NCBI RefSeq assembly: GCF_022760995.1
Contig: NZ_JAKWJO010000004.1
Span: 62,001 to 126,000 of the forward strand
From: Dyella sedimenti
Lineage (GTDB): Bacteria; Pseudomonadota; Gammaproteobacteria; Xanthomonadales; Rhodanobacteraceae
DNA length: 64,000 bases
Reading direction: 5' to 3'
The number at the start of each line of letters is the position of its first letter. Position 1 is the stretch's first letter. Of the stretch, positions 1 through 64,000 are shown one piece after another. A model generated the notes under the pieces. It searched no databases. It was not told the DNA's origin and saw only the letters and a list, made by a program, of their open reading frames with translations. Position numbers and translations under genes: made by a program.

Positions 1-1
1 C

Positions 2-1597
2 AACAAGACGCTGAACATCGCGGTGGTGCTGAAGGGGCGCGACGCCTTCGGCCGCGAGGGCCACATGGCGCTGGTGCGCGCGCCGCGCTCGCTGCCGCGC
101 ATCATCCGGCTGCCCGACGAGGTCTGCGGCGAGGGCGTGCACTACATCTTCCTGGCCGAGCTGCTGCAGGGCTTCGTCGATCTGATGTTCCCCGGCTTCA
201 AGGTGGCCGGCGCCTACCAGTTCCGCGTCACCCGCAACAGCGAGCTGATGGTGGAAGAGGCGGAGGTCGAGAACCTGGCCCGCGCGCTCAGCGAGGAACT
301 GCTGGGACGCGGCTACGCGCGCCCGGTGCGGCTGGAAGTCGGCAACGACTGCCCCAAGGCCATCGCGCAGATGCTGGTGGCCAATTTCGAGCTGGAGGAA
401 ACGGACGTCTATCGCTGCGACGGCCCGGTCAACATCATCCGCGCCGGCACCATCTACGACAGCCTCGACCGCCCGGAGCTGAAGTTTCCCCGCTTCATCC
501 CCCAGCTGCCGGCCATCTTCAAGGACGCCCGCTGCAAGTTCGAGGTGCTGCGCCAGCGCGACGTGCTGCTGCACCATCCCTACGAATCCTTCACCGCCGT
601 GGTCGACCTGCTGCGCCAGGCCGCGCAGGATCCGGCGGTGCTGGCGATCAAGCAGACGCTGTACCGCGCCGGCGCCGACACCCCGCTGGTGGACCTGCTG
701 GTGGAGGCCGCGCGCAACGGCAAGGACGTCACCGTGGTGATCGAGCTGCGCGCCCGCTTCGACGAGGAGGCCAACATCCGCCTGGCCACGCGCCTGCAGG
801 AGGCCGGCGTGCAGGTGGTGTATGGCGTGGTGGGCTACAAGACGCACGCCAAGATGCTGCTGATCGTGCGGCGCGAAGACGACGCGCTGCGACGCTATGT
901 GCACCTGTCCACCGGCAATTACCACCAGGCCAACAGCCGCACCTACACCGACATCGGCCTGATGACCGCCCACCCCGGCATCGGCGAGGACCTGCACAAG
1001 GTGTTCCAGCAGTTGTCCGGGCTGGGACCGGTGATCGAGCTGCAATACCTGCTGCACTCGCCGTTCACGCTCTACCGCGGCGTGCTGGACAGGATCGAGC
1101 GCGAGACCGCCCATGCCGAGGCCGGCAAGCCCGCGCGCATCGTGGCCAAGCTCAACGCGCTCAACGAGGCGCACGTGATCCAGGCGCTGTACCGCGCCTC
1201 GCAGGCGGGCGTGGAGATCGACCTGATCGTGCGCGGCGCCTGCACCCTGCGTCCCGGCCTGCCGGGCGTATCCGAACGCATCCGCGTGCGTTCCATCGTG
1301 GGGCGCTTCCTGGAGCACAGTCGCGTCTACTGGTTCGCCAACGACGGCGCGCCGGAACTCTTCTGCGCCAGCGCCGACTGGATGGAACGCAACCTGATGC
1401 GCCGAATCGAGGTGGCCTTCCCCATTCTCGATGCCGCGCTGGCCCAGCGCGTCTACGACGAGACGCTGGCCAATTACCTGGCCGACAACACCGATGCCTG
1501 GCTGCTCGACGGCAAAGGCCACTACACGCGCACCGAACCGGGCGACCGGCCGCCGCACAGCGCGCAGCAGTGGCTGCTGGCGAAGCTGGTGAGGTAA
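2..1597 (+). CDS. ppk1: Polyphosphate kinase 1, C-terminal part (5' end outside window)
   Basis: Polymerises the gamma-phosphate of ATP into polyphosphate, reversibly, at the inner membrane. The frame is open from base 2, so roughly the first 150-200 codons lie upstream of the window. The visible 531 codons hold the two phospholipase-D-like catalytic domains. The KTHAK motif (His codon at 845-847) matches the autophosphorylated histidine of E. coli PPK, HLSTGNYH follows, and a second conserved histidine sits in EHSRVY (codon 1316-1318). It ends 114 bp before the ppx start, so synthesis and degradation of polyphosphate are encoded side by side. The GTG at 23 is internal, not a start. Confidence 0.96.
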   Translation, partial: NKTLNIAVVLKGRDAFGREGHMALVRAPRSLPRIIRLPDEVCGEGVHYIFLAELLQGFVDLMFPGFKVAGAYQFRVTRNSELMVEEAEVENLARALSEELLGRGYARPVRLEVGNDCPKAIAQMLVANFELEETDVYRCDGPVNIIRAGTIYDSLDRPELKFPRFIPQLPAIFKDARCKFEVLRQRDVLLHHPYESFTAVVDLLRQAAQDPAVLAIKQTLYRAGADTPLVDLLVEAARNGKDVTVVIELRARFDEEANIRLATRLQEAGVQVVYGVVGYKTHAKMLLIVRREDDALRRYVHLSTGNYHQANSRTYTDIGLMTAHPGIGEDLHKVFQQLSGLGPVIELQYLLHSPFTLYRGVLDRIERETAHAEAGKPARIVAKLNALNEAHVIQALYRASQAGVEIDLIVRGACTLRPGLPGVSERIRVRSIVGRFLEHSRVYWFANDGAPELFCASADWMERNLMRRIEVAFPILDAALAQRVYDETLANYLADNTDAWLLDGKGHYTRTEPGDRPPHSAQQWLLAKLVR

Positions 1598-1711
1598 GGA
1601 AGGCGCGCTGCGATGACCGCTCGGGCTTGCGCCCCCGCTACCCATCGCCCATCTCCCTTCGCGCTCCTCGCATGCGAGAATCCACATCTTGCAGCCCCAT
1701 ACGAGCCCCGC

Positions 1712-3229
1712 ATGAGCCAAGGCGATCCCACCCCGATCAAGGACGGCGAACTGATCGCCGCCGTGGACATGGGCTCCAACAGCTACCACATGGTGGTGGC
1801 GCGGGTGGAACACGGCGAACCGCGCGTGATCGACCGCCTGCGCGAAACCGTGCGCATGGCCGCCGGCCTGCGCGCCGACGGCACGCTGGATGCCGAGCAC
1901 CGCGCCCGCGCACTGAACTGCCTGGCCCGCTTCGGCCAGCGCATCGCCGGGGTGCCCTCGATCCGCGTGCGCGCCGTGGCCACCAACACGGTGCGCCGGC
2001 TGGCCTCGCCGCAGGCCTTCCTCACCGCCGCGGAGGCGTCGCTGGGGCATCCGGTGGAAATCGTCTCCGGCCGCGAGGAAGGCCGCCTGATCTTCCTGGG
2101 CGCCTCGCACGACCTGCCCGCCTCGCGCGAAAGCCGGCTGGTGATCGACGTGGGCGGCGGCAGCACCGAGTTCATCATCGGCCGCGGCTTCGCCCCGATG
2201 CACACCGAGAGCATACAGGCCGGCTGCATCGCCTCCACCATGCGCTTCTTTCCCGGCGGCAAGCTCAACCGCAAGCGCTGGCAGCGCGCCAACAACGAGA
2301 TCGGCGTGCTGCTGCAGCAGTTCGCCGAGGATTACCGCGAGTCCGGCTGGGTCGAGGCCTACGGTTCCTCCGGCACCGCCAAGGCCATCGGCTCGGTGGT
2401 GCAGGCGATGAAGCTTTCCGACGACGGCATCACGCCCGCCTCGCTGGCCTCGCTGCGCGACGCGCTGCTGGCGCAGGGCCAGATCGACTCGCTGAAGCTG
2501 CCCGGGCTGGCCGAGGACCGCGCGCCGGTGATCGCCGGCGGCGTGGCGATCTTCGAGGCCGCCTTCGAGGCGCTGGGCATCGAGCGCCTGCGCGTGTGCC
2601 AGAGCTCGATGCGCGAAGGCCTGCTGTGGGACCTGATCGGCCGTGCCGGCGGCACCGACCCGCGCACCGCCAGCATCGACGCGCTGGCCAACCGCTATGG
2701 CGTGGACCGCGCCCAGGCACGCCGCGTGGAGTCGACCGCGCTGATCCTGTTCGACCAAGTCGCCCGCCCCTGGAAGCTCGACGCCGAGGCGCGCGAATGG
2801 CTGTCCTGGGCGGCACGCGTGCACGAGATCGGCCTGGCCATCGCGCACAGCCAGCACCATCACCATGGCGCCTACATCCTGCGCCACGCCGACCTGGCCG
2901 GTTTCTCGCGGCAGGAGCAGCAACTGCTGGCCGCCATCGTGGAAGCCCACCGGCGCAAACCCGACAAGGCCATTTTCTCGTCCCTGCCGCAGCGCTACCG
3001 CCAGTTGGCCCGCTACATCACCGCCCTGCTGCGCCTGGCCGTGCTGTTCCGCCGGGCGCGCCGGGCCGAGTCGCTGCCGCCGATGCAGTTGGCCGCCACC
3101 AGCCACCGCCTGCGCCTGACGCTGCCCGCCGCCTGGCTGGACCAGCACCCGCTCAGCGAAGCCGACCTCGAACAGGAGCAGGCGCCGATGAACGAACTGG
3201 GCCTGCAGTTGGAAGTCCATCCCTCCTGA
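1712..3229 (+). CDS. ppx: Exopolyphosphatase, Ppx/GppA family
   Basis: Releases orthophosphate from the ends of polyphosphate chains; related GppA enzymes hydrolyse pppGpp. It is 505 aa, close to E. coli PPX (513). The N-terminal half has the ASKHA phosphate loops (VDMGSNSYHM near residue 20, DVGGGSTEF near 150). The C-terminal half is an HD-like helical domain with HEIGLAIAHSQHHHHG. I start at ATG 1712 because the 33 codons upstream (from 1613) are a low-similarity extension and the usual family N-terminus begins just before AAVDMGSN. The ppk1-ppx order supports PPX rather than GppA. Confidence 0.94.
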   Translation: MSQGDPTPIKDGELIAAVDMGSNSYHMVVARVEHGEPRVIDRLRETVRMAAGLRADGTLDAEHRARALNCLARFGQRIAGVPSIRVRAVATNTVRRLASPQAFLTAAEASLGHPVEIVSGREEGRLIFLGASHDLPASRESRLVIDVGGGSTEFIIGRGFAPMHTESIQAGCIASTMRFFPGGKLNRKRWQRANNEIGVLLQQFAEDYRESGWVEAYGSSGTAKAIGSVVQAMKLSDDGITPASLASLRDALLAQGQIDSLKLPGLAEDRAPVIAGGVAIFEAAFEALGIERLRVCQSSMREGLLWDLIGRAGGTDPRTASIDALANRYGVDRAQARRVESTALILFDQVARPWKLDAEAREWLSWAARVHEIGLAIAHSQHHHHGAYILRHADLAGFSRQEQQLLAAIVEAHRRKPDKAIFSSLPQRYRQLARYITALLRLAVLFRRARRAESLPPMQLAATSHRLRLTLPAAWLDQHPLSEADLEQEQAPMNELGLQLEVHPS

Positions 3230-3317
3230 CCGCGCCGTGATCGAATCCCGGCCGCCTGGCCACAGCGCGGCGCCCGCCGCGTATGATGCCCCGATGCCAC
3301 ACACCGCCCGACTCGCC

Positions 3318-4004
3318 ATGTCCCGATTCCTGCTTGCCGCGCTCCTGCTGATCTCGCCGTTCGCGCTCGCCGCGCAGACCGCCAAGCCGGCCGCCCCTGC
3401 CGCCGAGGCGCATCCGCAAGTGGTGCTGCATACCTCGCAAGGCGACATCACCCTCGAGCTGTTTCCCGACAAGGCGCCCAAGAGCGTCGCCAACTTCTTG
3501 CAGTACGCGCGCGAGGGCTTCTACAGCGGCACTGTGTTCCACCGCGCCATCCAGGGCTACCTGGTGCAGGGCGGCCTCTACACGCGCGACCTGCAGGCCA
3601 AACGCACCCATTCGGCCATTCCCAGCGAGGCGGACAATGGCCTCTCCAACGTGCGCGGCACCGTCGCGGTAGCACGCGGCGCCGACCCCAACTCAGGCAC
3701 GGCGCAGTTCTTCTTCAACCTGGTGGACAACCGCCGCCTCGACTTCGTGGGCAACCAGAGCGGCCTCACCTGGGGCTATGCGGTATTCGGCAAGGTGGTG
3801 AAGGGCATGGACGTGGTGGACAAGATCGCCGCCCTGCCCACGCGCGGCCTCGGCCCGTTCGCCGGCGACGTGCCCAATCCGCTGGTGGTGATCGACAGCG
3901 CCAGCGTGGTCGGCGAGGAAAGCCCCGAGCAGCCGGCCGCCGCCTCCGAGGAAAAGCCGGCCAAGAGCGAGAAGCCCGCCGCCAAGGGCAAAGGCAAGGG
4001 CTGA
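3318..4004 (+). CDS. Periplasmic peptidyl-prolyl isomerase, cyclophilin type
   Basis: Cyclophilin catalysing proline cis-trans isomerisation during envelope protein folding. It is 228 aa. A signal peptide (MSRFLLAALLLISPFALAA) is followed by a PpiA-like domain with the signatures VFHRAIQGYLVQGG and GTAQFFFNLVDN. The tail after about residue 195 is Lys/Ala/Glu-rich and probably unstructured. I prefer ATG 3318 over 3294 because it starts the signal peptide directly and a TATGAT -10-like box lies at 3282-3287, which would put transcription start near 3294. It ends 6 bp before lpxH and is likely co-transcribed with it. Confidence 0.92.
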   Translation: MSRFLLAALLLISPFALAAQTAKPAAPAAEAHPQVVLHTSQGDITLELFPDKAPKSVANFLQYAREGFYSGTVFHRAIQGYLVQGGLYTRDLQAKRTHSAIPSEADNGLSNVRGTVAVARGADPNSGTAQFFFNLVDNRRLDFVGNQSGLTWGYAVFGKVVKGMDVVDKIAALPTRGLGPFAGDVPNPLVVIDSASVVGEESPEQPAAASEEKPAKSEKPAAKGKGKG

Positions 4005-4010
4005 GCCTCG

Positions 4011-4739
4011 ATGGCCACGCTGTTCATCGCTGACCTGCACCTGGACGACAGCCGCCCGCGCATCACCCGTTTGTTCGAGGATTTCCTCGCCGGCGGGGAA
4101 GCCCGCGGCGCCGATGCGCTCTACATCCTCGGCGACCTGGTCGAGGCCTGGATCGGCGACGACGACGACGCCGAGCTGCCCGCTCGCATCGCCGACGCCA
4201 CCCGTGCGCTGCGCGAGGGCGGCGTGCCGGTGTACTTCATGGTCGGCAACCGCGACTTCCTGCTGGGCGAGGACTTCGCGCGGCACGCGGGCCTCACCCT
4301 GCTGGACGACGGCACCGTGCACGAACTGTACGGCCGCCCTACCCTGCTGATGCACGGCGACGTGCTGTGCACCGACGACCTCGCCTACCAGGCCGTGCGC
4401 CGGCAAGTGCGCACCCCCGAATGGAAGGCCCAGGTCCTGTCCATGCCGCTGCCGGCCCGGCGTGCCCTTGCCGCCAAGGCGCGCGAGGACAGCCGGGCGC
4501 ACACCGGCAGCGCCATGGAGTCGATCATGGACGTCAACGCCGGCGCCGTGGCGGACGCCATGCGCCAGGCGGGCGTCACGCGGTTGATCCATGGGCATAC
4601 CCACCGTCCCGCCATCCATCGTTTCGAACTGAACGGCCAACTGGCCGAGCGCATCGTGCTGGGCGACTGGTACGAGCAGGGTTCGGTGCTGCGGGTAACG
4701 CCCGAGGGTGTCGAGTTGCGCGGGTTGGCGTTGTCGTAA
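4011..4739 (+). CDS. lpxH: UDP-2,3-diacylglucosamine diphosphatase
   Basis: Lipid A pathway enzyme that hydrolyses UDP-2,3-diacylglucosamine to lipid X plus UMP at the inner membrane. It is 242 aa, normal for the family. It is a calcineurin-like phosphoesterase: IADLHLDDSRP near residue 5, GDLVEAWIGDDD near 42, GNRDFLLG near 80, MHGD near 115, and HGHTHRP near 195 give the usual di-metal ligands. It sits 6 bp behind the cyclophilin gene, the neighbourhood common in gammaproteobacteria. Downstream begins the tandem repeat next to tRNA-Ser. Confidence 0.96.
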   Translation: MATLFIADLHLDDSRPRITRLFEDFLAGGEARGADALYILGDLVEAWIGDDDDAELPARIADATRALREGGVPVYFMVGNRDFLLGEDFARHAGLTLLDDGTVHELYGRPTLLMHGDVLCTDDLAYQAVRRQVRTPEWKAQVLSMPLPARRALAAKAREDSRAHTGSAMESIMDVNAGAVADAMRQAGVTRLIHGHTHRPAIHRFELNGQLAERIVLGDWYEQGSVLRVTPEGVELRGLALS

Positions 4740-4783
4740 GCGTTGATAGTTTCGGTGGAATTGCCCTAACACGAATGCCCAAG

Positions 4784-5157
4784 GGCTTCGTCAGGAAGAT
4801 TTGCGCCAGCGTGACGCGTGGGATTGCTCGGCCCATCCATGGGCCTCACCCTTCCGCGCTGCGCGCTCCAGGGCCAGCCTGCGGCTGTCCAAATTCGCTC
4901 CAGGCGAATTTGTCGAACCCAGAGGGTTCGTCCACCCTCTCTCTCCGCCAGATACGCAAAACGCCCCGAGAGGGGCGTTGTCAGGAAGGTTTGCGCCAAC
5001 GTGACGCGTGGGATTGCTCGGCCCATCCATGGGCCTCACCCTTCCGCGCTGCGCGCTCCAGGGCCAGCCTGCGGCTGTCCAAATTCGCTCCAGGCGAATT
5101 TGTCGAACCCAGAGGGTTCGTCCACCCTCTCTCTCCGCCAGATACGCAAAACGCCCC
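4784..5157. repeat. Tandem direct repeat, two copies of about 190 bp, next to tRNA-Ser
   Basis: Two nearly identical units (from about 4791 and from 4981; period 190 bp). I count two base differences over about 177 aligned bases. Each unit holds several short palindromes: GGCCCAT/ATGGGCC, AAATTCGC/GCGAATTT, CGAACCC/GGGTTCG. Each ends with the sequence of the tRNA-Ser 3' end plus trailer in plus-strand sense (4935-4967 and 5125-5157), which is antisense in the tRNA transcript. The open frames crossing this block end in tRNA-derived peptides and are not genes. The 605 bp between lpxH and csrA hold only this repeat and the tRNA. Confidence 0.9.
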
Positions 5158-5194
5158 TCTCGGGGCGTTTTGCGTATCTGGCGGAGAGAGAGGG
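5125..5194. repeat. Perfect 33-bp inverted repeat spanning the tRNA-Ser 3' end and its trailer
   Basis: Arms 5125-5157 and 5162-5194 are perfect reverse complements around a 4-base loop (TCTC). Bases 5179-5194 of the right arm lie inside tRNA-Ser: the 3' side of the T stem, the acceptor strand, and GCCA. In the tRNA primary transcript the trailer can therefore pair with the acceptor end over 33 bp. The inner part (CGCCCC/GGGGCG) would also act as a terminator-like hairpin. Confidence 0.92.
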
Positions 5195-5271
5195 ATTCGA
5201 ACCCTCGATAAGGCTTTTGACCCTATACTCCCTTAGCAGGGGAGCCCCTTCGGCCTCTCGGGCATCTCTCC
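5179..5271 (-). tRNA. tRNA-Ser (anticodon GCU), class II with long variable arm
   Basis: Read on the minus strand, the molecule is 93 nt with an encoded CCA. Acceptor strands are GGAGAGA and TCTCTCC with discriminator G. The anticodon loop CTGCTAA sits between CTCCC and GGGAG, giving anticodon GCU for AGC/AGU codons. The T arm is GAGGG-TTCGAAT-CCCTC. The long variable arm is as expected for serine. It closes the csrA-side cluster, the position seen in many gammaproteobacteria (alaS-csrA-tRNA-Ser). Confidence 0.96.
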
Positions 5272-5302
5272 GGATTTCGTCCGCATCGCTGCGGAGCCGG
5301 CA

Positions 5303-5331
5303 AGGATACTGACCGGCGGGCTCGAGGTAAA
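5303..5331 (-). promoter_or_regulatory. Promoter of tRNA-Ser
   Basis: On the minus strand TTTACC (plus positions 5326-5331), a 17-bp spacer, then TATCCT (5303-5308), followed by a GC-rich discriminator. The predicted start is about 25 nt before the mature tRNA 5' end. By-eye sigma70 match. Confidence 0.5.
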
Positions 5332-5345
5332 GCGTTTCTTGCTTG

Positions 5346-5552
5346 TCAGTGTTCGCCAGCGTCGCCGGAGGCACTGCCGTCCGGCTCGTGCTCGTTCTTG
5401 ATCCGCTGATAGATCTCTTCGCGATGCACGGCAACATCCTTGGGCGCATTGATGCCAATACGCACTTGGTTGCCTTTTACGCCCAGGACGGTGACGGTCA
5501 CCTCGTCACCGATCATCAAGGTTTCACCGACCCGGCGGGTCAGAATCAACAT
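5346..5552 (-). CDS. csrA: Carbon storage regulator, RNA-binding protein
   Basis: Small post-transcriptional regulator that binds GGA motifs in mRNA leaders and controls carbon flux, motility and biofilm. It is 68 aa, starting [10 protein letters not shown] with the family [15 protein letters not shown] and AVHREEI segments that form the RNA-binding strands. The C-terminal tail (after IYQRI) is acidic and variable, as in other gammaproteobacteria. ATG 5552 is chosen over the upstream ATG because it gives the universal N-terminus and follows GGAG. It lies 263 bp downstream of alaS with its own likely promoter. Confidence 0.97.
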
Positions 5553-5747
5553 GTTTGCCACTCCATGAATACTATGGTCATAGGCCAACAGACGGTTATG
5601 CCTCACCCCTGAGCTTCACCGTCTGGACAGTTCGACGATAACAACCGCCGAAGGCCCTACCGCCTTCCCCGGTTCACAGACATGGCACCCCCTGTAGATG
5701 CCATGTCGAGCGACACCGGCGCAACCATCGGTGTCGGCAGTGGGTCG

Positions 5748-5777
5748 ATACTAGCCGAGCGTCCGATGGCAGCGCAA
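5748..5777 (-). promoter_or_regulatory. Candidate csrA promoter
   Basis: Minus strand: TTGCGC (5772-5777), 18-bp spacer, TAGTAT (5748-5753), in the alaS-csrA gap. Transcription would start near 5741, about 190 nt before csrA, leaving a long leader. Alternative promoters nearer to csrA cannot be excluded. Confidence 0.35.
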
Positions 5778-5815
5778 TGCGTAAACGGCAACGGAGTCTG
5801 ATCGGTTGACCTCAC

Positions 5816-8452
<2,637 letters not shown>

Positions 8453-8535
8453 GCGGCTGGGGAAGACCTGGCGGATAGGTCACGCCCGGGAAACGCCGCC
8501 GGAACGGCGCTTACCCGCCCCGTGAACCGGGGAGG

Positions 8536-9039
8536 TCAGGCATCTTCGTCGGCTGCGTCGTCCACGTCGGCGTGGGTAACATTCCGTACTGTGGCGGCGG
8601 GAAAGCCGCGACGCAAGAGAAATTGCGCCCGGCGGGCCTTTTCCGCGGGATCGGCGGCCCCCGCGGCGCCATAGCGGCGATGCAGCTGGGCGGCCGCGGC
8701 CGCCGCCCAGTCCACCCCGGCGGCGTCCAGCACGACGCGGATGCGGGCATCGGACAGCCCATGGTTCTTCAGCTCGGCCCGCAGGCGCATGGGCCCGTAG
8801 CCCTGGGACACCCGGCTGCGCACCAGCATCTCGGCGAAACGGTCGTCGTCCTGGTAGTGCTGCTCGCCAAGCCGGTCGAGCGCCTCGCCGGCCTCCCCGC
8901 CCTCGTAGCCGCCCTGCCTGAGCTTGCGCCCCAGCTCGCGCCGGGAGTGATCCCGGCGCGCCAGCAGGCCCAGCGCCTTGTCGTAGGCGCTGGGCCTGGC
9001 CTTCTTCTTGCCATCGTCGGCGTCGGAACGGCGTTTCAT
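8536..9039 (-). CDS. recX: RecA regulatory protein RecX
   Basis: Binds RecA filaments and limits their growth and recombinase activity. It is 167 aa from ATG 9039 ([10 protein letters not shown]). The first 20 residues are basic. The rest is the three-helix RecX repeat: [15 protein letters not shown], then [26 protein letters not shown], then a C-terminal helical repeat with FLLRRGFP. An upstream in-frame ATG would run back into recA, so 9039 is preferred, although no strong Shine-Dalgarno is visible. It follows recA by 28 bp, the usual co-transcribed arrangement. Confidence 0.93.
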
Positions 9040-9067
9040 GATGCGACCGGGCTGGGGCCGCGCGGCC

Positions 9068-10102
<1,035 letters not shown>

Positions 10103-10223
10103 CGTTTGAATCCTGGGTGGCAGTGAATGGAGGCATGATGCCCGCGACTGGTCTCACGGGCTGCGATCTGGGAATGGACAAGTATCCCACACCCGTCAAG
10201 CGGGCCTGGACAGATTTGCCGAC

Positions 10224-10730
10224 TCAATCGGTCAGGGTCTGGAGCACGCCGCTGAGCGCCGCCGCCACGCTCTGGCGCCGCACCGCCTCGCGGTCGCCGC
10301 CGAAGTGGAACAGGCGGGCGTGGGCGTAGCCGCCGCGCCGCTTCCAGCCGATCCACACCGTGCCCACCGGCTTGTCCGGGGTGCCGCCGCTGGGGCCGGC
10401 GATACCGGTGACCGCCACCGCCACGCCAGCGCCGAAGCGGGCCAGCGCCCCGGAGACCATCTCCAGCGCGGTTTCCTCGCTGACCGCGCCGGTGCGCTGC
10501 AGCGTATGCGGATTCACGCCCAGCAGCGCCTGCTTGGCTTCGTAGCTGTAGGTGACCACGCCGGCGTCGAACCAGGCCGAGCTGCCGGGCAGGTCGGTCA
10601 GCGTCTTGGCGATCCAGCCGCCGGTGCACGACTCGGCCGTGACCAGCATCAGCCGATGCCGCTGTACGCTTTCGGCCACCTGCTCGGCCAGTGCGCGCAA
10701 CTGCGCATCCGTGGGAAAGGACGACTCCAA
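10224..10730 (-). CDS. pncC: Nicotinamide-nucleotide amidohydrolase (CinA C-terminal domain protein)
   Basis: Deamidates NMN to nicotinate mononucleotide in NAD salvage. With the TTG start at 10730 it is 168 aa, the size of stand-alone PncC proteins. Motifs: VTAESCTGGWIAKTLTD with the catalytic Ser, VTYSYEAKQALLGV, VAVTGIAGPSGGTPDKPVGTVW. I choose TTG 10730 because AGGAG lies 6 bases upstream; the alternative ATG at 10769 (181 aa) has no ribosome site. It is the first gene of the pncC-recA-recX-alaS-csrA run, a conserved association of unknown purpose. Confidence 0.92.
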   Translation of the reverse strand: MESSFPTDAQLRALAEQVAESVQRHRLMLVTAESCTGGWIAKTLTDLPGSSAWFDAGVVTYSYEAKQALLGVNPHTLQRTGAVSEETALEMVSGALARFGAGVAVAVTGIAGPSGGTPDKPVGTVWIGWKRRGGYAHARLFHFGGDREAVRRQSVAAALSGVLQTLTD

Positions 10731-10854
10731 GGGACACTCCTGCCTGGCAGGCGGGCACCGCACCCGCATGAGTCGTCCGTTCTACCCGTTCCTCGCGCCC
10801 GCGCCAAGGGTCCGCCAGCCTTGCCCGGCGGATAGCGCCTACCTCCGGCGCGGC

Positions 10855-11172
10855 CTATGGGCCGTCCGACACCATGCCGCCCTGCGCCCGGACGATCTCC
10901 AGCAGGTCGCCCAGCTCCCACGCGTTCCGCGCATAGATGGACACGAAGTCGGGCCAGCGCGCGCTGCCGCGCACGAACCGTTCGCTCGCCTCGTCGTAGC
11001 CGTCGACGAAGTAATGCCCGCGCTCCCTCTCCACCCGGAACAGGCCCAGGTTGGTGGACACCTCGGCCAGGAAATCCCCGAAGGACTTCTCGATGCGCGG
11101 CAGCAACCGGATCGACTGGACGGACAGGCCGGCGTGGGCGAACTGGTCTTCGATGTATTGCTCCACGTACAT
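10855..11172 (-). CDS. Hypothetical cytoplasmic protein, 105 aa
   Basis: I do not recognise the family. The protein starts MYVEQYIEDQFA after AAGGGG, is soluble-looking with no signal or membrane segment, has mixed charge, and contains an aromatic-rich centre (HYFVDGYDEASERF, DFVSIYARNAWELGDLLEIV). Codon use matches its neighbours. An upstream in-frame ATG (11292) would add 40 Arg/Pro-rich residues and is rejected. It is divergent from mutS. No functional call is justified. Confidence 0.7.
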   Translation of the reverse strand: MYVEQYIEDQFAHAGLSVQSIRLLPRIEKSFGDFLAEVSTNLGLFRVERERGHYFVDGYDEASERFVRGSARWPDFVSIYARNAWELGDLLEIVRAQGGMVSDGP

Positions 11173-11635
11173 AAGCGCCCCTTGAGGCCAACGGGTGGGA
11201 TGGGATGCAGGCCGGTTTCCGGGCAACGCATGGCGGCGGCGGACGGACGTCGGGTGCCCGGCGTGGCGAAGCGGGATGGCGAAACGAAACACCTCTCGGG
11301 CATGGCCTACTGCACAAACAGATCCAGCCTAGGCATGCAACGCCACCGGTTCTGTCAGTGAATGCCTGCGCTTGATGCAAGAACAATCCTCACCGCCCCG
11401 TTCGCGCGATCATGCTCTCGCCGCAAACGCGCGACGGTGTCGCAGGCGACCTATCTCTCGACACAACGCCGGCTGCATTTGCCGCACGGCCCATGGCTGC
11501 GGCAACGGCTTTCGCCTACCATCTGCCCACGCAAAATCTCCCGGCCGACGGCCCCGGAGCGCTGCCTCTCAGCCGTAGCGCCACCGGATACCACGCGTGG
11601 CCTGGCTCCTTCTGAACGCGAATCGACATCCCTAC
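11173..11635. other. 463-bp divergent intergenic region before mutS
   Basis: Holds the promoters of the 105-aa gene (leftward) and mutS (rightward), none of which I can place firmly. A TACCAT -10-like box lies near 11516-11521. An 8-bp inverted repeat TTGCCGCA/TGCGGCAA occurs around 11477-11504. Two short plus-strand frames (11372, 11412) have no ribosome sites or recognisable content and are not called. Confidence 0.5.
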
Positions 11636-14209
11636 ATGGCCGAAATCAGCAGCGACCACACGCCCCTCATGCGGCAGTACCTGACTGCCAAGGCCGAACA
11701 CCCCGACGTGCTGCTGTTCTTCCGCATGGGGGATTTCTACGAGCTGTTCTACGACGACGCGCGCAAGGCGGCGCGGCTGCTGGACATCACGCTGACCCAG
11801 CGCGGCCAGTCGGCGGGGCAGCCGATCCCGATGGCGGGCGTGCCTTATCACGCGGTGGAGAACTACCTGGCCAGGCTGGTGCGGCTGGGCGAGTCGGTGG
11901 CGATCTGCGAGCAGATCGGCGACCCCAACGGCAAGGGGCCGATGGAGCGCAAGGTGGTGCGCATCGTCACTCCCGGCACCATCACCGACGAGGCACTGCT
12001 GGAAGAGCGCCGCGACAACCTGCTGCTGGCCATCGCCGCCGGTGCGCACGGCGCCTACGGCCTGGCCTGGGTGGACCTGGCCAGCGGCCGCTTCCTGCTC
12101 AGCGAGGTGCCCGGCGCGGAGGCGCTGGCCTCGGAGCTGGCACGCCTGCAACCGGCCGAGACATTGGTGGGCGAGGACGTGGCCTGGCCGAAGCTCGTCA
12201 GTTCCCTGCCCGGCCTGCGCAAGCGGCCGCCGTGGCACTTCGACGGCGACGCCGCGCGGCGCGAACTCAACCGCTTCTTCGGCACGCGCGACCTCGGCGG
12301 CTTCGGCGTGGACAAGCTGCCGCTGGCCATCGCCGCCGCCGGCTGCCTGCTCGGCTACGTGGAGGAAACGCAGAAGAGCGCGTTGCCGCACTTGTCTGGC
12401 ATGGCGATCGAAAGCGCAGGCGACACCATCGCGCTCGACGCGGCCACGCGCCGCAACCTGGAGCTGGACACGCACCCCAGCGGCCGCACCGAACATACCT
12501 TGCTCGGCGTGCTCGACGAATCGGTGACGCCGATGGGCGCTCGCCTGCTGCGCCGCTGGCTCAACCGCCCGCTGCGCTCGCGCGAGCTGCTGCGCGGCCG
12601 CCACCAGGCCATCGGCACGCTGATCGACAACCGCCAGTACGAAGCGCTGCGCGAGCAGTTGCGCGGCATCGGCGACCTGGAGCGCATCCTGGCCCGCGTG
12701 GCACTGCGCTCGGCGCGCCCGCGCGACCTCTCCACGCTGCGCGACGGCCTGGCGGCCGCGCCCCTGCTGCGAACCCTGATCGCTCCGTTGGACAGCCCGC
12801 TGCTGCATTCGCTGGTGGAACGCATCGGCGACCATGCCGACACCGCCGCCCTGCTCGCCCGTGCGGTGGTGCCGCAGCCGCCGGTGCTGCAGCGCGACGG
12901 CGGCGTGATCGCCGATGGCTACGACGCCGAGCTGGACGAGCTGCGACGGCTCGCCACGCATGCCGACCAGTTCCTGGTGGAGCTGGAGGAACGCGAGAAG
13001 GCCGCCAGCGGCATCGCCACGCTCAAAGTCGGCTACAACCGCGTGCACGGCTACTACATCGAGATCAGCAAGGGCCAGGCCGACAAGGCGCCCACCCACT
13101 ACACGCGCCGCCAGACCACCAAGAACGCCGAGCGCTACATCACTGAGGAACTGAAGACCTTCGAGGACAAGGTGCTCTCGGCCAAGGAGCGCTCGCTGAT
13201 GCGCGAGCGCGCACTGTACGAGGCGCTGCTCGATGCGCTGATCGAGCGGCTGGAGCCGCTCAAGCACGCCGCCTCGGCCATGGCCGAGCTGGACGTGCTG
13301 GCCACCCTGGCCGAGCGCGCGTCCACACTGGACTGGAGCGCGCCCGAACTCACCGACGAGCCGGGCATCGCCATCGAGCGCGGCCGCCATCCGGTGGTGG
13401 AGAAGGTGCGCGACGAGCCGTTCGAGCCCAACGACCTGGTACTGGACGACCATCGCCGCATGCTGGTGATCACCGGCCCGAACATGGGCGGCAAATCCAC
13501 CTACATGCGCCAGAACGCGCTGATCGTGCTGCTCGCGCATATCGGCAGCTACGTGCCGGCCGCGCGCGCGGCGATCGGGCCGATCGACCGCATCTTCACC
13601 CGCATCGGCGCGGGCGACGACCTCTCGCGCGGCCAGTCCACCTTCATGGTGGAGATGAGCGAGACGGCCAACATCCTGCACAACGCCACCGAGCACAGCC
13701 TGGTGCTGATGGACGAGGTGGGCCGTGGCACCAGCACCTACGACGGCCTCGCGCTGGCGCGCGCCGCTGCCGTGCACCTGGCCGCCAGCAGCCGCTCGTA
13801 CACGCTGTTCGCCACCCACTACTTCGAGCTGACCGAGCTGGCCAGCGAATACCCGTCCATTGCCAACGTGCACCTGGACGCGGTGGAGTACGGCGAGCAG
13901 CTGGTGTTCATGCACGCGGTGAAGGAAGGCCCGGCCAACCGCAGCTTCGGCCTGCAGGTAGCGGCGCTGGCCGGCCTGCCGAAGCCGGTGATCGCCGACG
14001 CGCGGCGCACCCTGGCCGAGCTGGAGCGAGGCATGTACCAGCAGGCCTCCGCCGCGCCGGGCAAGGCGCCGGCCGTGGAGTCGCCGCAACTGGGGCTGTT
14101 CGCCCCGGCGCCGTCCGCCGTGGAGCGCGCCCTGGAAGGTATCGATCCGGATGCGCTCTCGCCGCGCGAGGCCCTGGAAGCCCTCTACCGGCTCAAGGCA
14201 TTGGCCTGA
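11636..14209 (+). CDS. mutS: DNA mismatch repair protein MutS
   Basis: Recognises mismatches and starts methyl-directed repair. It is 857 aa from ATG 11636 ([15 protein letters not shown]). The mismatch-reading FYE motif is in [11 protein letters not shown] (near residue 30). The connector and lever domains run to about 560, then come ATPase Walker [14 protein letters not shown] (near 617), signature [13 protein letters not shown], Walker [17 protein letters not shown] and FATHYFELT. The C-terminal tail lacks an obvious long tetramerisation extension beyond [12 protein letters not shown] terminator hairpin follows the stop codon within 10 bp. Confidence 0.98.
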
Positions 14210-14217
14210 GGCAAGAC

Positions 14218-14250
14218 GAAGCCCCGCGACTGACGGGGCTTCCGCTTCTT
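14218..14250. terminator. Rho-independent terminator between mutS and the 83-aa gene
   Basis: Stem GAAGCCCCG (14218-14226) and CGGGGCTTC (14234-14242), 7-base loop, followed by CGCTTCTT on the plus strand. It lies between convergent genes and could serve both. Confidence 0.7.
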
Positions 14251-14266
14251 CCCCGGCCGGATCGCG

Positions 14267-14518
14267 TCAGTGCGGGTATTCAGACCGCCGCGCGTTGCCG
14301 ATGGCCTCCAGCACCTCAGGTGGCAGGTGGTCCAGGTCGAGCACGACCTTGCCCGAGTGCACCGTGCGGACGCCGCGGGCCGGTATCACAAAGTCGCCCG
14401 CGTTCTCGATGTAGACCAGCAGCGCATTCTCGTCGGGCAACAGGCGGCGCACCGAGCCGATGCCATCCTCGCCATCGGCGACGAACACCAGGGCGCCTTC
14501 CTCGATCGACTCGGCCAT
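14267..14518 (-). CDS. Small conserved-looking protein, 83 aa
   Basis: Protein begins MAESIEEGALVFVADGEDGIGSVRRL. The alternating beta pattern and phrases such as VYIENAGDFVIPARGVRTVHSGKVVLD resemble small PRC-barrel-like or DUF2171-like domains, but this is only a resemblance. It is acidic, soluble, with no cysteine. It is divergent from the catalase gene, with 271 bp between the two starts. Function unknown. Confidence 0.75.
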   Translation of the reverse strand: MAESIEEGALVFVADGEDGIGSVRRLLPDENALLVYIENAGDFVIPARGVRTVHSGKVVLDLDHLPPEVLEAIGNARRSEYPH

Positions 14519-14671
14519 GGGGTATTTCTCCCTATGCGGATGGGTTGGGCATCGTCGACAAGCGGGCGTCTGGCCGGCGTGAAGCCCGCGTCAACCTGCA
14601 CTTTTCCATCACAAGCCCATCACCGGGGGCAGAGCGAAGCTTTACCGGTTCTCCACCGACCCTCGACACAT

Positions 14672-14739
14672 TCATAGACCACATCTATGAGTTACATCAA
14701 AACAATGAAATTCCGCCTATGGAAGCGTCTACGTATAGT
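14672..14739 (+). promoter_or_regulatory. OxyR-like operator and promoter of the catalase gene
   Basis: ATAG-N7-CTAT at 14674-14688, within a 7-bp perfect inverted repeat TCATAGA/TCTATGA (14672-14690), matches half of the OxyR consensus. The next expected half-sites (ATCA at 14696) are degenerate. It lies directly upstream of TTCCGC (14711-14716), a 17-bp spacer and TATAGT (14734-14739), the usual place for OxyR activation. Transcription would start near 14746, 44 nt before the gene. Confidence 0.6.
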
Positions 14740-14789
14740 CCCAGGCAAGCCAGCCATCGCCAGCCAATCCCGCCCGCAAGGAGCACGCC

Positions 14790-16253
14790 ATGAGCACCGA
14801 CCGCAAGACCCTCACCACCGCCTCCGGCGCGCCAGTAGCCGACAACCAGAACAGCCTCACCGCCGGTCCCCGTGGCCCGCTGCTGGTGCAGGATCACCAG
14901 TTGTTCGAGAAGCACGCCCATTTCAACCGCGAACGCATTCCCGAGCGCGTGGTACACGCCAAGGGCTCGGCCGCCTTCGGCACGTTGACCATCACCCATG
15001 ACATCACCCGGTACACCCGCGCCAAGGTGTTCGAGCCGGGCAGCAAGACGCCCCTGCTGTTGCGCTTCTCCACCGTGGCCGGCGAGCGCGGCGCGGCGGA
15101 TGCCGAGCGCGACGTGCGCGGCTTCGCCATCAAGTTCTACACCGCCGAAGGCAACTGGGACCTGGTCGGCAACAACACCCCGGTGTTCTTCGTGCGCGAC
15201 CCGTACAAGTTCCCCGACTTCATCCACACGCAGAAGCGCGACCCGCGCACCAACATGCGCAGCAACACCGCGATGTGGGATTTCTGGTCGCTTTCGCCCG
15301 AGTCGCTGCACCAGGTCACTACCCTGATGAGCGACCGCGGCCTGCCCGCCAGCCTGCGTCACATGCACGGCTTCGGCAGCCATACCTACAGCTTCTGGAA
15401 CGACCAGGGCGAGCGCTACTGGGTGAAGTTCCACTTCAAGACCCAGCAAGGCATCAAGAACTGGACCAATGCCGAGGCGGCCAAGGTGATCGGCGAGGAC
15501 CGCGAATCGCACCAGCGCGACCTGTACGAGGCGATCGAGCGCAAGGACTTCCCGAAGTGGACCCTGTACGTGCAGATCATGCCGGAGCAGGACGCCGAAA
15601 AGACCCCGTACAACCCGTTCGATCTCACCAAGGTATGGCCGCACAAGGATTACCCGCTGATCGAGGTGGGCGTGCTGGAACTCAACAAGAACCCGGACAA
15701 CTATTTCGCCGAGGTCGAGCAGGCCAGCTTCTCGCCCGCCAACGTGGTGCCGGGCATCAGCCACAGCCCGGACAAGATGCTGCAGTTCCGTATCTTCTCC
15801 TATGCCGACGCGGCGCGTTACCGCCTCGGCGCCAACCACGAATCGCTGGAAGTCAATCGCCCGCGCTGCCCGGTGCACAACTACTACCGCGACGGCCAGA
15901 TGCGCTTCGACGGCAATGGCGGCGGCAGCGTCAACTACGAGCCGAACTCCTTCAACGGGCCGTTCGAGGACAAGTCGGCCAAGGAGCCGCCGCTCAGGAT
16001 CTCCGGCGAGGCCGACCGCTACGACCACCGCGAAGGCAATGACGACTACAGCCAGGCCGGCGCCCTGTTCCGGCTGATGGACGCCGGGCAGAAGCAGCAA
16101 TTGTTCGACAATATCGCCGCGGCCATGCAGGGCGTGCCGGAGGAAATCATCCGCCGCCAGCTCGGCCACTTCAGCAAGGCCGATCCGGCCTACGGCGAAG
16201 GCGTGGCCAAGGCATTGGGCCTCAATATCGAACCGCTGCGCGCTGCGGGTTGA
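14790..16253 (+). CDS. Monofunctional haem catalase (small-subunit, clade 3 type)
   Basis: Dismutates hydrogen peroxide in the cytoplasm. It is 487 aa with no signal peptide. The distal haem pocket has His in [12 protein letters not shown] (near residue 55) and Asn in [14 protein letters not shown]. The proximal Tyr lies in [14 protein letters not shown] (near 335). NADPH-pocket segments [14 protein letters not shown] are present. The ribosome site AAGGAG precedes the ATG. An OxyR-like site upstream suggests peroxide induction, and a strong terminator follows. Confidence 0.96.
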
Positions 16254-16268
16254 TGCGGGATGAAAGCG

Positions 16269-16300
16269 AGGGCGGCCACCCCTGCGGGTGGCCGCCCTTC
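16269..16300. terminator. Rho-independent terminator after catalase
   Basis: 13-bp perfect stem (16269-16281 with 16286-16298), CTGC loop, then TCTTC. It is shared by the converging catalase and response-regulator genes. Confidence 0.75.
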
Positions 16301-16333
16301 TTCATGCCGGCACGAGGGAATGCCGGCATGCGC

Positions 16334-16912
16334 TCACGCGGCCAGTTCGGGCACGTCCCGGTTTTCCGATGGCTCGGCAGTGGCATTGGCCAGCATGGCC
16401 GGGATGGTTTCCGCCGGCACCGGCAGGCTGACCACCTTGGCCGCCTCGCGCATCGGCAGGCGACCGAGCCGGACCAGCCGGTCGATGCTGCGCGCCACCT
16501 CGGCCTGGCCGAACGGCTTGCGGATGAAATCGTCGGCGCCGAAGCGCTGCACGTAGAACTGCTCGGTGGCCTGCTGGTTGCCGCTGATCATCACGATCGG
16601 GATGTGCCGCGTGGCCGGATCGTGGCGCAGCGAGCGCAGCACCGCGAAGCCGTTGATGCCCGGCAGCACGATGTCCAGGAAGATCAGTGCCGGCGGCTCG
16701 GCTCGCGCGAGTTCCAGCGCGCTTTCCCCATCGCCCGCCCGGATCACCTGGTAGCCATCCACTTCGAGCATGCGCCCCAGCACCGCGCGGATCGTGGCCG
16801 AATCGTCCACGACCAGCACGCGCGCGCCATGCGCCGCCTTGCGCACCACCTGGGCCGCGCGGGCCTGCGCCACGCCGCCGAACCATCGCTTGAGGAATGC
16901 CAAGCTCACCAT
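16334..16912 (-). CDS. Single-domain response regulator (PilG/PilH-like)
   Basis: Phosphoacceptor protein of 192 aa. The receiver domain covers about residues 30-150: VLVVDDSATIRAVL (acidic pair), LIFLDIVLPG (phosphorylated Asp), IVMISG (switch Ser) and FIRKPF (Lys). There is no DNA-binding output domain. An N-terminal helix (MVSLAFLKRWFGG) and a low-complexity C-terminal tail flank it. I start at ATG 16912, preceded by GGGGA; the longer frame (17014) is unsupported. There is no adjacent histidine kinase, so the partner is unknown. PilG/PilH relatives serve type IV pili, but the context does not prove that. Confidence 0.85.
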   Translation of the reverse strand: MVSLAFLKRWFGGVAQARAAQVVRKAAHGARVLVVDDSATIRAVLGRMLEVDGYQVIRAGDGESALELARAEPPALIFLDIVLPGINGFAVLRSLRHDPATRHIPIVMISGNQQATEQFYVQRFGADDFIRKPFGQAEVARSIDRLVRLGRLPMREAAKVVSLPVPAETIPAMLANATAEPSENRDVPELAA

Positions 16913-17010
16913 CGTCGATCCCCGCATCGCTACGCGGAAGGCCGCTCCCTGCGGCTTTCCCAGATGCAAGATGCTCCCGCAGAACGACGATACGTTCTGC
17001 GATGGCCGAC

Positions 17011-17409
17011 TCACATGGAATCCTTAAGCCGTCGCAATTCCCGACGCGCCTGCTTGTCCGGGCGTCCCGGCGGGGCCATCGCCCCTACCAGCTTGCGCTG
17101 GGCCTTCGCCGCCTCGCGCGCGGCAAGGCTGGCCTCGCTCTCCCGGTAGAGCGCCTGCGCCACGCTGGCGGGGCCGCGCTGTTCCGACAGGCCGAGCACC
17201 TCGACCTCCAACCGTTCCTCGCCGCGGCCGATGCGCAGCACGTCGCCGATGCGCACCATCTTGGATGGCTTGCAGCCGGCGTCGTTGAGATCGACCTTGC
17301 CGCCGTCGATGGCCTGCTTGGCCAGGCTGCGGGTCTTGAAGAAGCGCGCGGCCCAGAGCCACACGTCGGCACGCACGGCGGCCGGCTGGGAAGAAGAGGG
17401 GGATGACAT
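17011..17409 (-). CDS. hslR: Heat-shock protein 15, S4-domain ribosome rescue factor
   Basis: Hsp15 binds 50S subunits carrying nascent-chain tRNA after premature dissociation. It is 132 aa from ATG 17409 (MSSPSSSQ). The S4 RNA-binding domain (about residues 12-75) reads VWLWAARFFKTRSLAKQAIDGG. The C-terminal third is basic (AQRKLVG to KQARRELRRLK). The upstream extension from 17526 comes from a REP-like hairpin and is rejected. Confidence 0.92.
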   Translation of the reverse strand: MSSPSSSQPAAVRADVWLWAARFFKTRSLAKQAIDGGKVDLNDAGCKPSKMVRIGDVLRIGRGEERLEVEVLGLSEQRGPASVAQALYRESEASLAAREAAKAQRKLVGAMAPPGRPDKQARRELRRLKDSM

Positions 17410-17443
17410 GCCCCCTATTGTCCACCAACCCGCCATCGCCATT

Positions 17444-17510
17444 GTAGGAGCGCACCCAGTGCGCGACCGCAGTGCGCGGAACGCTGGTCGCGCACTGGGT
17501 GCGCTCCTAC
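17444..17510. repeat. REP-like hairpin (family A, copy 1)
   Basis: Perfect 25-bp inverted repeat (17444-17468 with 17486-17510), arms starting GTAGGAGCGCACCC, 17-nt loop. Related copies lie at 24764-24837 and 44420-44495. It sits between the AEC transporter stop and the hslR start. Confidence 0.85.
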
Positions 17511-17522
17511 AGGGGATGTCCC

Positions 17523-18425
17523 TCAACCGACCAGCAGGAGATTGCCCAGCGGCACAGTGGCGAGCGACAGCACGATGCCGGCGCCCAGGATGGTATTGGC
17601 CAGCGAAGGCTCCAGCTTGTGCTCATCGGCCAGGATCGCCGCCGAGATCATCGGCGCCATCGCCGCCTGCAACACGCCCACAGTCAGGGTGAGTCCCTGC
17701 ACACCGAAGGCGCGGCCCAGCAGCCAGGCGGCCAACGGCGCCAGCGCCAGTTTCCAACCGAGGCCAGCCACCAGCGCGGCAAGCTGCCGCTCGCCAAGAT
17801 GGAACTTGAACTGCAGGCCGACGGAGAACAGTGCCAGCGGCGTGAGGGTGGCGCCGATGGGCATGAACACGCCATCCAGCGCGGAGGGCCAACCGCCCAG
17901 CGCACCCGCCATGCCGCCCACCACCAACGCGAGAAAGGAAGGAAAGGTCAGGATGCGTCGTACGATCGCCTTCGGCTGGGGCGACTTGCCCGCGTACCAC
18001 GCGGCCACCGCCACGCCGGCCGAGGACAGCAGCGGAAAGCAGCCCAACTGGTCCGCCACCACCGCCAGCGCAAGCCCTTCCTTGCCGTGCAGGGCCTGCA
18101 TCATGGGATAGCCCATGAACGAGGTATTGCCCAGGCCGCACACCAGGACCAGCGCACCGATGCGCCCGCGCGACCAGCCCAGCGCGCGGCCGAGCAGCGC
18201 AAACAACACCCAGGCGCCGAAGAACACCGCCCACATCGCCGCCACGGGAAACCATAGCTGCGCATCGACCTTCACCTTCGGCACCAGCGCCAGCACCAGC
18301 GCCGGCAGCGCGATATTGATCACCCACCAGTTGATGCCGTGCACGATGCCAGCGGGCGGCCTGGCGTAGCGCGCCACCAGCGCGCCCAGCAACAGGCAGA
18401 CGAACAGCAGCAGCAAGGCGCTCAT
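17523..18425 (-). CDS. AEC-family (auxin efflux carrier type) membrane transporter
   Basis: Integral inner-membrane protein of 300 aa with about ten hydrophobic segments arranged as two similar halves around a central loop (near 135-165), as in the AEC/BASS-fold carriers. Segments such as NWWVINIALPALVLALVP (first half) and AMAPMISAAILADEHKLEP (second half) carry the helix-breaking positions of this fold. Substrate unknown; bacterial members move carboxylates or amino acids. Start taken at ATG 18425 (MSALLLLF) rather than five codons upstream. Confidence 0.88.
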   Translation of the reverse strand: MSALLLLFVCLLLGALVARYARPPAGIVHGINWWVINIALPALVLALVPKVKVDAQLWFPVAAMWAVFFGAWVLFALLGRALGWSRGRIGALVLVCGLGNTSFMGYPMMQALHGKEGLALAVVADQLGCFPLLSSAGVAVAAWYAGKSPQPKAIVRRILTFPSFLALVVGGMAGALGGWPSALDGVFMPIGATLTPLALFSVGLQFKFHLGERQLAALVAGLGWKLALAPLAAWLLGRAFGVQGLTLTVGVLQAAMAPMISAAILADEHKLEPSLANTILGAGIVLSLATVPLGNLLLVG

Positions 18426-18437
18426 GGATGCCCCAGG

Positions 18438-18466
18438 CAAAGAAACGGCCGCAGTATAGCGGCCGT
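18438..18466 (-). terminator. Rho-independent terminator after htpG
   Basis: Minus strand: perfect 8-bp stem ACGGCCGC/GCGGCCGT (18445-18466), 6-base loop, then TTTCTTTG (18438-18444). It separates htpG from the AEC gene. Confidence 0.65.
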
Positions 18467-18524
18467 CCTCGGAAGCCCCGAGAGGCCTCCAACTACAGCG
18501 CCGGAATGACGGCCTTTCCCCCGA

Positions 18525-20396
18525 TCAGCCCGCGATCAGGCGATTGAGCCGCTGCACGAACGCCGCCGGGTCCGGCAACTGCGCGCCGGCGGCGATCTCG
18601 GCCTGGTCCAGCAGCAGGTTGGCGAGATCGGCGGCCTTCGCCGGATCGCTCTCGCCTTCCACGCGCCTGAGCAATGGATGCTGCGGGTTGATCTCCAGCG
18701 TGGGCTTGCTCTCGGGCATGTCGTGGCCGGCTTCGCGCAGCAGGCGCGCCAGGTGCGGGGCCATCTCGTAATCCGACAGCGCCAGGCACGAGGGCGAATC
18801 GGTGAGGCGCGCGGACACCCGCACTTCGCCCACGCGGTCGCCCAGCAGTTCCTTGAGCTTCCTCAGCAGCGGCTCGGCGGCCTTGCTGGCCTCTTCCTGC
18901 TGCTTCTTGCCGGCCTCGTCCAGCGGCAGCTCGCCCTTGGCCACGTTGCGGAGCTTCTTGCCGGCGTACTCGTGGAAGCTGCCCAGCATCCATTCGTCGA
19001 CGCGGTCGAACATCAGCAGCACTTCGATGCCCTTGGCCTTGAACATCTCCAGCTGCGGACTGCCCAGTGCCGCGGCATAGCTGTCGGCGGTGATGTACCA
19101 GATCGTGTCCTGGCCCACCGCCATGCGGCCGATATAGTCGTCCAGTGACACGGTCTGGCCGGCGCCCTCGCCCTTGGTGGAAGCGAAGCGCAGCAGCCTG
19201 GCGATGCGCTCGCGATTGGCCGCGTCCTCCACGATGCCTTCCTTGAGCGTATTGCCGAAGGCCTTGTAGAAGGTGGCGAACTTCTCCGGCTCCTCACGCG
19301 CGAGCTTCTCGATGAGGTCGAGCACGCGCTTGACGCAGGCGGCGCGGATGCGCTCGAGCTGGCGGTTGTGCTGCAGGATCTCGCGGCTGACGTTGAGCGG
19401 CAGGTCATCCGCATCCACCACGCCACGCACGAAGCGCAGGTAGTTGGGCAGCAGTTCTTCCGCCGCATCCATGATGAAAACGCGCTTGATGTAGAGCTTC
19501 AGGCCCTTGCGCTCGTCGCGGCCACCCATCATCAGGTCGAACGGCGGCTGCGCGGGGAGGTACAGCAGCGTGGTGAAGCTCTGGCTGCCCTCCACGCGGT
19601 TGTGCGTCCATGCCAGCGCATCGTTGAAGTCGTGGCCGAGCGACTTGTAGAAGCTCTGGTAGTCCTCGTCGGAGATCTCGCCGCGCGGCTTGGTCCACAG
19701 CGCCGAGGCATCGTTGACGGTCTCCCACTCACCGGTGGGCTTGCCGTCCTTTTCCACCGGCAAGCGGATCGGGAAGGCCACGTGGTCGGAGTACTTGCGG
19801 ACCAGCGAGCGCAGCTCCCAGCCCTTGAGGAACTCGTCCTCGTCGGCCTTCAGGTGCAGGATCACCGAGGTGCCGCGCTCGGGCAGCTCGGCCTGGGCCA
19901 GGTGGTATTCGCCCTTGCCGTCGCTTTCCCACCGCACGCCCTCGCCCGCCGGCAGGTCGGCACGGCGGCTGAGCACGGTGACGCGGTCGGCCACCACGAA
20001 GGCGGAATAGAAGCCCACGCCGAACTGGCCGATCAGACGCGCGTCGGCCTTCTGCTCGCTGCTCATCGCCTCCAGGAAACGGCGCGTGCCCGAGTTGGCG
20101 ATGGTGCCGATGTTGGCCACCACCTCGTCGCGACTCATGCCGATGCCGTTGTCGCGCACGGTGAGCGTGCGCGCCTCGGGATCCCAGCTCACGTGGATCT
20201 GCAGCTCGCCGTCGCCGGACACCAGGCCGGGATGGGCGATGGACTCGAAACGCAGCTTGTCACAGGCGTCGGACGCGTTGGAGATCAGCTCGCGCAGGAA
20301 GATTTCCTTGTGCGAGTACAGCGAATGCGTGACCAGGTGCAGTACCTGGGCGACTTCGGCTTCGAATTTGCGGGTTTCGGACGCGGCGTTCGTCAT
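18525..20396 (-). CDS. htpG: Chaperone HtpG (Hsp90)
   Basis: ATP-dependent cytosolic chaperone, 623 aa. The N-terminal GHKL ATPase has [15 protein letters not shown] (near residue 35), [10 protein letters not shown] (near 85) and [11 protein letters not shown] (near 130). The middle domain carries the catalytic-loop Arg region, and the C-terminal dimerisation domain ends [11 protein letters not shown]. Start ATG 20396 gives the standard N-terminus [15 protein letters not shown]; the much longer frame is spurious. A sigma32-type promoter lies 20-48 bp upstream. Confidence 0.98.
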
Positions 20397-20415
20397 ACGT
20401 GGAAGACTCTTGCGG

Positions 20416-20444
20416 ATATCGGGCACATGGGAAGGTGACACAAG
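20416..20444 (-). promoter_or_regulatory. Sigma32 (heat-shock) promoter of htpG
   Basis: Minus strand: CTTGTGT (20438-20444), 14-bp spacer, CCCGATAT (20416-20423), against the consensus CTTGAAA-N14-CCCCATNT. It lies about 20 bp before the start codon, so the mRNA leader would be very short. Confidence 0.6.
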
Positions 20445-20448
20445 CGAA

Positions 20449-20500
20449 GGGGCCGACGAGTCGGCCCCCACGCTACCCGCCCCGGGGAAAGGGCGGGTGA
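20449..20500 (-). terminator. Hairpins between htpX and htpG
   Basis: Two adjacent stems: GGGGCCGA/TCGGCCCC (20449-20468) and an 8-bp ACCCGCCC/GGGCGGGT stem around 20476-20500. Neither has a clean T run, so termination of htpX here is only likely. Confidence 0.35.
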
Positions 20501-20506
20501 AGAAAA

Positions 20507-21403
20507 TCAGGTGTTGGCCGGGGCGTTGCGCAGCGCGGCAATGCGCTCTTCCAGCGGCGGATGGCTCATGAACAGGCGCTTGAAGCCCGTGGCCAGGTGG
20601 CCGGAGATGCCGAACGCGGCGATGGTCTGCGGCAATGTGCTTTCGCCGTGCTGCACCTGCAGGCGCTGCAGAGCCGAGATCATCGCACTGCGGCCGGCCA
20701 GCCGGGCGCCCGCCGCGTCGGCGCGGAACTCGCGCCAGCGCGAGAAGGCCATCACGATCATCGAGGCGAACAAGCCGAACACCAGCTGCAACACCATCAC
20801 CGAGGCGAAGTAGCCGATGCCGCCGCCATCGCGGTCGCGGCCGCCGGACAGCCAACTGTCCACCAGGCGGCCGACGATGCGGGCCGCGACGATCACCAGG
20901 GTGTTCACCACGCCCTGGATCAGGGTCAGCGTAACCATGTCGCCGTTGGCCACGTGGCCGATCTCGTGGCCCAGCACCGCGGCGACCTGCTCGCGGTCCA
21001 TCTGCTGCAGCAGGCCGGTGCTCACCGCCACCAGCGAGCTGTTCCTGGTCATGCCGGTGGCGAAGGCGTTCATTTCCGGCGCGTCGTAGATGGCCACCTC
21101 GGGCATGCCGATGCCCGCGTTCTGCGCGTGGCGGCGCACCGTTTCCACCAGCCAGCGCTCGGCCTCGTTCTGCGGCTGCCCGATCACGCGGGCGCCGGTG
21201 GCCATCTTGGCGGTCCACTTGGACATGGCCAGCGAGATGAAGGCGCCGCCCATGCCGAAGATGGCGGCGTAGACGAGCAGGCCCTGCATGCCGCCGTAGC
21301 CACGGGCGGCGGCCCACTGGTCGACGCCGAACAGGTGGCAGACGATGCTCAGCAGGAACAGGACGGCGATATTGGTAAGCAGGAACAATGCGATGCGGCG
21401 CAT
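20507..21403 (-). CDS. htpX: Membrane zinc protease HtpX
   Basis: Heat-shock M48 metalloprotease degrading damaged membrane proteins with FtsH. It is 298 aa from ATG 21403 ([11 protein letters not shown]). Two N-terminal membrane helices (about 5-25 and 38-55) precede the catalytic domain with zinc motif HEIGH (in [13 protein letters not shown], near 140). Two more hydrophobic segments follow, then the third-ligand glutamate region [14 protein letters not shown]. Ends [13 protein letters not shown], typical of the family. Confidence 0.96.
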
Positions 21404-21456
21404 GGCTGTCTCTTGGCAGTCATGAAGGAACACGGACGGCTCTCACCGTCCCCCAA

Positions 21457-21485
21457 GGATCGTGGCGAAATCTTGCGGTTTCAAG
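21457..21485 (-). promoter_or_regulatory. Sigma32-like promoter of htpX
   Basis: Minus strand: perfect CTTGAAA (21479-21485), 14-bp spacer, CACGATCC (21457-21464), a partial match to CCCCATNT. Predicted leader about 47 nt. Confidence 0.45.
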
Positions 21486-21578
21486 GCCACCCCGACGAGA
21501 ACGCCGCCGACGCATGCCGATGCTTCATCGGAACGTCAGCCAGCCTGCGGACGCCGGCGTCCTCCGTACAATGACGGG

Positions 21579-22439
21579 ATGACCTATCGCGGACGTTTCG
21601 CCCCTTCTCCGACCGGCCATCTGCATTTCGGTTCCCTGGTGGCCGCGGTGGGCAGCTGGCTGTGCGCGCGCCATGCGGGCGGGCAATGGCTGGTGCGGGT
21701 GGAGAACATCGACCCGCCACGCGAGATGCCGGGCTCGGCCGAGAGCATCCTCGCCGCGCTGCCGGCCTTCGGCCTGGCGGCGGACGCGCCGGCGCTGTTC
21801 CAGTCCAGCCGGCTGGCGGCCTACGACGACGCCTTCGAGCAGCTCAAGGCGGCCGGCCTGGCGTTTCCCTGCTGGTGCAGCCGCAACGACCTGGCCGGCG
21901 GCCTGCACCTCGACGGCCACTGCCTGGCCCCGCCCAACCCGCAGCGCCCGCCCGCCTGGCGGCTGCGCGTGCCCGACCAGGAGATCCGCTTCGAGGACGC
22001 CCTGCAGGGACCGCAGGTACAGAACCTGCGCACCAGCGCGGGCGACTTCGTGATCCGCCGGGTGGAAGGCCTCTACGCCTACCAGCTCGCCTGCGTGGTG
22101 GACGACGCCTTCCAGGGCATCACCCAGGTGGTGCGCGGCAACGACCTGCTGGACTCCACGGCACGGCAGATCCACCTGCAGCGCTGCCTGGGCCTGCCCA
22201 CGCCGGACTACCTGCACCTGCCGCTGGCGCTGGACGGCAGCGGCCGTAAGCTGTCCAAGTCCGGGCAGGCGCATCCGGTGGACCCTACCCAGCCGCTGCC
22301 CGCACTGCGCCGGGTGCTCGATTTCCTGGAACTGCCGGTCCACGCCAGGGCGCGAACCCCCGCCGAGCTGCTGGACCACGCGCTTGCGCATTTCGATCCG
22401 ACATTTTTGCCGCACTGCAGCGAACGAATCGCAGCATAA
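21579..22439 (+). CDS. gluQ: Glutamyl-Q tRNA(Asp) synthetase
   Basis: Attaches glutamate to queuosine at the wobble position of tRNA-Asp. It is 286 aa from ATG 21579. It is a truncated GluRS-like class I core: FAPSPTGHLHFGSL holds the HIGH-like motif, KLSKSGQ the KMSKS-like motif, and zinc ligands appear as CWCSRND followed by HC. There is no anticodon-binding domain, as expected. dksA, a common neighbour elsewhere, is absent. Confidence 0.95.
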   Translation: MTYRGRFAPSPTGHLHFGSLVAAVGSWLCARHAGGQWLVRVENIDPPREMPGSAESILAALPAFGLAADAPALFQSSRLAAYDDAFEQLKAAGLAFPCWCSRNDLAGGLHLDGHCLAPPNPQRPPAWRLRVPDQEIRFEDALQGPQVQNLRTSAGDFVIRRVEGLYAYQLACVVDDAFQGITQVVRGNDLLDSTARQIHLQRCLGLPTPDYLHLPLALDGSGRKLSKSGQAHPVDPTQPLPALRRVLDFLELPVHARARTPAELLDHALAHFDPTFLPHCSERIAA

Positions 22440-22596
22440 ACGGCTATAAAGAACATCCTTCGTGATCCGTCGTGCAAGTCCGGCAGGAATGCGCGCCCTC
22501 CGACGACATCCTGCCACGTAGCGCGCGCTAGACATGTCGCCGCTCCGACCGCACGATCCGGGTCACAACCGCATCAGCATCTTTTGGAGAACAGGC

Positions 22597-23337
22597 ATGA
22601 CGCAGCGCACGGCATTGGTCACTGGCGGCACGGGCGGGATCGGCACCGCGATCCTCCGCTACCTCGCCCGCCAGGGGCACCGGGTCGCCACCAACTACCG
22701 CGACCAGGCCAAGGCGGAAGCGATAAAGGAGCTGATGGCGAAGGAAGGCATCGAAGTGATGCTGGTGCCGGGCGACGTGAAGGATCCCGACTCCTGCGAA
22801 GCCATGGTGCGCATCATCGAGGGCGCGCTGGGCCCGGTGGAGATCCTGGTCAACAACGCCGGCATCACCCGCGACACCACCTTCCACAAGATGACCTACC
22901 CGCAGTGGATGGAAGTGGTGAACACCAACCTCAACGCCTGCTTCAACGTCACCCGCCCGGTGATCGAGGGCATGCGGAACCGCAAGTGGGGCCGCATCGT
23001 GCAGATCAGCTCGATCAACGGCCAGAAAGGCCAGTACGGCCAGGCCAACTATGCCGCCGCCAAGGCCGGCATGCATGGCTTCACCATCTCGCTGGCGCAG
23101 GAAAACGCCAAGTTCGGCATCACGGTGAACACCGTCTCGCCCGGCTACGTGGCCACCGACATGGTGATGGCCGTGCCGGAGGAAGTGCGCGAGAAGATCG
23201 TGGCGCAGATCCCGGTGGGTCGCCTGGGCAAGCCCGAGGAGATCGCCCACGCCGTGGCCTTCCTCACCGGCGAGGACGCTGCCTGGATCACCGGCGCCAA
23301 CCTGGCGATCAACGGCGGGCATTACATGGGGTGGTAA
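22597..23337 (+). CDS. phbB: Acetoacetyl-CoA reductase (SDR family)
   Basis: NADPH-dependent reduction of acetoacetyl-CoA to (R)-3-hydroxybutyryl-CoA, the second step of polyhydroxybutyrate synthesis. It is 246 aa. Rossmann motif TGGTGGIGTAI (near residue 9), NNAGITRD, catalytic SSINGQKGQYGQANYAAAKAG and the family-typical GYVATDMVMAVP. ATG 22597 follows GGAGA. No phaA or phaC lies nearby, so this could also act as a 3-oxoacyl-CoA reductase in another pathway. Confidence 0.9.
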   Translation: MTQRTALVTGGTGGIGTAILRYLARQGHRVATNYRDQAKAEAIKELMAKEGIEVMLVPGDVKDPDSCEAMVRIIEGALGPVEILVNNAGITRDTTFHKMTYPQWMEVVNTNLNACFNVTRPVIEGMRNRKWGRIVQISSINGQKGQYGQANYAAAKAGMHGFTISLAQENAKFGITVNTVSPGYVATDMVMAVPEEVREKIVAQIPVGRLGKPEEIAHAVAFLTGEDAAWITGANLAINGGHYMGW

Positions 23338-23385
23338 GGAGTCGGCCGCGGGAGCGGCCGGCCACACCGCTTGTTGCTCGCGCGG

Positions 23386-24240
23386 CTAGCGGTTCAACAA
23401 CTTTTCCATCACCTTCCCCACCGCCGCGAAGGCGAAGGCGCCGGTGACGTGGGTGGCGGCGCCCAGGCCGCCGCCGCAAGCAAGGTTGAATGCCTCCGTA
23501 CCGTTGGCGACCGGCGGTCGCGTGCCGCAGACGGTGCCGTCCGGCTGCGGGTACTGCACGTTCTGCAGCGAGTACACCGCCGACACGCCGAAATAGCGGT
23601 CCGGGTTGCGCGGGAAGCCGAAGTCCTGGCGGAGCTTCTTGCGGATCAGGCTGAACATCGCATCATGCTCGGTGCGCGACAGGTCGCGCACGCGGATCTG
23701 GGTTGGATCGGTGCGCCCACCTGCGGAGCCCACCGTCACCATCGGCAGCTTGCGGCGGCGGCACCAGGCGATCGCCTCCAGCTTGACGCGGAACGCGTCG
23801 CAGGCGTCCAGCACCACGTCGTAGCCGCGGTCGAGCAGTTCGTCCAGGGTCGAGGGGGTGAGGAAGCGTTCGATCGCATCCACGCGAATCGCCGGGTTGA
23901 TCGCCCGCAGGCGCCGCGCGATCACCGCGACCTTGGGCTTGCCGTATTCGCCATCCAGCGCGTGCAACTGGCGGTTGGTGTTGGATACGCAGACCTCGTC
24001 CGCGTCGATCAGGGTCAGGCGCCCCACGCCACTGCGCGCCAGCGCCTCGGCGGCCCACGAACCCACGCCGCCGATGCCGATCACGCAGGCATGGCTTTGC
24101 GCCAGCCGGTCCACGCTGCCCACACCGTACAGGCGCTCCACGCCGGCAAAGCGCTCGCGTGGCCAGGCCACGGCGCGCTCATTGGCCGCCGGCTCGGCCG
24201 CGAGCGCGGCCACACCTTCTGACTGCTTCACAGGAACCAT
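23386..24240 (-). CDS. tcdA: tRNA threonylcarbamoyladenosine dehydratase (CsdL/TcdA)
   Basis: ATP-dependent cyclisation of t6A37 to ct6A37 in tRNAs. It is 284 aa from ATG 24240 (a GTG six codons upstream is the alternative). It has a ThiF/E1-like adenylation fold: GIGGVGSWAAEALARSG (near 60), DADEVCVSNTNRQLHA, DACDAFRVK, and GTRPPVANGTEAFNLACGGGLGAATHVTG near the C-terminus. The final 20 residues may be membrane-proximal. Convergent with phbB. Confidence 0.93.
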   Translation of the reverse strand: MVPVKQSEGVAALAAEPAANERAVAWPRERFAGVERLYGVGSVDRLAQSHACVIGIGGVGSWAAEALARSGVGRLTLIDADEVCVSNTNRQLHALDGEYGKPKVAVIARRLRAINPAIRVDAIERFLTPSTLDELLDRGYDVVLDACDAFRVKLEAIAWCRRRKLPMVTVGSAGGRTDPTQIRVRDLSRTEHDAMFSLIRKKLRQDFGFPRNPDRYFGVSAVYSLQNVQYPQPDGTVCGTRPPVANGTEAFNLACGGGLGAATHVTGAFAFAAVGKVMEKLLNR

Positions 24241-24351
24241 CCAAACTATTGACGACACGGCATTTTAGCGGCTGCCCTGCGCCAGCGCAGCCGACCCGCT
24301 GGAAGCCCGGGTTATGCTTGCCGCCTTCCATCTCCACGCGGAATCCCTCGC

Positions 24352-24741
24352 ATGCGCAATGCCCTGTTGATCGTGCTCGGCCTGGCCATCGGCATCATCG
24401 GCACCGTGTTCGCCATGAACGCACTGCGCCAGCGCGAGCCGCTGTCGCACGCGGTGATGGCCTTGATGGCGCACCACGCCGGCGCGCTCGGCCAGGCGGT
24501 GAAGGCGAAGCAATGCGATGCCGAGCAATCGCAGCTGCATCTCACCCGCCTGCTGGCGACCTCGTCCGACATCAAGGATGCCTTCCCGGGCGCCGACCAG
24601 CCCTTCCTGGACGAGATCGCCAAGCTGCGCGAGCACATCCAGGCCGCGCTGCAGGCGGCGCCCGCCGACTGCAGCGCGCTGGCCAAGGCGATCAAGCCGA
24701 TCGGCGATACCTGCGAGTCCTGTCACCAGCAATACCGCTGA
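24352..24741 (+). CDS. Cytochrome c'-like small haem protein
   Basis: 129 aa. An N-terminal hydrophobic segment (NALLIVLGLAIGIIGTVFAMNAL) is a signal peptide or anchor. The remainder is helical with a single haem motif CESCH ten residues from the C-terminus (CESCHQQYR), the layout of class II cytochromes c / cytochrome c'. Other cysteines (CDAEQ, DCSALA) could form a disulphide. It probably acts in the periplasm; the redox or NO-binding role cannot be told from sequence. Confidence 0.8.
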   Translation: MRNALLIVLGLAIGIIGTVFAMNALRQREPLSHAVMALMAHHAGALGQAVKAKQCDAEQSQLHLTRLLATSSDIKDAFPGADQPFLDEIAKLREHIQAALQAAPADCSALAKAIKPIGDTCESCHQQYR

Positions 24742-24763
24742 ACGCCGCCTCATTCCCCCCTCA

Positions 24764-24837
24764 CTGTGGGAGTGCACCCTGTGCGCGACTGCGGCGCCTC
24801 GTTGTAAATGCGTCGCGCACAGGGTGCGCTCCCACAG
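24764..24837. repeat. REP-like hairpin (family A, copy 2)
   Basis: 26-bp arms (24764-24789 and 24812-24837) with one mismatch, core GTGCACCCTGTGCGCGAC. It lies between two convergent genes and is followed by an A-rich run; likely also a transcription barrier. Confidence 0.85.
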
Positions 24838-24854
24838 AAAAAGATCACGGTTCG

Positions 24855-25157
24855 TCAGAGCTTGATCCGGCCGCGCAGGATCTGCCAGTACATCACCCAG
24901 TCGCCCATCAGGCTGTAGAGCGGATGGGTGAAGGTGGCGGGCCGGTTCTTCTCGAATACGAAGTGGCCGATCCAAGCGAAGCCGTAGCCTGCCACCGGCG
25001 CCAGCAGCAGCCACCAGGCGTTGCCGGTGGCCAGCGCCACCACGATCACCGCCAGCACCAGGCTGCTGCCGGCGAAATGCATGCGACGACAGGTGCGGTC
25101 GCGGTGCTCGCCCAGGTAGAACGGATAGAACTCGCGGAAGCTGGCAAAGCTGGACAT
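24855..25157 (-). CDS. Mpo1-like / DUF962 membrane protein
   Basis: 100 aa with two membrane helices (LVLAVIVVALATGN and WWLLLAPVAGYGFAWIGHFVF). Histidines in RMHFAG and GHFVFEKNRPATFTHP match the iron-ligand pattern of Mpo1-like dioxygenases, whose yeast member acts in alpha-oxidation of phytosphingosine-derived fatty acids. The family (DUF962) is common in proteobacteria; the bacterial substrate is unknown. Preceded by GGCGCC rather than a clear ribosome site. Confidence 0.85.
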   Translation of the reverse strand: MSSFASFREFYPFYLGEHRDRTCRRMHFAGSSLVLAVIVVALATGNAWWLLLAPVAGYGFAWIGHFVFEKNRPATFTHPLYSLMGDWVMYWQILRGRIKL

Positions 25158-25244
25158 GCGGCGCCTCGATAATCCGATGGCGCCAGCGTAATCCCGCTGG
25201 CGCCGCGATGCATGCGCGGCCGCAGCATCGTCTCAGGTCCAGAC

Positions 25245-26117
25245 TCAGGCCGGCAGCGGGATGAATTCCTGCTCGTCGCCGACGACCGTGCCCATGCGCT
25301 GCGCGGCCCAGTCGGCCTTGGCCTGCTCGATGCGCTCGCGGCTGCTGGCCACGAAGTTCCACCACAGGTGGCGTTCGCCATCCAGCGGCGCGCCGCCGAA
25401 CAGCATCACCCGGCTGGCTATGCGCGCGCGCAGCGGCGGCGAACTCTCGCCGACCTGCACCGCCGCCTGCATGGGCTTGACGGCCACGCCGTCCCACTCC
25501 ACCTCGCCATCGACCACGCATACGCCGCGCTCGGCGTGCTCGGGCGGCCACGGCAATTCGGCGCCCGCTTCCAGCGTGGCCTCGACAAAGAACATCGGGG
25601 CGAACACCTTCACCGGCGACGCCTGCCCATGCGCGGTGCCGGCGATCAGCACCAGCCTGGCGCCGGGCAGGTCGATGCGCGGCAGCTCACCGGCGCCGTG
25701 ATGGTGGAATTCCGGCTCGACCTCCGCGTCCTTCTGCGGCAGCGCCACCCAAACCTGGATGCCGTGCGCGCGCAGGCCACCGCCGCGCGCCTCGGGCGGC
25801 GTGCGCTCGGAATGCACGATGCCGCGGCCGGCGGTCATCCAGTTCACCTCGCCGGGACGGATGTCCGCAATACTGCCCAGGCTGTCGCGGTGGCGGATGA
25901 CGCCCTCGAACAACCAGGTCACCGTGGCCAGGCCGATATGTGGGTGCGGCCGCACGTCCATGCCCTTGTCGCCCAGGAAGGTCACCGGCCCCATGTAGTC
26001 GAAGAACACGAACGGACCCACGTGCCTGGCCTGCAATACCGGCAGCAGGCGGCGCACCTGGAAACCGTCGCCCAGATCGTGCACGCGGCCATCGATCAAT
26101 GTCGGTTGCTGTTCCAT
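25245..26117 (-). CDS. Pirin family protein (quercetinase-like bicupin)
   Basis: 290 aa double-cupin protein. N-terminal metal-site motifs: HPHIGLATVTWLFEG (near residue 60), HSERTPPEARGG (near 105), then the pirin C-terminal cupin with ASRVMLFGGAPL and HLWWNFVASS. Some bacterial pirins oxidise quercetin, others bind metabolic enzymes; substrate unknown here. ATG 26117 follows AGGAG. Only 17 bp separate it from the upstream oxidoreductase gene, so they are probably one transcript. Confidence 0.92.
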   Translation of the reverse strand: MEQQPTLIDGRVHDLGDGFQVRRLLPVLQARHVGPFVFFDYMGPVTFLGDKGMDVRPHPHIGLATVTWLFEGVIRHRDSLGSIADIRPGEVNWMTAGRGIVHSERTPPEARGGGLRAHGIQVWVALPQKDAEVEPEFHHHGAGELPRIDLPGARLVLIAGTAHGQASPVKVFAPMFFVEATLEAGAELPWPPEHAERGVCVVDGEVEWDGVAVKPMQAAVQVGESSPPLRARIASRVMLFGGAPLDGERHLWWNFVASSRERIEQAKADWAAQRMGTVVGDEQEFIPLPA

Positions 26118-26134
26118 CACGGCTCCTGGGGGAT

Positions 26135-27193
26135 TTACCACGCCCGCTGGTATTGCACCGGTGCGCTGATCGCCACGCCAAGCTCCTGCGCGGCACGGCG
26201 CGGGAAATAGGGATCGCGCAGGCTCTCGCGCGCGATCAGCACCACGTCGGCGGCGCCCTCGTCGATGATGCGTGCCGCATGTGTGGATTCGGTGATGAGG
26301 CCCACCGCGCCGGTGGCGATGCCCGCCTCGCGGCGGATCCGCGCCGCGAACGGCACCTGGTAGCCGGGCGCCAGCGGGATCTTCACGTGCGGCACCAGGC
26401 CGCCGCTCGATGCATCCACCAGGTCCACGCCGAGTGCTTTCAGTTCGCTCGCCAGGCGCACGCTCTGCTCGACGTCCCAGCCGCCCTCGGCCCAGTCGGT
26501 GGCGGAGATGCGCAGCCACAGCGGCAGGTGCCCGGGCCACACTTCGCGCACGGCGGCGATTACCTCGCGCACCAGCCGCGTGCGGTTCTCGAAACTGCCA
26601 CCATAGCCGTCGCTGCGCTGGTTGCTCAGCGGCGACAGGAACTGGTGCAGCAGGTAGCCATGCGCGGCATGCAGCTCGATCAGTTGGAACCCCGCCGCCA
26701 GCGCGCGACCGGCCGCCGCGCGGAAATCCGCCACCACCTGGGCGATGCCCGCCGCATCCAGCGCCTGCGGCACGTGCCAGTGCGCGTCGAACGGGATCGC
26801 CGAGGGCGCCACCGTCTGCCACGCACCCGCCCCGGGCGCCAGCGGGTGGCCGCCCTCCCACGGCGGCAGCACGCTGGCCTTGCGGCCCGCATGGGCGAGC
26901 TGGACGCCGGCCACCGCGCCCTGCGAGGCGATGAAGCGCGCGATGGGTTGCCAGGCAGCGGCATGGGCATCGCTCCACAGGCCGACGTCGCCCGCCGAGA
27001 TGCGCCCTTCGGGCGATACCGCGGTGGCCTCGGCGATCACCAGCGCCGCGCCGCCCACGGCACGGCTGCCCAGGTGCACGAGGTGCCATTCGGCGGGAAT
27101 GCCGTCGGTCGCCGAGTACTGGCACATCGGCGAGATCACCAGGCGATTGCGCAGGCTGAGGCTGCGTTGGGCGAATGGCGTGAACAGGTTCAT
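26135..27193 (-). CDS. NADH:flavin oxidoreductase, old yellow enzyme (YqjM-like)
   Basis: FMN-dependent ene-reductase, 352 aa TIM barrel. MNLFTPFAQRSLSLRNRLVISPMCQYSATDG has the regulatory Cys of the YqjM subclass. LAHAGRKAS, HAAHGYLLHQFLSP (the His pair that binds the substrate carbonyl) and GGLITEST-like phosphate binding follow. Start ATG 27193 is chosen over 27226 because it matches the subclass N-terminus. Pairing with pirin suggests an electrophile or aromatic detoxification unit, an inference only. Confidence 0.93.
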   Translation of the reverse strand: MNLFTPFAQRSLSLRNRLVISPMCQYSATDGIPAEWHLVHLGSRAVGGAALVIAEATAVSPEGRISAGDVGLWSDAHAAAWQPIARFIASQGAVAGVQLAHAGRKASVLPPWEGGHPLAPGAGAWQTVAPSAIPFDAHWHVPQALDAAGIAQVVADFRAAAGRALAAGFQLIELHAAHGYLLHQFLSPLSNQRSDGYGGSFENRTRLVREVIAAVREVWPGHLPLWLRISATDWAEGGWDVEQSVRLASELKALGVDLVDASSGGLVPHVKIPLAPGYQVPFAARIRREAGIATGAVGLITESTHAARIIDEGAADVVLIARESLRDPYFPRRAAQELGVAISAPVQYQRAW

Positions 27194-27248
27194 GGGCTTC
27201 AGGTCCTGGGAAAGCATCCGTCCCACATGCTGGCACGGGAGGGCGGCT

Positions 27249-28139
27249 TCAAGATGACGCGCCCAGCCAATGGGCGATCCGCTCAGCCACCGGCACCGGC
27301 GTCTTCATCCAGCCGAAATGATCGGCCGGCCGGCCATCGAGGTCCCCGGGCGTGAGCACTTCCTGCGTGGCATGGCTGCGCGGCAACTTGCCGAGCAGCC
27401 ATGCCAAGGAGGCCCGCGGCGCCAGCCAGTCGTCGCTCAGGCGCAACGCCAGCACCGGTAGCGCCAGGGCGGCCAGGCGCTGCTCCAGGCCCTCCTCGAT
27501 GCCGGCCGCGGCGTAGCGCCCCGTGCGGCCGCTGCGTGCCCAGTCAGCGATGAGACTGCGCGCCTCGTTGCCACCGAAGCCGATGCGGCGCCCGGGCAGA
27601 TATCCCATCATGCGCGCAAGCCAGGGCGCCAGGACCAGGCTCAGCCATACCAGCCTGGCGTGACGAAAACCGCGCCAATAGGGCGCACCGCTGGCCACCA
27701 TCACGAGGCCCGCGGCCTGGGCGGGATGCAGGGCGGCGTGCAGCGTGGCGATCTGTCCGCCCAGGCTGTGCCCGCCGAACCAGTAGCGCGTGCCCGGCAG
27801 GACCGCCTGCACGGCGGACACGCCCGCCGGCAGATCCTGCCGCAACAGCTCGCGATATCCCCAATCGTCATGTCGGCCTGCGCGATGGTTGCTCGAACCG
27901 ATGCCCCGCCACTCATGGATGGCCATGGCCACGCCATGCATCGCCAGCGCCTGTGCCAATGGCAGGTATTGCCGCGCGGACACGCCCAATGCCGGCAGCC
28001 AGTACAGCACTTCGCGAACCGGACCCGCCGGCCGCTGCAGCAACACCTCGGCCGTGGCCCCATCAGCGGCGACGGCATGCCGCGCCTCGACGGCAGGGAG
28101 TGTCGATTCATCAACCACGGAAGCGCTCATCGATGCCAT
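27249..28139 (-). CDS. Alpha/beta hydrolase (COG4757-like)
   Basis: 296 aa serine hydrolase. Nucleophile elbow GGHSLGGQIA (near residue 115); oxyanion region LPALGVSARQYLPLA; hydrophobic lid region near 155-170. The catalytic acid is probably in LRLSDDWLAP (Asp) and the base His in DHFGWMKTP near the end. Starts GTG 28160, ATG 28139 and ATG 28130 are all open; ATG 28139 is a compromise. Substrate unknown. Confidence 0.82.
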   Translation of the reverse strand: MASMSASVVDESTLPAVEARHAVAADGATAEVLLQRPAGPVREVLYWLPALGVSARQYLPLAQALAMHGVAMAIHEWRGIGSSNHRAGRHDDWGYRELLRQDLPAGVSAVQAVLPGTRYWFGGHSLGGQIATLHAALHPAQAAGLVMVASGAPYWRGFRHARLVWLSLVLAPWLARMMGYLPGRRIGFGGNEARSLIADWARSGRTGRYAAAGIEEGLEQRLAALALPVLALRLSDDWLAPRASLAWLLGKLPRSHATQEVLTPGDLDGRPADHFGWMKTPVPVAERIAHWLGASS

Positions 28140-28203
28140 GCCATTGCCGACGGAAAGCACAGCAGGCTAGCCAAACCGGAGGCGACGAAAAAGCCCGGCG
28201 CAG

Positions 28204-28231
28204 AAAAAGGCCGGCATGCGCCGGCCTTTTT
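28204..28231. terminator. Bidirectional terminator after cold-shock gene 1
   Basis: Perfect 12-bp stem AAAAAGGCCGGC/GCCGGCCTTTTT with 4-base loop; a T run is produced on both strands. Confidence 0.85.
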
Positions 28232-28253
28232 CCGATGGAAAACCAAACCATGC

Positions 28254-28463
28254 TCAGGCGGGCGTGACCTCGTCGGCCTGCAGGCCCTTCTGGCCCTGCA
28301 CCACCTTGAAACTCACTTTCTGCCCCTCTTTCAGGCTGCGGAACCCCGAGCCGCTGATTGCCCTGAAATGCACGAAGACGTCTGGGCCGCTTTCGCGACT
28401 GATGAAACCGAAGCCCTTGGCGTCGTTGAACCATTTGACAGTGCCAACTTCACGATCCGACAT
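28254..28463 (-). CDS. Cold-shock domain protein (CspA family), copy 1
   Basis: 69-aa nucleic-acid chaperone that melts mRNA structure. RNP1 is KGFGFI (residues 16-21) and RNP2 VFVHF (residues 29-33). [11 protein letters not shown] and [11 protein letters not shown] are standard. It differs from copy 2 (286 bp away) at a dozen positions. Its leader of about 137 nt shares promoter and sequence blocks with copy 2. Confidence 0.97.
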
Positions 28464-28617
28464 GACTCACTCCGATCTGCTCGATGCTGAGACAAGTCAG
28501 CCTCCCCTATGGCCGACGGCTTACTGGGCATGCAGGGATCGGGTGAAGCGATGTGGACCCTCGCGGGTCGCGCATCGGGCACGCACGTGACCGAGCAACC
28601 ACAGTGAATCCAGCATA
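28464..28617 (-). promoter_or_regulatory. Promoter and long leader of cold-shock gene 1
   Basis: Minus strand: -10 box TATGCT (28612-28617), then CACTGTG (28600-28606) at the expected start, then ATCGCTTCACCC and CAGTAAGCCG blocks, ending in a GGAGTGAGTC ribosome site. The same blocks recur in order before cold-shock gene 2. Confidence 0.55.
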
Positions 28618-28688
28618 ACGGATTTCTTTAATGCAAGTGAACGGCTTTTCGCATTTTCACATTTCAACGACGTTTGTATAAAAAACAA

Positions 28689-28716
28689 AAAAGCCAGGCA
28701 TCGCTGCCTGGCTTTT
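28689..28716. terminator. Terminator after cold-shock gene 2
   Basis: Perfect 12-bp stem AAAAGCCAGGCA/TGCCTGGCTTTT, 4-base loop; on the minus strand followed by TTTGTTTTTTATA. Confidence 0.88.
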
Positions 28717-28739
28717 CATTGCGTTATTGAAAACGCTTT

Positions 28740-28949
28740 TTAGGCCGGGTTCACTTCGTCGGCCTGCAGGCCCTTCTGGCCCTGCACGACCTTGAAGCTG
28801 ACCTTCTGGCCTTCCTGCAGGCTCTTGAAGCCGGAGCCCTGGATCGCGCGGAAATGCACGAAGACATCCGGGCCGTTGTCGCGGCTGATGAAGCCGAAAC
28901 CCTTGGCGTCGTTGAACCACTTGACGGTACCGATCTGACGATCAGACAT
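28740..28949 (-). CDS. Cold-shock domain protein (CspA family), copy 2
   Basis: 69 aa from ATG 28949 ([12 protein letters not shown]); an ATG three codons upstream is also open, but GGAG spacing favours MSDRQ. RNP1 KGFGFI and RNP2 VFVHF are intact. Tandem paralogue of copy 1 with its own terminator and a 150-nt leader, so the two are separate transcription units in series on the minus strand. Confidence 0.97.
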
Positions 28950-29117
28950 GTAAATCACTCCATAGGATTGAACAGACTCAGCCTGGACGACATGCCCTGG
29001 CCGGCTTACTGGTGTGCTAGGAAACCCTAGGGGTGAGGCGATGAAGCTAGATCGAGATCAGGCGGCATCGGGTCACAAAACTCTGGTGACCCCGGCAAAC
29101 ACAGTGGCGTCATCATA
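28950..29117 (-). promoter_or_regulatory. Promoter and long leader of cold-shock gene 2
   Basis: Minus strand: TATGAT (29112-29117), CACTGTG (29100-29106) at the same distance as in copy 1, then ATCGCCTCACCCC, a CTAGG/CCTAG hairpin (29018-29031), CAGTAAGCCG and GGAGTGATTT before ATG. This fills the 346 bp up to the lipoprotein gene, whose own promoter I cannot place. Confidence 0.55.
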
Positions 29118-29295
29118 ACCTCTCCTTTTGCACAAGGCGAATCCGGGTTTGCCGAAACTGAATGGAAGCCCACTTCCCGGCGCCATGAAAGGTTTGATTT
29201 TCACCTTGCCTTCCCGTTTTATCCCGCTTATTCAAAACCTGTCCCGCGCCTTGTCCGGCAAGGCATGGCGGGAAGGCGCACAGGAGAAACCAGAA

Positions 29296-29721
29296 ATGCC
29301 ATGCCACTACCGTCCCGTCCTGGCCATCCTGCTCATGGCGGACCTGATCCTGGCTGGCTGCGCCAACAAGCCGCAGGCCACCCATCCTACCCACCACACC
29401 GCCACGGCCGCCCAGGCCGGCGGCAGCGCTCCGGCATCGAAGACGGCCGGCTTGCCGCAGAACACCGGCATCGCGGCCTGCGACGACTACCTGGCCAGCT
29501 ATATCGCCTGCCACCAGGCGGCGGGCATCTACCGGCCCGACCAGATCGAGCCGCGCTACCAGGCCATGCGCGATAGCCTGCTGCGCGATTCGCAGGATCC
29601 GAACGTTCGCCCTCAGATGAGCACCCGGTGCACGGCGCTGGCCACGCAATTGCGCGAGGCATTGCATGGGAAATCCTGCGCGCCGGTGCCCACCGCGCCG
29701 TCCGGCGGCGCCTCGCGCTAA
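29296..29721 (+). CDS. Small lipoprotein of unknown function, four conserved-looking cysteines
   Basis: 141 aa from ATG 29296, preceded by AGGAG. Signal peptide ends in lipobox LAGC (near residue 22), so it is a lipidated envelope protein. A Thr/His/Ala-rich linker follows, then a helical domain (DDYLASYIACHQAAGIYRPDQIEPRY) with Cys at about 61, 70, 112 and 126 that may form two disulphides. I do not recognise the family. The stop codon is the first base of a terminator-like repeat. Confidence 0.78.
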   Translation: MPCHYRPVLAILLMADLILAGCANKPQATHPTHHTATAAQAGGSAPASKTAGLPQNTGIAACDDYLASYIACHQAAGIYRPDQIEPRYQAMRDSLLRDSQDPNVRPQMSTRCTALATQLREALHGKSCAPVPTAPSGGASR

Positions 29722-29773
29722 GAGCCTGTTCACGGTCTCCCCGTAGCCCGCGCGGCGATCGTGAACAGGCTCT
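29721..29773. repeat. Short inverted-repeat element with AGAGCCTGTT ends
   Basis: 14-bp arms (29721-29734 and 29760-29773), 25-nt loop. Its left 32 bases closely resemble the left end of the 268-bp element at 53740-54007 (shared AGAGCCTGTT, TCTCC and TAGCCCGCG), so it looks like a collapsed relative. It overlaps the stop codons of both flanking convergent genes and probably terminates both. Confidence 0.8.
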
Positions 29774-31088
29774 AACGGCTCGCTTCGCGCAGCGCAGCCC
29801 GCAAGGCGCCCGTCATGCCGGCGGGACGGCTGCGTTCCAGGCGCACCGCCGGGGTGCCGTGCCAGCGCGCGGTCGCGGCGATGGCCTGTGCGACATCCTG
29901 CAGCAACCGCGGCGACGCCTCTACGTCGGGCTCGAGGAAAAAAGCCTTGATTTCGAATACGCCCTCGCGTCGGTGCGCTTTCGCGTCCAGCCGCCCCACC
30001 AGCCGCCCCCGATGCAGGATGGGCAGCACGTAGTAGCCGTAGCGGCGCTTCGGCGCGGGCACATAGCACTCGATGGTGTATTCGAAGCCGAACAGCGCCT
30101 GCGCGCGCGCACGGTCCCAGACGACCGGATCGAACGGCGAGAGCAGGGCGGTATGCGTGGCGCGCAAGCGTCCCTGGCCCGCCTGTTCCAGCAGCGCGCG
30201 ATGATCGCGGTGCACGTAGGCCGGCGCCGCCCAATCGGCGACCCGCGCCTCGAGCAATTCGCCGGAAGCGACCAGTGGCGCCAGCTCGCGCTCGGTGACG
30301 GCGGGCTTCAGGCGATGGTAGTCGGCGATCCAGCGCGCCTGCGCGATGCCCAGCGCGTGCACGCTGTCGAGGATGAAATGACGCCGCAACCCAACATGGT
30401 CCCAGGCACGAACCGACGGATCGGGTGGCGGGTCGAGCTTGGCCACCACGCGTTCGGTGAGGTCGTAGACGCGCTGGAAACGCTCGCGCCGCGTCACCAT
30501 CAGTTCGCCCAGCGCGAACCAGGCCTCCAGCCAGCGCTTCTCCGGCTTCCATGACCACCAGCCGCCGGCGCCGCGCTTCTCGCCCTCGAAATCCGCGGCG
30601 CGCACCGCGCCCAGCTCGCGGATGCGCGCCAGCATCGCGTCCATGCCCTCGCGGTATTCGCGATGCATGCGGGCCGCATGCTTGGACGACCAGTGGGCCG
30701 AGCGCTGCTGGCGCCAGGCCTGGTGCAGCGGCCACGCCGCCGCCGGCACGAAGCAGGCCTCATGCGCCCAGCATTCGGCGATGCGCCCGTCCTGCAGGGC
30801 TTCGTCCAGCCATTGCGGCTCGTAGTGGCCCAGTCGCGAATGCAGCACCAGGTACGGGCTTCGTGCCACCACGTGGATGCTGTCGATCTGCAGCAGCCGC
30901 ATGCGCGCAATGGCCGCTACCACATCGCCTGCCTTGGCGCGTGCGGGCGGACGCCGCAACAGCCCCTGCGCCGCCAGGTGAAGCCGCTGCGCCTGCGCCA
31001 GGCTCAATTCGGTGGCTGGCACGGGTGAAGGCTCCGACAACGCTAACGACGGTTTCACGCGTTGCCCATGCCGAAATTGAGGTGGCAT
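29772..31088 (-). CDS. Winged-helix DNA glycosylase of the YcaQ/AlkX (HTH_42) family
   Basis: 438 aa. Members of this family unhook interstrand crosslinks and remove bulky alkylated bases. RLLQIDSIHVVARSPYLVLHSR near residue 65 contains the Q-x-D catalytic signature of the YcaQ-like branch (AlkZ-type resistance enzymes have Q-x-Q). Winged-helix repeats occupy about 35-300, and a C-terminal beta-barrel has RYGYYVLPILHRGRLVGRLDAK. E. coli YcaQ is similar in length. It is solitary, so it is probably a general repair enzyme rather than antibiotic self-resistance. Confidence 0.85.
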   Translation of the reverse strand: MPPQFRHGQRVKPSLALSEPSPVPATELSLAQAQRLHLAAQGLLRRPPARAKAGDVVAAIARMRLLQIDSIHVVARSPYLVLHSRLGHYEPQWLDEALQDGRIAECWAHEACFVPAAAWPLHQAWRQQRSAHWSSKHAARMHREYREGMDAMLARIRELGAVRAADFEGEKRGAGGWWSWKPEKRWLEAWFALGELMVTRRERFQRVYDLTERVVAKLDPPPDPSVRAWDHVGLRRHFILDSVHALGIAQARWIADYHRLKPAVTERELAPLVASGELLEARVADWAAPAYVHRDHRALLEQAGQGRLRATHTALLSPFDPVVWDRARAQALFGFEYTIECYVPAPKRRYGYYVLPILHRGRLVGRLDAKAHRREGVFEIKAFFLEPDVEASPRLLQDVAQAIAATARWHGTPAVRLERSRPAGMTGALRAALREASR

Positions 31089-31209
31089 TTATCCCGCCTT
31101 TGCTAGCGTTGCTGTCAGCGCGAAGGAATCCATCGCAGCCATGCGGCCATGCGCTTCCGTTTGCGCCCATCCGTCCACAAGCCAAGCATTCTGGCATGGA
31201 GCAAAGACG

Positions 31210-31560
31210 ATGAAAGCCCGCAAACCCCTACTTGCCATCCTCACCGCCGGATCGCTGCTGTTCGCCGGCACCCTGCTGGCCCAGGACCAGTCCGTGCCCG
31301 AGTCCACCGCCGGCACCGCGGCACAGCACAGCGCGCAGTTCAACACGGCCCAGGGCCAGGTGACCATCAACTCCGTGGTGCCGCCAGCGGCCTCCGGTCC
31401 CGCGCCCAGCTTCGAACAGCTTTCCGGCGGCAAGCGCTACATCACCGAGGAGCAGGCATCGGCCTATCCGCCGCTGGCCAATGATTTCAGCTACGTCGAC
31501 AAAGGCCATACCGGCCACATCAGCAAGGAACAGTACGAGCGTTGGGCGAACAACCAGTAA
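31210..31560 (+). CDS. Secreted small protein with EF-hand-like loop
   Basis: 116 aa from ATG 31210. Signal peptide KARKPLLAILTAGSLLFAGTLLAQ, then a Ser/Ala/Gln-rich stretch, then a C-terminal single EF-hand-like loop (DKGHTGHISKEQYERW). The loop has Asp, Thr, Gly, Ile and a Gln where the bidentate Glu usually sits, so calcium binding is doubtful. Likely periplasmic. The spacing to pldA (89 bp) allows co-transcription. Function unknown. Confidence 0.8.
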   Translation: MKARKPLLAILTAGSLLFAGTLLAQDQSVPESTAGTAAQHSAQFNTAQGQVTINSVVPPAASGPAPSFEQLSGGKRYITEEQASAYPPLANDFSYVDKGHTGHISKEQYERWANNQ

Positions 31561-31649
31561 GATGACGCCCCGGGCGGGACGAGCCAGGGCCCGCCCCGCC
31601 GCCGCACCGCCCTTCGCAGGGCGCGGCCGCACCCACATGGATGGAGCCG

Positions 31650-32747
31650 ATGATGCGATTGATCCCGCTGGTCGCCGTGACTCTCGCGCTGGGCCTGCCC
31701 GCCCGCCTCGCGTGGGCGCAGAACCCGAACCCGATGGACATCCGCGCCTGCACGGCCATCGAGACCGATGCGCAGCGGCTGGCCTGCTACGACCGCGCCA
31801 CGGGCCGGGACAACATGCCCGCCGCGCAGAAGAAAACCGAAGCCGCCACTACGGCGAAGCCACCGGGCGAGGTGTTCGGCCACGAGACGCCGCAGGTCGC
31901 GCAGGCGCCGTCCGGCGAATCCCCGGCCAGGCCGCTGTCGCTGCTGGACAGCCGCTGGGAGCTGACGCCGGAGAGCAAGCTTGGCACCTTCAACCTGCGC
32001 GGCTACAAGCCCATCACGGTGATGCCGGTATTCGCCACCAGCAACCAGAACGAGCAGCCGCGCAGCCCCAATCCCAACAACACCGTGACCACGCCGCAGG
32101 ACCTGGACAACATCGAGGCCAAGTTCCAGCTGAGCCTGAAGACCAAGGTATGGCAGGGTGTGTTCGGCGACGCAGGCGACCTATGGGTGGGCTACACCCA
32201 GTCCTCGCGCTGGCAGGTCTACAACAAGGATCTCTCGCGTCCGTTCCGCGAGACCAACTACGAGCCCGAGGCCATGCTGGTGTTCAACACCGACTACCAG
32301 CTCGCCGGCTGGGATGGCCGGCTGGCCGGCATCGGGTTCAACCATGATTCCAACGGACGATCCGACCCGCTGTCGCGCAGTTGGAATCGCGTGATGGGTT
32401 ATTTCGGCTTCGAGCGCGATGGCTGGACGGTGGTGGTGCGGCCGTGGTGGCGCGTGCCCGAGGGCGGCCGGGACGACGACAACCCCGACATCAGCAACTA
32501 CATGGGCCGCGCGGACATGCAGATCGTGCACGAATGGCACGGCCAGGAATTCGGCCTGATGCTGCGCCACTCGCTGCGCGGCGGCAGCGAGAGCCACGGC
32601 GCGGCGCAATTTACCTGGGCCTTCCCCATCGCCGGCAACCTGCGCGGCTACATGGAGCTGTTCAAGGGCTATGGCGAAAGCCTGATCGACTACAACCACA
32701 ACGCCACCTACCTCGGCGTCGGCGTGTCGCTGCTCGACTGGTATTGA
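31650..32747 (+). CDS. pldA: Outer-membrane phospholipase A
   Basis: Calcium-dependent, dimer-activated phospholipase of the outer-membrane beta-barrel. It is 365 aa. Signal peptide (LIPLVAVTLALGLPARLAWA), then an extra 80-residue linker that begins DIRACTAIETDAQRLACYDRAT (two Cys), then the barrel. Catalytic residues are in GFNHDSNGRSDPLSRSWNR (His and Ser, then Asn), matching His142/Ser144/Asn156 of E. coli OmpLA. It ends in aromatic LLDWY, typical of barrel insertion. Start could also be ATG 31641 or 31653. Confidence 0.93.
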   Translation: MMRLIPLVAVTLALGLPARLAWAQNPNPMDIRACTAIETDAQRLACYDRATGRDNMPAAQKKTEAATTAKPPGEVFGHETPQVAQAPSGESPARPLSLLDSRWELTPESKLGTFNLRGYKPITVMPVFATSNQNEQPRSPNPNNTVTTPQDLDNIEAKFQLSLKTKVWQGVFGDAGDLWVGYTQSSRWQVYNKDLSRPFRETNYEPEAMLVFNTDYQLAGWDGRLAGIGFNHDSNGRSDPLSRSWNRVMGYFGFERDGWTVVVRPWWRVPEGGRDDDNPDISNYMGRADMQIVHEWHGQEFGLMLRHSLRGGSESHGAAQFTWAFPIAGNLRGYMELFKGYGESLIDYNHNATYLGVGVSLLDWY

Positions 32748-32757
32748 GCGGTAGGCG

Positions 32758-32785
32758 CACTCCCGCGCGGCGACGCGCGGGAGTG
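32758..32785. terminator. Terminator-like hairpin between pldA and the FKBP gene
   Basis: Perfect 12-bp GC-rich stem CACTCCCGCGCG/CGCGCGGGAGTG with GCGA loop, between convergent genes; no T run. The flanking GTAGGCGCAC resembles family A REP ends. Confidence 0.5.
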
Positions 32786-32794
32786 TGGCGGCGG

Positions 32795-33277
32795 TCAGTG
32801 ATGGTGGCCGCCTTCGCCGTGCACATGGCCGTGCGCGAGCTCTTCCTCGCTGGCCGGGCGCACCTCGGTCACTTCCACGTCGAAATGCAGGGTCTGGCCG
32901 GCGAGCGGATGGTTGCCGTCGATGTGCACCTTGTCGTTCTCGACCTTCGTCACGGTGACGTTGATGACGCCCTGCGGGCCGCGACCCTGGAACTGCATGC
33001 CCGGCTGGATGTCCTCCACGCCCTGGAAGGCCTCGCGCGGCACTTCCTGCACGAGTTCGGCGTGGTGCACGCCGTAGCCTTCTTCCGGCGCCACGTCGAC
33101 CTTGAACTGGTCGCCCACCTGGCGGCCTTCCATCGCCTTCTCCAGGCCCGGCACGATCTGGCCGACGCCCTGCAGGTACACCAGCGGCTCACGGCCCTGC
33201 GAGCTGTCGAGCACCTGGCCCTGGTCGTCGGTGAGCGTGTAGTGGAAGGAAACGACGGCGTTCTGTGCGATCTGCAT
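32795..33277 (-). CDS. FKBP-type peptidyl-prolyl isomerase, SlyD-like
   Basis: 160 aa cytosolic prolyl isomerase/chaperone. FKBP domain: VVSFHYTLTDDQGQVLDSS, LVYLQGVGQIVPGLEKAM. The inserted-flap (IF) domain covers about residues 70-130. The tail HGHVHGEGGHHH is histidine-rich, so nickel or copper binding as in E. coli SlyD is likely, though with far fewer metal ligands. ATG 33277 gives the family N-terminus; the 41-residue extension from 33400 is rejected. Convergent with pldA. Confidence 0.9.
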   Translation of the reverse strand: MQIAQNAVVSFHYTLTDDQGQVLDSSQGREPLVYLQGVGQIVPGLEKAMEGRQVGDQFKVDVAPEEGYGVHHAELVQEVPREAFQGVEDIQPGMQFQGRGPQGVINVTVTKVENDKVHIDGNHPLAGQTLHFDVEVTEVRPASEEELAHGHVHGEGGHHH

Positions 33278-33384
33278 GATGTTCTCGATAGGGGGAAAGA
33301 GGCCCCGGCAAGCGCCGGCGCGAGGGGCCAAGATTAACAGACCGGCCTCGTGCGCACCGGCGCCGGATTGGCGATACTTCGCCC

Positions 33385-34995
33385 ATGGGCACGCTGCCAT
33401 ACCCGCTACGCCGCATCCTCGGCGTCCTTCTGGGCGCCGCGATGGCGGGTTTGGCGCCTTGCCCGGACGCGCCGGCCGCCACGCCGCAAGCGGCGCCGCC
33501 GGCCTCGCTCTCCCTCCCCGCTTCCCTGGCCCAGCAGATCGAAAGCCTGATCGGCCAGCCGCGCTTCGCCGGCGCCGGCTGGGGCATCTCGGTGATCTCG
33601 CTGGACAGCGGACGGGTGCTCTACGCCCACCATGCCGACCAGTTGTTCCAGCCCGCCTCCACCGCCAAGCTGTTCACCGCCGCGGTGGCGCTGAGCGAGC
33701 TGGGCGCCGACTACCGCATCCCCACCCGCGTGCTCGCCAGCGGCGAGATCCATGGCGGCACGCTCGACGGCCCCCTGATCCTGTATGGCATGGGCGACCC
33801 CACCCTGGGCGCCGACGCGGCTACGCTTTCCTGGCCCGATCAACTGGCCGGGCAACTGGCGGCGCAGGGCCTGCGCCGGGTGCGTGGCGACCTGATCGCC
33901 GATGCCACCTATTTCGCCGGGCCGGTGACAGGTACCGGCTGGGAGGCGATCGACCTGCAGAGCTGGTTCGCCGTGCCGGCCAGCGCGCTGAGCGTGCGCG
34001 AGAACCTGGTCGACGTCACCGTGACGCCCGCCGCCGTCGCCGGCAGCCCGGCCCTGGTCAGCTTCGACCCGGCCGGCGCCATGCCCCGCGTGGTCAGCGA
34101 GATCACCACCGGCGCGGTCCGCTCACGCAACGACGTCAACCTGTATCGTGCTCCGGGCGACGGCGTGCTGTACGCGTTCGGCAACATCGCGGAAAAATCG
34201 CCGACGCAGAATTACCGGCTGGCGCTGCCCGATCCGGCTGCCTACGCCGGCGACCTGCTGGCGGAGGCGCTGTCACGGCACGGCATCCACCTGGACGGCA
34301 AGGTGGTGCCGCTGCAATGGCCGCGCCGCGATCCCGCCCTGCTGGCCCAGCCAAGGACGCTGGCCGAGGTGCTGTCGCCGCCGGTGGGCGAGATCCTCTC
34401 GCGCGGACTCAAGCGCTCGCAGAACCTGTACCTGCAGAACCTGCTGCAGTTGGCCGGCGTCAGGGCCCAGACCGAGGCGGAACAACGCGAAGGCAGCGCC
34501 GGCTTCCTCACCAGCGAGCGCTGGGGCATCCGCGCCATGCACCAATTGCTGGAACAGATCGGCATCGCACCGGCGGCCAGCCTGATCGAGGAAGGCACCG
34601 GGCTTTCCCGCCGCAACCTGGCCACGCCCAATGCGATGGCGCGCCTGCTCGCCTTCCTGGCCTCGCAACCGTACGCGTCCATCGTGCAGGACGCACTGCC
34701 GGTCGCCGGCGTGGACGGCACCCTGCAGGGGCGCATGCGCAACACGCCCGCGGAGAACAACGTGCGGGCCAAGACCGGCAGCATGAGCTTCGTGCACTGC
34801 CTGGCCGGCTACGCTACCACTGGCGACGGCGAGCGGCTGGCCTTCGCCATCATGCTCAACAACTACGATCCGCCACCCGGCTCGCCCAGCGCCAGCCGCG
34901 ACCTCGATGCGATCGCGGTGATGCTGGCGGGTTTGAGGGAGCGCGACCGCGAGGCCGCCGCCTCACCGAGCGTGGCCAGTCACCCGGCCAACTGA
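33385..34995 (+). CDS. dacB: D-alanyl-D-alanine carboxypeptidase/endopeptidase (PBP4, S13)
   Basis: Periplasmic peptidoglycan hydrolase, 536 aa with signal peptide (ILGVLLGAAMAGLAPCPDAPAA). Active-site motifs: STAK in QPASTAKLF (near residue 90), SQN in KRSQNLYLQN (near 350), KTG in RAKTGSMSF (near 467). The large insert between motifs 1 and 2 is typical of class C PBP4. The last 16 bp overlap the converging gpx gene. Confidence 0.94.
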   Translation: MGTLPYPLRRILGVLLGAAMAGLAPCPDAPAATPQAAPPASLSLPASLAQQIESLIGQPRFAGAGWGISVISLDSGRVLYAHHADQLFQPASTAKLFTAAVALSELGADYRIPTRVLASGEIHGGTLDGPLILYGMGDPTLGADAATLSWPDQLAGQLAAQGLRRVRGDLIADATYFAGPVTGTGWEAIDLQSWFAVPASALSVRENLVDVTVTPAAVAGSPALVSFDPAGAMPRVVSEITTGAVRSRNDVNLYRAPGDGVLYAFGNIAEKSPTQNYRLALPDPAAYAGDLLAEALSRHGIHLDGKVVPLQWPRRDPALLAQPRTLAEVLSPPVGEILSRGLKRSQNLYLQNLLQLAGVRAQTEAEQREGSAGFLTSERWGIRAMHQLLEQIGIAPAASLIEEGTGLSRRNLATPNAMARLLAFLASQPYASIVQDALPVAGVDGTLQGRMRNTPAENNVRAKTGSMSFVHCLAGYATTGDGERLAFAIMLNNYDPPPGSPSASRDLDAIAVMLAGLRERDREAAASPSVASHPAN

Positions 34996-35465
34996 GCCTG
35001 CACGTCCCGGCCGATCTTCTCCGGCGTGTCGGTGGGCGCGTAGCGCTTGACCACCTGCCCGTCGGGGCCGACCAGGAACTTGGTGAAGTTCCACTTGATC
35101 GCCTCGCTGCCCAGGATGCCCTTGCCCTCGCGCTTGAGCCACCGGTAAAGCGGATGGGCGCCCTCCCCGTTCACCTCGATCTTGGCGAACATCGGGAAGC
35201 TCACCTCGTAGTTGGTCGAGCAGAACTGGCGGATCGCCGCCTCGTCGCCTGGTTCCTGGTGGCCGAACTGGTCGCAGGGGAAACCCAGCACCACCAGCCC
35301 TCGCTCGCGCTGGGCCCGCCACAGGGCCTCCAGGCCCTCGTACTGCGGGGTGAAGCCGCACTTGGAGGCCACATTGACGATCAGCAGGGTCTTGCCGCGG
35401 AACTCACTGAGCGAACGCTCGTTGCCGTCGATGTCGCGGGCGGAAAAATCGTAGACGGACGTCAT
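34980..35465 (-). CDS. Glutathione/thioredoxin peroxidase (GPx family)
   Basis: Reduces peroxides using thiols. It is 161 aa, cytosolic, starting [16 protein letters not shown]. Peroxidatic Cys in SKCGFTPQY (near residue 36, Cys rather than selenocysteine), then [12 protein letters not shown] (Gln, and a possible resolving Cys), and WNFTKFLVG (Trp). ATG 35465 is preferred; the longer frame is unsupported. It overlaps dacB by 16 bp tail to tail and is divergent from metN. Confidence 0.93.
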
Positions 35466-35604
35466 GGCGGCGATCCTCGCAAAGGGAACGCTCAGTCTAG
35501 CCGCACGCATGGCGCCATGGCACATGCCGTATGCTTGCCACCCACCGGCAGCCGCCGGCGCCAGCCCCGGGGCCCGCGCCTCAGGTATCTTGCAAAGGTA
35601 TCCC

Positions 35605-36636
35605 GTGATCAGATTCCAGGCCGTCCACAAATCCTACCGCGTCGACGGCAGGGACGTCCCCGCCCTGCAGCCCTTCAGCCTGGACATCGCCGATGGCGAG
35701 GTATTCGGCATCATCGGCCATTCCGGCGCCGGCAAATCGACGCTTATACGGCTGATCAACCTGCTCGAGCGCCCCAGCGGCGGGCGTATCCAGATCGGCG
35801 GGGTGGAGATGACCACGCTCAACGACGCGCAACTGCGCCGGGAGCGCCAGCGCATCGGCATGATCTTCCAGCACTTCAACCTGCTGGCCTCGCAGACCGT
35901 GGCCGAGAACGTGGCCTTTCCTCTGCGCCTGGCCGGCGAGCGCGACGCTGGCGCAATCCGCCGCCGCGTGGAGGAACTGCTGGCCCGCGTGGGACTCACC
36001 GCGCATGCCGACAAGCATCCCTCGCAGCTCTCCGGCGGCCAGAAGCAGCGCGTGGGCATCGCCCGGGCGCTGGCCAACCATCCGTCGATCCTCCTGTGCG
36101 ACGAGGCCACCAGCGCGCTGGATCCGCAGACCACCGCCTCGGTGCTGGACCTGCTGGCCGAGATCAATCGCGAGCTGAAACTCACCATCGTGCTGATCAC
36201 CCATGAGATGGACGTGGTCCGCCGGGTCTGCGACCGCGTGGCCGTGCTCGACGCCGGCAGCATCGTGGAAAGCGGTTCGGTGGCCGACGTGTTCCTGCAT
36301 CCCCGGCACCCGACCACGCGCCGCTTCGTCAACGAGGCGCTGCCGGAGGAAGCGGCCGGGGAACAGGCTCCGTTCGCCCATGTGCCGGGCCGCATCCTGC
36401 GCCTGTCGTTCCGCGGCGAGGCCACCTGGACCCCGGCGCTGGGCCGCGTGGCGCGCGATACCGGGGTGGACTTCAACATCCTGGCCGGCCGCATCGACCG
36501 CATCAAGGACCTGCCCTACGGCCAGCTCACCCTCGCCATGCAGGGCGAACGCGTGGACGAGGCAATGGCCAGCCTGCGCGAGGCCGGCATCGAGGTCGAG
36601 GAAGTCACCGCATCGTCGCCGGAGGACCACGCATGA
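35605..36636 (+). CDS. metN: Methionine ABC transporter ATP-binding protein
   Basis: 343 aa from GTG 35605 ([13 protein letters not shown]), preceded by AAAGG. Walker [10 protein letters not shown], signature [15 protein letters not shown], Walker [12 protein letters not shown]-loop ITHEM. The C-terminal NIL/ACT-like domain (after about 265: [16 protein letters not shown] to EVEEVTAS) binds methionine for trans-inhibition. The longer ATG frame from 35464 overlaps the gpx start and is rejected. Overlaps metI by 4 bp. Confidence 0.96.
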
Positions 36637-37313
36637 GCGCGCTGCTGCAAACCCTGTTCCCCAACATCGACGACTGGGGCGAACTCGGCCAGGCCTGCAT
36701 CGACACCCTGCTGATGCTCGGCGGCTCGCTGCTGCTCACCGTGCTGATCGGCCTGCCGCTGGGCGTGCTGCTCTACCTCACCGGCAAGGGCCAGCTGCGC
36801 GCCATGCCCAAGCTGTACGCGGCGCTGTCGCTGGCGGTGAACATCCTGCGCTCGATTCCCTTCATCATCCTGATGATCGTGCTGATGCCGCTGACCTACG
36901 TGCTGGTCGGCACCAAGCTCGGCATCCGCGGCGCCATCCCGCCGCTGGTGATCGGCGCGGCGCCATTCTTCGCGCGGCTGGTGGAGACCGCGCTGCGCGA
37001 GGTGCAGCGCGGCGTGATCGAGGCCAGCCAGGCGATGGGCGCCAGCACCTGGCAGATCGTGCGCCACGTGCTGCTGCCCGAGGCCCGCGGCGGCCTGATC
37101 GCTGGCACCACCGTCACCGCCATCGCCCTGGTCGGCTACACCGCGATGGGCGGCGCCATCGGCGCGGGAGGCCTGGGCGACCTGGCCTACCGCTACGGCT
37201 ACCTCAGCTACAAGTCCGACTACATGCTGGTGACCGTGGTGCTGCTGATCGTGCTGGTGCAGCTGCTGCAGATGCTGGGCGACCGCATCGTCGCGCACTA
37301 CACCCGCCACTAG
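36633..37313 (+). CDS. metI: Methionine ABC transporter permease
   Basis: 226 aa inner-membrane protein with five to six helices (first at about 25-50). The EAA loop [22 protein letters not shown] (near 130) contacts MetN. The start overlaps the metN stop (ATGA), showing translational coupling. Family and order identify a D/L-methionine importer. Confidence 0.96.
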
Positions 37314-37378
37314 CCGCGGCTTTGCATCCGGCGGTATGGATGGCTACTCTGGCGGGCCGCACCCAAGGCCACTGTCAT

Positions 37379-38188
37379 ATGACGATGTTGCATAAGCTCA
37401 TAGCCACCCTCGCCGCGCTGGTCCTGCTCGCGGGCTGCTCGTCCTCGCAGCCCGGCGGCGACGCCGGCAGCCAGAAGCTGGTGGTCGCGGCCACCGCCGT
37501 GCCGCACGCGGAAATCCTCAAGCAGGTCAAGCCGATCCTGGCCAAGGAAGGCGTGGACCTGGAGATCAAGGTGTTCGCCGACTACGTGCAGCCCAACGTG
37601 CAGGTGCTTGAGAAGGCGGTCGATGCCAACTACTTCCAGACCAAGCCCTACCTGGACGCCTTCAACCGCGAGCGCGGCACCAACCTGACCATCGTCACCG
37701 GCGTGCACATCGAGCCGTTCGGCGCCTACTCGCGCAAGCTCAAGTCCATCGACCAACTGCCCGACGGCGCCACCGTCACCATTCCCAACGATCCGAGCAA
37801 CAACAGCCGCGCCCTGCTGCTGCTGGCCAAGCACGGCATCATCACCCTGAAGGACCCCGGCAACGAGCTGTCCACGCTCAAGGACATCACCGCCAATCCC
37901 AAGCAGCTGAAGTTCCGCGAACTGGAAGCGGCCATGCTGCCACGCACGCTGGACGAGGTGGACCTGGCCCTGATCAACACCAACTACGCCCTCGCCGCCG
38001 GCCTCAACCCGACCAAGGACGCGCTGCTGATCGAAGGCAAGGACTCGCCCTACGTGAACTACCTGGTGGCCCGCCCGGACAACAAGGACGACCCGCGCAT
38101 CCAGAAACTGGCCAAGGCGCTGACCAGCCCGGAGATCAAGGCGTTCATCGAGCAGAAGTACCAGGGGGCGGTATTGCCGGCGTTCTGA
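37379..38188 (+). CDS. metQ: Methionine-binding lipoprotein
   Basis: Periplasmic substrate-binding component tethered by lipid: lipobox LLAGC near residue 19. It is 269 aa. NlpA-family motifs: LVVAATAVPHAEIL, DYVQPNVQVLEKAVDANYFQTKPYL, IPNDPSNNSRALLLL, LINTNYALAAGL. Third gene of metNIQ, 65 bp after metI. No S-box riboswitch or obvious MetJ-type repeat is visible upstream of metN, so the regulator is unknown. Confidence 0.96.
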   Translation: MTMLHKLIATLAALVLLAGCSSSQPGGDAGSQKLVVAATAVPHAEILKQVKPILAKEGVDLEIKVFADYVQPNVQVLEKAVDANYFQTKPYLDAFNRERGTNLTIVTGVHIEPFGAYSRKLKSIDQLPDGATVTIPNDPSNNSRALLLLAKHGIITLKDPGNELSTLKDITANPKQLKFRELEAAMLPRTLDEVDLALINTNYALAAGLNPTKDALLIEGKDSPYVNYLVARPDNKDDPRIQKLAKALTSPEIKAFIEQKYQGAVLPAF

Positions 38189-38211
38189 GAGCCTGGGGCT
38201 GGGTAGGCGCG

Positions 38212-38277
38212 TAACGCCCCGTCCTTGCCCGTCATCCCGGCCTGCACCGGGATGACGGGCACAAAGAGCGGGGCGTC
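38212..38277. repeat. Nested inverted repeat between metQ and pncB
   Basis: Perfect inner 14-bp stem GCCCGTCATCCCGG/CCGGGATGACGGGC (38227-38240 and 38247-38260) inside an outer CGCCCCG/CGGGGCG pairing. The CGTCATCCCGG core is a frequent REP motif in this bacterial group. Likely terminates both converging genes. Confidence 0.75.
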
Positions 38278-39469
38278 AGCCCCGCTCCCCCATCTCCGCC
38301 GGAATCTCGAACACCTGCCGCAGATACGCCACGTACGCGCTGTCCTCGCACATGTTCTTGCCCGGCGTATCGCTGATCTTCGCCACCGGCTGGCCGTTGC
38401 AGCGGATCATCTTGATGACGATCTGCAAGGGCTCCGGGCCGACGTCGTTGGTGAGGTTGGTGCCCACGCCGAAGGCCAGCTGGCAACGCCCGCGGAAGTG
38501 CTGGTACAGACTCATCACCTTGGGGATGTCCAGGCCATCGCTGAACACCAGGATCTTGGTGCGCGGGTCCACGCGGTTGGCGCGGTAATGCGCCAGCACG
38601 CGCTCGCCCCAGGCGAACGGGTCGCCGGAGTCGTGGCGGGTGCCGTCGAACAGCTTGCAGAAGTACATGTCGAAGTCGCGCAGGAAGGCGCTCAGGCCAT
38701 ACACGTCCGACAGCGCGATGCCGAGGTCGCCACGGTATTCCTTCGCCCAGGTCTCCAGCGCCGCCACCTGCGAGTCGCGCAGGCGCGGGCCCAGCGCTTG
38801 GTGCGCCTGCAGGTACTCGTGCGCCAGCGTGCCCAGCGGGGTCAGGCCCAGCTTCCAGGCCAGCCATACATTGCTGGTGCCGGCGAACTGTTTGCCCAGG
38901 CCGTCGTGCAGGGTGGCTACCACTTCCTCCTGCCACGCGCGCGAGAAACGCCGGCGCGTGCCGTAGTCGGCGATCCGGCAATCCGCATAGCCCTCGCTGT
39001 CGCGCAGCAGGGCGATCTTCTCGCGCAGGCGGCGGCGTCCCTCGGCGAGGTCGAGCCCCGGCTGGGTGTTGCGGAAGTACACCTCGTTGACGATTGCCAG
39101 CAGCGGCACCTCGAACAGGATGGTGTGCAGCCACGGGCCACGGATGCGGATCTCGATCTCGCCCGGGCCATCCTGGGCCGGGTGAATCTGTACGTACTTG
39201 GTATTGAGCTGGAACAGGCCGAGGAAATCGACGAAGTCGCTCTTGATGAAGCGCCAGCCGCGCAGGTAGGCCAATTCCTCCTCGGTGAAGCGCAGCGAGC
39301 ACAGCTGGACCAGCTCGGCGCGGATCTCGTCGATGTAGGGCACCAGGTCGATGCCGGGGTTGCGGCACTTGAACTTGTATTCGACCTGCGCGGCCGGATA
39401 GTGGTGCAGCACCACCTGCATCATGGAGAACTTGTACAGGTCGGTGTCGAGCAGGGAGGTGACGATCAT
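38276..39469 (-). CDS. pncB: Nicotinate phosphoribosyltransferase
   Basis: NAD salvage: nicotinate + PRPP to nicotinate mononucleotide, driven by ATP. It is 397 aa. [15 protein letters not shown] at the N-terminus, [21 protein letters not shown] (region of the phosphorylated His of E. coli PncB), [14 protein letters not shown] and [16 protein letters not shown] -10-like box at 39501-39506 lies 32 bp before the start codon, downstream of the terminator of the RNA candidate. Works in the same pathway as pncC at 10.2 kb. Confidence 0.96.
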
Positions 39470-39555
39470 CGATCACTCGCGGGGCGCGGTGGGAGTGGGC
39501 ATTATCCCTGCCACGGCAAGGCCGGCGCGAGCCTTCCGCCAAACGCGGGCAAATA

Positions 39556-39704
39556 AAAACCCCGATAGCCAGGGGAGGGGCTATCGGGGTTTTGTCAGGC
39601 CGGTCGCAATTTAAAGAGGGGAATGGACCGACCCCCCAGTGGCACGATGCGGCTGCGCCACTTCCTGTCGCCGTCACGGCGATACGATTCCTTAGTGTGG
39701 CCTG
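39556..39704 (-). ncRNA. Candidate small RNA with C-rich loops and strong terminator
   Basis: Minus strand. Terminator: perfect 15-bp stem (39556-39570 with 39579-39593), loop CCTCCCCT, then TTTTTATTT. Upstream are GGTCG/CGACC (39602-39633) with CCATTCCCCTC in its loop, AGTGGC/GCCACT (39638-39662), TCGCCG/CGGCGA (39668-39682), and a possible closing stem CAGGCC/GGCCTG (39699-39704 with 39596-39601). The terminator lies between divergent genes, so it ends no protein gene. A weak TTGAAC box (39715-39720) could be the -35. The rest of the 322-bp gap has the next gene's TACAAT box (39761-39766). Confidence 0.42.
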
Positions 39705-39791
39705 GCCCGCTCTGGTTCAAGGGGCCGCGGCGTTCCATTCAGCTTTCGGCAAGCCACCCCTACAATCGGGGCTTTACCGGACAGGACACCG

Positions 39792-40613
39792 ATGCCCATG
39801 CCTACGCTGCTGCGCCGCCTGAGCCTGCTCCTGCTATGCCTGGCCCCGCCCCTGCACGCCGCCCAGCTCACCATCGACCTCGGCCATGGCGCACGCTCCC
39901 TCGGCACCGAGCAGTTGCTGGCGCGCGGCGACGCGCGCCAGCTCACCATCCCCGATGACGTGGCCTTCAAGCGACCCATGCGCTATCGCGCCGTGCTGCT
40001 GAAAGCCCTGCTGGAAGGCGCGAGAGCGGAAGACACCCTGCTTTTCGTGGCCACCGACGGTTTCGCGGTGGAGATTCCCGCCGCGCTGGTCCTGCGCGCC
40101 CACGGCTCGGAAGCCTGGCTGGCCATCGAGGAACCCGGCCATCCCTGGCCACCGCTGGCCGGGGGCAAGGGCGCCGCCGGGCCGTTCTACCTGGTGTGGA
40201 CGGATCCGGGCGCGATGAAGATCAGTCCCGAGCAGTGGCCCTTCCAGCTCGCCTCGATCCGGCGCCTGCCGCCGGTGGCGGAACGCTTCCCCGCCATCCG
40301 GCCCGACCCGGCGCTCAAGCCCGATAGCGAGGTGAACCGGGGCTTCGCGGTGTTCCAGCGCACCTGCTTCGCCTGCCATACCTTGAATGGCCAGGGCGAC
40401 GCCCGGCTGGGACCCGACCTCAACATTCCGCACAACCCGACCGAATATCTGCGCGCGGACCTGCTGCGCGCCTATATCCGCGATCCCCAGTCGCTGCGCC
40501 GCTGGCCGCAGGCGCGCATGCCGGGTTTCGACCGGCAGGCGCTGGCGGATGCCGACCTGGATGCGCTGCTGGCCTACCTGCGCCATATGGCGGGACGCAA
40601 GGCGCAACCCTGA
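39792..40613 (+). CDS. Periplasmic monohaem cytochrome c with N-terminal molybdopterin-enzyme-like domain
   Basis: 273 aa with signal peptide (LLRRLSLLLLCLAPPLHA). Residues about 25-165 resemble the beta-rich domain of sulfite-oxidase-like or DUF-type proteins (GAEDTL-like, FATDGFAVEIPAALV, YLVWTDPGAMKISPEQWPFQLASI). The C-terminal class I cytochrome domain has haem motif CFACH (near 194) and axial Met in RMPGF (near 244). A TACAAT -10 box lies 26 bp upstream. Redox partner unknown. Confidence 0.85.
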   Translation: MPMPTLLRRLSLLLLCLAPPLHAAQLTIDLGHGARSLGTEQLLARGDARQLTIPDDVAFKRPMRYRAVLLKALLEGARAEDTLLFVATDGFAVEIPAALVLRAHGSEAWLAIEEPGHPWPPLAGGKGAAGPFYLVWTDPGAMKISPEQWPFQLASIRRLPPVAERFPAIRPDPALKPDSEVNRGFAVFQRTCFACHTLNGQGDARLGPDLNIPHNPTEYLRADLLRAYIRDPQSLRRWPQARMPGFDRQALADADLDALLAYLRHMAGRKAQP

Positions 40614-40619
40614 CGCCGT

Positions 40620-41705
40620 TCAAGGCGGCCCGGCGGCCAGCCATTGCTGCAACACCCGGTCGCGCTGCGCGGGCGGCAGGCGCGCCCATTGCCGCACGGC
40701 CGCATAGAACGCCGGCCACTGCCCTTCGCTCTGGCGAAACAGCGCGGCAAAGGCAGGCGTCCAATGGTCGTACAGGCCGAACGGCAACAGCCGCGCGTTG
40801 TTGATGGGCGCGGCCACCCAGGCGTCGTAGCGGTGGTCGCCCGGCCACTCGCGGTCGCGCCACTGGGCGTAGCGCGCGCGGAAGCCGGCGATCTCGCGCT
40901 GTTTGCCGGCGGCCATCGCGGCCTCGTCGGCGCCGCTGGCATAGAGCGCCTTCAGGCGATCACGCAGGTCGAGCACCAACTGGGTGAAGCCATCGTCCAT
41001 CGCCTCGGCCCGCGCGTCCGGCGGCGGCAACCCGCGCGCCTGGCGCCAGGCGCGCAGTCCCTGTTCCTGCACGAAGCTGGCGAAGGATTCGTTGAAGGCG
41101 CTGTCGTCCTTCACGTAGATCAGCTGGTGGGCCAGTTCGTGGAAGATCGTGCCGACCAGTTCGTCGTCGTCCCAGCGCATCATGCTGCTGAGGATGGGAT
41201 CGGCAAACCAGCCCAGCGTGGAATAGGCCGGCACGCCGCCGACGTAGACGTCGTCGCCCTCGGCCTTCAGCCGCGCCGCCTCGGCATCGGCCCTGGCCTC
41301 GGCGAAATAGCCGCGGTAGGCCACGCAACCGGCGAACGGGAAGCAATGCGTCACCGGCGCCACCGAATACGGCGGCGTGGCGAACACGTTCCACGCCACA
41401 TAGGGCCGGTCGAGCTGGACGTAGCCGGTATAGCTGCGGTTGTCCGGCAGGCCCAGCGTGGTGACGGCGAAGCGCCTGGCCTGCCGGGCCAGCTCAAGTC
41501 GCCGGCGAAGCTCGGGGGCGGTGGCCGGATCGGCGATGACCGCGTCCACCGGGCGCCGCCGCCATACCAGCTCGCCCTGCCCGTGGGCCACGTGGGCGTA
41601 ATAGCCCACCGTGCTGCAACCTGAGAGCATCAGGCCCACCGCCAACGAGGCGATGGGCCTGAGGAAGATCCTGCGATGGAGCGGTACGCGGCGTGGAAAC
41701 GTCAT
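40620..41705 (-). CDS. Putative zinc aminopeptidase lipoprotein (COG4324-like)
   Basis: 361 aa. N-terminal signal with lipobox LMLSGC (near residue 30). Zinc motif HELAH in GTIFHELAHQLIYVKDD (near 190), followed by FNESFASFVQEQG giving the third ligand Glu. GYVQLDRPYVAWNVFATPPYS is typical of this poorly studied family. Probably anchored in the periplasm. Convergent with the cytochrome gene, 6 bp apart. Peptide substrates unknown. Confidence 0.87.
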   Translation of the reverse strand: MTFPRRVPLHRRIFLRPIASLAVGLMLSGCSTVGYYAHVAHGQGELVWRRRPVDAVIADPATAPELRRRLELARQARRFAVTTLGLPDNRSYTGYVQLDRPYVAWNVFATPPYSVAPVTHCFPFAGCVAYRGYFAEARADAEAARLKAEGDDVYVGGVPAYSTLGWFADPILSSMMRWDDDELVGTIFHELAHQLIYVKDDSAFNESFASFVQEQGLRAWRQARGLPPPDARAEAMDDGFTQLVLDLRDRLKALYASGADEAAMAAGKQREIAGFRARYAQWRDREWPGDHRYDAWVAAPINNARLLPFGLYDHWTPAFAALFRQSEGQWPAFYAAVRQWARLPPAQRDRVLQQWLAAGPP

Positions 41706-41726
41706 GCCGCGATTGTGCCCGCAACC

Positions 41727-42149
41727 TTAGTGGCCGTGGCCACCCCAGCCGCCGTGGCCGCCGCCGCTGCCACCATGGCTGGCGCCGCCATGGCCGCCCC
41801 AGCCGCCGTGGCCGCCATAGCCGCCATGGCCGTAGTAACCCCGGCCGCCGTAATAACCCCGGCCGTAGTAGCCATGCCCGTAGTAGCGCGAACCGCCACC
41901 ATACCAGACGCCGCCGATGCCCAGGCTTACGGCCGGGCCGTAGCCGTAGTAGCCGTAATACGGATAGCCGTAGGAATAGCTCGGGTAGTAACCGTAGTAG
42001 CCGTTGTCGTAGGTCACCCCGCTGCCGTAGTACGCATCGCCGCCACTGGTGGCGACCGGACGCACATAGCTGTAGTCGGGGTAGTAGTAACAGCCGGACA
42101 ATGCCGCGGCAGCGAGCACCAGGGCAAGGCCGGCAAGCATGCGTTTCAT
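41727..42149 (-). CDS. Gly/Tyr/His-rich lipoprotein
   Basis: 140 aa. Signal peptide with lipobox LSGC (near residue 19), then YYYPDYSY, a Tyr-rich region (many YYGYYP units) and a C-terminal tail of GGHGGWGGHG-type repeats. Low complexity; it could bind metal ions through His or form a flexible surface layer. Similar YXGY-rich lipoproteins are seen in xanthomonads, but no function is known. Ribosome site AGGCC is weak. Confidence 0.8.
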   Translation of the reverse strand: MKRMLAGLALVLAAAALSGCYYYPDYSYVRPVATSGGDAYYGSGVTYDNGYYGYYPSYSYGYPYYGYYGYGPAVSLGIGGVWYGGGSRYYGHGYYGRGYYGGRGYYGHGGYGGHGGWGGHGGASHGGSGGGHGGWGGHGH

Positions 42150-42306
42150 GACTCAAGGCCTCTGCAAGTGACGGTTCAACGCTAGCCCTGAACCGTTGAG
42201 TGCGCACTGAATACCAGGCGCTCCGATGGCGGACATTTACCTGTCAGCCATGACCACCATACTCCGGTGGAAACAGCCACACGATGACGCCCTGCCCGCC
42301 AGCGGC

Positions 42307-42909
42307 TCAGAATCGTGGCTGGGCGAGCTGCGACAGGAAATGCGCCAGCACCTCCGGCCGTACCAGTACCGTGAAGATGAGGCCGAACCCCGCGCCCCAC
42401 AAGTGGGCGCTGTGATTGATGTTGCCCTGCCCGCGCCGGTCCATGTAGATCGAATAGGCCACGTAGAGTACGGCATAGATGATCGCCGGCATTGGCAGCA
42501 CGAACACGATGATGCGCGACCACGGCGCCAGCAGGATGTAGGAGAACAGCACCGCCGACACCGCGCCGGAAGCGCCCAGGCTGCGGTAGCTGGGATTGTT
42601 CCGGTTCTTCAGGCAGGTCGGCAGGATCGAGACCACTAGCGCCGCGATGTAGAACAGCGCGAAGCCCAGCGCCCCCAGCCGCACGGCGAAGAAGCCCTCC
42701 ATCGAGCGGCCGAAGAAGAACAGCGTGATCATGTTGAACAGCAGGTGGTTGAAGTCGGCATGCACCAGTCCGTAGGTGACCAGCCGGTGGTATTCGCGGC
42801 TGCGCGTGATGGCCGGCGGCCACAGGATCAGGTCATTCATCAGGCGGGGATTGTTGAACGCCATGAAGGAAACGATGCAGGTAATGGCGATGATGGCCAG
42901 GGTAATCAT
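42307..42909 (-). CDS. Rhomboid-family intramembrane serine protease
   Basis: 200 aa, six membrane helices. Active-site Ser in [12 protein letters not shown] (near residue 115) and His in [13 protein letters not shown] (near 170); [11 protein letters not shown] is the conserved helix-2 motif. ATG 42909 begins [15 protein letters not shown], a direct first helix; upstream extensions are unsupported. Substrates unknown. The 157-bp gap to the next gene holds an ACGGTTCA/TGAACCGT hairpin (42171-42196). Confidence 0.93.
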
Positions 42910-43074
42910 GCGGCAGTCCCTACCGGACCAGAGAGGCAAAGAAGGCGCATCTTGGCCGGCCCGCGCATCGTTGTCGACTCGGCGCCTCGCGGAAAACCCG
43001 GGCACGACGCGGCGATCCGCACTATCATTCGCCGCTTCGCGCGTTTTCCCCCACGCCCATCTCCCCCATTCCCC

Positions 43075-43956
43075 ATGTCGATCCGTTACCTGCATCTGGA
43101 CGTCTTTGCTGCCACGCCCGGCGGCGGCAATCACCTGGGCGTCGTTACCGACGCCACCGGCTGGAGCGACGAGCGCATGCAAGCGTTCGCCCGCTGGACC
43201 AACCTGGTCGAGACCACCTTCCTGCTGCCACCCAGCCAGCCCGGGGCCAGCTATCGCGTGCGCATCTTCACGCCGCACAAGGAAATTCCCTTCGCCGGCC
43301 ATCCCAGCATCGGCAGCGCGCACGCCGTGCTGCTATGCGGCCTGGCCACGCCGCACGATGGCGTGCTGTGGCAGGAATGCGGCGCCGGCGTGCTGCCCAT
43401 CCGCGTCGAGGGCGAAGGCGCCGACCGCCGCCTGTCGCTGGAATCGCCGCATGCCGTGGTCGAGAAAACCGGGCGCAACGCGCACCCTCTGCTGCCGGCC
43501 GCGCTCGCCGGCATCAGGCTCGGCCAGCTGCCGCCGGCCTATGTCGCCGGCGGCCGCCACTGGTGGCTGGCCGAATGCGCCGACGAAGCCAGCCTGCGTC
43601 GCTGGCGGCCCGACCACGCGGCCATCGGCGCGTTGGCCCGGGCGACCGACAGCCTGGGCCTGTGCGTGTTCGCGCGCAGCACGCACCCCGACTACCAATT
43701 GGTGGCGCGCGCCCTGCCCGCCGGCGTGGGCATCGTCGAGGATCCCGCCTCCGGCGCCGCCAATGGCCTGATCGCGGCATATATCGCCCATGCCGAACCG
43801 GAGGGCCCGCTCGCACGCGGCTACACGGTGAGCCAGGGCCGCGAGATCGGCCACGACGCCAGCCTCGCCGTCCGCATCGAAGGCAACAGCGTATGGATCG
43901 GCGGGCGTACCAACACCATCATCGACGGCACGCTGCACTGGAATGGCGCGGCGTGA
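43075..43956 (+). CDS. PhzF-family isomerase/epimerase
   Basis: 293 aa. Two-lobed diaminopimelate-epimerase fold: [17 protein letters not shown] at the N-terminus, catalytic Glu in [10 protein letters not shown] (near residue 45), [13 protein letters not shown] (near 75) and [15 protein letters not shown] (near 222). No phenazine genes are present, so it acts on an unknown substrate. Its stop overlaps the start of the next gene (GTGA). Confidence 0.92.
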
Positions 43957-44423
43957 ATCCGGCCGCGCGGATCTGGGTCGATGCCGACGCCTGCCCGGTG
44001 GCGATCAAGGAGGTGCTGTTCCGCGCCGCCGAGCGCGAGCAGGTGTCGGTCACCCTGGTGGCGAACCAGTGGCTGCGCACGCCGCCCTCGCGCTTCGTGC
44101 GCGCCATCCAGGTGCCCGGCGGCTTCGACGTGGCCGACAACGAGATCGTGCGGCGCGTGGAGGCGGGCGACCTGGTGGTGACGCAGGACATCCCGCTCGC
44201 CGCCGCGGTGATCGCCAAGGGCGCCCTGGCCATGCACCCGCGCGGCGAGCTGTATACCGCCGAGACCATCGCCCAGCGCCTGGGCATGCGCAACTTCATG
44301 GACGAGCTGCGTGGCGCCGGCATCGACACCGGCGGCCCGGCCGCCTTCCATCCGCGCGACAAGCAGGCCTTCGCCAACCAGTTGGACCGCTGGCTGACCC
44401 GGCGCCGCGGCCAGGCCCTGTAG
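43953..44423 (+). CDS. YaiI/YqxD family protein (DUF188)
   Basis: 156 aa from GTG 43953, which overlaps the phzF stop; this coupling and the family N-terminus (IWVDADACP) support the start. Conserved acidic residues in [23 protein letters not shown] and [11 protein letters not shown] form a PIN/FLAP-like nuclease-type site, and [14 protein letters not shown] is diagnostic. Molecular role unproven. The REP-like hairpin overlaps the stop codon. Confidence 0.92.
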
Positions 44424-44495
44424 GCGCACCCTGTGCGCGACCGCCGGATGGCGGCGTGACCTTGTCGCCCCGTCGCACACAGGGCGCACTCCCAC
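44420..44495. repeat. REP-like hairpin (family A, copy 3)
   Basis: Imperfect inverted repeat with arms around GTAGGCGCACCCTGTGCGCGAC and CGTCGCACACAGGGCGCACTCCCAC, between convergent genes. Confidence 0.75.
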
Positions 44496-44504
44496 AAGGG
44501 GACT

Positions 44505-45392
44505 TCAGAGCTTGCGTTCGTCCAGGTGCGCGCGGCGAGCGGCCACCTCGGCCATGATCGACCAGTCCACGCCCTCGTCGCCGGCGGCGAGCGCCTCCAG
44601 CAGGCTGTCGCGCAGCACGCCGGCCAGCGGCAGCGGCACGCGCTGGGTATCGGCGGCGGCCAGGGCCAGGCCGATGTCCTTGTAGCCCAGCGGCAGGGCG
44701 AATCCGGCGGGCGTGTAGCGCTGCTCGGCGATCAGCCTGGCGTAGCCCTGGTAGGCCGGCGCGGCGAACAGGGTGCTGGTCATCACTTCCAGGAAATCGC
44801 CGGCGCCCACGCCATGGGCACGTGCCAGCGCTGAAGCCTCGGCCATGCTCTCGATGGCGGCGCCGAGCATGAAGTTGCCGGCGATCTTCACCACGTTGGC
44901 GCGTTCGGGCGACTCGCCCAGCGGCCAGACGCGGCTGCCCATCGCCTCCAGCAGCGGGCGTACCCGCTCGACCACGGCGGCCTTGCCGGCGGCGAGGATA
45001 TTGAGCTTGCCGGCGGCGGCCACGTCGGGACGGCCGAACACCGGCGCCGCCACGTAGTCCAGCCCGCGCCGCGCGTGCTCGCCCGCCAGTTCCGTGGCCA
45101 GCGCCACCGAGATGGTGGCGTGGTTGACGTGCGTCGTGCCCTTGTCCATCTCGTCCAGCAGGCCGCCGGCAAGAAAGACCTCGCGTACCGCCTGGTCGTT
45201 GGCCAGCATGCTGAACAGCACGTCGCCCTGGGCCGCGCGGTCGGCGCTGCGCACCACCTTGGCGCCCAGCGAGGCCAGTGGCTCGGTGGCGCCCGGCGAA
45301 CGGTTCCACACCGTGACCTCGTGGCCGGCCTTGATCAGGTTGCTGGCCATCGCGCTGCCCATCGCGCCCAGGCCGATAAAACCGACTTTCAT
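44505..45392 (-). CDS. NAD(P)-dependent beta-hydroxyacid dehydrogenase
   Basis: 295 aa. Rossmann GFIGLGAMGSAMASNLIKAGH at the N-terminus, substrate motif region ATISVALATELA, catalytic Lys in VVKIAGNFMLGAAIES (near residue 170) and a helical C-terminal dimer domain with GYKDIGLALAAAD. Closest to 3-hydroxyisobutyrate/glyoxylate/succinic-semialdehyde reductases; the substrate cannot be decided. Confidence 0.9.
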   Translation of the reverse strand: MKVGFIGLGAMGSAMASNLIKAGHEVTVWNRSPGATEPLASLGAKVVRSADRAAQGDVLFSMLANDQAVREVFLAGGLLDEMDKGTTHVNHATISVALATELAGEHARRGLDYVAAPVFGRPDVAAAGKLNILAAGKAAVVERVRPLLEAMGSRVWPLGESPERANVVKIAGNFMLGAAIESMAEASALARAHGVGAGDFLEVMTSTLFAAPAYQGYARLIAEQRYTPAGFALPLGYKDIGLALAAADTQRVPLPLAGVLRDSLLEALAAGDEGVDWSIMAEVAARRAHLDERKL

Positions 45393-45460
45393 GGGGGTGT
45401 TCCTCGGGGATTGTGGAAAAGAGAGAGTTTAGGCGCTCAGGGTGTCCATCCGGTGCGAAC

Positions 45461-45524
45461 GGGGATGGGTAGTGGGGCCCAGCGTTGCGACAACAGGCGG
45501 GCTCGTGCCCCGCTACCCATCCCC
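45461..45524. repeat. REP-like hairpin (family B)
   Basis: 18-bp arms GGGGATGGGTAGTGGGGC (45461-45478) and GCCCCGCTACCCATCCCC (45507-45524), one mismatch. A half copy (CCCCGCTACCCATC) occurs near 1635. It lies between co-directional genes. Confidence 0.75.
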
Positions 45525-45527
45525 CGC

Positions 45528-46706
45528 TCAAACCACCTCGCCCGCCGCGTGTCCGGACGCCCATGCCCACTGGAAGTTGTAGCCGCCCAGCCAGCCGGTG
45601 ACGTCCACCACCTCGCCCACGAAGAACAGGCCCGGCACATGCTTCGATTGCAGGGTGGACGAGGACAACCCATCGGTATCGACACCGCCCAGGGTGACCT
45701 CGGCGGTGCGATAGCCCTCGGTGCCGCTGGCCACGATGGGCCAGTCGTGCAATTGGGCGCCGATGTCGTCGAGTTCCGCCTCGCGGTACTGGCGCATGGG
45801 ACGGCTGTCGAACCAGCGCTCGCACAATCGCTGCGCCAACCGGCGTGGCAAGGCGTCGGCCAGCACGTTCTTCAATTCGGCGGCCGGGCGCGCGGCGCGC
45901 TGCGCGCGCAGCCATGCGCCGGCATCGTGCTCGGGCAGCAGGTCCAGCCGCAGGTCGTCGCCTGGCTGCCAGTACGACGAAACCTGCAGGATCGCCGGCC
46001 CGCTGATGCCGCGATGGGTGAACAGCATGCCGGCGCGGAAGGACCGCCTGCCCACGCGCGCCTCCACCAGCGGCAAGGCCACGCCGGACAGGTCGTGGTA
46101 GTGCTCCTGGTGCTTGCCGCTGAGCGTCAGCGGCACCAATCCCGCGCGCGTGGGCCGCACATCGTGGCCGAACTGGCGCGCCAGTTCGTAGCCGAAACCG
46201 GAGGCGCCCATGCTGGGAATCGACAGGCCGCCAGTGGCCACCACCAGCGACGACGCGTGCACCTCGCCGCGCGCGGTGAGCACGTTGAAGCCCTCCCCGG
46301 TCCTGCGCACCCGCGACACGCCGCAATCGACCTCGATGCGCGCACCGGCCCGGGCGCATTCGTCCAGCAGCATGCGCACGACCAGCTTGGACGACTCGTC
46401 GCAGAACAGCTGGCCCAGCTCCTTCTCGTGGTAGGCGATGCGATGCTTCTCCACCAGCGCGATGACATCCCACGGCGTATAGCGCGCCAGCGCCGACTTG
46501 GCGAAATGCGGGTTGGCCGACAGGTAGCACGAGGGCGTCACGCCCAGGTTGGTGAAGTTGCAGCGCCCACCGCCGGACATCAGGATCTTCTTGCCCGGCT
46601 TGTTGGCATGGTCGACCACCAGCACGCGGCGGCCGCGCTGGCCGGCGGTGATGGCGCACATCAACCCCGCCGCGCCGGCGCCGATGACCAGTACATCCAC
46701 TTTCAC
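45528..46706 (-). CDS. FAD-dependent oxidoreductase, HI0933/BaiN-like
   Basis: 392 aa from GTG 46706 (VKVDVLVIGAG). FAD Rossmann motif GAGAAGLMCAI (near residue 10), MSGGGRCNFTN (near 45) diagnostic of the HI0933 family, ATGGLSIPSMGASG and C-terminal GEVVDVTGWLGGYNFQWAWASG. An upstream ATG (46748) would add 14 residues. One gut-bacterial homologue reduces bile-acid intermediates; the role in most bacteria is unknown. Confidence 0.92.
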   Translation of the reverse strand: MKVDVLVIGAGAAGLMCAITAGQRGRRVLVVDHANKPGKKILMSGGGRCNFTNLGVTPSCYLSANPHFAKSALARYTPWDVIALVEKHRIAYHEKELGQLFCDESSKLVVRMLLDECARAGARIEVDCGVSRVRRTGEGFNVLTARGEVHASSLVVATGGLSIPSMGASGFGYELARQFGHDVRPTRAGLVPLTLSGKHQEHYHDLSGVALPLVEARVGRRSFRAGMLFTHRGISGPAILQVSSYWQPGDDLRLDLLPEHDAGAWLRAQRAARPAAELKNVLADALPRRLAQRLCERWFDSRPMRQYREAELDDIGAQLHDWPIVASGTEGYRTAEVTLGGVDTDGLSSSTLQSKHVPGLFFVGEVVDVTGWLGGYNFQWAWASGHAAGEVV

Positions 46707-46809
46707 GAGCGCACCGCCTGCATAGCCTGCTCCAGCGTAACGGCGCATTATCCGACAGCGGGCGCCATATCGCTTAAACTCCGGCCTTTGAACCCGAGGC
46801 GACCTTCCC

Positions 46810-47292
46810 ATGCCATCCTTCGACGTCGTTTCCGAAGTGGACAAGCACGAGCTGACCAATGCCGTGGACCAGGCCAACCGCGAGCTGGCCAACCGCTTCG
46901 ACTTCAAGGGCTCGGACGCGAAGTTCGAGCTGGACAAGTTCGTGATCACGCAGAGCGCGCCCAGCGAATTCCAGCTGCAGCAGATGCTGGACATCCTGCG
47001 TGGCCGCCTGACCAGCCGCAAGATCGATATCCGCGCGCTCGATGTGGGCGATCCGGAAACCAACCTGGGCGGCTCACGCCAGAAGGTCACGGTCAAGCAG
47101 GGCATCGAGCAGCCCATCGCCAAGAAGCTGGTGGCGGCGCTGAAAGAGGCCAAGCTCAAGGTCGAGGCGCAGATCAACGGCGACAAGCTGCGCGTCACCG
47201 GCAAGAAGCGCGACGACCTGCAGCTGGCCATGGCCGTGCTGCGCAAGGCCGAGGTGGAGCTGCCGCTGCAATTCGACAATTTCAGGGATTGA
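46810..47292 (+). CDS. yajQ: YajQ-family cyclic-di-GMP-binding protein
   Basis: 160 aa, two ferredoxin-like domains. MPSFDVVSEVDKHELTNAVDQ, NRFDFKGSDA and ELPLQFDNFRD are family signatures. In Xanthomonas the homologue binds cyclic-di-GMP and controls virulence gene transcription with a LysR-type partner; no such partner is adjacent here. A TTAAACT -10-like box lies near 46774-46780. Confidence 0.95.
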   Translation: MPSFDVVSEVDKHELTNAVDQANRELANRFDFKGSDAKFELDKFVITQSAPSEFQLQQMLDILRGRLTSRKIDIRALDVGDPETNLGGSRQKVTVKQGIEQPIAKKLVAALKEAKLKVEAQINGDKLRVTGKKRDDLQLAMAVLRKAEVELPLQFDNFRD

Positions 47293-47333
47293 GGCTGCCG
47301 AGCGTCATCCCGGCGCAGGCCAACAAGTGCCTA

Positions 47334-48017
47334 TCAGCCAGCCAGCCCCGCGGCGATGTTCACGCTGATGGCGATGATGAACACATTGAAGAAGAACGCG
47401 ATCACGCTGTGCAGCAGCGCCACGCGGCGCAGGTAGCGGCTGGTGATCTGCACGTCGGAGACCTGGAAGGTCATGCCGATCACGATGGCGAAATAGGCGA
47501 AGTCCCAGTAGTCCGGCTGCGGGGTGTCCGGAAACTCCAGCCCCTCGTGCTGCTTGCCGAAGTTGCCGTAGTAGCCGTGCGCGTAGTGCAGCGCGAACAT
47601 CACGTTGAAGAACAGCCACGACAGCACGATGGTGGCCGCGGCGATGAGCAGCGCCTGCACGCCGCCGTTCTTGGCCGCGCCCAGCTCGGTGGTCAGGGCG
47701 AGTACCACGGCAAGGGTCAGCACCAGCGACGTCCACAGCACACCCCAGCGTCCGGTGTCCTGCTTGCGCGCCTGGCCGCGCATCAGCTCGGGCGTGGTGG
47801 TCTGCTTGAACAGCAGCGCCAGGGCCACTAGGTAGACCACCGCCGCCAGGTCGAAGCCCAGCAGCAGGGCCTTGAGCGGCTTGACCTGCAGGCCCTGCCA
47901 CAGGCCCAGGCCCGAGACGAGGAACACCGCGGCGGCGGCGGCCAGGCGCGGACGCGCGCGCAGGTTGCGGAACGGAATCTTCCGGCGCGGCGTGGCACCG
48001 CCGGTTGGGGCATTCAT
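47334..48017 (-). CDS. DUF1345 membrane protein
   Basis: 227 aa. Five to six membrane helices after a basic N-terminus ([14 protein letters not shown]). Signature [14 protein letters not shown] (near residue 142) and [23 protein letters not shown] (near 170) identify DUF1345. Function unknown. Convergent with yajQ, 42 bp apart. Confidence 0.9.
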
Positions 48018-48115
48018 GCCACCGCCCCCACGCAGGGCGCATGTCGCGTCGTCAAGAAGGTGCTCCCCATCGCCCGGAAACAGGCTTGCCGCATCTTAGC
48101 GCCAAGGCGACGGAT

Positions 48116-48391
48116 TCAGATATGCAGGTCCTGGTACTCGGGATGCCGCGTCATCCAGATTTCCGAGTACGAACAGGCGGGATCGACCTTCCAGTGTTCC
48201 TCGCGCGCCGTGTCCAGCGCCGTGCGCACCAGGTTGGAAGCGATGCCGCGCCCGCCCACGGCGGACGGCACGATGGTGTGGGTGATCGTCATGACGCCAT
48301 CGATGAGCGTGTAGTCCAGCACGCAGGGGACACCGTCGACCTTGACCTCGAAGCGATGCGTCCTTGGGTTGTGGCTGATCTCGGCGGACAT
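48116..48391 (-). CDS. GNAT-type N-acetyltransferase, small (YjdJ-like)
   Basis: 91 aa from ATG 48391, preceded by GGAGG at 10 bases. Compact GNAT core: VDGVPCVLDYTLIDGVMTITHT strands, acetyl-CoA loop VPSAVGGRGIASNLVRTALD, then WMTRHPEYQDL. Loop sequence VGGRGIA matches R-x-x-G-x-G/A. Members of this short family may modify small molecules or proteins; target unknown. The next 203 bp to aroG show nothing else. Confidence 0.88.
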   Translation of the reverse strand: MSAEISHNPRTHRFEVKVDGVPCVLDYTLIDGVMTITHTIVPSAVGGRGIASNLVRTALDTAREEHWKVDPACSYSEIWMTRHPEYQDLHI

Positions 48392-48594
48392 GAAACGCAT
48401 ACCTCCGAAGCAAGGGCGCGCAAGAGTAGAACATCTTGCAGCGAACCCCGTGTGAAGGCCAGGGCTCGCGCTTTTCGCGTTTCTTGGATGCCTGTTTCGG
48501 CAGACTGCCGCAAACAAGCGCGGCACGCGTTTTCAAGCAGGGGAGCAAGACGAGCACCGCCTTCGATGCGCTGCCGGAAGGCCGGACGGCACCT

Positions 48595-49689
48595 TCAGCA
48601 TCCGCCCGCGACGCAGCGCAGGCCCGCCGCCTTGCCCACGGCGCGGCGCGCACGCACGGCGTCGGCCAGGCGATCGAGCACGCCGACCGACGTGTTCCAG
48701 TCGATGCAACCGTCGGTGATGCTCTGGCCGTAGCGTAGCGGCTGGCCTGGCTGAAGATCCTGCCGCCCGCCGACCAGGTGACTCTCCACCATCACGCCAA
48801 CGATGCGCTGCTCGCCGCCGGCCAGCTGGCCGGCGATGTCGTCGATCACCTTCGGCTGGTTCTCCGGCTGCTTGCCGCTGTTGGCGTGGCTGGCGTCGAT
48901 CATCACGCGCCCCGCGAGGCCTCCCTGCGCGATCGCCGCGCAGGCGGCCTCGACGCTGGCCGCGTCGTAGTTGGGCGCCTTGCCGCCGCGCAGGATCACG
49001 TGGCAGTCCTCGTTGCCGGTGGTGGCTGCGATGGCGGTGCGGCCGTCCTTGGTGACAGCCATGAAGTGATGCGGCTGCGAGGCTGCCTGCACCGCATCGA
49101 CAGCGATCTTCACGTTGCCGTCGGTACCGTTCTTGAAACCTACCGGGCAGGACAGCCCCGAGGCCAGCTCGCGGTGCACCTGGCTTTCGGTGGTGCGTGC
49201 GCCGATCGCGCCCCACGCCACCAGGTCGGCGATGTATTGCGGCGTGATCATGTCCAGGAATTCGCAACCGGCCGGCACGCCCAGCTCATTGATGTCGCGC
49301 AGCAGGCCGCGCGCCAGGCGCAGGCCCTTGTCGATGCGGAAGCTGCCATCGAGGTCGGGATCGTTGATCAGCCCCTTCCAGCCCACCGTGGTGCGCGGCT
49401 TCTCGAAATACACGCGCATCACGATCTCCAGCTCGTCCGCATGTCGGCGGCGCTGCTCGGCGAGCCGCGCGGCGTAGTCCAGCGCGGCGGCGGTGTCGTG
49501 GATCGAGCAGGGCCCGATCACCACCGCCAGCCGGTCGTCATGGCCGGCGAGGATGCGGTGCAGGGCCTGGCGCGAGCTGGCCACGGTATGCGCCGCGCGT
49601 ACGCTCGGCGCGCACTCGCGCATGACCTCGGCGGGCGTGCTGAGCGGGGTGATGGCACGGATGCGCAGGTCGTCGGTGGAAGGATTCAC
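48595..49689 (-). CDS. 3-deoxy-7-phosphoheptulonate (DAHP) synthase, type I
   Basis: First step of aromatic amino acid synthesis: PEP + erythrose 4-phosphate to DAHP. It is 364 aa from GTG 49689 after AGGAG. VIGPCSIHDTAAALDYA, KPRTTVGWKGLINDPDLDGSF, SCPVGFKNGTDG, DASHANSGKQPENQ and DWNTSVGVLDRL match AroF/G/H. The isozyme (Phe-, Tyr- or Trp-sensitive) cannot be assigned by eye. Expression is evidently controlled by the leader-peptide attenuator just upstream. Confidence 0.96.
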   Translation of the reverse strand: MNPSTDDLRIRAITPLSTPAEVMRECAPSVRAAHTVASSRQALHRILAGHDDRLAVVIGPCSIHDTAAALDYAARLAEQRRRHADELEIVMRVYFEKPRTTVGWKGLINDPDLDGSFRIDKGLRLARGLLRDINELGVPAGCEFLDMITPQYIADLVAWGAIGARTTESQVHRELASGLSCPVGFKNGTDGNVKIAVDAVQAASQPHHFMAVTKDGRTAIAATTGNEDCHVILRGGKAPNYDAASVEAACAAIAQGGLAGRVMIDASHANSGKQPENQPKVIDDIAGQLAGGEQRIVGVMVESHLVGGRQDLQPGQPLRYGQSITDGCIDWNTSVGVLDRLADAVRARRAVGKAAGLRCVAGGC

Positions 49690-49730
49690 GGTGGGGCTCC
49701 TGGGGTGGGGGTTTCCACTCGCGGCCCAAG

Positions 49731-49761
49731 AAAAAGGCCGCCAGTGGTGGCTGGCGGCCTT
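49731..49761 (-). terminator. Attenuator terminator of the DAHP synthase gene
   Basis: Minus strand: 11-bp stem AAGGCCGCCAG/CTGGCGGCCTT (segments 3 and 4), loop CCACCA, then TTTTTCTT. Segment 3 (49750-49757) can instead pair with segment 2 GCTGGCGG in the leader (49807-49814). Confidence 0.88.
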
Positions 49762-49783
49762 GTGGGATCTGGTGTCGTGTCTT

Positions 49784-49867
49784 TCAGGACAAGCGCGACC
49801 CACCCTCCGCCAGCGGCATCGGATAGCCGTAAAACCAAAAGTAATAGCTGGCGGCGTGGAAGGTCAT
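49784..49867 (-). CDS. Aromatic-rich leader peptide of the DAHP synthase attenuator
   Basis: 27-codon open frame, starting ATG ACC TTC CAC GCC GCC and containing the run SYYFWFYGY (codons 7-15), that is five Tyr or Phe and a Trp within seven codons, then PMPLAEGG and a stop at 49784. GCCGCCAGC in codons 5-7 (49847-49855, segment 1) can pair with segment 2 (49807-49814, codons 18-21). Ribosome stalling on the aromatic codons would free segment 2 to hold segment 3 and prevent termination. The usual Shine-Dalgarno is absent; the predicted transcript starts almost at the ATG, so translation may be leaderless. Confidence 0.88.
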   Translation of the reverse strand: MTFHAASYYFWFYGYPMPLAEGGSRLS

Positions 49868-49875
49868 GACGGCTA

Positions 49876-49904
49876 GGAATAGCACAGGCTTCCCGCTCGC
49901 GCAA
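49876..49904 (-). promoter_or_regulatory. Promoter of the DAHP synthase transcript
   Basis: Minus strand: TTGCGC (49899-49904), 17-bp spacer, extended -10 TGC-TATTCC (49876-49881). Start predicted near 49869, within a few bases of the leader-peptide ATG. Confidence 0.5.
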
Positions 49905-49940
49905 AGGATGCATTTGAAACCAAGCGCTACACTCGTCTCC

Positions 49941-50882
49941 ATGCGCACGCCATGGAACCTGCTGGCCCTGCCCGCCCGCGAACCAATCCGCCGCTGGGTA
50001 CTCGGCGCCTTCCCGCGTGGCGGCGGCGGCCATGTGGACTACGACCAGCCGCTGGGCGATCCCGGCCTGTTCGGTCCGCGCAGCGCCACCTGGCGCGTGC
50101 ACGCCGACTTTCCCGGCATGCTGGCCGGCGGCCTCGCCGCGCTGATGCTGCAGACGCTGCATCCGCTGGCGCTGGCCGGGGTGTGGGACCACTCCAACTT
50201 CCGCGAGGACCTGGTCGGCCGCCTGCGCCGCACCACTTCGTTCGTCAGCGGCACCACCTATGCGCCGCTCGGCCAGGCGCAGGCGTTGATCGAGCGGGTC
50301 AGGCAAATCCACGCGCAGGTGCGCGGCACCACCGAGGACGGGCGCCCCTATGCCGCCGACGATCCGCACCTGCTGACCTGGGTGCACGTCACCGAGGCCT
50401 ACAGCTTCCTGCAGGGCTACCGGCGCTACAGCCATATCGCGCTGCCTGCCGGCGCGGCGGACCGCTACTACGACGAGGTGCGCCGCGTGGCCGAGGCGCT
50501 GGGCGCGCGCGAGGTACCTTCGTCGGAAGCGCAAATCCACGCCTATTTCCGCGCGATGCGCACGGAACTGGCCTTCAGCGGGCGCTCGCGCACCGTGCTG
50601 GAAGTGCTTTCGCGGGTGCGCCTGCCGGTGCCCGCCGCCGGCCTGTCGCGCGACGTGTTCCTGCGGGCCGGCGCGGCGCTGCTGCCGGACTGGGCCGACG
50701 CCCTGCTGCAGCGCTCGCCATTGCAGCGCGCGCAAGCCCGGCTGGCGGCCCGCGCGCTGTGGTCGGTGGCGCCGGTGTTCCGCCAGGCCCTGCACGATGG
50801 CATCGCTAGCCGCGCCTGCGCGCGCGTCGGCGTGGATCCCGGCACGCTGCAGCATTGGCACGTCTCGGGCGCCAGGCCTTGA
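49941..50882 (+). CDS. DUF2236 / oxygenase MpaB-family protein
   Basis: 313 aa from ATG 49941 (MRTPWNLLALPAREPIRRW). GDPGLFGPRSATWRVHADFPGMLAGGLAALMLQTLHPLALAGVWDHS is typical of DUF2236, and His residues in HPLALAG, DHSNF, TWVHVTEAYSF and YSHIAL fit the haem-binding pattern of latex-clearing protein/MpaB relatives. Function unknown; oxygenase activity is inferred from distant homologues only. Divergent from the aro leader, with TACACT (49928-49933) as a possible -10. Confidence 0.85.
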   Translation: MRTPWNLLALPAREPIRRWVLGAFPRGGGGHVDYDQPLGDPGLFGPRSATWRVHADFPGMLAGGLAALMLQTLHPLALAGVWDHSNFREDLVGRLRRTTSFVSGTTYAPLGQAQALIERVRQIHAQVRGTTEDGRPYAADDPHLLTWVHVTEAYSFLQGYRRYSHIALPAGAADRYYDEVRRVAEALGAREVPSSEAQIHAYFRAMRTELAFSGRSRTVLEVLSRVRLPVPAAGLSRDVFLRAGAALLPDWADALLQRSPLQRAQARLAARALWSVAPVFRQALHDGIASRACARVGVDPGTLQHWHVSGARP

Positions 50883-50954
50883 ACCTAGCTGCGTCCGATT
50901 GACACGCCGCGCCGATTCGCTAACGTCGCCAAACCGGACTGCCAGGGGGCCACG

Positions 50955-52826
50955 GTGGCGACGCTCATTCCATCCCGCAACAGCTGCCTGCCGCGCATGA
51001 CCAGCGGCGAGAAACGCCTGTCGGAACGGCTGGAGCAGAAGCTGGAGGACGACTACCTGCTGTGGTATGACGTGGCCATCGGCCCCAAGCAGCGCCGTCC
51101 CGACTTCATCGTGTTCCACCCGCGCCGCGGCCTCCTGGTGCTGGAGGTGAAGGACTGGAAGCCCGGCACCATCCAGCAGGCCGACCGCACCTTGTTCACC
51201 CTGCTCACCGGCAGCAGCAGCGTGAAGGAGCACAATCCGCTGATGCAGGCGCGCGACTGCGCCAGCGAGGTCTACAAGGTGCTGGCGCAGGATCCCGCGC
51301 TGCGCCACCCGCCCGGCCATGTCTACGAGGGCAAGCTTCTGATGCCGTGGGGCTACGGCGTGGTGCTGTCCAACATCAGCCGCAAGCAGTTCGAGGCGGG
51401 CCAGTTGGAAGCGGTGATCCCCGCGCACCTGGTGATCTGCCAGGACGAGATGTACGAGTCGGTGGAACCGGAGGCCTTCCAGGAACGCCTGTGGGCGATG
51501 TTTCCGCAGGTATTCCCCACCGCGCTCACGTTGCCGCAGATCGACCGCGTGCGCTGGCACCTGTTCCCGGAGATCCGCGTGGAGCCCGGCGACGGCCAGT
51601 TCGGCCTGTTCGGCGCGGGCGAACACAGCGGCGCCACCAAGGTGGCGATCCCCGAGCTGATCAAGGTGATGGACGCGCAGCAGGAACTGCTGGCGCGCTC
51701 GCTGGGCGACGAGCACCGCATCATCCACGGCGTGGCCGGCTCGGGCAAGACGATGATCCTGGGCTTCCGCGCCATGCACCTGGCGCGTGCGCTGTCCAAG
51801 CCGATCCTGGTGCTGTGCTACAACAAGACGCTCGCCGCGCGGCTGGAACAGCTGATGGGCGAACGCGGGCTCAGCGACAAGGTGCAGGTCTACAACTTCC
51901 ACAAGTGGTGCCGCAGCATGCTCACGGCCTACCACGTGCCGCTGCCGCCGAACGGCCCCCATTTCGCCGAGGAACTGCCGCCGGCGGTGATCGCCGGCGT
52001 GGACCGCGGGCAGATCCCGCGCTTCCAGTACGGCGCCGTGCTGATCGACGAGGGCCACGACTTCGAGCCGGAGTGGTACCGGCTGATCGTGCAGATGATC
52101 GATCCGAACACCAATTCGCTGTTGGTGCTGTACGACGATGCGCAGAACATCTACGGCCAGGCCAACCGCAAGAAGCTCAGCTGGAAGAGCCTGGGCGTGC
52201 AGGCGCAGGGCCGCACCACCATCCTCAAGCTCAACTACCGCAATACGCTGGAGATCCTCGCGGTGGCGCGCGGCTTCGCCAACGAGCTGCTGCTGGAGCG
52301 CGGCGACGACGAGGACGGCGTGCCGCTGGTCGCGCCCGAGAGCGCGGGCCGGCGCGGCGCCCTGCCCGAGCTGATCCGGGTGGAGCGCCAGGAGGACCAG
52401 TTGCCGGCGATCATCCAGCGCCTGCGCGACGAGCAGGCGCTGGGACGGCCGCTGTCGGACATGGCGGTGATCTACCGCAACAGCTGGGAGGGCGAGAAGT
52501 TGCACGAGGCGTTGCAACGCGCCGGCCTGCCCAGCCGGCTCGCCGAGGGCAACGGCAAGAGCGCGCTGTTCGTAGTGGAGGACACGGTGAAGCTGGTCAC
52601 CATGCATTCCAGCAAGGGCCTGGAGTTTCCGCTGGTGATCATCCCTGGGCTGGGCTCGCTGCCCAAACCCGGCAAGGACGAGGCCGAGGAGGCGCGCCTG
52701 CTGTACGTGGCGATGACCCGCGCCACCGAGCGCCTGGTGATGATCCACCACGAGGATTCCATCTTCAGCCAGCGCATCCGCCACTCGATCAACGAGGTAC
52801 AGGGCCAGCTGGCCACCGTGGCGTAA
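50955..52826 (+). CDS. NERD-domain UvrD-like helicase
   Basis: 623 aa from GTG 50955 (GGGGG upstream). An N-terminal NERD nuclease-like domain has RRPDFIVFHPRRGLLVLEVKDW (D...EVK, near residue 55). The SF1 helicase core follows: Walker A GVAGSGKTMIL (near 263), motif II VLIDEGHDF (near 362), motif III YDDAQNIYG, UvrD-C motifs MHSSKGLEFPLVII and LLYVAMTRATERL. Domain pair is coherent and all ATPase motifs intact. Likely DNA repair or nucleic-acid processing; defence roles are known for some NERD proteins, but neighbours are housekeeping. Confidence 0.92.
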   Translation: MATLIPSRNSCLPRMTSGEKRLSERLEQKLEDDYLLWYDVAIGPKQRRPDFIVFHPRRGLLVLEVKDWKPGTIQQADRTLFTLLTGSSSVKEHNPLMQARDCASEVYKVLAQDPALRHPPGHVYEGKLLMPWGYGVVLSNISRKQFEAGQLEAVIPAHLVICQDEMYESVEPEAFQERLWAMFPQVFPTALTLPQIDRVRWHLFPEIRVEPGDGQFGLFGAGEHSGATKVAIPELIKVMDAQQELLARSLGDEHRIIHGVAGSGKTMILGFRAMHLARALSKPILVLCYNKTLAARLEQLMGERGLSDKVQVYNFHKWCRSMLTAYHVPLPPNGPHFAEELPPAVIAGVDRGQIPRFQYGAVLIDEGHDFEPEWYRLIVQMIDPNTNSLLVLYDDAQNIYGQANRKKLSWKSLGVQAQGRTTILKLNYRNTLEILAVARGFANELLLERGDDEDGVPLVAPESAGRRGALPELIRVERQEDQLPAIIQRLRDEQALGRPLSDMAVIYRNSWEGEKLHEALQRAGLPSRLAEGNGKSALFVVEDTVKLVTMHSSKGLEFPLVIIPGLGSLPKPGKDEAEEARLLYVAMTRATERLVMIHHEDSIFSQRIRHSINEVQGQLATVA

Positions 52827-53008
52827 GCGGCAGGCCGGCACCCGCGCTGAACGCCGGCTGCGCGCCGGTATTGCTGGCCGCCGGCCTGCCCTCTACGCTT
52901 GGGACGGCGGCCAGGGGTGCGATGCCACACATCCGGTCGCCGCATCCTTGACGGCTCCTTCGCACCGAGCGCTGTCTGATCGGGCTGTCCCCACCGGGAG
53001 CGAACACG

Positions 53009-53740
53009 ATGAAACGGATGTTGTGGTCCCTGCTGCTGGCCTTTGGCGTGGTCACGGCCAGTCAGGCGCAGGTCGCCAATGGCGTGATTACTTCCTACGT
53101 CGATCTCTATGCGGGTCCCGACGTGGGCTATCCCACCATCGCGCAGCTGCCCGCCGGCACCAGCGTCGCCATCCAAGGTTGCCTGGAAGGCTGGACCTGG
53201 TGCGACGTGATCACGCTGGGCATGCGCGGCTGGGTGGCCGGCACCTACGTGCAATACACCTACCAGAACCAGCCGGTGATCGTGGCCGACTACGGCCCGC
53301 GCATCGGCATCCCGATCGTCACCTTCTCGATCGGCGCCTATTGGGGCGCCTACTACAGCAACCGGCCCTTCTACCGGAACCGCAACTACTGGTACAGCCG
53401 TCCCTATACGCCGCGGCCGCCGCCGCGCCCGCCGGGTTACCGGCCCGGCTTCCGGCCGCCCGCGCCGGGGCACCGCCCGCCCTCGGGCCCGGCCCACCGA
53501 CCGCCGCCGAACCAGGGGCATCGCCCCCCGCCGAACCAGGGCCATCGCCCGCCACAGGGCGCACGGCCACCGCAAGGCGGTCACCCGCCGCAAGGCGCGC
53601 GGCCGCCGCAAGGCAACCATCCGCCGCAAGGCGCGCGGCCACCGCAGGGCAACCGACCGCCGCAAGGCGGCCATCCGCCGGGCCACCAGGGCGGCCAGCG
53701 CCCGTCCCATCCACCCAGCCATGGCGACAACGGGCACTGA
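53009..53740 (+). CDS. Secreted SH3-domain protein with long Pro/Gln/His-rich tail
   Basis: 243 aa. Signal peptide MKRMLWSLLLAFGVVTASQAQ, then a bacterial SH3 domain (about 24-80: SYVDLYAGPDVGYPTIAQLPAGTSVAI, with GCLEGWTWCDV containing two Cys). Then a Tyr/Asn-rich stretch (YYSNRPFYRNRNYWY) and from about residue 131 a tail of RPPQG/HPPQG/HRPPPNQG repeats encoded by tandem imperfect DNA repeats (about 53500-53700). SH3b domains often bind cell-wall peptides. Role unknown. The last base of the gene starts the next repeat element. Confidence 0.85.
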   Translation: MKRMLWSLLLAFGVVTASQAQVANGVITSYVDLYAGPDVGYPTIAQLPAGTSVAIQGCLEGWTWCDVITLGMRGWVAGTYVQYTYQNQPVIVADYGPRIGIPIVTFSIGAYWGAYYSNRPFYRNRNYWYSRPYTPRPPPRPPGYRPGFRPPAPGHRPPSGPAHRPPPNQGHRPPPNQGHRPPQGARPPQGGHPPQGARPPQGNHPPQGARPPQGNRPPQGGHPPGHQGGQRPSHPPSHGDNGH

Positions 53741-54007
53741 GAGCCTGTTTATGATCTCCGCGTGGCCCGCGCCGGGAGCTGTTTGCGCGCAGGACAAGGA
53801 AGAGCGAGGGAGTGTACGTCCGTACACGACCGAGCGATGACGCTGGCCTGGGGGCAAACAGACCCGGCCCGGAGGGTTGAGCCGGTGTGCCCACCAGGAA
53901 GCCGCGCGCGGCTCGACCTGACGGCCAGTCGGGCGCTTCGCCACGCACGACTCCCTGGCGGGCACACCGACTCAACGCGGGCTACGTGGAGATCATAAAC
54001 AGGCTCT
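53740..54007. mobile_element. MITE-like 268-bp multi-branched inverted-repeat element
   Basis: Ends: 32-bp inverted repeats (53740-53771 and 53976-54007), 30 of 32 matching, AGAGCCTGTTTATGATCTCC outermost. Inside are two arms: 53772-53867 (CCGGG/CCCGG, CTGTTTGC/GCAAACAG, apical GTGTACG/CGTACAC) and 53876-53976 (23-bp arms, 21 matching, starting GTTGAG). No credible coding frame. A short relative lies at 29721-29773. No target-site duplication is obvious. It fills the 275-bp gap between convergent genes. Confidence 0.75.
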
Positions 54008-54015
54008 GAGCCGAT

Positions 54016-54468
54016 TCATGCCCGCGACGGCCAGGGCCACCAGCCACGGCCGTCTCGGGCATACCGGTCCGCCGCCCGCTCGAAGCGATTACGTTCGCTG
54101 ATCCCGCCGCACAGCGCGTACAGGGGCAGGAACAACGGGCCGAGCAGCATGTACTGGTAGACGTGGGCGCGCTCATGGTCGGCCAGTGAGATGCATGGCT
54201 CGACGGCGCGTCCGGCGCGATGCGCATAGGTCAGGCTGGGCACGTCCAGCGTCTCCCCGGTATGCAGGATAACGTTGCCCAGGGTGAGCGCGCCGCCCGG
54301 CCCTGGCCAGGGCATGCGGCGGAACGCCAGCGCCCGTTCCCGTGGACGCCATTGCGGACGCGCACCCCAGGCCATGCCGGCCAGTCCCGCCAGCAGGCCG
54401 AGCAGGCTATTGGGCAGGGTCCAGCAGGCGCCAGCCAGCAAGGCTGTATGCAAGGGCCTGGGATGCAT
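54016..54468 (-). CDS. Membrane protein with HERAH motif, unknown function
   Basis: 150 aa from ATG 54468 (MHPRPLHTALLAG). One or two hydrophobic segments (about 7-35 and 113-130). LADHERAHVYQYMLLGPLFLPLYALCGG contains an H-E-x-x-H zinc-protease-like motif (HERAH) followed by a GPLF-P-Y pattern found in a family of short uncharacterised membrane proteins. NRFERAADRYARDG might give a third ligand. It lies 25 bp downstream of selO and is likely co-transcribed. Confidence 0.72.
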   Translation of the reverse strand: MHPRPLHTALLAGACWTLPNSLLGLLAGLAGMAWGARPQWRPRERALAFRRMPWPGPGGALTLGNVILHTGETLDVPSLTYAHRAGRAVEPCISLADHERAHVYQYMLLGPLFLPLYALCGGISERNRFERAADRYARDGRGWWPWPSRA

Positions 54469-54493
54469 ATGTCCGTTCGCGGGCGCGAGGACT

Positions 54494-56053
54494 TCAGGAA
54501 CTGCACGACAGCATGGAGCAGCCCGCCTTGTGCACGGCCCAGGCCGGGCGCTTTTGCGCATAACGCTCGTTGCCGGGCTGGTCGTCGTAGGGACGACGCA
54601 TCACCTCCAGCAATTCGGCGATGCCCTCGTCATCGCCCTGCATGGCGCGGTCGATCGCCTGCTGGGCGAGATAGTTGCGCAGCACATAGCGCGGGTTGGC
54701 GGCGTTCATGCGGGCACGGCGCTCGTCGTCGGACAACGGGTCGTCCGCCAGGCGCGCGGCATAGCGCGACAGCCACGCGGTGAAGGCGGGTGCCGAGGAT
54801 GCGTACCTGGCGTCGTCATAGAACGCCTCCCGCAGCGGTTCCAGCGAGGGATGCCTCCGGTCCACGTCGGCGAGCGCGCGGAAGAACAGCGTCATGTCCA
54901 CTTCCGCCTCGGCGAGCAGGGCGTACAGGTCGCGCGCGAGGACCGTGTCGCCGTCGCGGCACTCGGCAAGGCCCAACTTGGCGGCCACGTTGCAGCGGTC
55001 CGCCTCGGCATAGGTGGCCGCGTAGTGGTCCAGGCCGGCTTGCAGCGGCCCGGTGCCGGAGAACAGCGGCGCCAGCGCCATGGCGAGCCGGCTCAGGTTC
55101 CACCAGGCCACGTTGGGCTGCTGGCCGAAGCGGTAGCGGCGGCGTCCCGCATCGGTGGTGTTCGGCGTCCAGTCCGGATCGAAGTTGTCGATCCATCCAT
55201 AGGGGCCATAGTCGATGGTGAGCCCGAGGATGGACATGTTGTCGGTGTTCATCACGCCATGCACGAAACCCACCCGCATCCAGTGCGCCACCATCCACGC
55301 CGTGCGCTCGCACACCTGGGCGAACCACGCCGCATACAGCGCCTCGCCCTCGCCGCGCAGTTCGGGAAAATCGCGCGCGATGGTGTAGTCGGCCAACTGG
55401 CGCAACAGGCCGATGTCGCCGCGCGCGGCGGGCAGCTCGAAGTTGCCGAAGCGGATGAACGAAGGCGCCACGCGACATACGATGGCACCTGGTTCGTCCT
55501 GCGGATGGCCGTCGTAGAACATATCGCGCACCACCGTGTCGCCGGTGGCGACCAGGCACAGCGCGCGCGTGGTCGCCACGCCGAGATGGTGCATGGCTTC
55601 GCTACACAGGAACTCGCGCACGGATGAACGCAGCACCGCACGCCCGTCCGCGCCGCGCGAGTATGGCGTGCGTCCCGCGCCCTTGAGCTGCAATTCCCAG
55701 CGCCGCCCCGCGCCATCGATGGCCTCGCCCAGCGAGATGGCCCGCCCGTCGCCCAGTTGGTCGGCCCATACGCCGAACTGGTGGCCGCCGTAGTTGGCGG
55801 CATAGGGCTGCATGCCATCCAGCAGCACATTGCCGCCGAACACCTGCGCGAACACCGGGCTGGCGATGTCGGCTTCCTCCAGGCCCAGGGTCCGCGCCAT
55901 CTCGCGGGACCAGGCGATCACGCGCGGCGCCGCCACGGGCGTCGGTTGCACGCGGGAATAGAGGGCGCCCAGCACCTGCCGTTGCCGGCTGCTTTCCTCC
56001 GGGTCGCCAGGCAGTTCCCGTACAAACGTGTTGTCGAATCGCAGATGGCGCAT
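54494..56053 (-). CDS. selO: Protein adenylyltransferase SelO (YdiU)
   Basis: AMPylates proteins during oxidative stress. It is 519 aa. Pseudokinase fold: [81 protein letters not shown]. The final residues contain CSMLSCSS: the Cys-containing tail replaces the selenocysteine of eukaryotic SelO and can form the regulatory disulphide. ATG 56053 is the family start; 24 extra residues upstream are rejected. Confidence 0.95.
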
Positions 56054-56278
56054 CGGTGCTTGATCCCGTCGAACGTGCTTGCCCGCCTGACCTATCCTGC
56101 GCGCTATCCGAGGCGGACGACGCATCGCGGACCAGGTCGTTCATGTTCATGAAAGTGATGACCGGCTTGCGGAAAACTTACGTTGTATTCAGTGCCAATT
56201 GGCATTTGTGCATGATGCGTGAAGCTGGTTAAAGTGCGCGCAACGGCTGCGACAGGGGCAGCCGGGAGAACGCACCAC

Positions 56279-56479
56279 ATGCACATGCTTCTTGCCCGTT
56301 CCGCCATCGAGCGCGGAATGCAGCTGGTAGCAGGGATGCTTGCCGCGAAGAACACGCAGGACGCCCATCAACAGGCCCCCCAGGCGCACGACCGCTTCCA
56401 GCTCGTGTCCTGGCAACCCGGCGCGCACTCGCGCCGGGAAGACGAACTCGCCCGGCGCCGCGAGTCCACCTTCGGTTGA
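56279..56479 (+). CDS. Possible small protein, 66 aa
   Basis: Open frame with the host's GC-rich third positions, start MHMLLARSAIERG about ten bases after GGGAG, C-terminal half charged (REDELARRREST). No recognised domain. It sits in the gap between selO and rsuA, both on the minus strand; the 225 bp before it are locally AT-rich with a 12-bp perfect palindrome TGCCAATTGGCA (56193-56204). Coding status is uncertain. Confidence 0.35.
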   Translation: MHMLLARSAIERGMQLVAGMLAAKNTQDAHQQAPQAHDRFQLVSWQPGAHSRREDELARRRESTFG

Positions 56480-56494
56480 ACCCGGCCCGCGTCG

Positions 56495-57214
56495 TCACGC
56501 ATCCGCTGGCGGCGGGGCGGAGAACACCTGCGCCACGTCCGCCGCGTTCAGCGCACGCCATTGCCCCGGGCCCAGGCCATCCATCGTCAGCGCGCCCACC
56601 GAGATGCGCGCCAGCGTTTCCACGTGGTTGCCCACCGCCGCGAACATGCGCCGCACCTGGTGGTAGCGTCCCTCGGTAAGCGTGAGTCGAACGCGGCGTG
56701 GCGCGAGCACGTCGAGCGCGGCGGGTTCCAGTGGCTCCTTCTCCGATTCGAGCATCATCGTGCCGCTGGCGAACAAGGCGCCCTCGTCGCCACGCAGGTC
56801 CTGCGCCAGCGTGGCCTCGTAGACCTTGGCGACCCGGGATCGCGGCGAGATGATCCGGTGCAGCAACGCGCCATCGTCGGTGAACAGCAGCAGGCCCGAG
56901 GTATCGCGGTCGAGCCGTCCCACGGTGGACAACGCGGGATCGCGCAGGCGATAGCGCGGCGGCAGCAGGTCGTACACCACGCGGCCGGCATCCTTGCGCG
57001 AGCAGGTCGCGCCCAGCGGCTTGTTCATCATCAGCACCAGGCCCGGCGGCGGATCCAACGGCTCGCCGTCGATGCGGATGCGCTCGTGCGGCACCTGGTC
57101 GTCGGCGTACAACACCTCGCCGTCGGGATCGGTGATGCGCCCCTCGCGGAACATCAGCGCCACTTCCTTGCGGCTGCCATAGCCGAGGTTGGCGATCCGC
57201 TTGACCAGCTTCAT
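56495..57214 (-). CDS. Small-subunit rRNA pseudouridine synthase (RsuA/RluB family)
   Basis: 239 aa from ATG 57214. S4-like N-terminal domain (MKLVKRIANLGYGSRKEVALMFREGR) then the pseudouridine synthase core with catalytic Asp in STVGRLDRDTSGLLLFT (near residue 100), KVYEATL and EGRYHQVRRMFAAVG. RsuA (16S U516) is the best guess because the coupled neighbour also modifies 16S rRNA; RluE/RluF cannot be excluded. Start overlaps the rsmC stop (ATGA). Confidence 0.9.
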   Translation of the reverse strand: MKLVKRIANLGYGSRKEVALMFREGRITDPDGEVLYADDQVPHERIRIDGEPLDPPPGLVLMMNKPLGATCSRKDAGRVVYDLLPPRYRLRDPALSTVGRLDRDTSGLLLFTDDGALLHRIISPRSRVAKVYEATLAQDLRGDEGALFASGTMMLESEKEPLEPAALDVLAPRRVRLTLTEGRYHQVRRMFAAVGNHVETLARISVGALTMDGLGPGQWRALNAADVAQVFSAPPPADA

Positions 57215-58272
57215 GCGTGCCCCCCACGCGCTTCGATCACCTTGAAGCCTTCCTGGTCCGCCACCGTGCGGACCTGCTCGAAACGCGAGGCCAGGGTGGC
57301 CTCGTAGGGAAGATGGCGATTGGCCACCAGCCACAGGCGGCCTTGCGGCCGCAGCGCATCGGCCGCGGCGCGGATGAAGGCGCGGCCCAGTTCCGGCAGG
57401 TCGGCGCGCCCCTGGTGGAACGGCGGATTGCTGACGATGGCATCGTAGCGATGCGGCAGACCTTGCGTCACGTCGTGCCAGTGCAGCGCGCCCTCCACCG
57501 CCGCGCCGCGCTCGCGGCAGGCTTGTTCCAGGTTCAGCCGCGCTGGCTCCAGCGCCCGCGCCTCGGCCTCGTACAGGTCGATCGCGCCGACGCCGGGGCA
57601 GCGCTTCACCACCTGCGCCGAGAGATAGCCATAGCCCGCGCCGAGATCGGCCACGCGCCCGACGAGGTCGGCCGGCAACTGCGCCACCAGCAGCGCCGAG
57701 GCCGCATCCACGCGGTCCCAGGCGAACAGGCCGGGCCGGGTCAGGTAGCCGGCCTCGTTGCGGCGCACGGCGTCGAGCGCCAGCCATGCCTCCTGCAGCG
57801 CAAGGTCCACGTGGTGGGTGGCCATGGTCCAGAACACCCGGCACTTGTGCTTGGACAGATGCCGCAACGGCCCGGCCAGCTGCGCCAGGTCGCTCTCGGC
57901 GGACTTGGCGCCTTCCGCGTTGGGCACGGCCGCCAGCACCACGCCACCCGGCGCGACGCGTTGCAGGGCGTGCGCGAACAGGGCGCGCGCCTCGTCGCGC
58001 TGGCGCGGTGGCAGCAGCAGCACGCATGCAAAGCGCTCGCCGCCGCCGGGCTCCGCCACCGACAGGCCGCTGCGCCGCAACGCATCGGCGAACGGCTTGA
58101 AGCTCTGCTCGCATACCCAGCCGGGCCGCGCCATCTCGCGCAGGCGGAACCCGTCGCGGGCACGCAGGAACAGCACGCGGCCATCCACCGGCAAGGCCAG
58201 TTCCCCCGACGCGAACGGAACGAACAGGGCCTCGAGCGTCGCATCGGCAGCGGAAAGCAGGGCTGGGGTCAC
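57211..58272 (-). CDS. rsmC: 16S rRNA (guanine-N2) methyltransferase RsmC-like
   Basis: 353 aa from GTG 58272. Two methyltransferase-like halves: an N-terminal inactive copy (about 1-150) and a C-terminal catalytic copy with VADLGAGYGYLSAQV (near residue 205) and the catalytic NPPFHQG (near 270), as in RsmC, which methylates G1207. The start is chosen at the family-typical VTPALLSAADATLEALF. It overlaps rsuA, forming an rRNA-modification pair. Confidence 0.9.
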   Translation of the reverse strand: MTPALLSAADATLEALFVPFASGELALPVDGRVLFLRARDGFRLREMARPGWVCEQSFKPFADALRRSGLSVAEPGGGERFACVLLLPPRQRDEARALFAHALQRVAPGGVVLAAVPNAEGAKSAESDLAQLAGPLRHLSKHKCRVFWTMATHHVDLALQEAWLALDAVRRNEAGYLTRPGLFAWDRVDAASALLVAQLPADLVGRVADLGAGYGYLSAQVVKRCPGVGAIDLYEAEARALEPARLNLEQACRERGAAVEGALHWHDVTQGLPHRYDAIVSNPPFHQGRADLPELGRAFIRAAADALRPQGRLWLVANRHLPYEATLASRFEQVRTVADQEGFKVIEARGGHA

Positions 58273-58306
58273 GCGCAATGGATTCCGGCAAGGACGGCCG
58301 GCTAGT

Positions 58307-59203
58307 TTAGCCGTCCGCCGCATCCTGCGCCGGCCGCGGCAGGGCCAGCTCGCTGGCGAACTCGCGCGGCTTGCCGCTGAGCGGATCGATGAAGGCCAGA
58401 CGCTCGGCCAGCAATTGCAGCGGCCGCGCGTAGTCGTCCCGCAACGGCTCCGCCAGCGCCGGGTAGAACGGGTCGTGCAGGATCGGCGCGCCCAGGGCGG
58501 CCATGTGCACGCGCAACTGGTGCTTGCGTCCGGTGACCGGCTGCAGCGCATAGCGCCAGTAGCGCTCCCTGCGTTCCAGCACGTCGAACCGCGTTTCGCT
58601 GTTGGCCTCGCCCGCTACCTCGCGCATGCGGAAGAACGGCTCGCCCGCCTCGATGCGCGTGCGCCGTACCCGCGGGAAATCCACCGCCGGCAGGGCCGGC
58701 GCCCAGGCCTGGTAGTGCTTGTCGATGCGGCGCTCGCGGAACAGCGCCTGGTAGGCCGCGCGGCTGGACGGATCGGCGGAGAACAGCACCAGCCCCGCGG
58801 TATGGCGGTCGATACGATGCAGCGGCACCAGGTCCGCGTTGCCGAGCGCGCGCGCCAGGCGGGCCAGCACGGTCTCCCGCACGAACCCGCCCGCCGGGGT
58901 CACCGGCAGGAAGTGCGGCTTGTCCACCACCACCAGGTGCGCATCCACGTGCAGCAGCGTCTCGTGGAACGGAATGGGCGCCTCGCCGGCCACCTCGCGG
59001 AAATAGCGCACGCACTGCCCCACCCGGTACGGCGCGTCCGGCGCCAGCGGCAGGCCGGCCCGGTCCTGCACGAGGCCGCGCGCGAAACGGTCCTCCCAGG
59101 CGGTGCGCCCGATCCGCGGAAACTGGGCACACAAACCTTCGAACAAGGTGCGCCAATCACCTGGCGGCAGGTGCAGCGTGCTGGCGGCGATGGACTCGGA
59201 CAT
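58307..59203 (-). CDS. RluA-family pseudouridine synthase
   Basis: 298 aa. Catalytic Asp in VPLHRIDRHTAGLVLFS (near residue 140); RKHQLRVHMAALGAPILHD closes the core. The N-terminal 80 residues contain no clear S4 domain. ATG 59203 (MSESIAAS) is preferred to ATG 59266. Same strand and close to rsmC-rsuA (35 bp), so three RNA-modification genes cluster. Exact target (tRNA or 23S) unknown. Confidence 0.9.
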   Translation of the reverse strand: MSESIAASTLHLPPGDWRTLFEGLCAQFPRIGRTAWEDRFARGLVQDRAGLPLAPDAPYRVGQCVRYFREVAGEAPIPFHETLLHVDAHLVVVDKPHFLPVTPAGGFVRETVLARLARALGNADLVPLHRIDRHTAGLVLFSADPSSRAAYQALFRERRIDKHYQAWAPALPAVDFPRVRRTRIEAGEPFFRMREVAGEANSETRFDVLERRERYWRYALQPVTGRKHQLRVHMAALGAPILHDPFYPALAEPLRDDYARPLQLLAERLAFIDPLSGKPREFASELALPRPAQDAADG

Positions 59204-59395
59204 GGCGCAACTCCCGGACGGCGGCCCGCGTGCAGACCTGCCTCGCGCGGGGTGCCATGATGACATCCGGCCAGCCCTTCCTGGCCACTCGCCCGCCCCT
59301 TCCCGGCCACGAAAGCTTCGCTACACTCGCCGCGAAGCGGGCCTGACGCCCGAACGGGCGCGGACGCGCCGGCAACCACTGAACAGGGGCACACC

Positions 59396-61420
59396 ATGCG
59401 GCAACGGGCAGGACAGGCTCGACGGACGGTTGTATCGACCCACACGCGGCCATGGCGTCCCATCGCATGGCTGGCCTGCCTGGCGCTGGCCGTGGCGCCG
59501 GCCCTGGAGGCCGCCACGCTCGACCCCGCCGTGCTGCCGCAGGTGCAGGCCGCCACCTTCGAGGTGGTGATCCCCAAGCCGGTCAACGACCCGGTCAGCT
59601 ATGAGAAGCCGTTGCCGTTCGACCAGTTGCCGTTCCAGATGCGCAACGACAAGTACTACTCGGTCGGCACCGCCTTCGCCCTGGGCGACAACCGCTACGT
59701 CACCGCCGGACACGTGCTGTCGCTGGGCATCGACAACCTGATGGGCGAGCCGGCCATCCGCGACGCCGGCGGCCACGTCTACGCCATCGACAAGATCACC
59801 CGCTTCTCGCTGCAGGAGGATTTCGTCGAATTCACCCTGAAGGACCCGCCCAAGGTCAAGCCGCTGGAGCCCAACACCCAGCCGGCCATGAACGACGTGG
59901 TCTATGCGGTGGGCAATGCGCTGGGCACCGGCATCGTGATCCGCGACGGCCTCTACACCTCGCAGACGCCGGAGGAAGAGGACGGCCGCTGGAAATGGCT
60001 GCGCTTCTCCGCCGCCGCCTCGCCCGGCAACAGCGGCGGCCCGCTGCTGGACAAGGAAGGGAAGGTGATCGGCGTGGTGCTGATGAAGTCGCCCGACGAG
60101 AACCTCAACTACGCCCTGCCCATCGACCTGGTGCTCAAGGCGCCGGCCAACCTGGCCGTGGCGGATACCCGCGGGGTCTACCAGCTGGACGTGATCGACA
60201 GCAAGCACACCGGCCATTTCAAGGCGCAGTTCCCGCTGCCCAAGAGCTTCGCGGAGTTCAGCGCGGCCTTCCAGAAGGCCTACGACACCAATGTCGACCA
60301 GCAGCTGCACGACCTGCTGGCGGAGAACGCGGACACTCTGTTCCCCAAGGGCAGCGGTTCCAGCCGCCTGCTGCACAGCAACTCCAACCTCAACCCCTTT
60401 CCCACCCTGCTCCACCGCAACAGCACCGGCACCTGGGTACTTTCCAGCGTCAACGAGAGCCGGGGCAACCTGCCCCACAACGGCTACGTGGCCCGGGCGG
60501 TGGTGGGCAGCCAGCTGATGTTCCACCTGCGCAAGCCCGACGACGTGCCGAGCAAGCAGCTCTACGCCGACTCCAAGCTGTTCATGGACCTGCTGCTCAA
60601 GGGCGCGCCGCTGCAGCGCCGCGTGGGATCGGAACAGGTCAAGGTGACCTCCCTGGGCAAGCCCAGCCTGGAACGCACCTACACCGACGCCTACCAGCGC
60701 CGCTGGCAGGTACGCGAGTGGCCGGTGGCCTATGACAACACCGTGCTCGTCGCCTTCCTGCTGCCCGTGCCCGATGGCTATGCGGCGATGATCCGCGTGG
60801 CGCCGGCCAAGACCGAGCACGAGGAAATGGGCGACCTGCAGGCGCTGACCAACTTCGTCTCGGTCGCCTACAGCGGCACGCTGGCGCAGTGGAAGGAATA
60901 CCTGGCCAACACCGCGCTGCTGCCCTCGGTACTGTCGGACATCGCCATCCACTTCGACTACGGCAGCGACTTCCGCTACCAGTCCAGCCGCCTGGGCTTC
61001 GCCTATACGCCGCAGTTGCAGAAGATCGACCAGGACAGCCAGCTGGTGCTGGGCATGTCCTATTTCGAGGACCACGGCAAGGTGGTGTGGGACGTCAGCT
61101 ACGTCGTGGTGAAATCCAATATCGACAACGCCGAGAAGATCAGCATCAATCGCCACGTCGCCCCGTCCGACGACCTGGACGACAGCTACCGCAACCATTG
61201 GGACAAGATCGTCCGCCGCGCCCATCCCGACGACGGCGTGCCGTACAGCGAGAACGACATGACCTACATCGGCACCGTCGGCGGCACGCCGGTTTCCGCC
61301 GAGGGCCGGCCCGGCGTGCTCTATACCGCGTTCTACGGGGTGGATGGGCCGCGTCCGGACGACACCATGAAGGGCAAGCTCGACCTGCTGATGCAGAAGG
61401 TGCAGATCAACGAGCATTGA
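59396..61420 (+). CDS. Secreted trypsin-like serine protease, large
   Basis: 674 aa with signal peptide (RPWRPIAWLACLALAVAPALEA). Chymotrypsin fold at about 80-250: His in RYVTAGHVLSLG, Asp in LQEDFVEFTL, Ser in ASPGNSGGPLLDKEGKVIGVVL. The remaining 400 residues are a novel-looking C-terminal region with no PDZ signature, rich in beta-prone and aromatic stretches. Periplasmic or exported. HtrA/Deg-like N-terminal half but different architecture; substrate unknown. Confidence 0.88.
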   Translation: MRQRAGQARRTVVSTHTRPWRPIAWLACLALAVAPALEAATLDPAVLPQVQAATFEVVIPKPVNDPVSYEKPLPFDQLPFQMRNDKYYSVGTAFALGDNRYVTAGHVLSLGIDNLMGEPAIRDAGGHVYAIDKITRFSLQEDFVEFTLKDPPKVKPLEPNTQPAMNDVVYAVGNALGTGIVIRDGLYTSQTPEEEDGRWKWLRFSAAASPGNSGGPLLDKEGKVIGVVLMKSPDENLNYALPIDLVLKAPANLAVADTRGVYQLDVIDSKHTGHFKAQFPLPKSFAEFSAAFQKAYDTNVDQQLHDLLAENADTLFPKGSGSSRLLHSNSNLNPFPTLLHRNSTGTWVLSSVNESRGNLPHNGYVARAVVGSQLMFHLRKPDDVPSKQLYADSKLFMDLLLKGAPLQRRVGSEQVKVTSLGKPSLERTYTDAYQRRWQVREWPVAYDNTVLVAFLLPVPDGYAAMIRVAPAKTEHEEMGDLQALTNFVSVAYSGTLAQWKEYLANTALLPSVLSDIAIHFDYGSDFRYQSSRLGFAYTPQLQKIDQDSQLVLGMSYFEDHGKVVWDVSYVVVKSNIDNAEKISINRHVAPSDDLDDSYRNHWDKIVRRAHPDDGVPYSENDMTYIGTVGGTPVSAEGRPGVLYTAFYGVDGPRPDDTMKGKLDLLMQKVQINEH

Positions 61421-61442
61421 GCCGCCTGCCGCCGAGCAGGCC

Positions 61443-62711
61443 TCAATGCGGCTCGGCGATCTCCGCCTGCAGCTCGGTTTCCAGCGAGGGAGCGCGCAGG
61501 CCCGCCGACGGCGGACGGCGGGTCAACCGGCGATACCAGCGCCACGACAGCCAGCCGGCCAGGCTGAGCGCGCTGGTGCCCCAGGCCAGATCGAGCATCC
61601 GGACCGACAGCACCGGCGACATCACGCCCGCCACGAAGGCGCACAGCAGCAGGCTGCAGAACGCCTGCACCGAGGAGACGCCGCCACGGCGATGCGGGAA
61701 GCGGTCGAGCAGCAGCAGGGTCAGCGTCGGGAACGCCAACTGGATGCCCACGCCATGCAGCACCAAGGGCAGCACCGACCACGGCAATACCGGCTCGACG
61801 GTGACCAGCGCGACCAGCAGGTGCAGCGCGCAGGCCAGCAGCATCGCGCCATAGCCCAGGTTCACCGTGTAGGCCACGCTGCGGCGATTGGCCAGCCGGC
61901 CCGACAGCCAGGCACCGCCCATCAGCCCGGCCACCACCGGCAGGAACAGCCAGGGAAAGCCCTGCGCCGACAAGTGCAGCAGATCGCGGATGATGTGCGG
62001 CGCCGAGGCGATGTACAGGAACAGGCCGGCGAAATTGACCGTGCAGGAGATCAACAGCGGCCAGAACGGACGGTCGCGACCGAAACCGGCGTAACCGCTG
62101 ATCAGGCTGGCCGGGTGGAACGGCGTGCGCGCCGACGGCGGATGGGTTTCGTCCAGGTACGCCACCAGCGCCACCGCCATCAGCAAGGTGAAGCCGGTCA
62201 GCACCCAGAAGATGCCGTGCCAGCCGCCCAGGAACAGCAACTGGGCGCCGACGATGGGCGCGATCACGGGCGCGATGCTGAAGATCATCATCACCCGCGC
62301 CATCAGCTGCTGCGCCTCGGTGCCGGCCAGGCTGTCGCGCACGATGGCGCGCCCCACCACCAGGCCGGCGCCAGCGCACATGCCCTGCAGCGCGCGGCAC
62401 GCCAGCAGCATGCCGAACGAGGTGGACAACGCCGCCCCCGCCGAGGCCAGGGCATACACCAGCATGCCCGCCACGATCACCGGCTTGCGCCCGATCGCAT
62501 CGGAGATGGCGCCATGGAACAGGCTCATGGTCGCATAGGTGACCAGATACACGCTGATGATCTGCTGCAGCTCGGCGCTGCCCACGCCGAAACGCGCACC
62601 GATCAGCGGAAACGCCGGGAACACGGCGTCGATGGTGAACGGGCCGATCATCGACAGCCCCGCCAGCAGCCACGGCAGGCTGCGCCTGACGGGGCGCTGG
62701 GGTGAAGTCAT
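61443..62711 (-). CDS. MFS drug efflux transporter, Bcr/CflA type
   Basis: 422 aa, twelve membrane helices. MFS signature between helices 2 and 3: GAISDAIGRKPVIVAGM; the motif RALQGMCAGAGLVVGRAIVRD (helix 4) is typical of the Bcr/CflA 12-TM DHA1 branch. ATG 62711 (MTSPQRPVRR) is supported by a direct basic N-terminus then the first helix. Substrate, possibly bicyclomycin, chloramphenicol or sulfonamides, is unknown. Convergent with the protease gene, 22 bp apart. Confidence 0.92.
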   Translation of the reverse strand: MTSPQRPVRRSLPWLLAGLSMIGPFTIDAVFPAFPLIGARFGVGSAELQQIISVYLVTYATMSLFHGAISDAIGRKPVIVAGMLVYALASAGAALSTSFGMLLACRALQGMCAGAGLVVGRAIVRDSLAGTEAQQLMARVMMIFSIAPVIAPIVGAQLLFLGGWHGIFWVLTGFTLLMAVALVAYLDETHPPSARTPFHPASLISGYAGFGRDRPFWPLLISCTVNFAGLFLYIASAPHIIRDLLHLSAQGFPWLFLPVVAGLMGGAWLSGRLANRRSVAYTVNLGYGAMLLACALHLLVALVTVEPVLPWSVLPLVLHGVGIQLAFPTLTLLLLDRFPHRRGGVSSVQAFCSLLLCAFVAGVMSPVLSVRMLDLAWGTSALSLAGWLSWRWYRRLTRRPPSAGLRAPSLETELQAEIAEPH

Positions 62712-62819
62712 GGCAAAGGCGGCGCGGCGCGAGGGATGCGCAGTATAGCCCCGCAAGCCTCCGCGTCCGGCGTGAAGCATGGGGATCGCGGAAGGCGCGC
62801 CGCCTTCCGCCACGGCGAC

Positions 62820-62960
62820 TTATCGTCGGCGCTCGTCCTCGCGCACCTTGTTCCGCACGTAGGCGGCCACCGTCAGGATGATGCCCACCATGACGATGCT
62901 TCCGCCGATGGCCAGCCAGCCAACCGGCTCCATGAGAATGGCATGCCAGACTGGATGCAT
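62820..62960 (-). CDS. 46-aa single-span membrane protein
   Basis: Start ATG 62960 preceded by a G-rich ribosome site (GGGGGAAG). Sequence: short N-terminus (MHPVWHAILMEPVGW), one 20-residue helix (LAIGGSIVMVGIILTVAAYV), then a very basic/acidic tail RNKVREDERRR. Layout resembles DUF3149-type mini-proteins, a resemblance only. Divergent from the fluoride riboswitch, whose transcript starts about 120 bp away. Codon pattern (GC at third positions) and site support coding. Confidence 0.65.
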   Translation of the reverse strand: MHPVWHAILMEPVGWLAIGGSIVMVGIILTVAAYVRNKVREDERRR

Positions 62961-63042
62961 GGTGCTTCCCCCCCCCGCATGAAAAGTCCGGCCACGTTCC
63001 TACGCGCCGGGCCGGCGGGTCATGACCTGGATCACCCACGCC

Positions 63043-63071
63043 ATGACGGCCAGCCGCGCATCGGCTAGCAT
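63043..63071 (+). promoter_or_regulatory. Promoter of the riboswitch-crcB transcript
   Basis: ATGACG (63043-63048), 17-bp spacer, TAGCAT (63066-63071). Predicted start near 63078, just before the first paired base of the aptamer at 63081. Confidence 0.6.
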
Positions 63072-63080
63072 GCGCGACAT

Positions 63081-63173
63081 GGGAGATGGCATGCCTCCCG
63101 CGTTCGCCGCGTCGCCGTAGGGCCAGGACGACATCCGCGAGCGCAAACCACCTTCGGGTTGATGATGCCTGCA
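63081..63173 (+). promoter_or_regulatory. Fluoride riboswitch (crcB motif) with extra hairpin in the linker
   Basis: P1 GGGAG/CTCCC (63081-63085 and 63095-63099) encloses loop ATGGCATGC. Loop bases GGCAT (63088-63092) pair with ATGCC (63165-63169), the motif's pseudoknot. The 3' half AAAC-C-ACC-TTCG-GGT-TGATGATGCC (63145-63169) has the conserved A-rich stretch, P2/P3 hairpin and TGATG. Between P1 and that half is about 45 nt that folds into GCGTTCGC/GCGAGCGC (one G-U), absent from the minimal consensus. crcB starts 73 nt downstream. Confidence 0.85.
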
Positions 63174-63245
63174 CCGCCGGAACTTCCGGGGCGCAGGCGC
63201 ATGCCTGTTTCCAGGAAGTCCTTTGACTTGCAAGGAGACGAGACC

Positions 63246-63632
63246 GTGGGCTTGACCGGATTTGTTGCCGTCGGCGTCGGGGGAGCCTTGGGCTGCTGGC
63301 TGCGCTGGACCCTGGGCGTGCTGTTCAATCCCCTGTTTCCCACGGTGCCGCTGGGCACGCTGGCCGCCAACCTGCTGGGCGGCCTGCTGATGGGCATCGT
63401 GCTGGGCGTGTTCGATCACTTCCAGACCCTGCCGCCGGAGCTGCGCCTGTTCGCCGCCACCGGTTTCCTCGGCGGCCTCACCACCTTTTCCACCTTCTCC
63501 GCCGAATCGGCCACGCTGCTGCTGCGCCAGCAGTACCTGTGGTTCGGCGGCCACCTGGCCATGCACCTGGCCGGCTCCATCGCGATGACGATCACCGGCA
63601 TCGCGCTTACCCGCGCCGTGCTGCGCAGCTAG
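63246..63632 (+). CDS. crcB: Fluoride ion channel CrcB (Fluc)
   Basis: 128 aa from GTG 63246 after AAGGAG. Four membrane helices; GGALGCWLRW (first helix), GTLAANLLGGLLMGI (Asn of the pore), TGFLGGLTTFSTFSAES (phenylalanine-box and TTFSTF signature). Dual-topology dimer in the family. Expression should rise with fluoride through the upstream riboswitch. Followed 12 bp later by the DUF190 gene. Confidence 0.95.
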   Translation: MGLTGFVAVGVGGALGCWLRWTLGVLFNPLFPTVPLGTLAANLLGGLLMGIVLGVFDHFQTLPPELRLFAATGFLGGLTTFSTFSAESATLLLRQQYLWFGGHLAMHLAGSIAMTITGIALTRAVLRS

Positions 63633-63643
63633 GAGGCGACCTC

Positions 63644-63988
63644 ATGACCAACCCGACCCAAGGCGTGCAGCTCACTTTCTATTGCCATGCCCGCGCGCGC
63701 CACGACGGCATGCTGCTGTACGAGTGGCTGCTCGAGCACGCCAAGAAGCACGGCATCGGCGGCGGCTCCGTATTCCGCGCCATTTGCGGCTATGGCCGGC
63801 ACGGCGTGCTGCACGAGGAACAGTTCTTCGAACTGGCCGACGACCTCGCCGTGAAGGTGGAATTCCTGCTGGCCGAGGCGCAGGCGCAGACGCTGGTCGA
63901 TGCCGTGCAGGCCTGCGGCGTCGACGCGATGTATGCGATCGCCCCGGCAAGCTTCGGCGTGCTGGGCAAGGCCGACGGCCCCGGCTGA
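63644..63988 (+). CDS. DUF190 protein, often linked to crcB
   Basis: 114 aa from ATG 63644 after AGGAGG. PII-like fold: VQLTFYCHARARHDGMLLYEWLLEHAKKHGIGGGSVFRAICGYGRHG and VKVEFLLAEAQAQTLVDAV. Members are small ligand-binding regulators and commonly sit beside crcB; a role in controlling or sensing fluoride export is plausible but unproved. Part of the riboswitch transcript. Confidence 0.93.
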   Translation: MTNPTQGVQLTFYCHARARHDGMLLYEWLLEHAKKHGIGGGSVFRAICGYGRHGVLHEEQFFELADDLAVKVEFLLAEAQAQTLVDAVQACGVDAMYAIAPASFGVLGKADGPG

Positions 63989-64000
63989 GCCCTTGCCCGC

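Follow-up and report, generated by a model that had tools for sequence, protein, structure and literature searches.

The DAHP synthase gene of Dyella sedimenti is very probably controlled by a ribosome-mediated transcription attenuator, which would set the expression of the gene through the aromatic codons of a short leader ORF. The window analysed, i.e., the whole stretch of 64,000 nt, carries this ORF on the minus strand upstream of the gene, together with an intrinsic terminator and segments capable of alternative pairing (Table 1). The original prediction had described a 27-codon ORF, a terminator with five T residues, and four pairing segments, and its coordinates were exact to the base. 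As judged from the codons, the signal would be charged tRNA-Phe and tRNA-Tyr together with tRNA-Trp, the contribution of Trp being very likely. The confidence expressed here covers attenuation via the aromatic codons; a switch sensing only Phe and Tyr and a classical four-segment switch are variants within it.

Table 1. Features of the leader region and of the gene behind it in the D. sedimenti window
Feature	Position	Strand	Remarks
Candidate -35 element, TTGCGC	49899..49904	-	T-rich place approximately 35 nt before the leader ATG, conserved in Rhodanobacteraceae
Candidate -10 element, TATTCC	49876..49881	-	17 nt after the candidate -35, 8 nt before the leader ATG
Leader ORF	49784..49867	-	27 codons, MTFHAASYYFWFYGYPMPLAEGGSRLS, then stop
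Regulatory codons of the leader ORF	Y8 Y9 F10 W11 F12 Y13 Y15	-	7 aromatic codons
Segment 1, GCCGCCAGC	49847..49855	-	complementary to segment 2 in this genome
Segment 2, GCTGGCGG	49807..49814	-	codons P18-E21; predicted antiterminator 5' arm
Predicted long antiterminator hairpin	49750..49814	-	segments 2 and 3 plus inner helices
Leader stop codon	49784..49786	-	near the apex of the predicted antiterminator hairpin
Segment 3, CCGCCAGC	49750..49757	-	common to antiterminator and terminator
Segment 4	within 49734..49744	-	from the sequence
Intrinsic terminator hairpin	49734..49761	-	11 pairs, loop of 6
Terminator T run, TTTTT	49731..49735	-	from the sequence
DAHP synthase gene, AroF/G/H type	48595..49689	-	364 aa, GTG start at 49689

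The leader ORF is followed after 22 nt by the terminator, and 41 nt separate the T run from the GTG of the DAHP synthase gene. A longer in-frame ORF of 54 codons can be read from a GTG at 49948, yet conservation starts only at the ATG at 49867. When the 450-nt region upstream of the gene was subjected to 2000 dinucleotide shuffles, no shuffle contained an ORF of 8-60 codons with at least 7 aromatics per 9 codons; 6 aromatics per 9 appeared in one shuffle and 5 in three. Furthermore, among the 776 small ORFs (8-60 codons) of the window, counted as one ORF per stop codon on both strands, the leader ORF alone reached at least 6 aromatics per 9 codons. So aromatic a leader ORF in front of a DAHP synthase gene is not the product of chance. 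The 137-nt leader RNA folded at -57.7 kcal/mol (z -4.47), an energy reached by none of 200 shuffles.

The upstream regions of 262 DAHP synthase homologues were compared. Of these, 80 came from named-contig loci; the other 182, among them that of the window, came from the family and order of the window. With a small ORF of at least 4 aromatics per 9 codons taken as a leader, 243 of the 262 regions had an aromatic leader; for Xanthomonadales, the order of the window, the figure was 181 of 182. A terminator accompanied the leader in 237 of the 243 relatives (179 of 181 within the order), and GGCGG stood behind the aromatic run in 229 of 236. Among the 80 named-contig loci, 58 (9 of them Xanthomonadales) had both leader and terminator; the 22 loci lacking one or the other comprised 6 Rhodocyclales, 3 Methylotenera, 2 Erwiniaceae, and otherwise Betaproteobacteria or other lineages, one of the 22 (L060) starting 43 nt before the gene and being too short to judge. 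The same leader precedes the DAHP synthase gene in Burkholderia, Bordetella, Massilia, Bradyrhizobium, Mesorhizobium, and Devosia. Attenuation of the DAHP synthase gene by a leader of mixed Tyr, Phe, and Trp codons had been proposed in the original prediction, which named the loss of leader codons or pairing in relatives as one outcome that would refute it. The leader codons, the terminator, and the antiterminator core were all kept in the relatives, and the proposal is thus supported.

Several single loci depart from the common layout. The one locus of the 182 that lacks a leader (L133, genome G171) kept its DAHP synthase and has lost or relocated the switch. Early stop codons lie just behind segment 2 in the leaders L089, L101, L184, and L239; the last of these ends at segment 2, where the scripted scan detected no terminator. 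In four Burkholderia types (L035, L038, L039, and L040), the gap between terminator and gene was 114-141 nt, compared to 44 nt in the window, and it may hold a second element.

Between lineages, the aromatic codons were replaced by synonyms or by codons for another of Phe, Tyr, and Trp, and the aromatic character was retained. In the Rhodanobacteraceae, the three central positions were aromatic in 60, 60, and 59 of 60 rows, these being the anchorable ones of 62. The leader peptides were of the types FYFWYYGFPMPLAEEG-RSP in Xanthomonadaceae, SYFWYFSYDSSLAAGGSRSI in Rhizobiales, KFYFYFFWYLRPLADREG in the Burkholderia types, and FYFYFYGFLKPLAEEG in Bordetella. Codons for Phe, Tyr, and Trp occurred together in 180 of the 181 leaders of the window's order. 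The 53 leaders outside Xanthomonadales contained all three in 31 cases, Phe and Tyr only in 21, and Phe and Trp only in 1. An apparently invariant Ala codon GCG in segment 2 was discarded as an artefact, the codon table being anchored on GGCGG.

The choice of codons within the run was also distinctive. Phe was written UUU in 95 of 120 cases in 62 Rhodanobacteraceae, 62 of 79 in 32 Xanthomonadaceae and allies, and 101 of 131 in 38 others, compared to 39/330, 4/166, and 53/249, respectively, in the DAHP synthase genes behind the leaders. This excess gave a Fisher p below 1e-31 in each of the three groups, the third of which includes 7 extra Xanthomonadales rows, and the rows are not independent. 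The Tyr codons of the run were biased in the same direction, more weakly. The third-place G/C content in the same order of groups was 0.91, 0.86, and 0.83 for the codons before the run, 0.79, 0.77, and 0.73 for the other codons from the run onward, and 0.84, 0.88, and 0.82 for the DAHP synthase genes; the stretch before the run is thus close to the genes in this respect. We read the bias as selection for slow decoding of the regulatory codons; an alternative cause is that the run is kept free of structure.

Trp is a residue rare in proteins, and its place within the run of nearly every Xanthomonadales leader (180/181) argues against an attenuator in which the ribosome stalls at Phe (UUU) and Tyr codons and Trp is incidental. 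We hold this variant to be possible, though not probable. It draws on the 21 of 53 leaders from outside the order with Phe and Tyr but without Trp in the run, on the codon bias, which falls on Phe and, less, on Tyr, and on the aroR leader of Corynebacterium glutamicum (Phe-Tyr-Phe), which responds to Phe limitation according to excerpts of the review PMC11802643.

For the terminator and the antiterminator, conservation, covariation, and coevolution were all assessed on related sequences, which are not independent; the same holds for the other tests across relatives. In the terminator helix of 41 sequences, 4 pairs were changed on both sides, with 15 such cells, a result seen in 0 of 500 shuffles. 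In the window, the fold without segment 4 gave an antiterminator of -30.7 kcal/mol (z -2.25); 4 of 200 shuffles folded at least as stably. In minimum-energy folds of the relatives, the 5' arm of the terminator paired with the ORF over at least 5 pairs in 107 of 107, 72 of 72, and 55 of 57 cases; the count leaves out six leaders that lack a terminator and one in which terminator and ORF overlap. The antiterminator core was 91.9% paired, and its covariation score was matched by 1 of 500 shuffles; the core is nearly invariant, and its number of doubly changed pairs (2) was matched by 75 of 500 shuffles.

RNAalifold on sub-regions recovered the antiterminator core only, or the core plus 3 pairs. 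Since it yielded little, alignment-free tests were adopted, in which the pairing of each sequence's own arms was compared with that of arms swapped between species. Over all sequences, the swap test gave p 0.0008 for segments 3:4 and p 0.004 for segments 2:3. The inner helices of the antiterminator differ in sequence from lineage to lineage, and the inner arms still paired better with their own partners than with swapped ones (permutation p 0.0002 over 66 dereplicated sequences; p 0.001 within Rhodanobacteraceae and 0.026 within Xanthomonadaceae and allies). Outside Xanthomonadales, coevolution of the inner arms was not seen (p 0.45). Relative to dinucleotide shuffles, the inner helices had a modest extra stability (mean z -0.93, -1.15, and -0.79 in three groups), and relative to a synonymous-codon null they reached p < 0.05 in 15 of 60, 2 of 30, and 4 of 37 sequences.

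The leader stop codon sits between the antiterminator arms. In two groups, the distance from the GGCGG core to this codon was 20 nt in 44 of 60 and 27 of 30 sequences, and segment 3 followed the codon after 23-37 nt. The antiterminator is thus predicted to be one long hairpin, with arms that coevolve in Xanthomonadales and with the leader stop codon near its apex. Segment 2 had been placed close to the stop in the original prediction. It does lie 20 nt before the stop codon; however, it lies inside the ORF and forms part of the long hairpin that contains this codon.

This arrangement bears on the model originally proposed, a classical four-segment switch of the trp type, in which segment 1 pairs with segment 2 as a working anti-antiterminator. 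The complementarity of the two segments is exact in this sequence and appears in the fold of the whole leader. The 1:2 duplex in the window had an energy of -19.2 kcal/mol against a mean of -15.8 for the synonymous null (p 0.065), and over the 60 Rhodanobacteraceae the mean p was 0.23. The corresponding means were 0.40 for Xanthomonadaceae and allies and 0.39 for the named-contig set, i.e., little excess, and RNAalifold on an alignment of 92 sequences returned no 1:2 helix. In three groups of 60, 32, and 36 sequences, the pairing exceeded the synonymous-codon null (p < 0.05) in 9, 2, and 8, where approximately 3, 2, and 2 were expected by chance, and a plain-shuffle null in 15, 3, and 11. Own 1:2 pairs were no better than swapped ones (p 0.58), a weak test in that segment 2 hardly varies. 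Moreover, CCGCC arises often from G+C-rich codons. The 1:2 pairing is therefore exact here but not clearly conserved, and the "exact trp/phe-type logic" that had been claimed is not supported, with a segment 2 that lies inside the ORF, in a hairpin holding the stop codon. We consider the four-segment switch rather doubtful; segment 1 is possibly a local addition outside the conserved switch.

The preferred attenuator, with its single long hairpin, would work as follows. Transcription would start near the leader ATG, and a ribosome would initiate on the leader ORF and trail the RNA polymerase. When one of the aromatic aminoacyl-tRNAs runs low, the ribosome would stall within codons 8-15, upstream of segment 2. 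A stall in codons 8-13 would leave segment 2 free and the long hairpin retained; known ribosome footprint sizes suggest that a stall at Y15 would already touch segment 2. The long hairpin, once formed, would withhold segment 3 from segment 4, and the polymerase would continue into the gene. If all aromatic tRNAs are plentiful, the ribosome would reach the stop codon and, because this codon sits at the hairpin apex, should break the antiterminator, its footprint disrupting the inner helices. Segment 3 would then pair with segment 4, and transcription would end at approximately 49731. A ribosome terminating 20 nt past the GGCGG core may leave segment 2 itself free, and termination would therefore rest on the broken inner helices.

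A nascent-peptide sensor resembling TnaC, in which a Y-F-W-F-Y-G-Y-P-x-P peptide arrests the ribosome on free aromatic amino acid, appears very improbable. The P-x-P motif and the order of residues are kept within families, with the second Pro changing synonymously, as such a sensor would have it; the order, number, and kind of aromatic residues vary by lineage, however (FYWYYF, FYFYFFWY, AYWYF, and FFTGYFYF), and arrest under plenty would increase the synthesis of the end products. That the terminator is a plain constitutive one between the DAHP synthase gene and the divergent gene beginning near 49941, with a meaningless ORF, is hardly credible: a terminator near a 5' end does not by itself mean regulation, but the leader persists in 181 of 182 loci and is linked to the gene, its aromatic codons show rare-codon bias, and the antiterminator coevolves.

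Of two dereplicated sets, of 62 and 32 sequences, 1 and 0, respectively, had an SD-like motif before the leader ATG, whereas 59 and 22 had one before the DAHP synthase start; the leader ORF of the window has no Shine-Dalgarno site. Conserved blocks resembling an extended -10, TGTGTTATC..T in 62 sequences and GTG.TA.CAAT in 32, end 7-8 nt before the ATG and mostly lack the final T usual for a -10 hexamer. A consensus promoter scan at the leader gave nothing above threshold. A strict -10 pattern (TA, then T/C/G, two free bases, and T) had a fixed position before the leader ATG in hardly any relative, which speaks against a textbook -10. Given the position of the blocks, transcription would start at the leader ATG or within approximately 3 bases of it, and the leader ORF may therefore be leaderless. 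Leaderlessness is not general, since eight Burkholderia types have a conserved TATAAA approximately 40 nt before the leader ATG.

The gene behind the leader matched Pfam DAHP_synth_1 (E 5.6e-95) and NCBIfam TIGR00034, aroFGH, with 526.8 bits against a cut-off of 173.2. Among the subtype models, AroG gave the top score but stayed under its cut-off, and AroH was above its own. The divergent gene (49941-50879, plus strand) encodes an MPAB_Lcp_cat (mpaB/rubber oxygenase) domain, and its promoter region and the leader's must overlap. Its neighbour at 50955-52823 (plus strand) encodes a UvrD-like helicase with an N-terminal NERD domain. A mechanically called plus-strand ORF begins within the leader, at 49866.

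Other aromatic pathway genes of this genome were inspected with loosely chosen start codons. The second DAHP synthase is of type II (G000:C1:701276-702577, L113), and the best small ORF upstream of it had only 3 aromatics per 9 codons. No small ORF with at least 4 aromatics per 9 was present around the two trpE-like genes. An ORF with 4 aromatics per 9 abuts the start of pheA, where a terminator would not fit. None of the pheA, trpE-like, and type II DAHP synthase genes examined was preceded by a leader of 5 or more aromatics per 9 or by tandem Trp codons. PF01371 was found in 40 of 41 relatives; since this family also includes TrpR-like proteins that are no Trp repressor, nothing was concluded about TrpR from these matches.

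The association of leader and gene was followed with a covariance model, R1, built from 41 diverse members with the terminator as its sole structure; as R1 was built from members, its matches are no blind test. Over 398 genomes of the order, R1 gave matches with E at most 7e-13 in 142 genomes, all of which fall among the 143 with this DAHP synthase (E 1e-100), and no match of this strength occurred in the 255 genomes without it. Weaker matches within the order, among those listed, began at E 5e-7 and mostly covered the 3' part with the terminator. Over 398 phylum-wide genomes, 47 had a match with E at most 1.7e-8, and in 45 of the 46 examined (G625 was left out) a DAHP synthase gene with an aromatic leader upstream was found. 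The 46th (L313, E 9e-9) lies before a chorismate mutase-prephenate dehydratase gene with a Phe-rich leader, and the weaker matches L315 and L317 are likewise Phe-rich leaders before such genes. In L313 and L315, the encoded protein continues into a DAHP synthase domain, i.e., it is a fusion. A further match, L318, has a leader peptide, presumably that of E. coli pheST; the gene behind it was read by eye as pheS. Known Phe leaders thus score weakly with R1, as expected.

A tree was built of 98 DAHP synthases, 79 of them from the 80 named loci, with 19 further ones; on it, the presence of the leader required 7 changes, compared to a shuffled mean of 20.1 and with 0 of 500 shuffles as low, near-copies in the tree favouring a low count. 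With 100/98 support, the genes of Rhodopila, Devosia, Bradyrhizobium, and Mesorhizobium were placed next to the main genes of Xanthomonadales, and gene and leader therefore seem to have moved jointly. Two Xanthomonadales copies, L073 and L263, were placed elsewhere on the tree. The grouping of alphaproteobacterial copies beside most Xanthomonadales copies, with that same support, is also the tree basis of a bolder reading that we rate as improbable: the leaders would form an undescribed, widespread RNA family, in which a leaderless attenuator for three amino acids moves between classes with its DAHP synthase gene as a single cassette and the terminated RNA of approximately 137 nt, or its peptide, also acts in trans. 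Trans action has reportedly been seen for rnTrpL and peTrpL.

Ribosome-mediated attenuation has known examples in trp, his, phe, and ilv. The Phe leader (Rfam RF01859; pheA and pheST) resembles the present one in its ORF of Phe codons, its antiterminator, and its terminator, and R1 weakly finds Phe-rich leaders before prephenate dehydratase genes in other gammaproteobacteria; however, it senses Phe and controls genes other than that for DAHP synthase. The RF01859 model scored 19.7 bits in the window and 23.3 in Bradyrhizobium L011, with a gathering score of 55. The Trp leader (Rfam RF00513) shares stalled translation and alternative hairpins but concerns Trp only, whereas Phe, Tyr, and Trp codons are present here; its model scored 15.9 bits in the window and 17.2 in L011, with a gathering score of 41. 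In the E. coli trp leader, segments 1 and 2 flank the stop codon, unlike here, where it lies behind segment 2. The ilvGMEDA and thr attenuators are alike in that one leader senses more than one amino acid (branched-chain; Thr/Ile) and differ in that none of these is aromatic. Both are listed as attenuators in excerpts of PMC1183508.

The closest in subject is aroR-aroF of C. glutamicum, where, according to excerpts of PMC11802643 and PMC4046766, a DAHP synthase gene is under attenuation with a leader containing Phe-Tyr-Phe. It shares the aromatic leader peptide and attenuation before a DAHP synthase gene; it belongs to an actinobacterium and has Phe-Tyr-Phe, whereas the present leader belongs to Pseudomonadota and has seven aromatic codons including Trp, a comparison of described features. 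The trpL leader ORF of rnTrpL, the attenuator RNA of Sinorhizobium meliloti, is described as leaderless in excerpts of PMC10117765, a property that may be shared here, but it stands before trpE and concerns Trp only. Excerpts of PMC2659441 cite an effect of Tyr-tRNA on E. coli aroF-tyrA, and attenuators upstream of the DAHP synthase-tyrA operon of Vibrio are predicted in excerpts of PMC1173090.

No description of the leader family was found in Rfam or in the literature searched, which also included PMC2965389, PMC10219788, PMC1262725, PMC4833913, and PMC5082802, and an earlier mention is possible. The mechanism itself is known; what appears to be new here is the three amino acids, the stop codon within the antiterminator, perhaps the leaderless ORF, and the occurrence in several orders. 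In the textbook view from E. coli, the TyrR and TrpR repressors govern the first committed shikimate step. A large share of Pseudomonadota, including plant-associated and soil genera, seems to have at this step an RNA switch that reads the end products of all branches together. If true, this would show how one DAHP synthase can serve three branches; the leader would be a testable mixed-codon sensor and would allow annotation in many genomes.

At gathering scores, Rfam had no match within 40000-60000 of the window, nor at the leader in 20 loci. Weak matches, with E up to 5, included BjrC1505 (E 4.9 in the window and 0.79 in Bradyrhizobium L011). This was rejected as an earlier name of the leader; none of the 20 loci matched it at the gathering score, and the excerpts of PMC6337395, the sole paper indexed under this name, only tabulate it. 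Locus L194, from a genome near Stenotrophomonas, carries a C4 antisense RNA (Rfam, 64.3 bits) at 1993-2080 (plus strand), approximately 0.7 kb upstream of its DAHP synthase leader.
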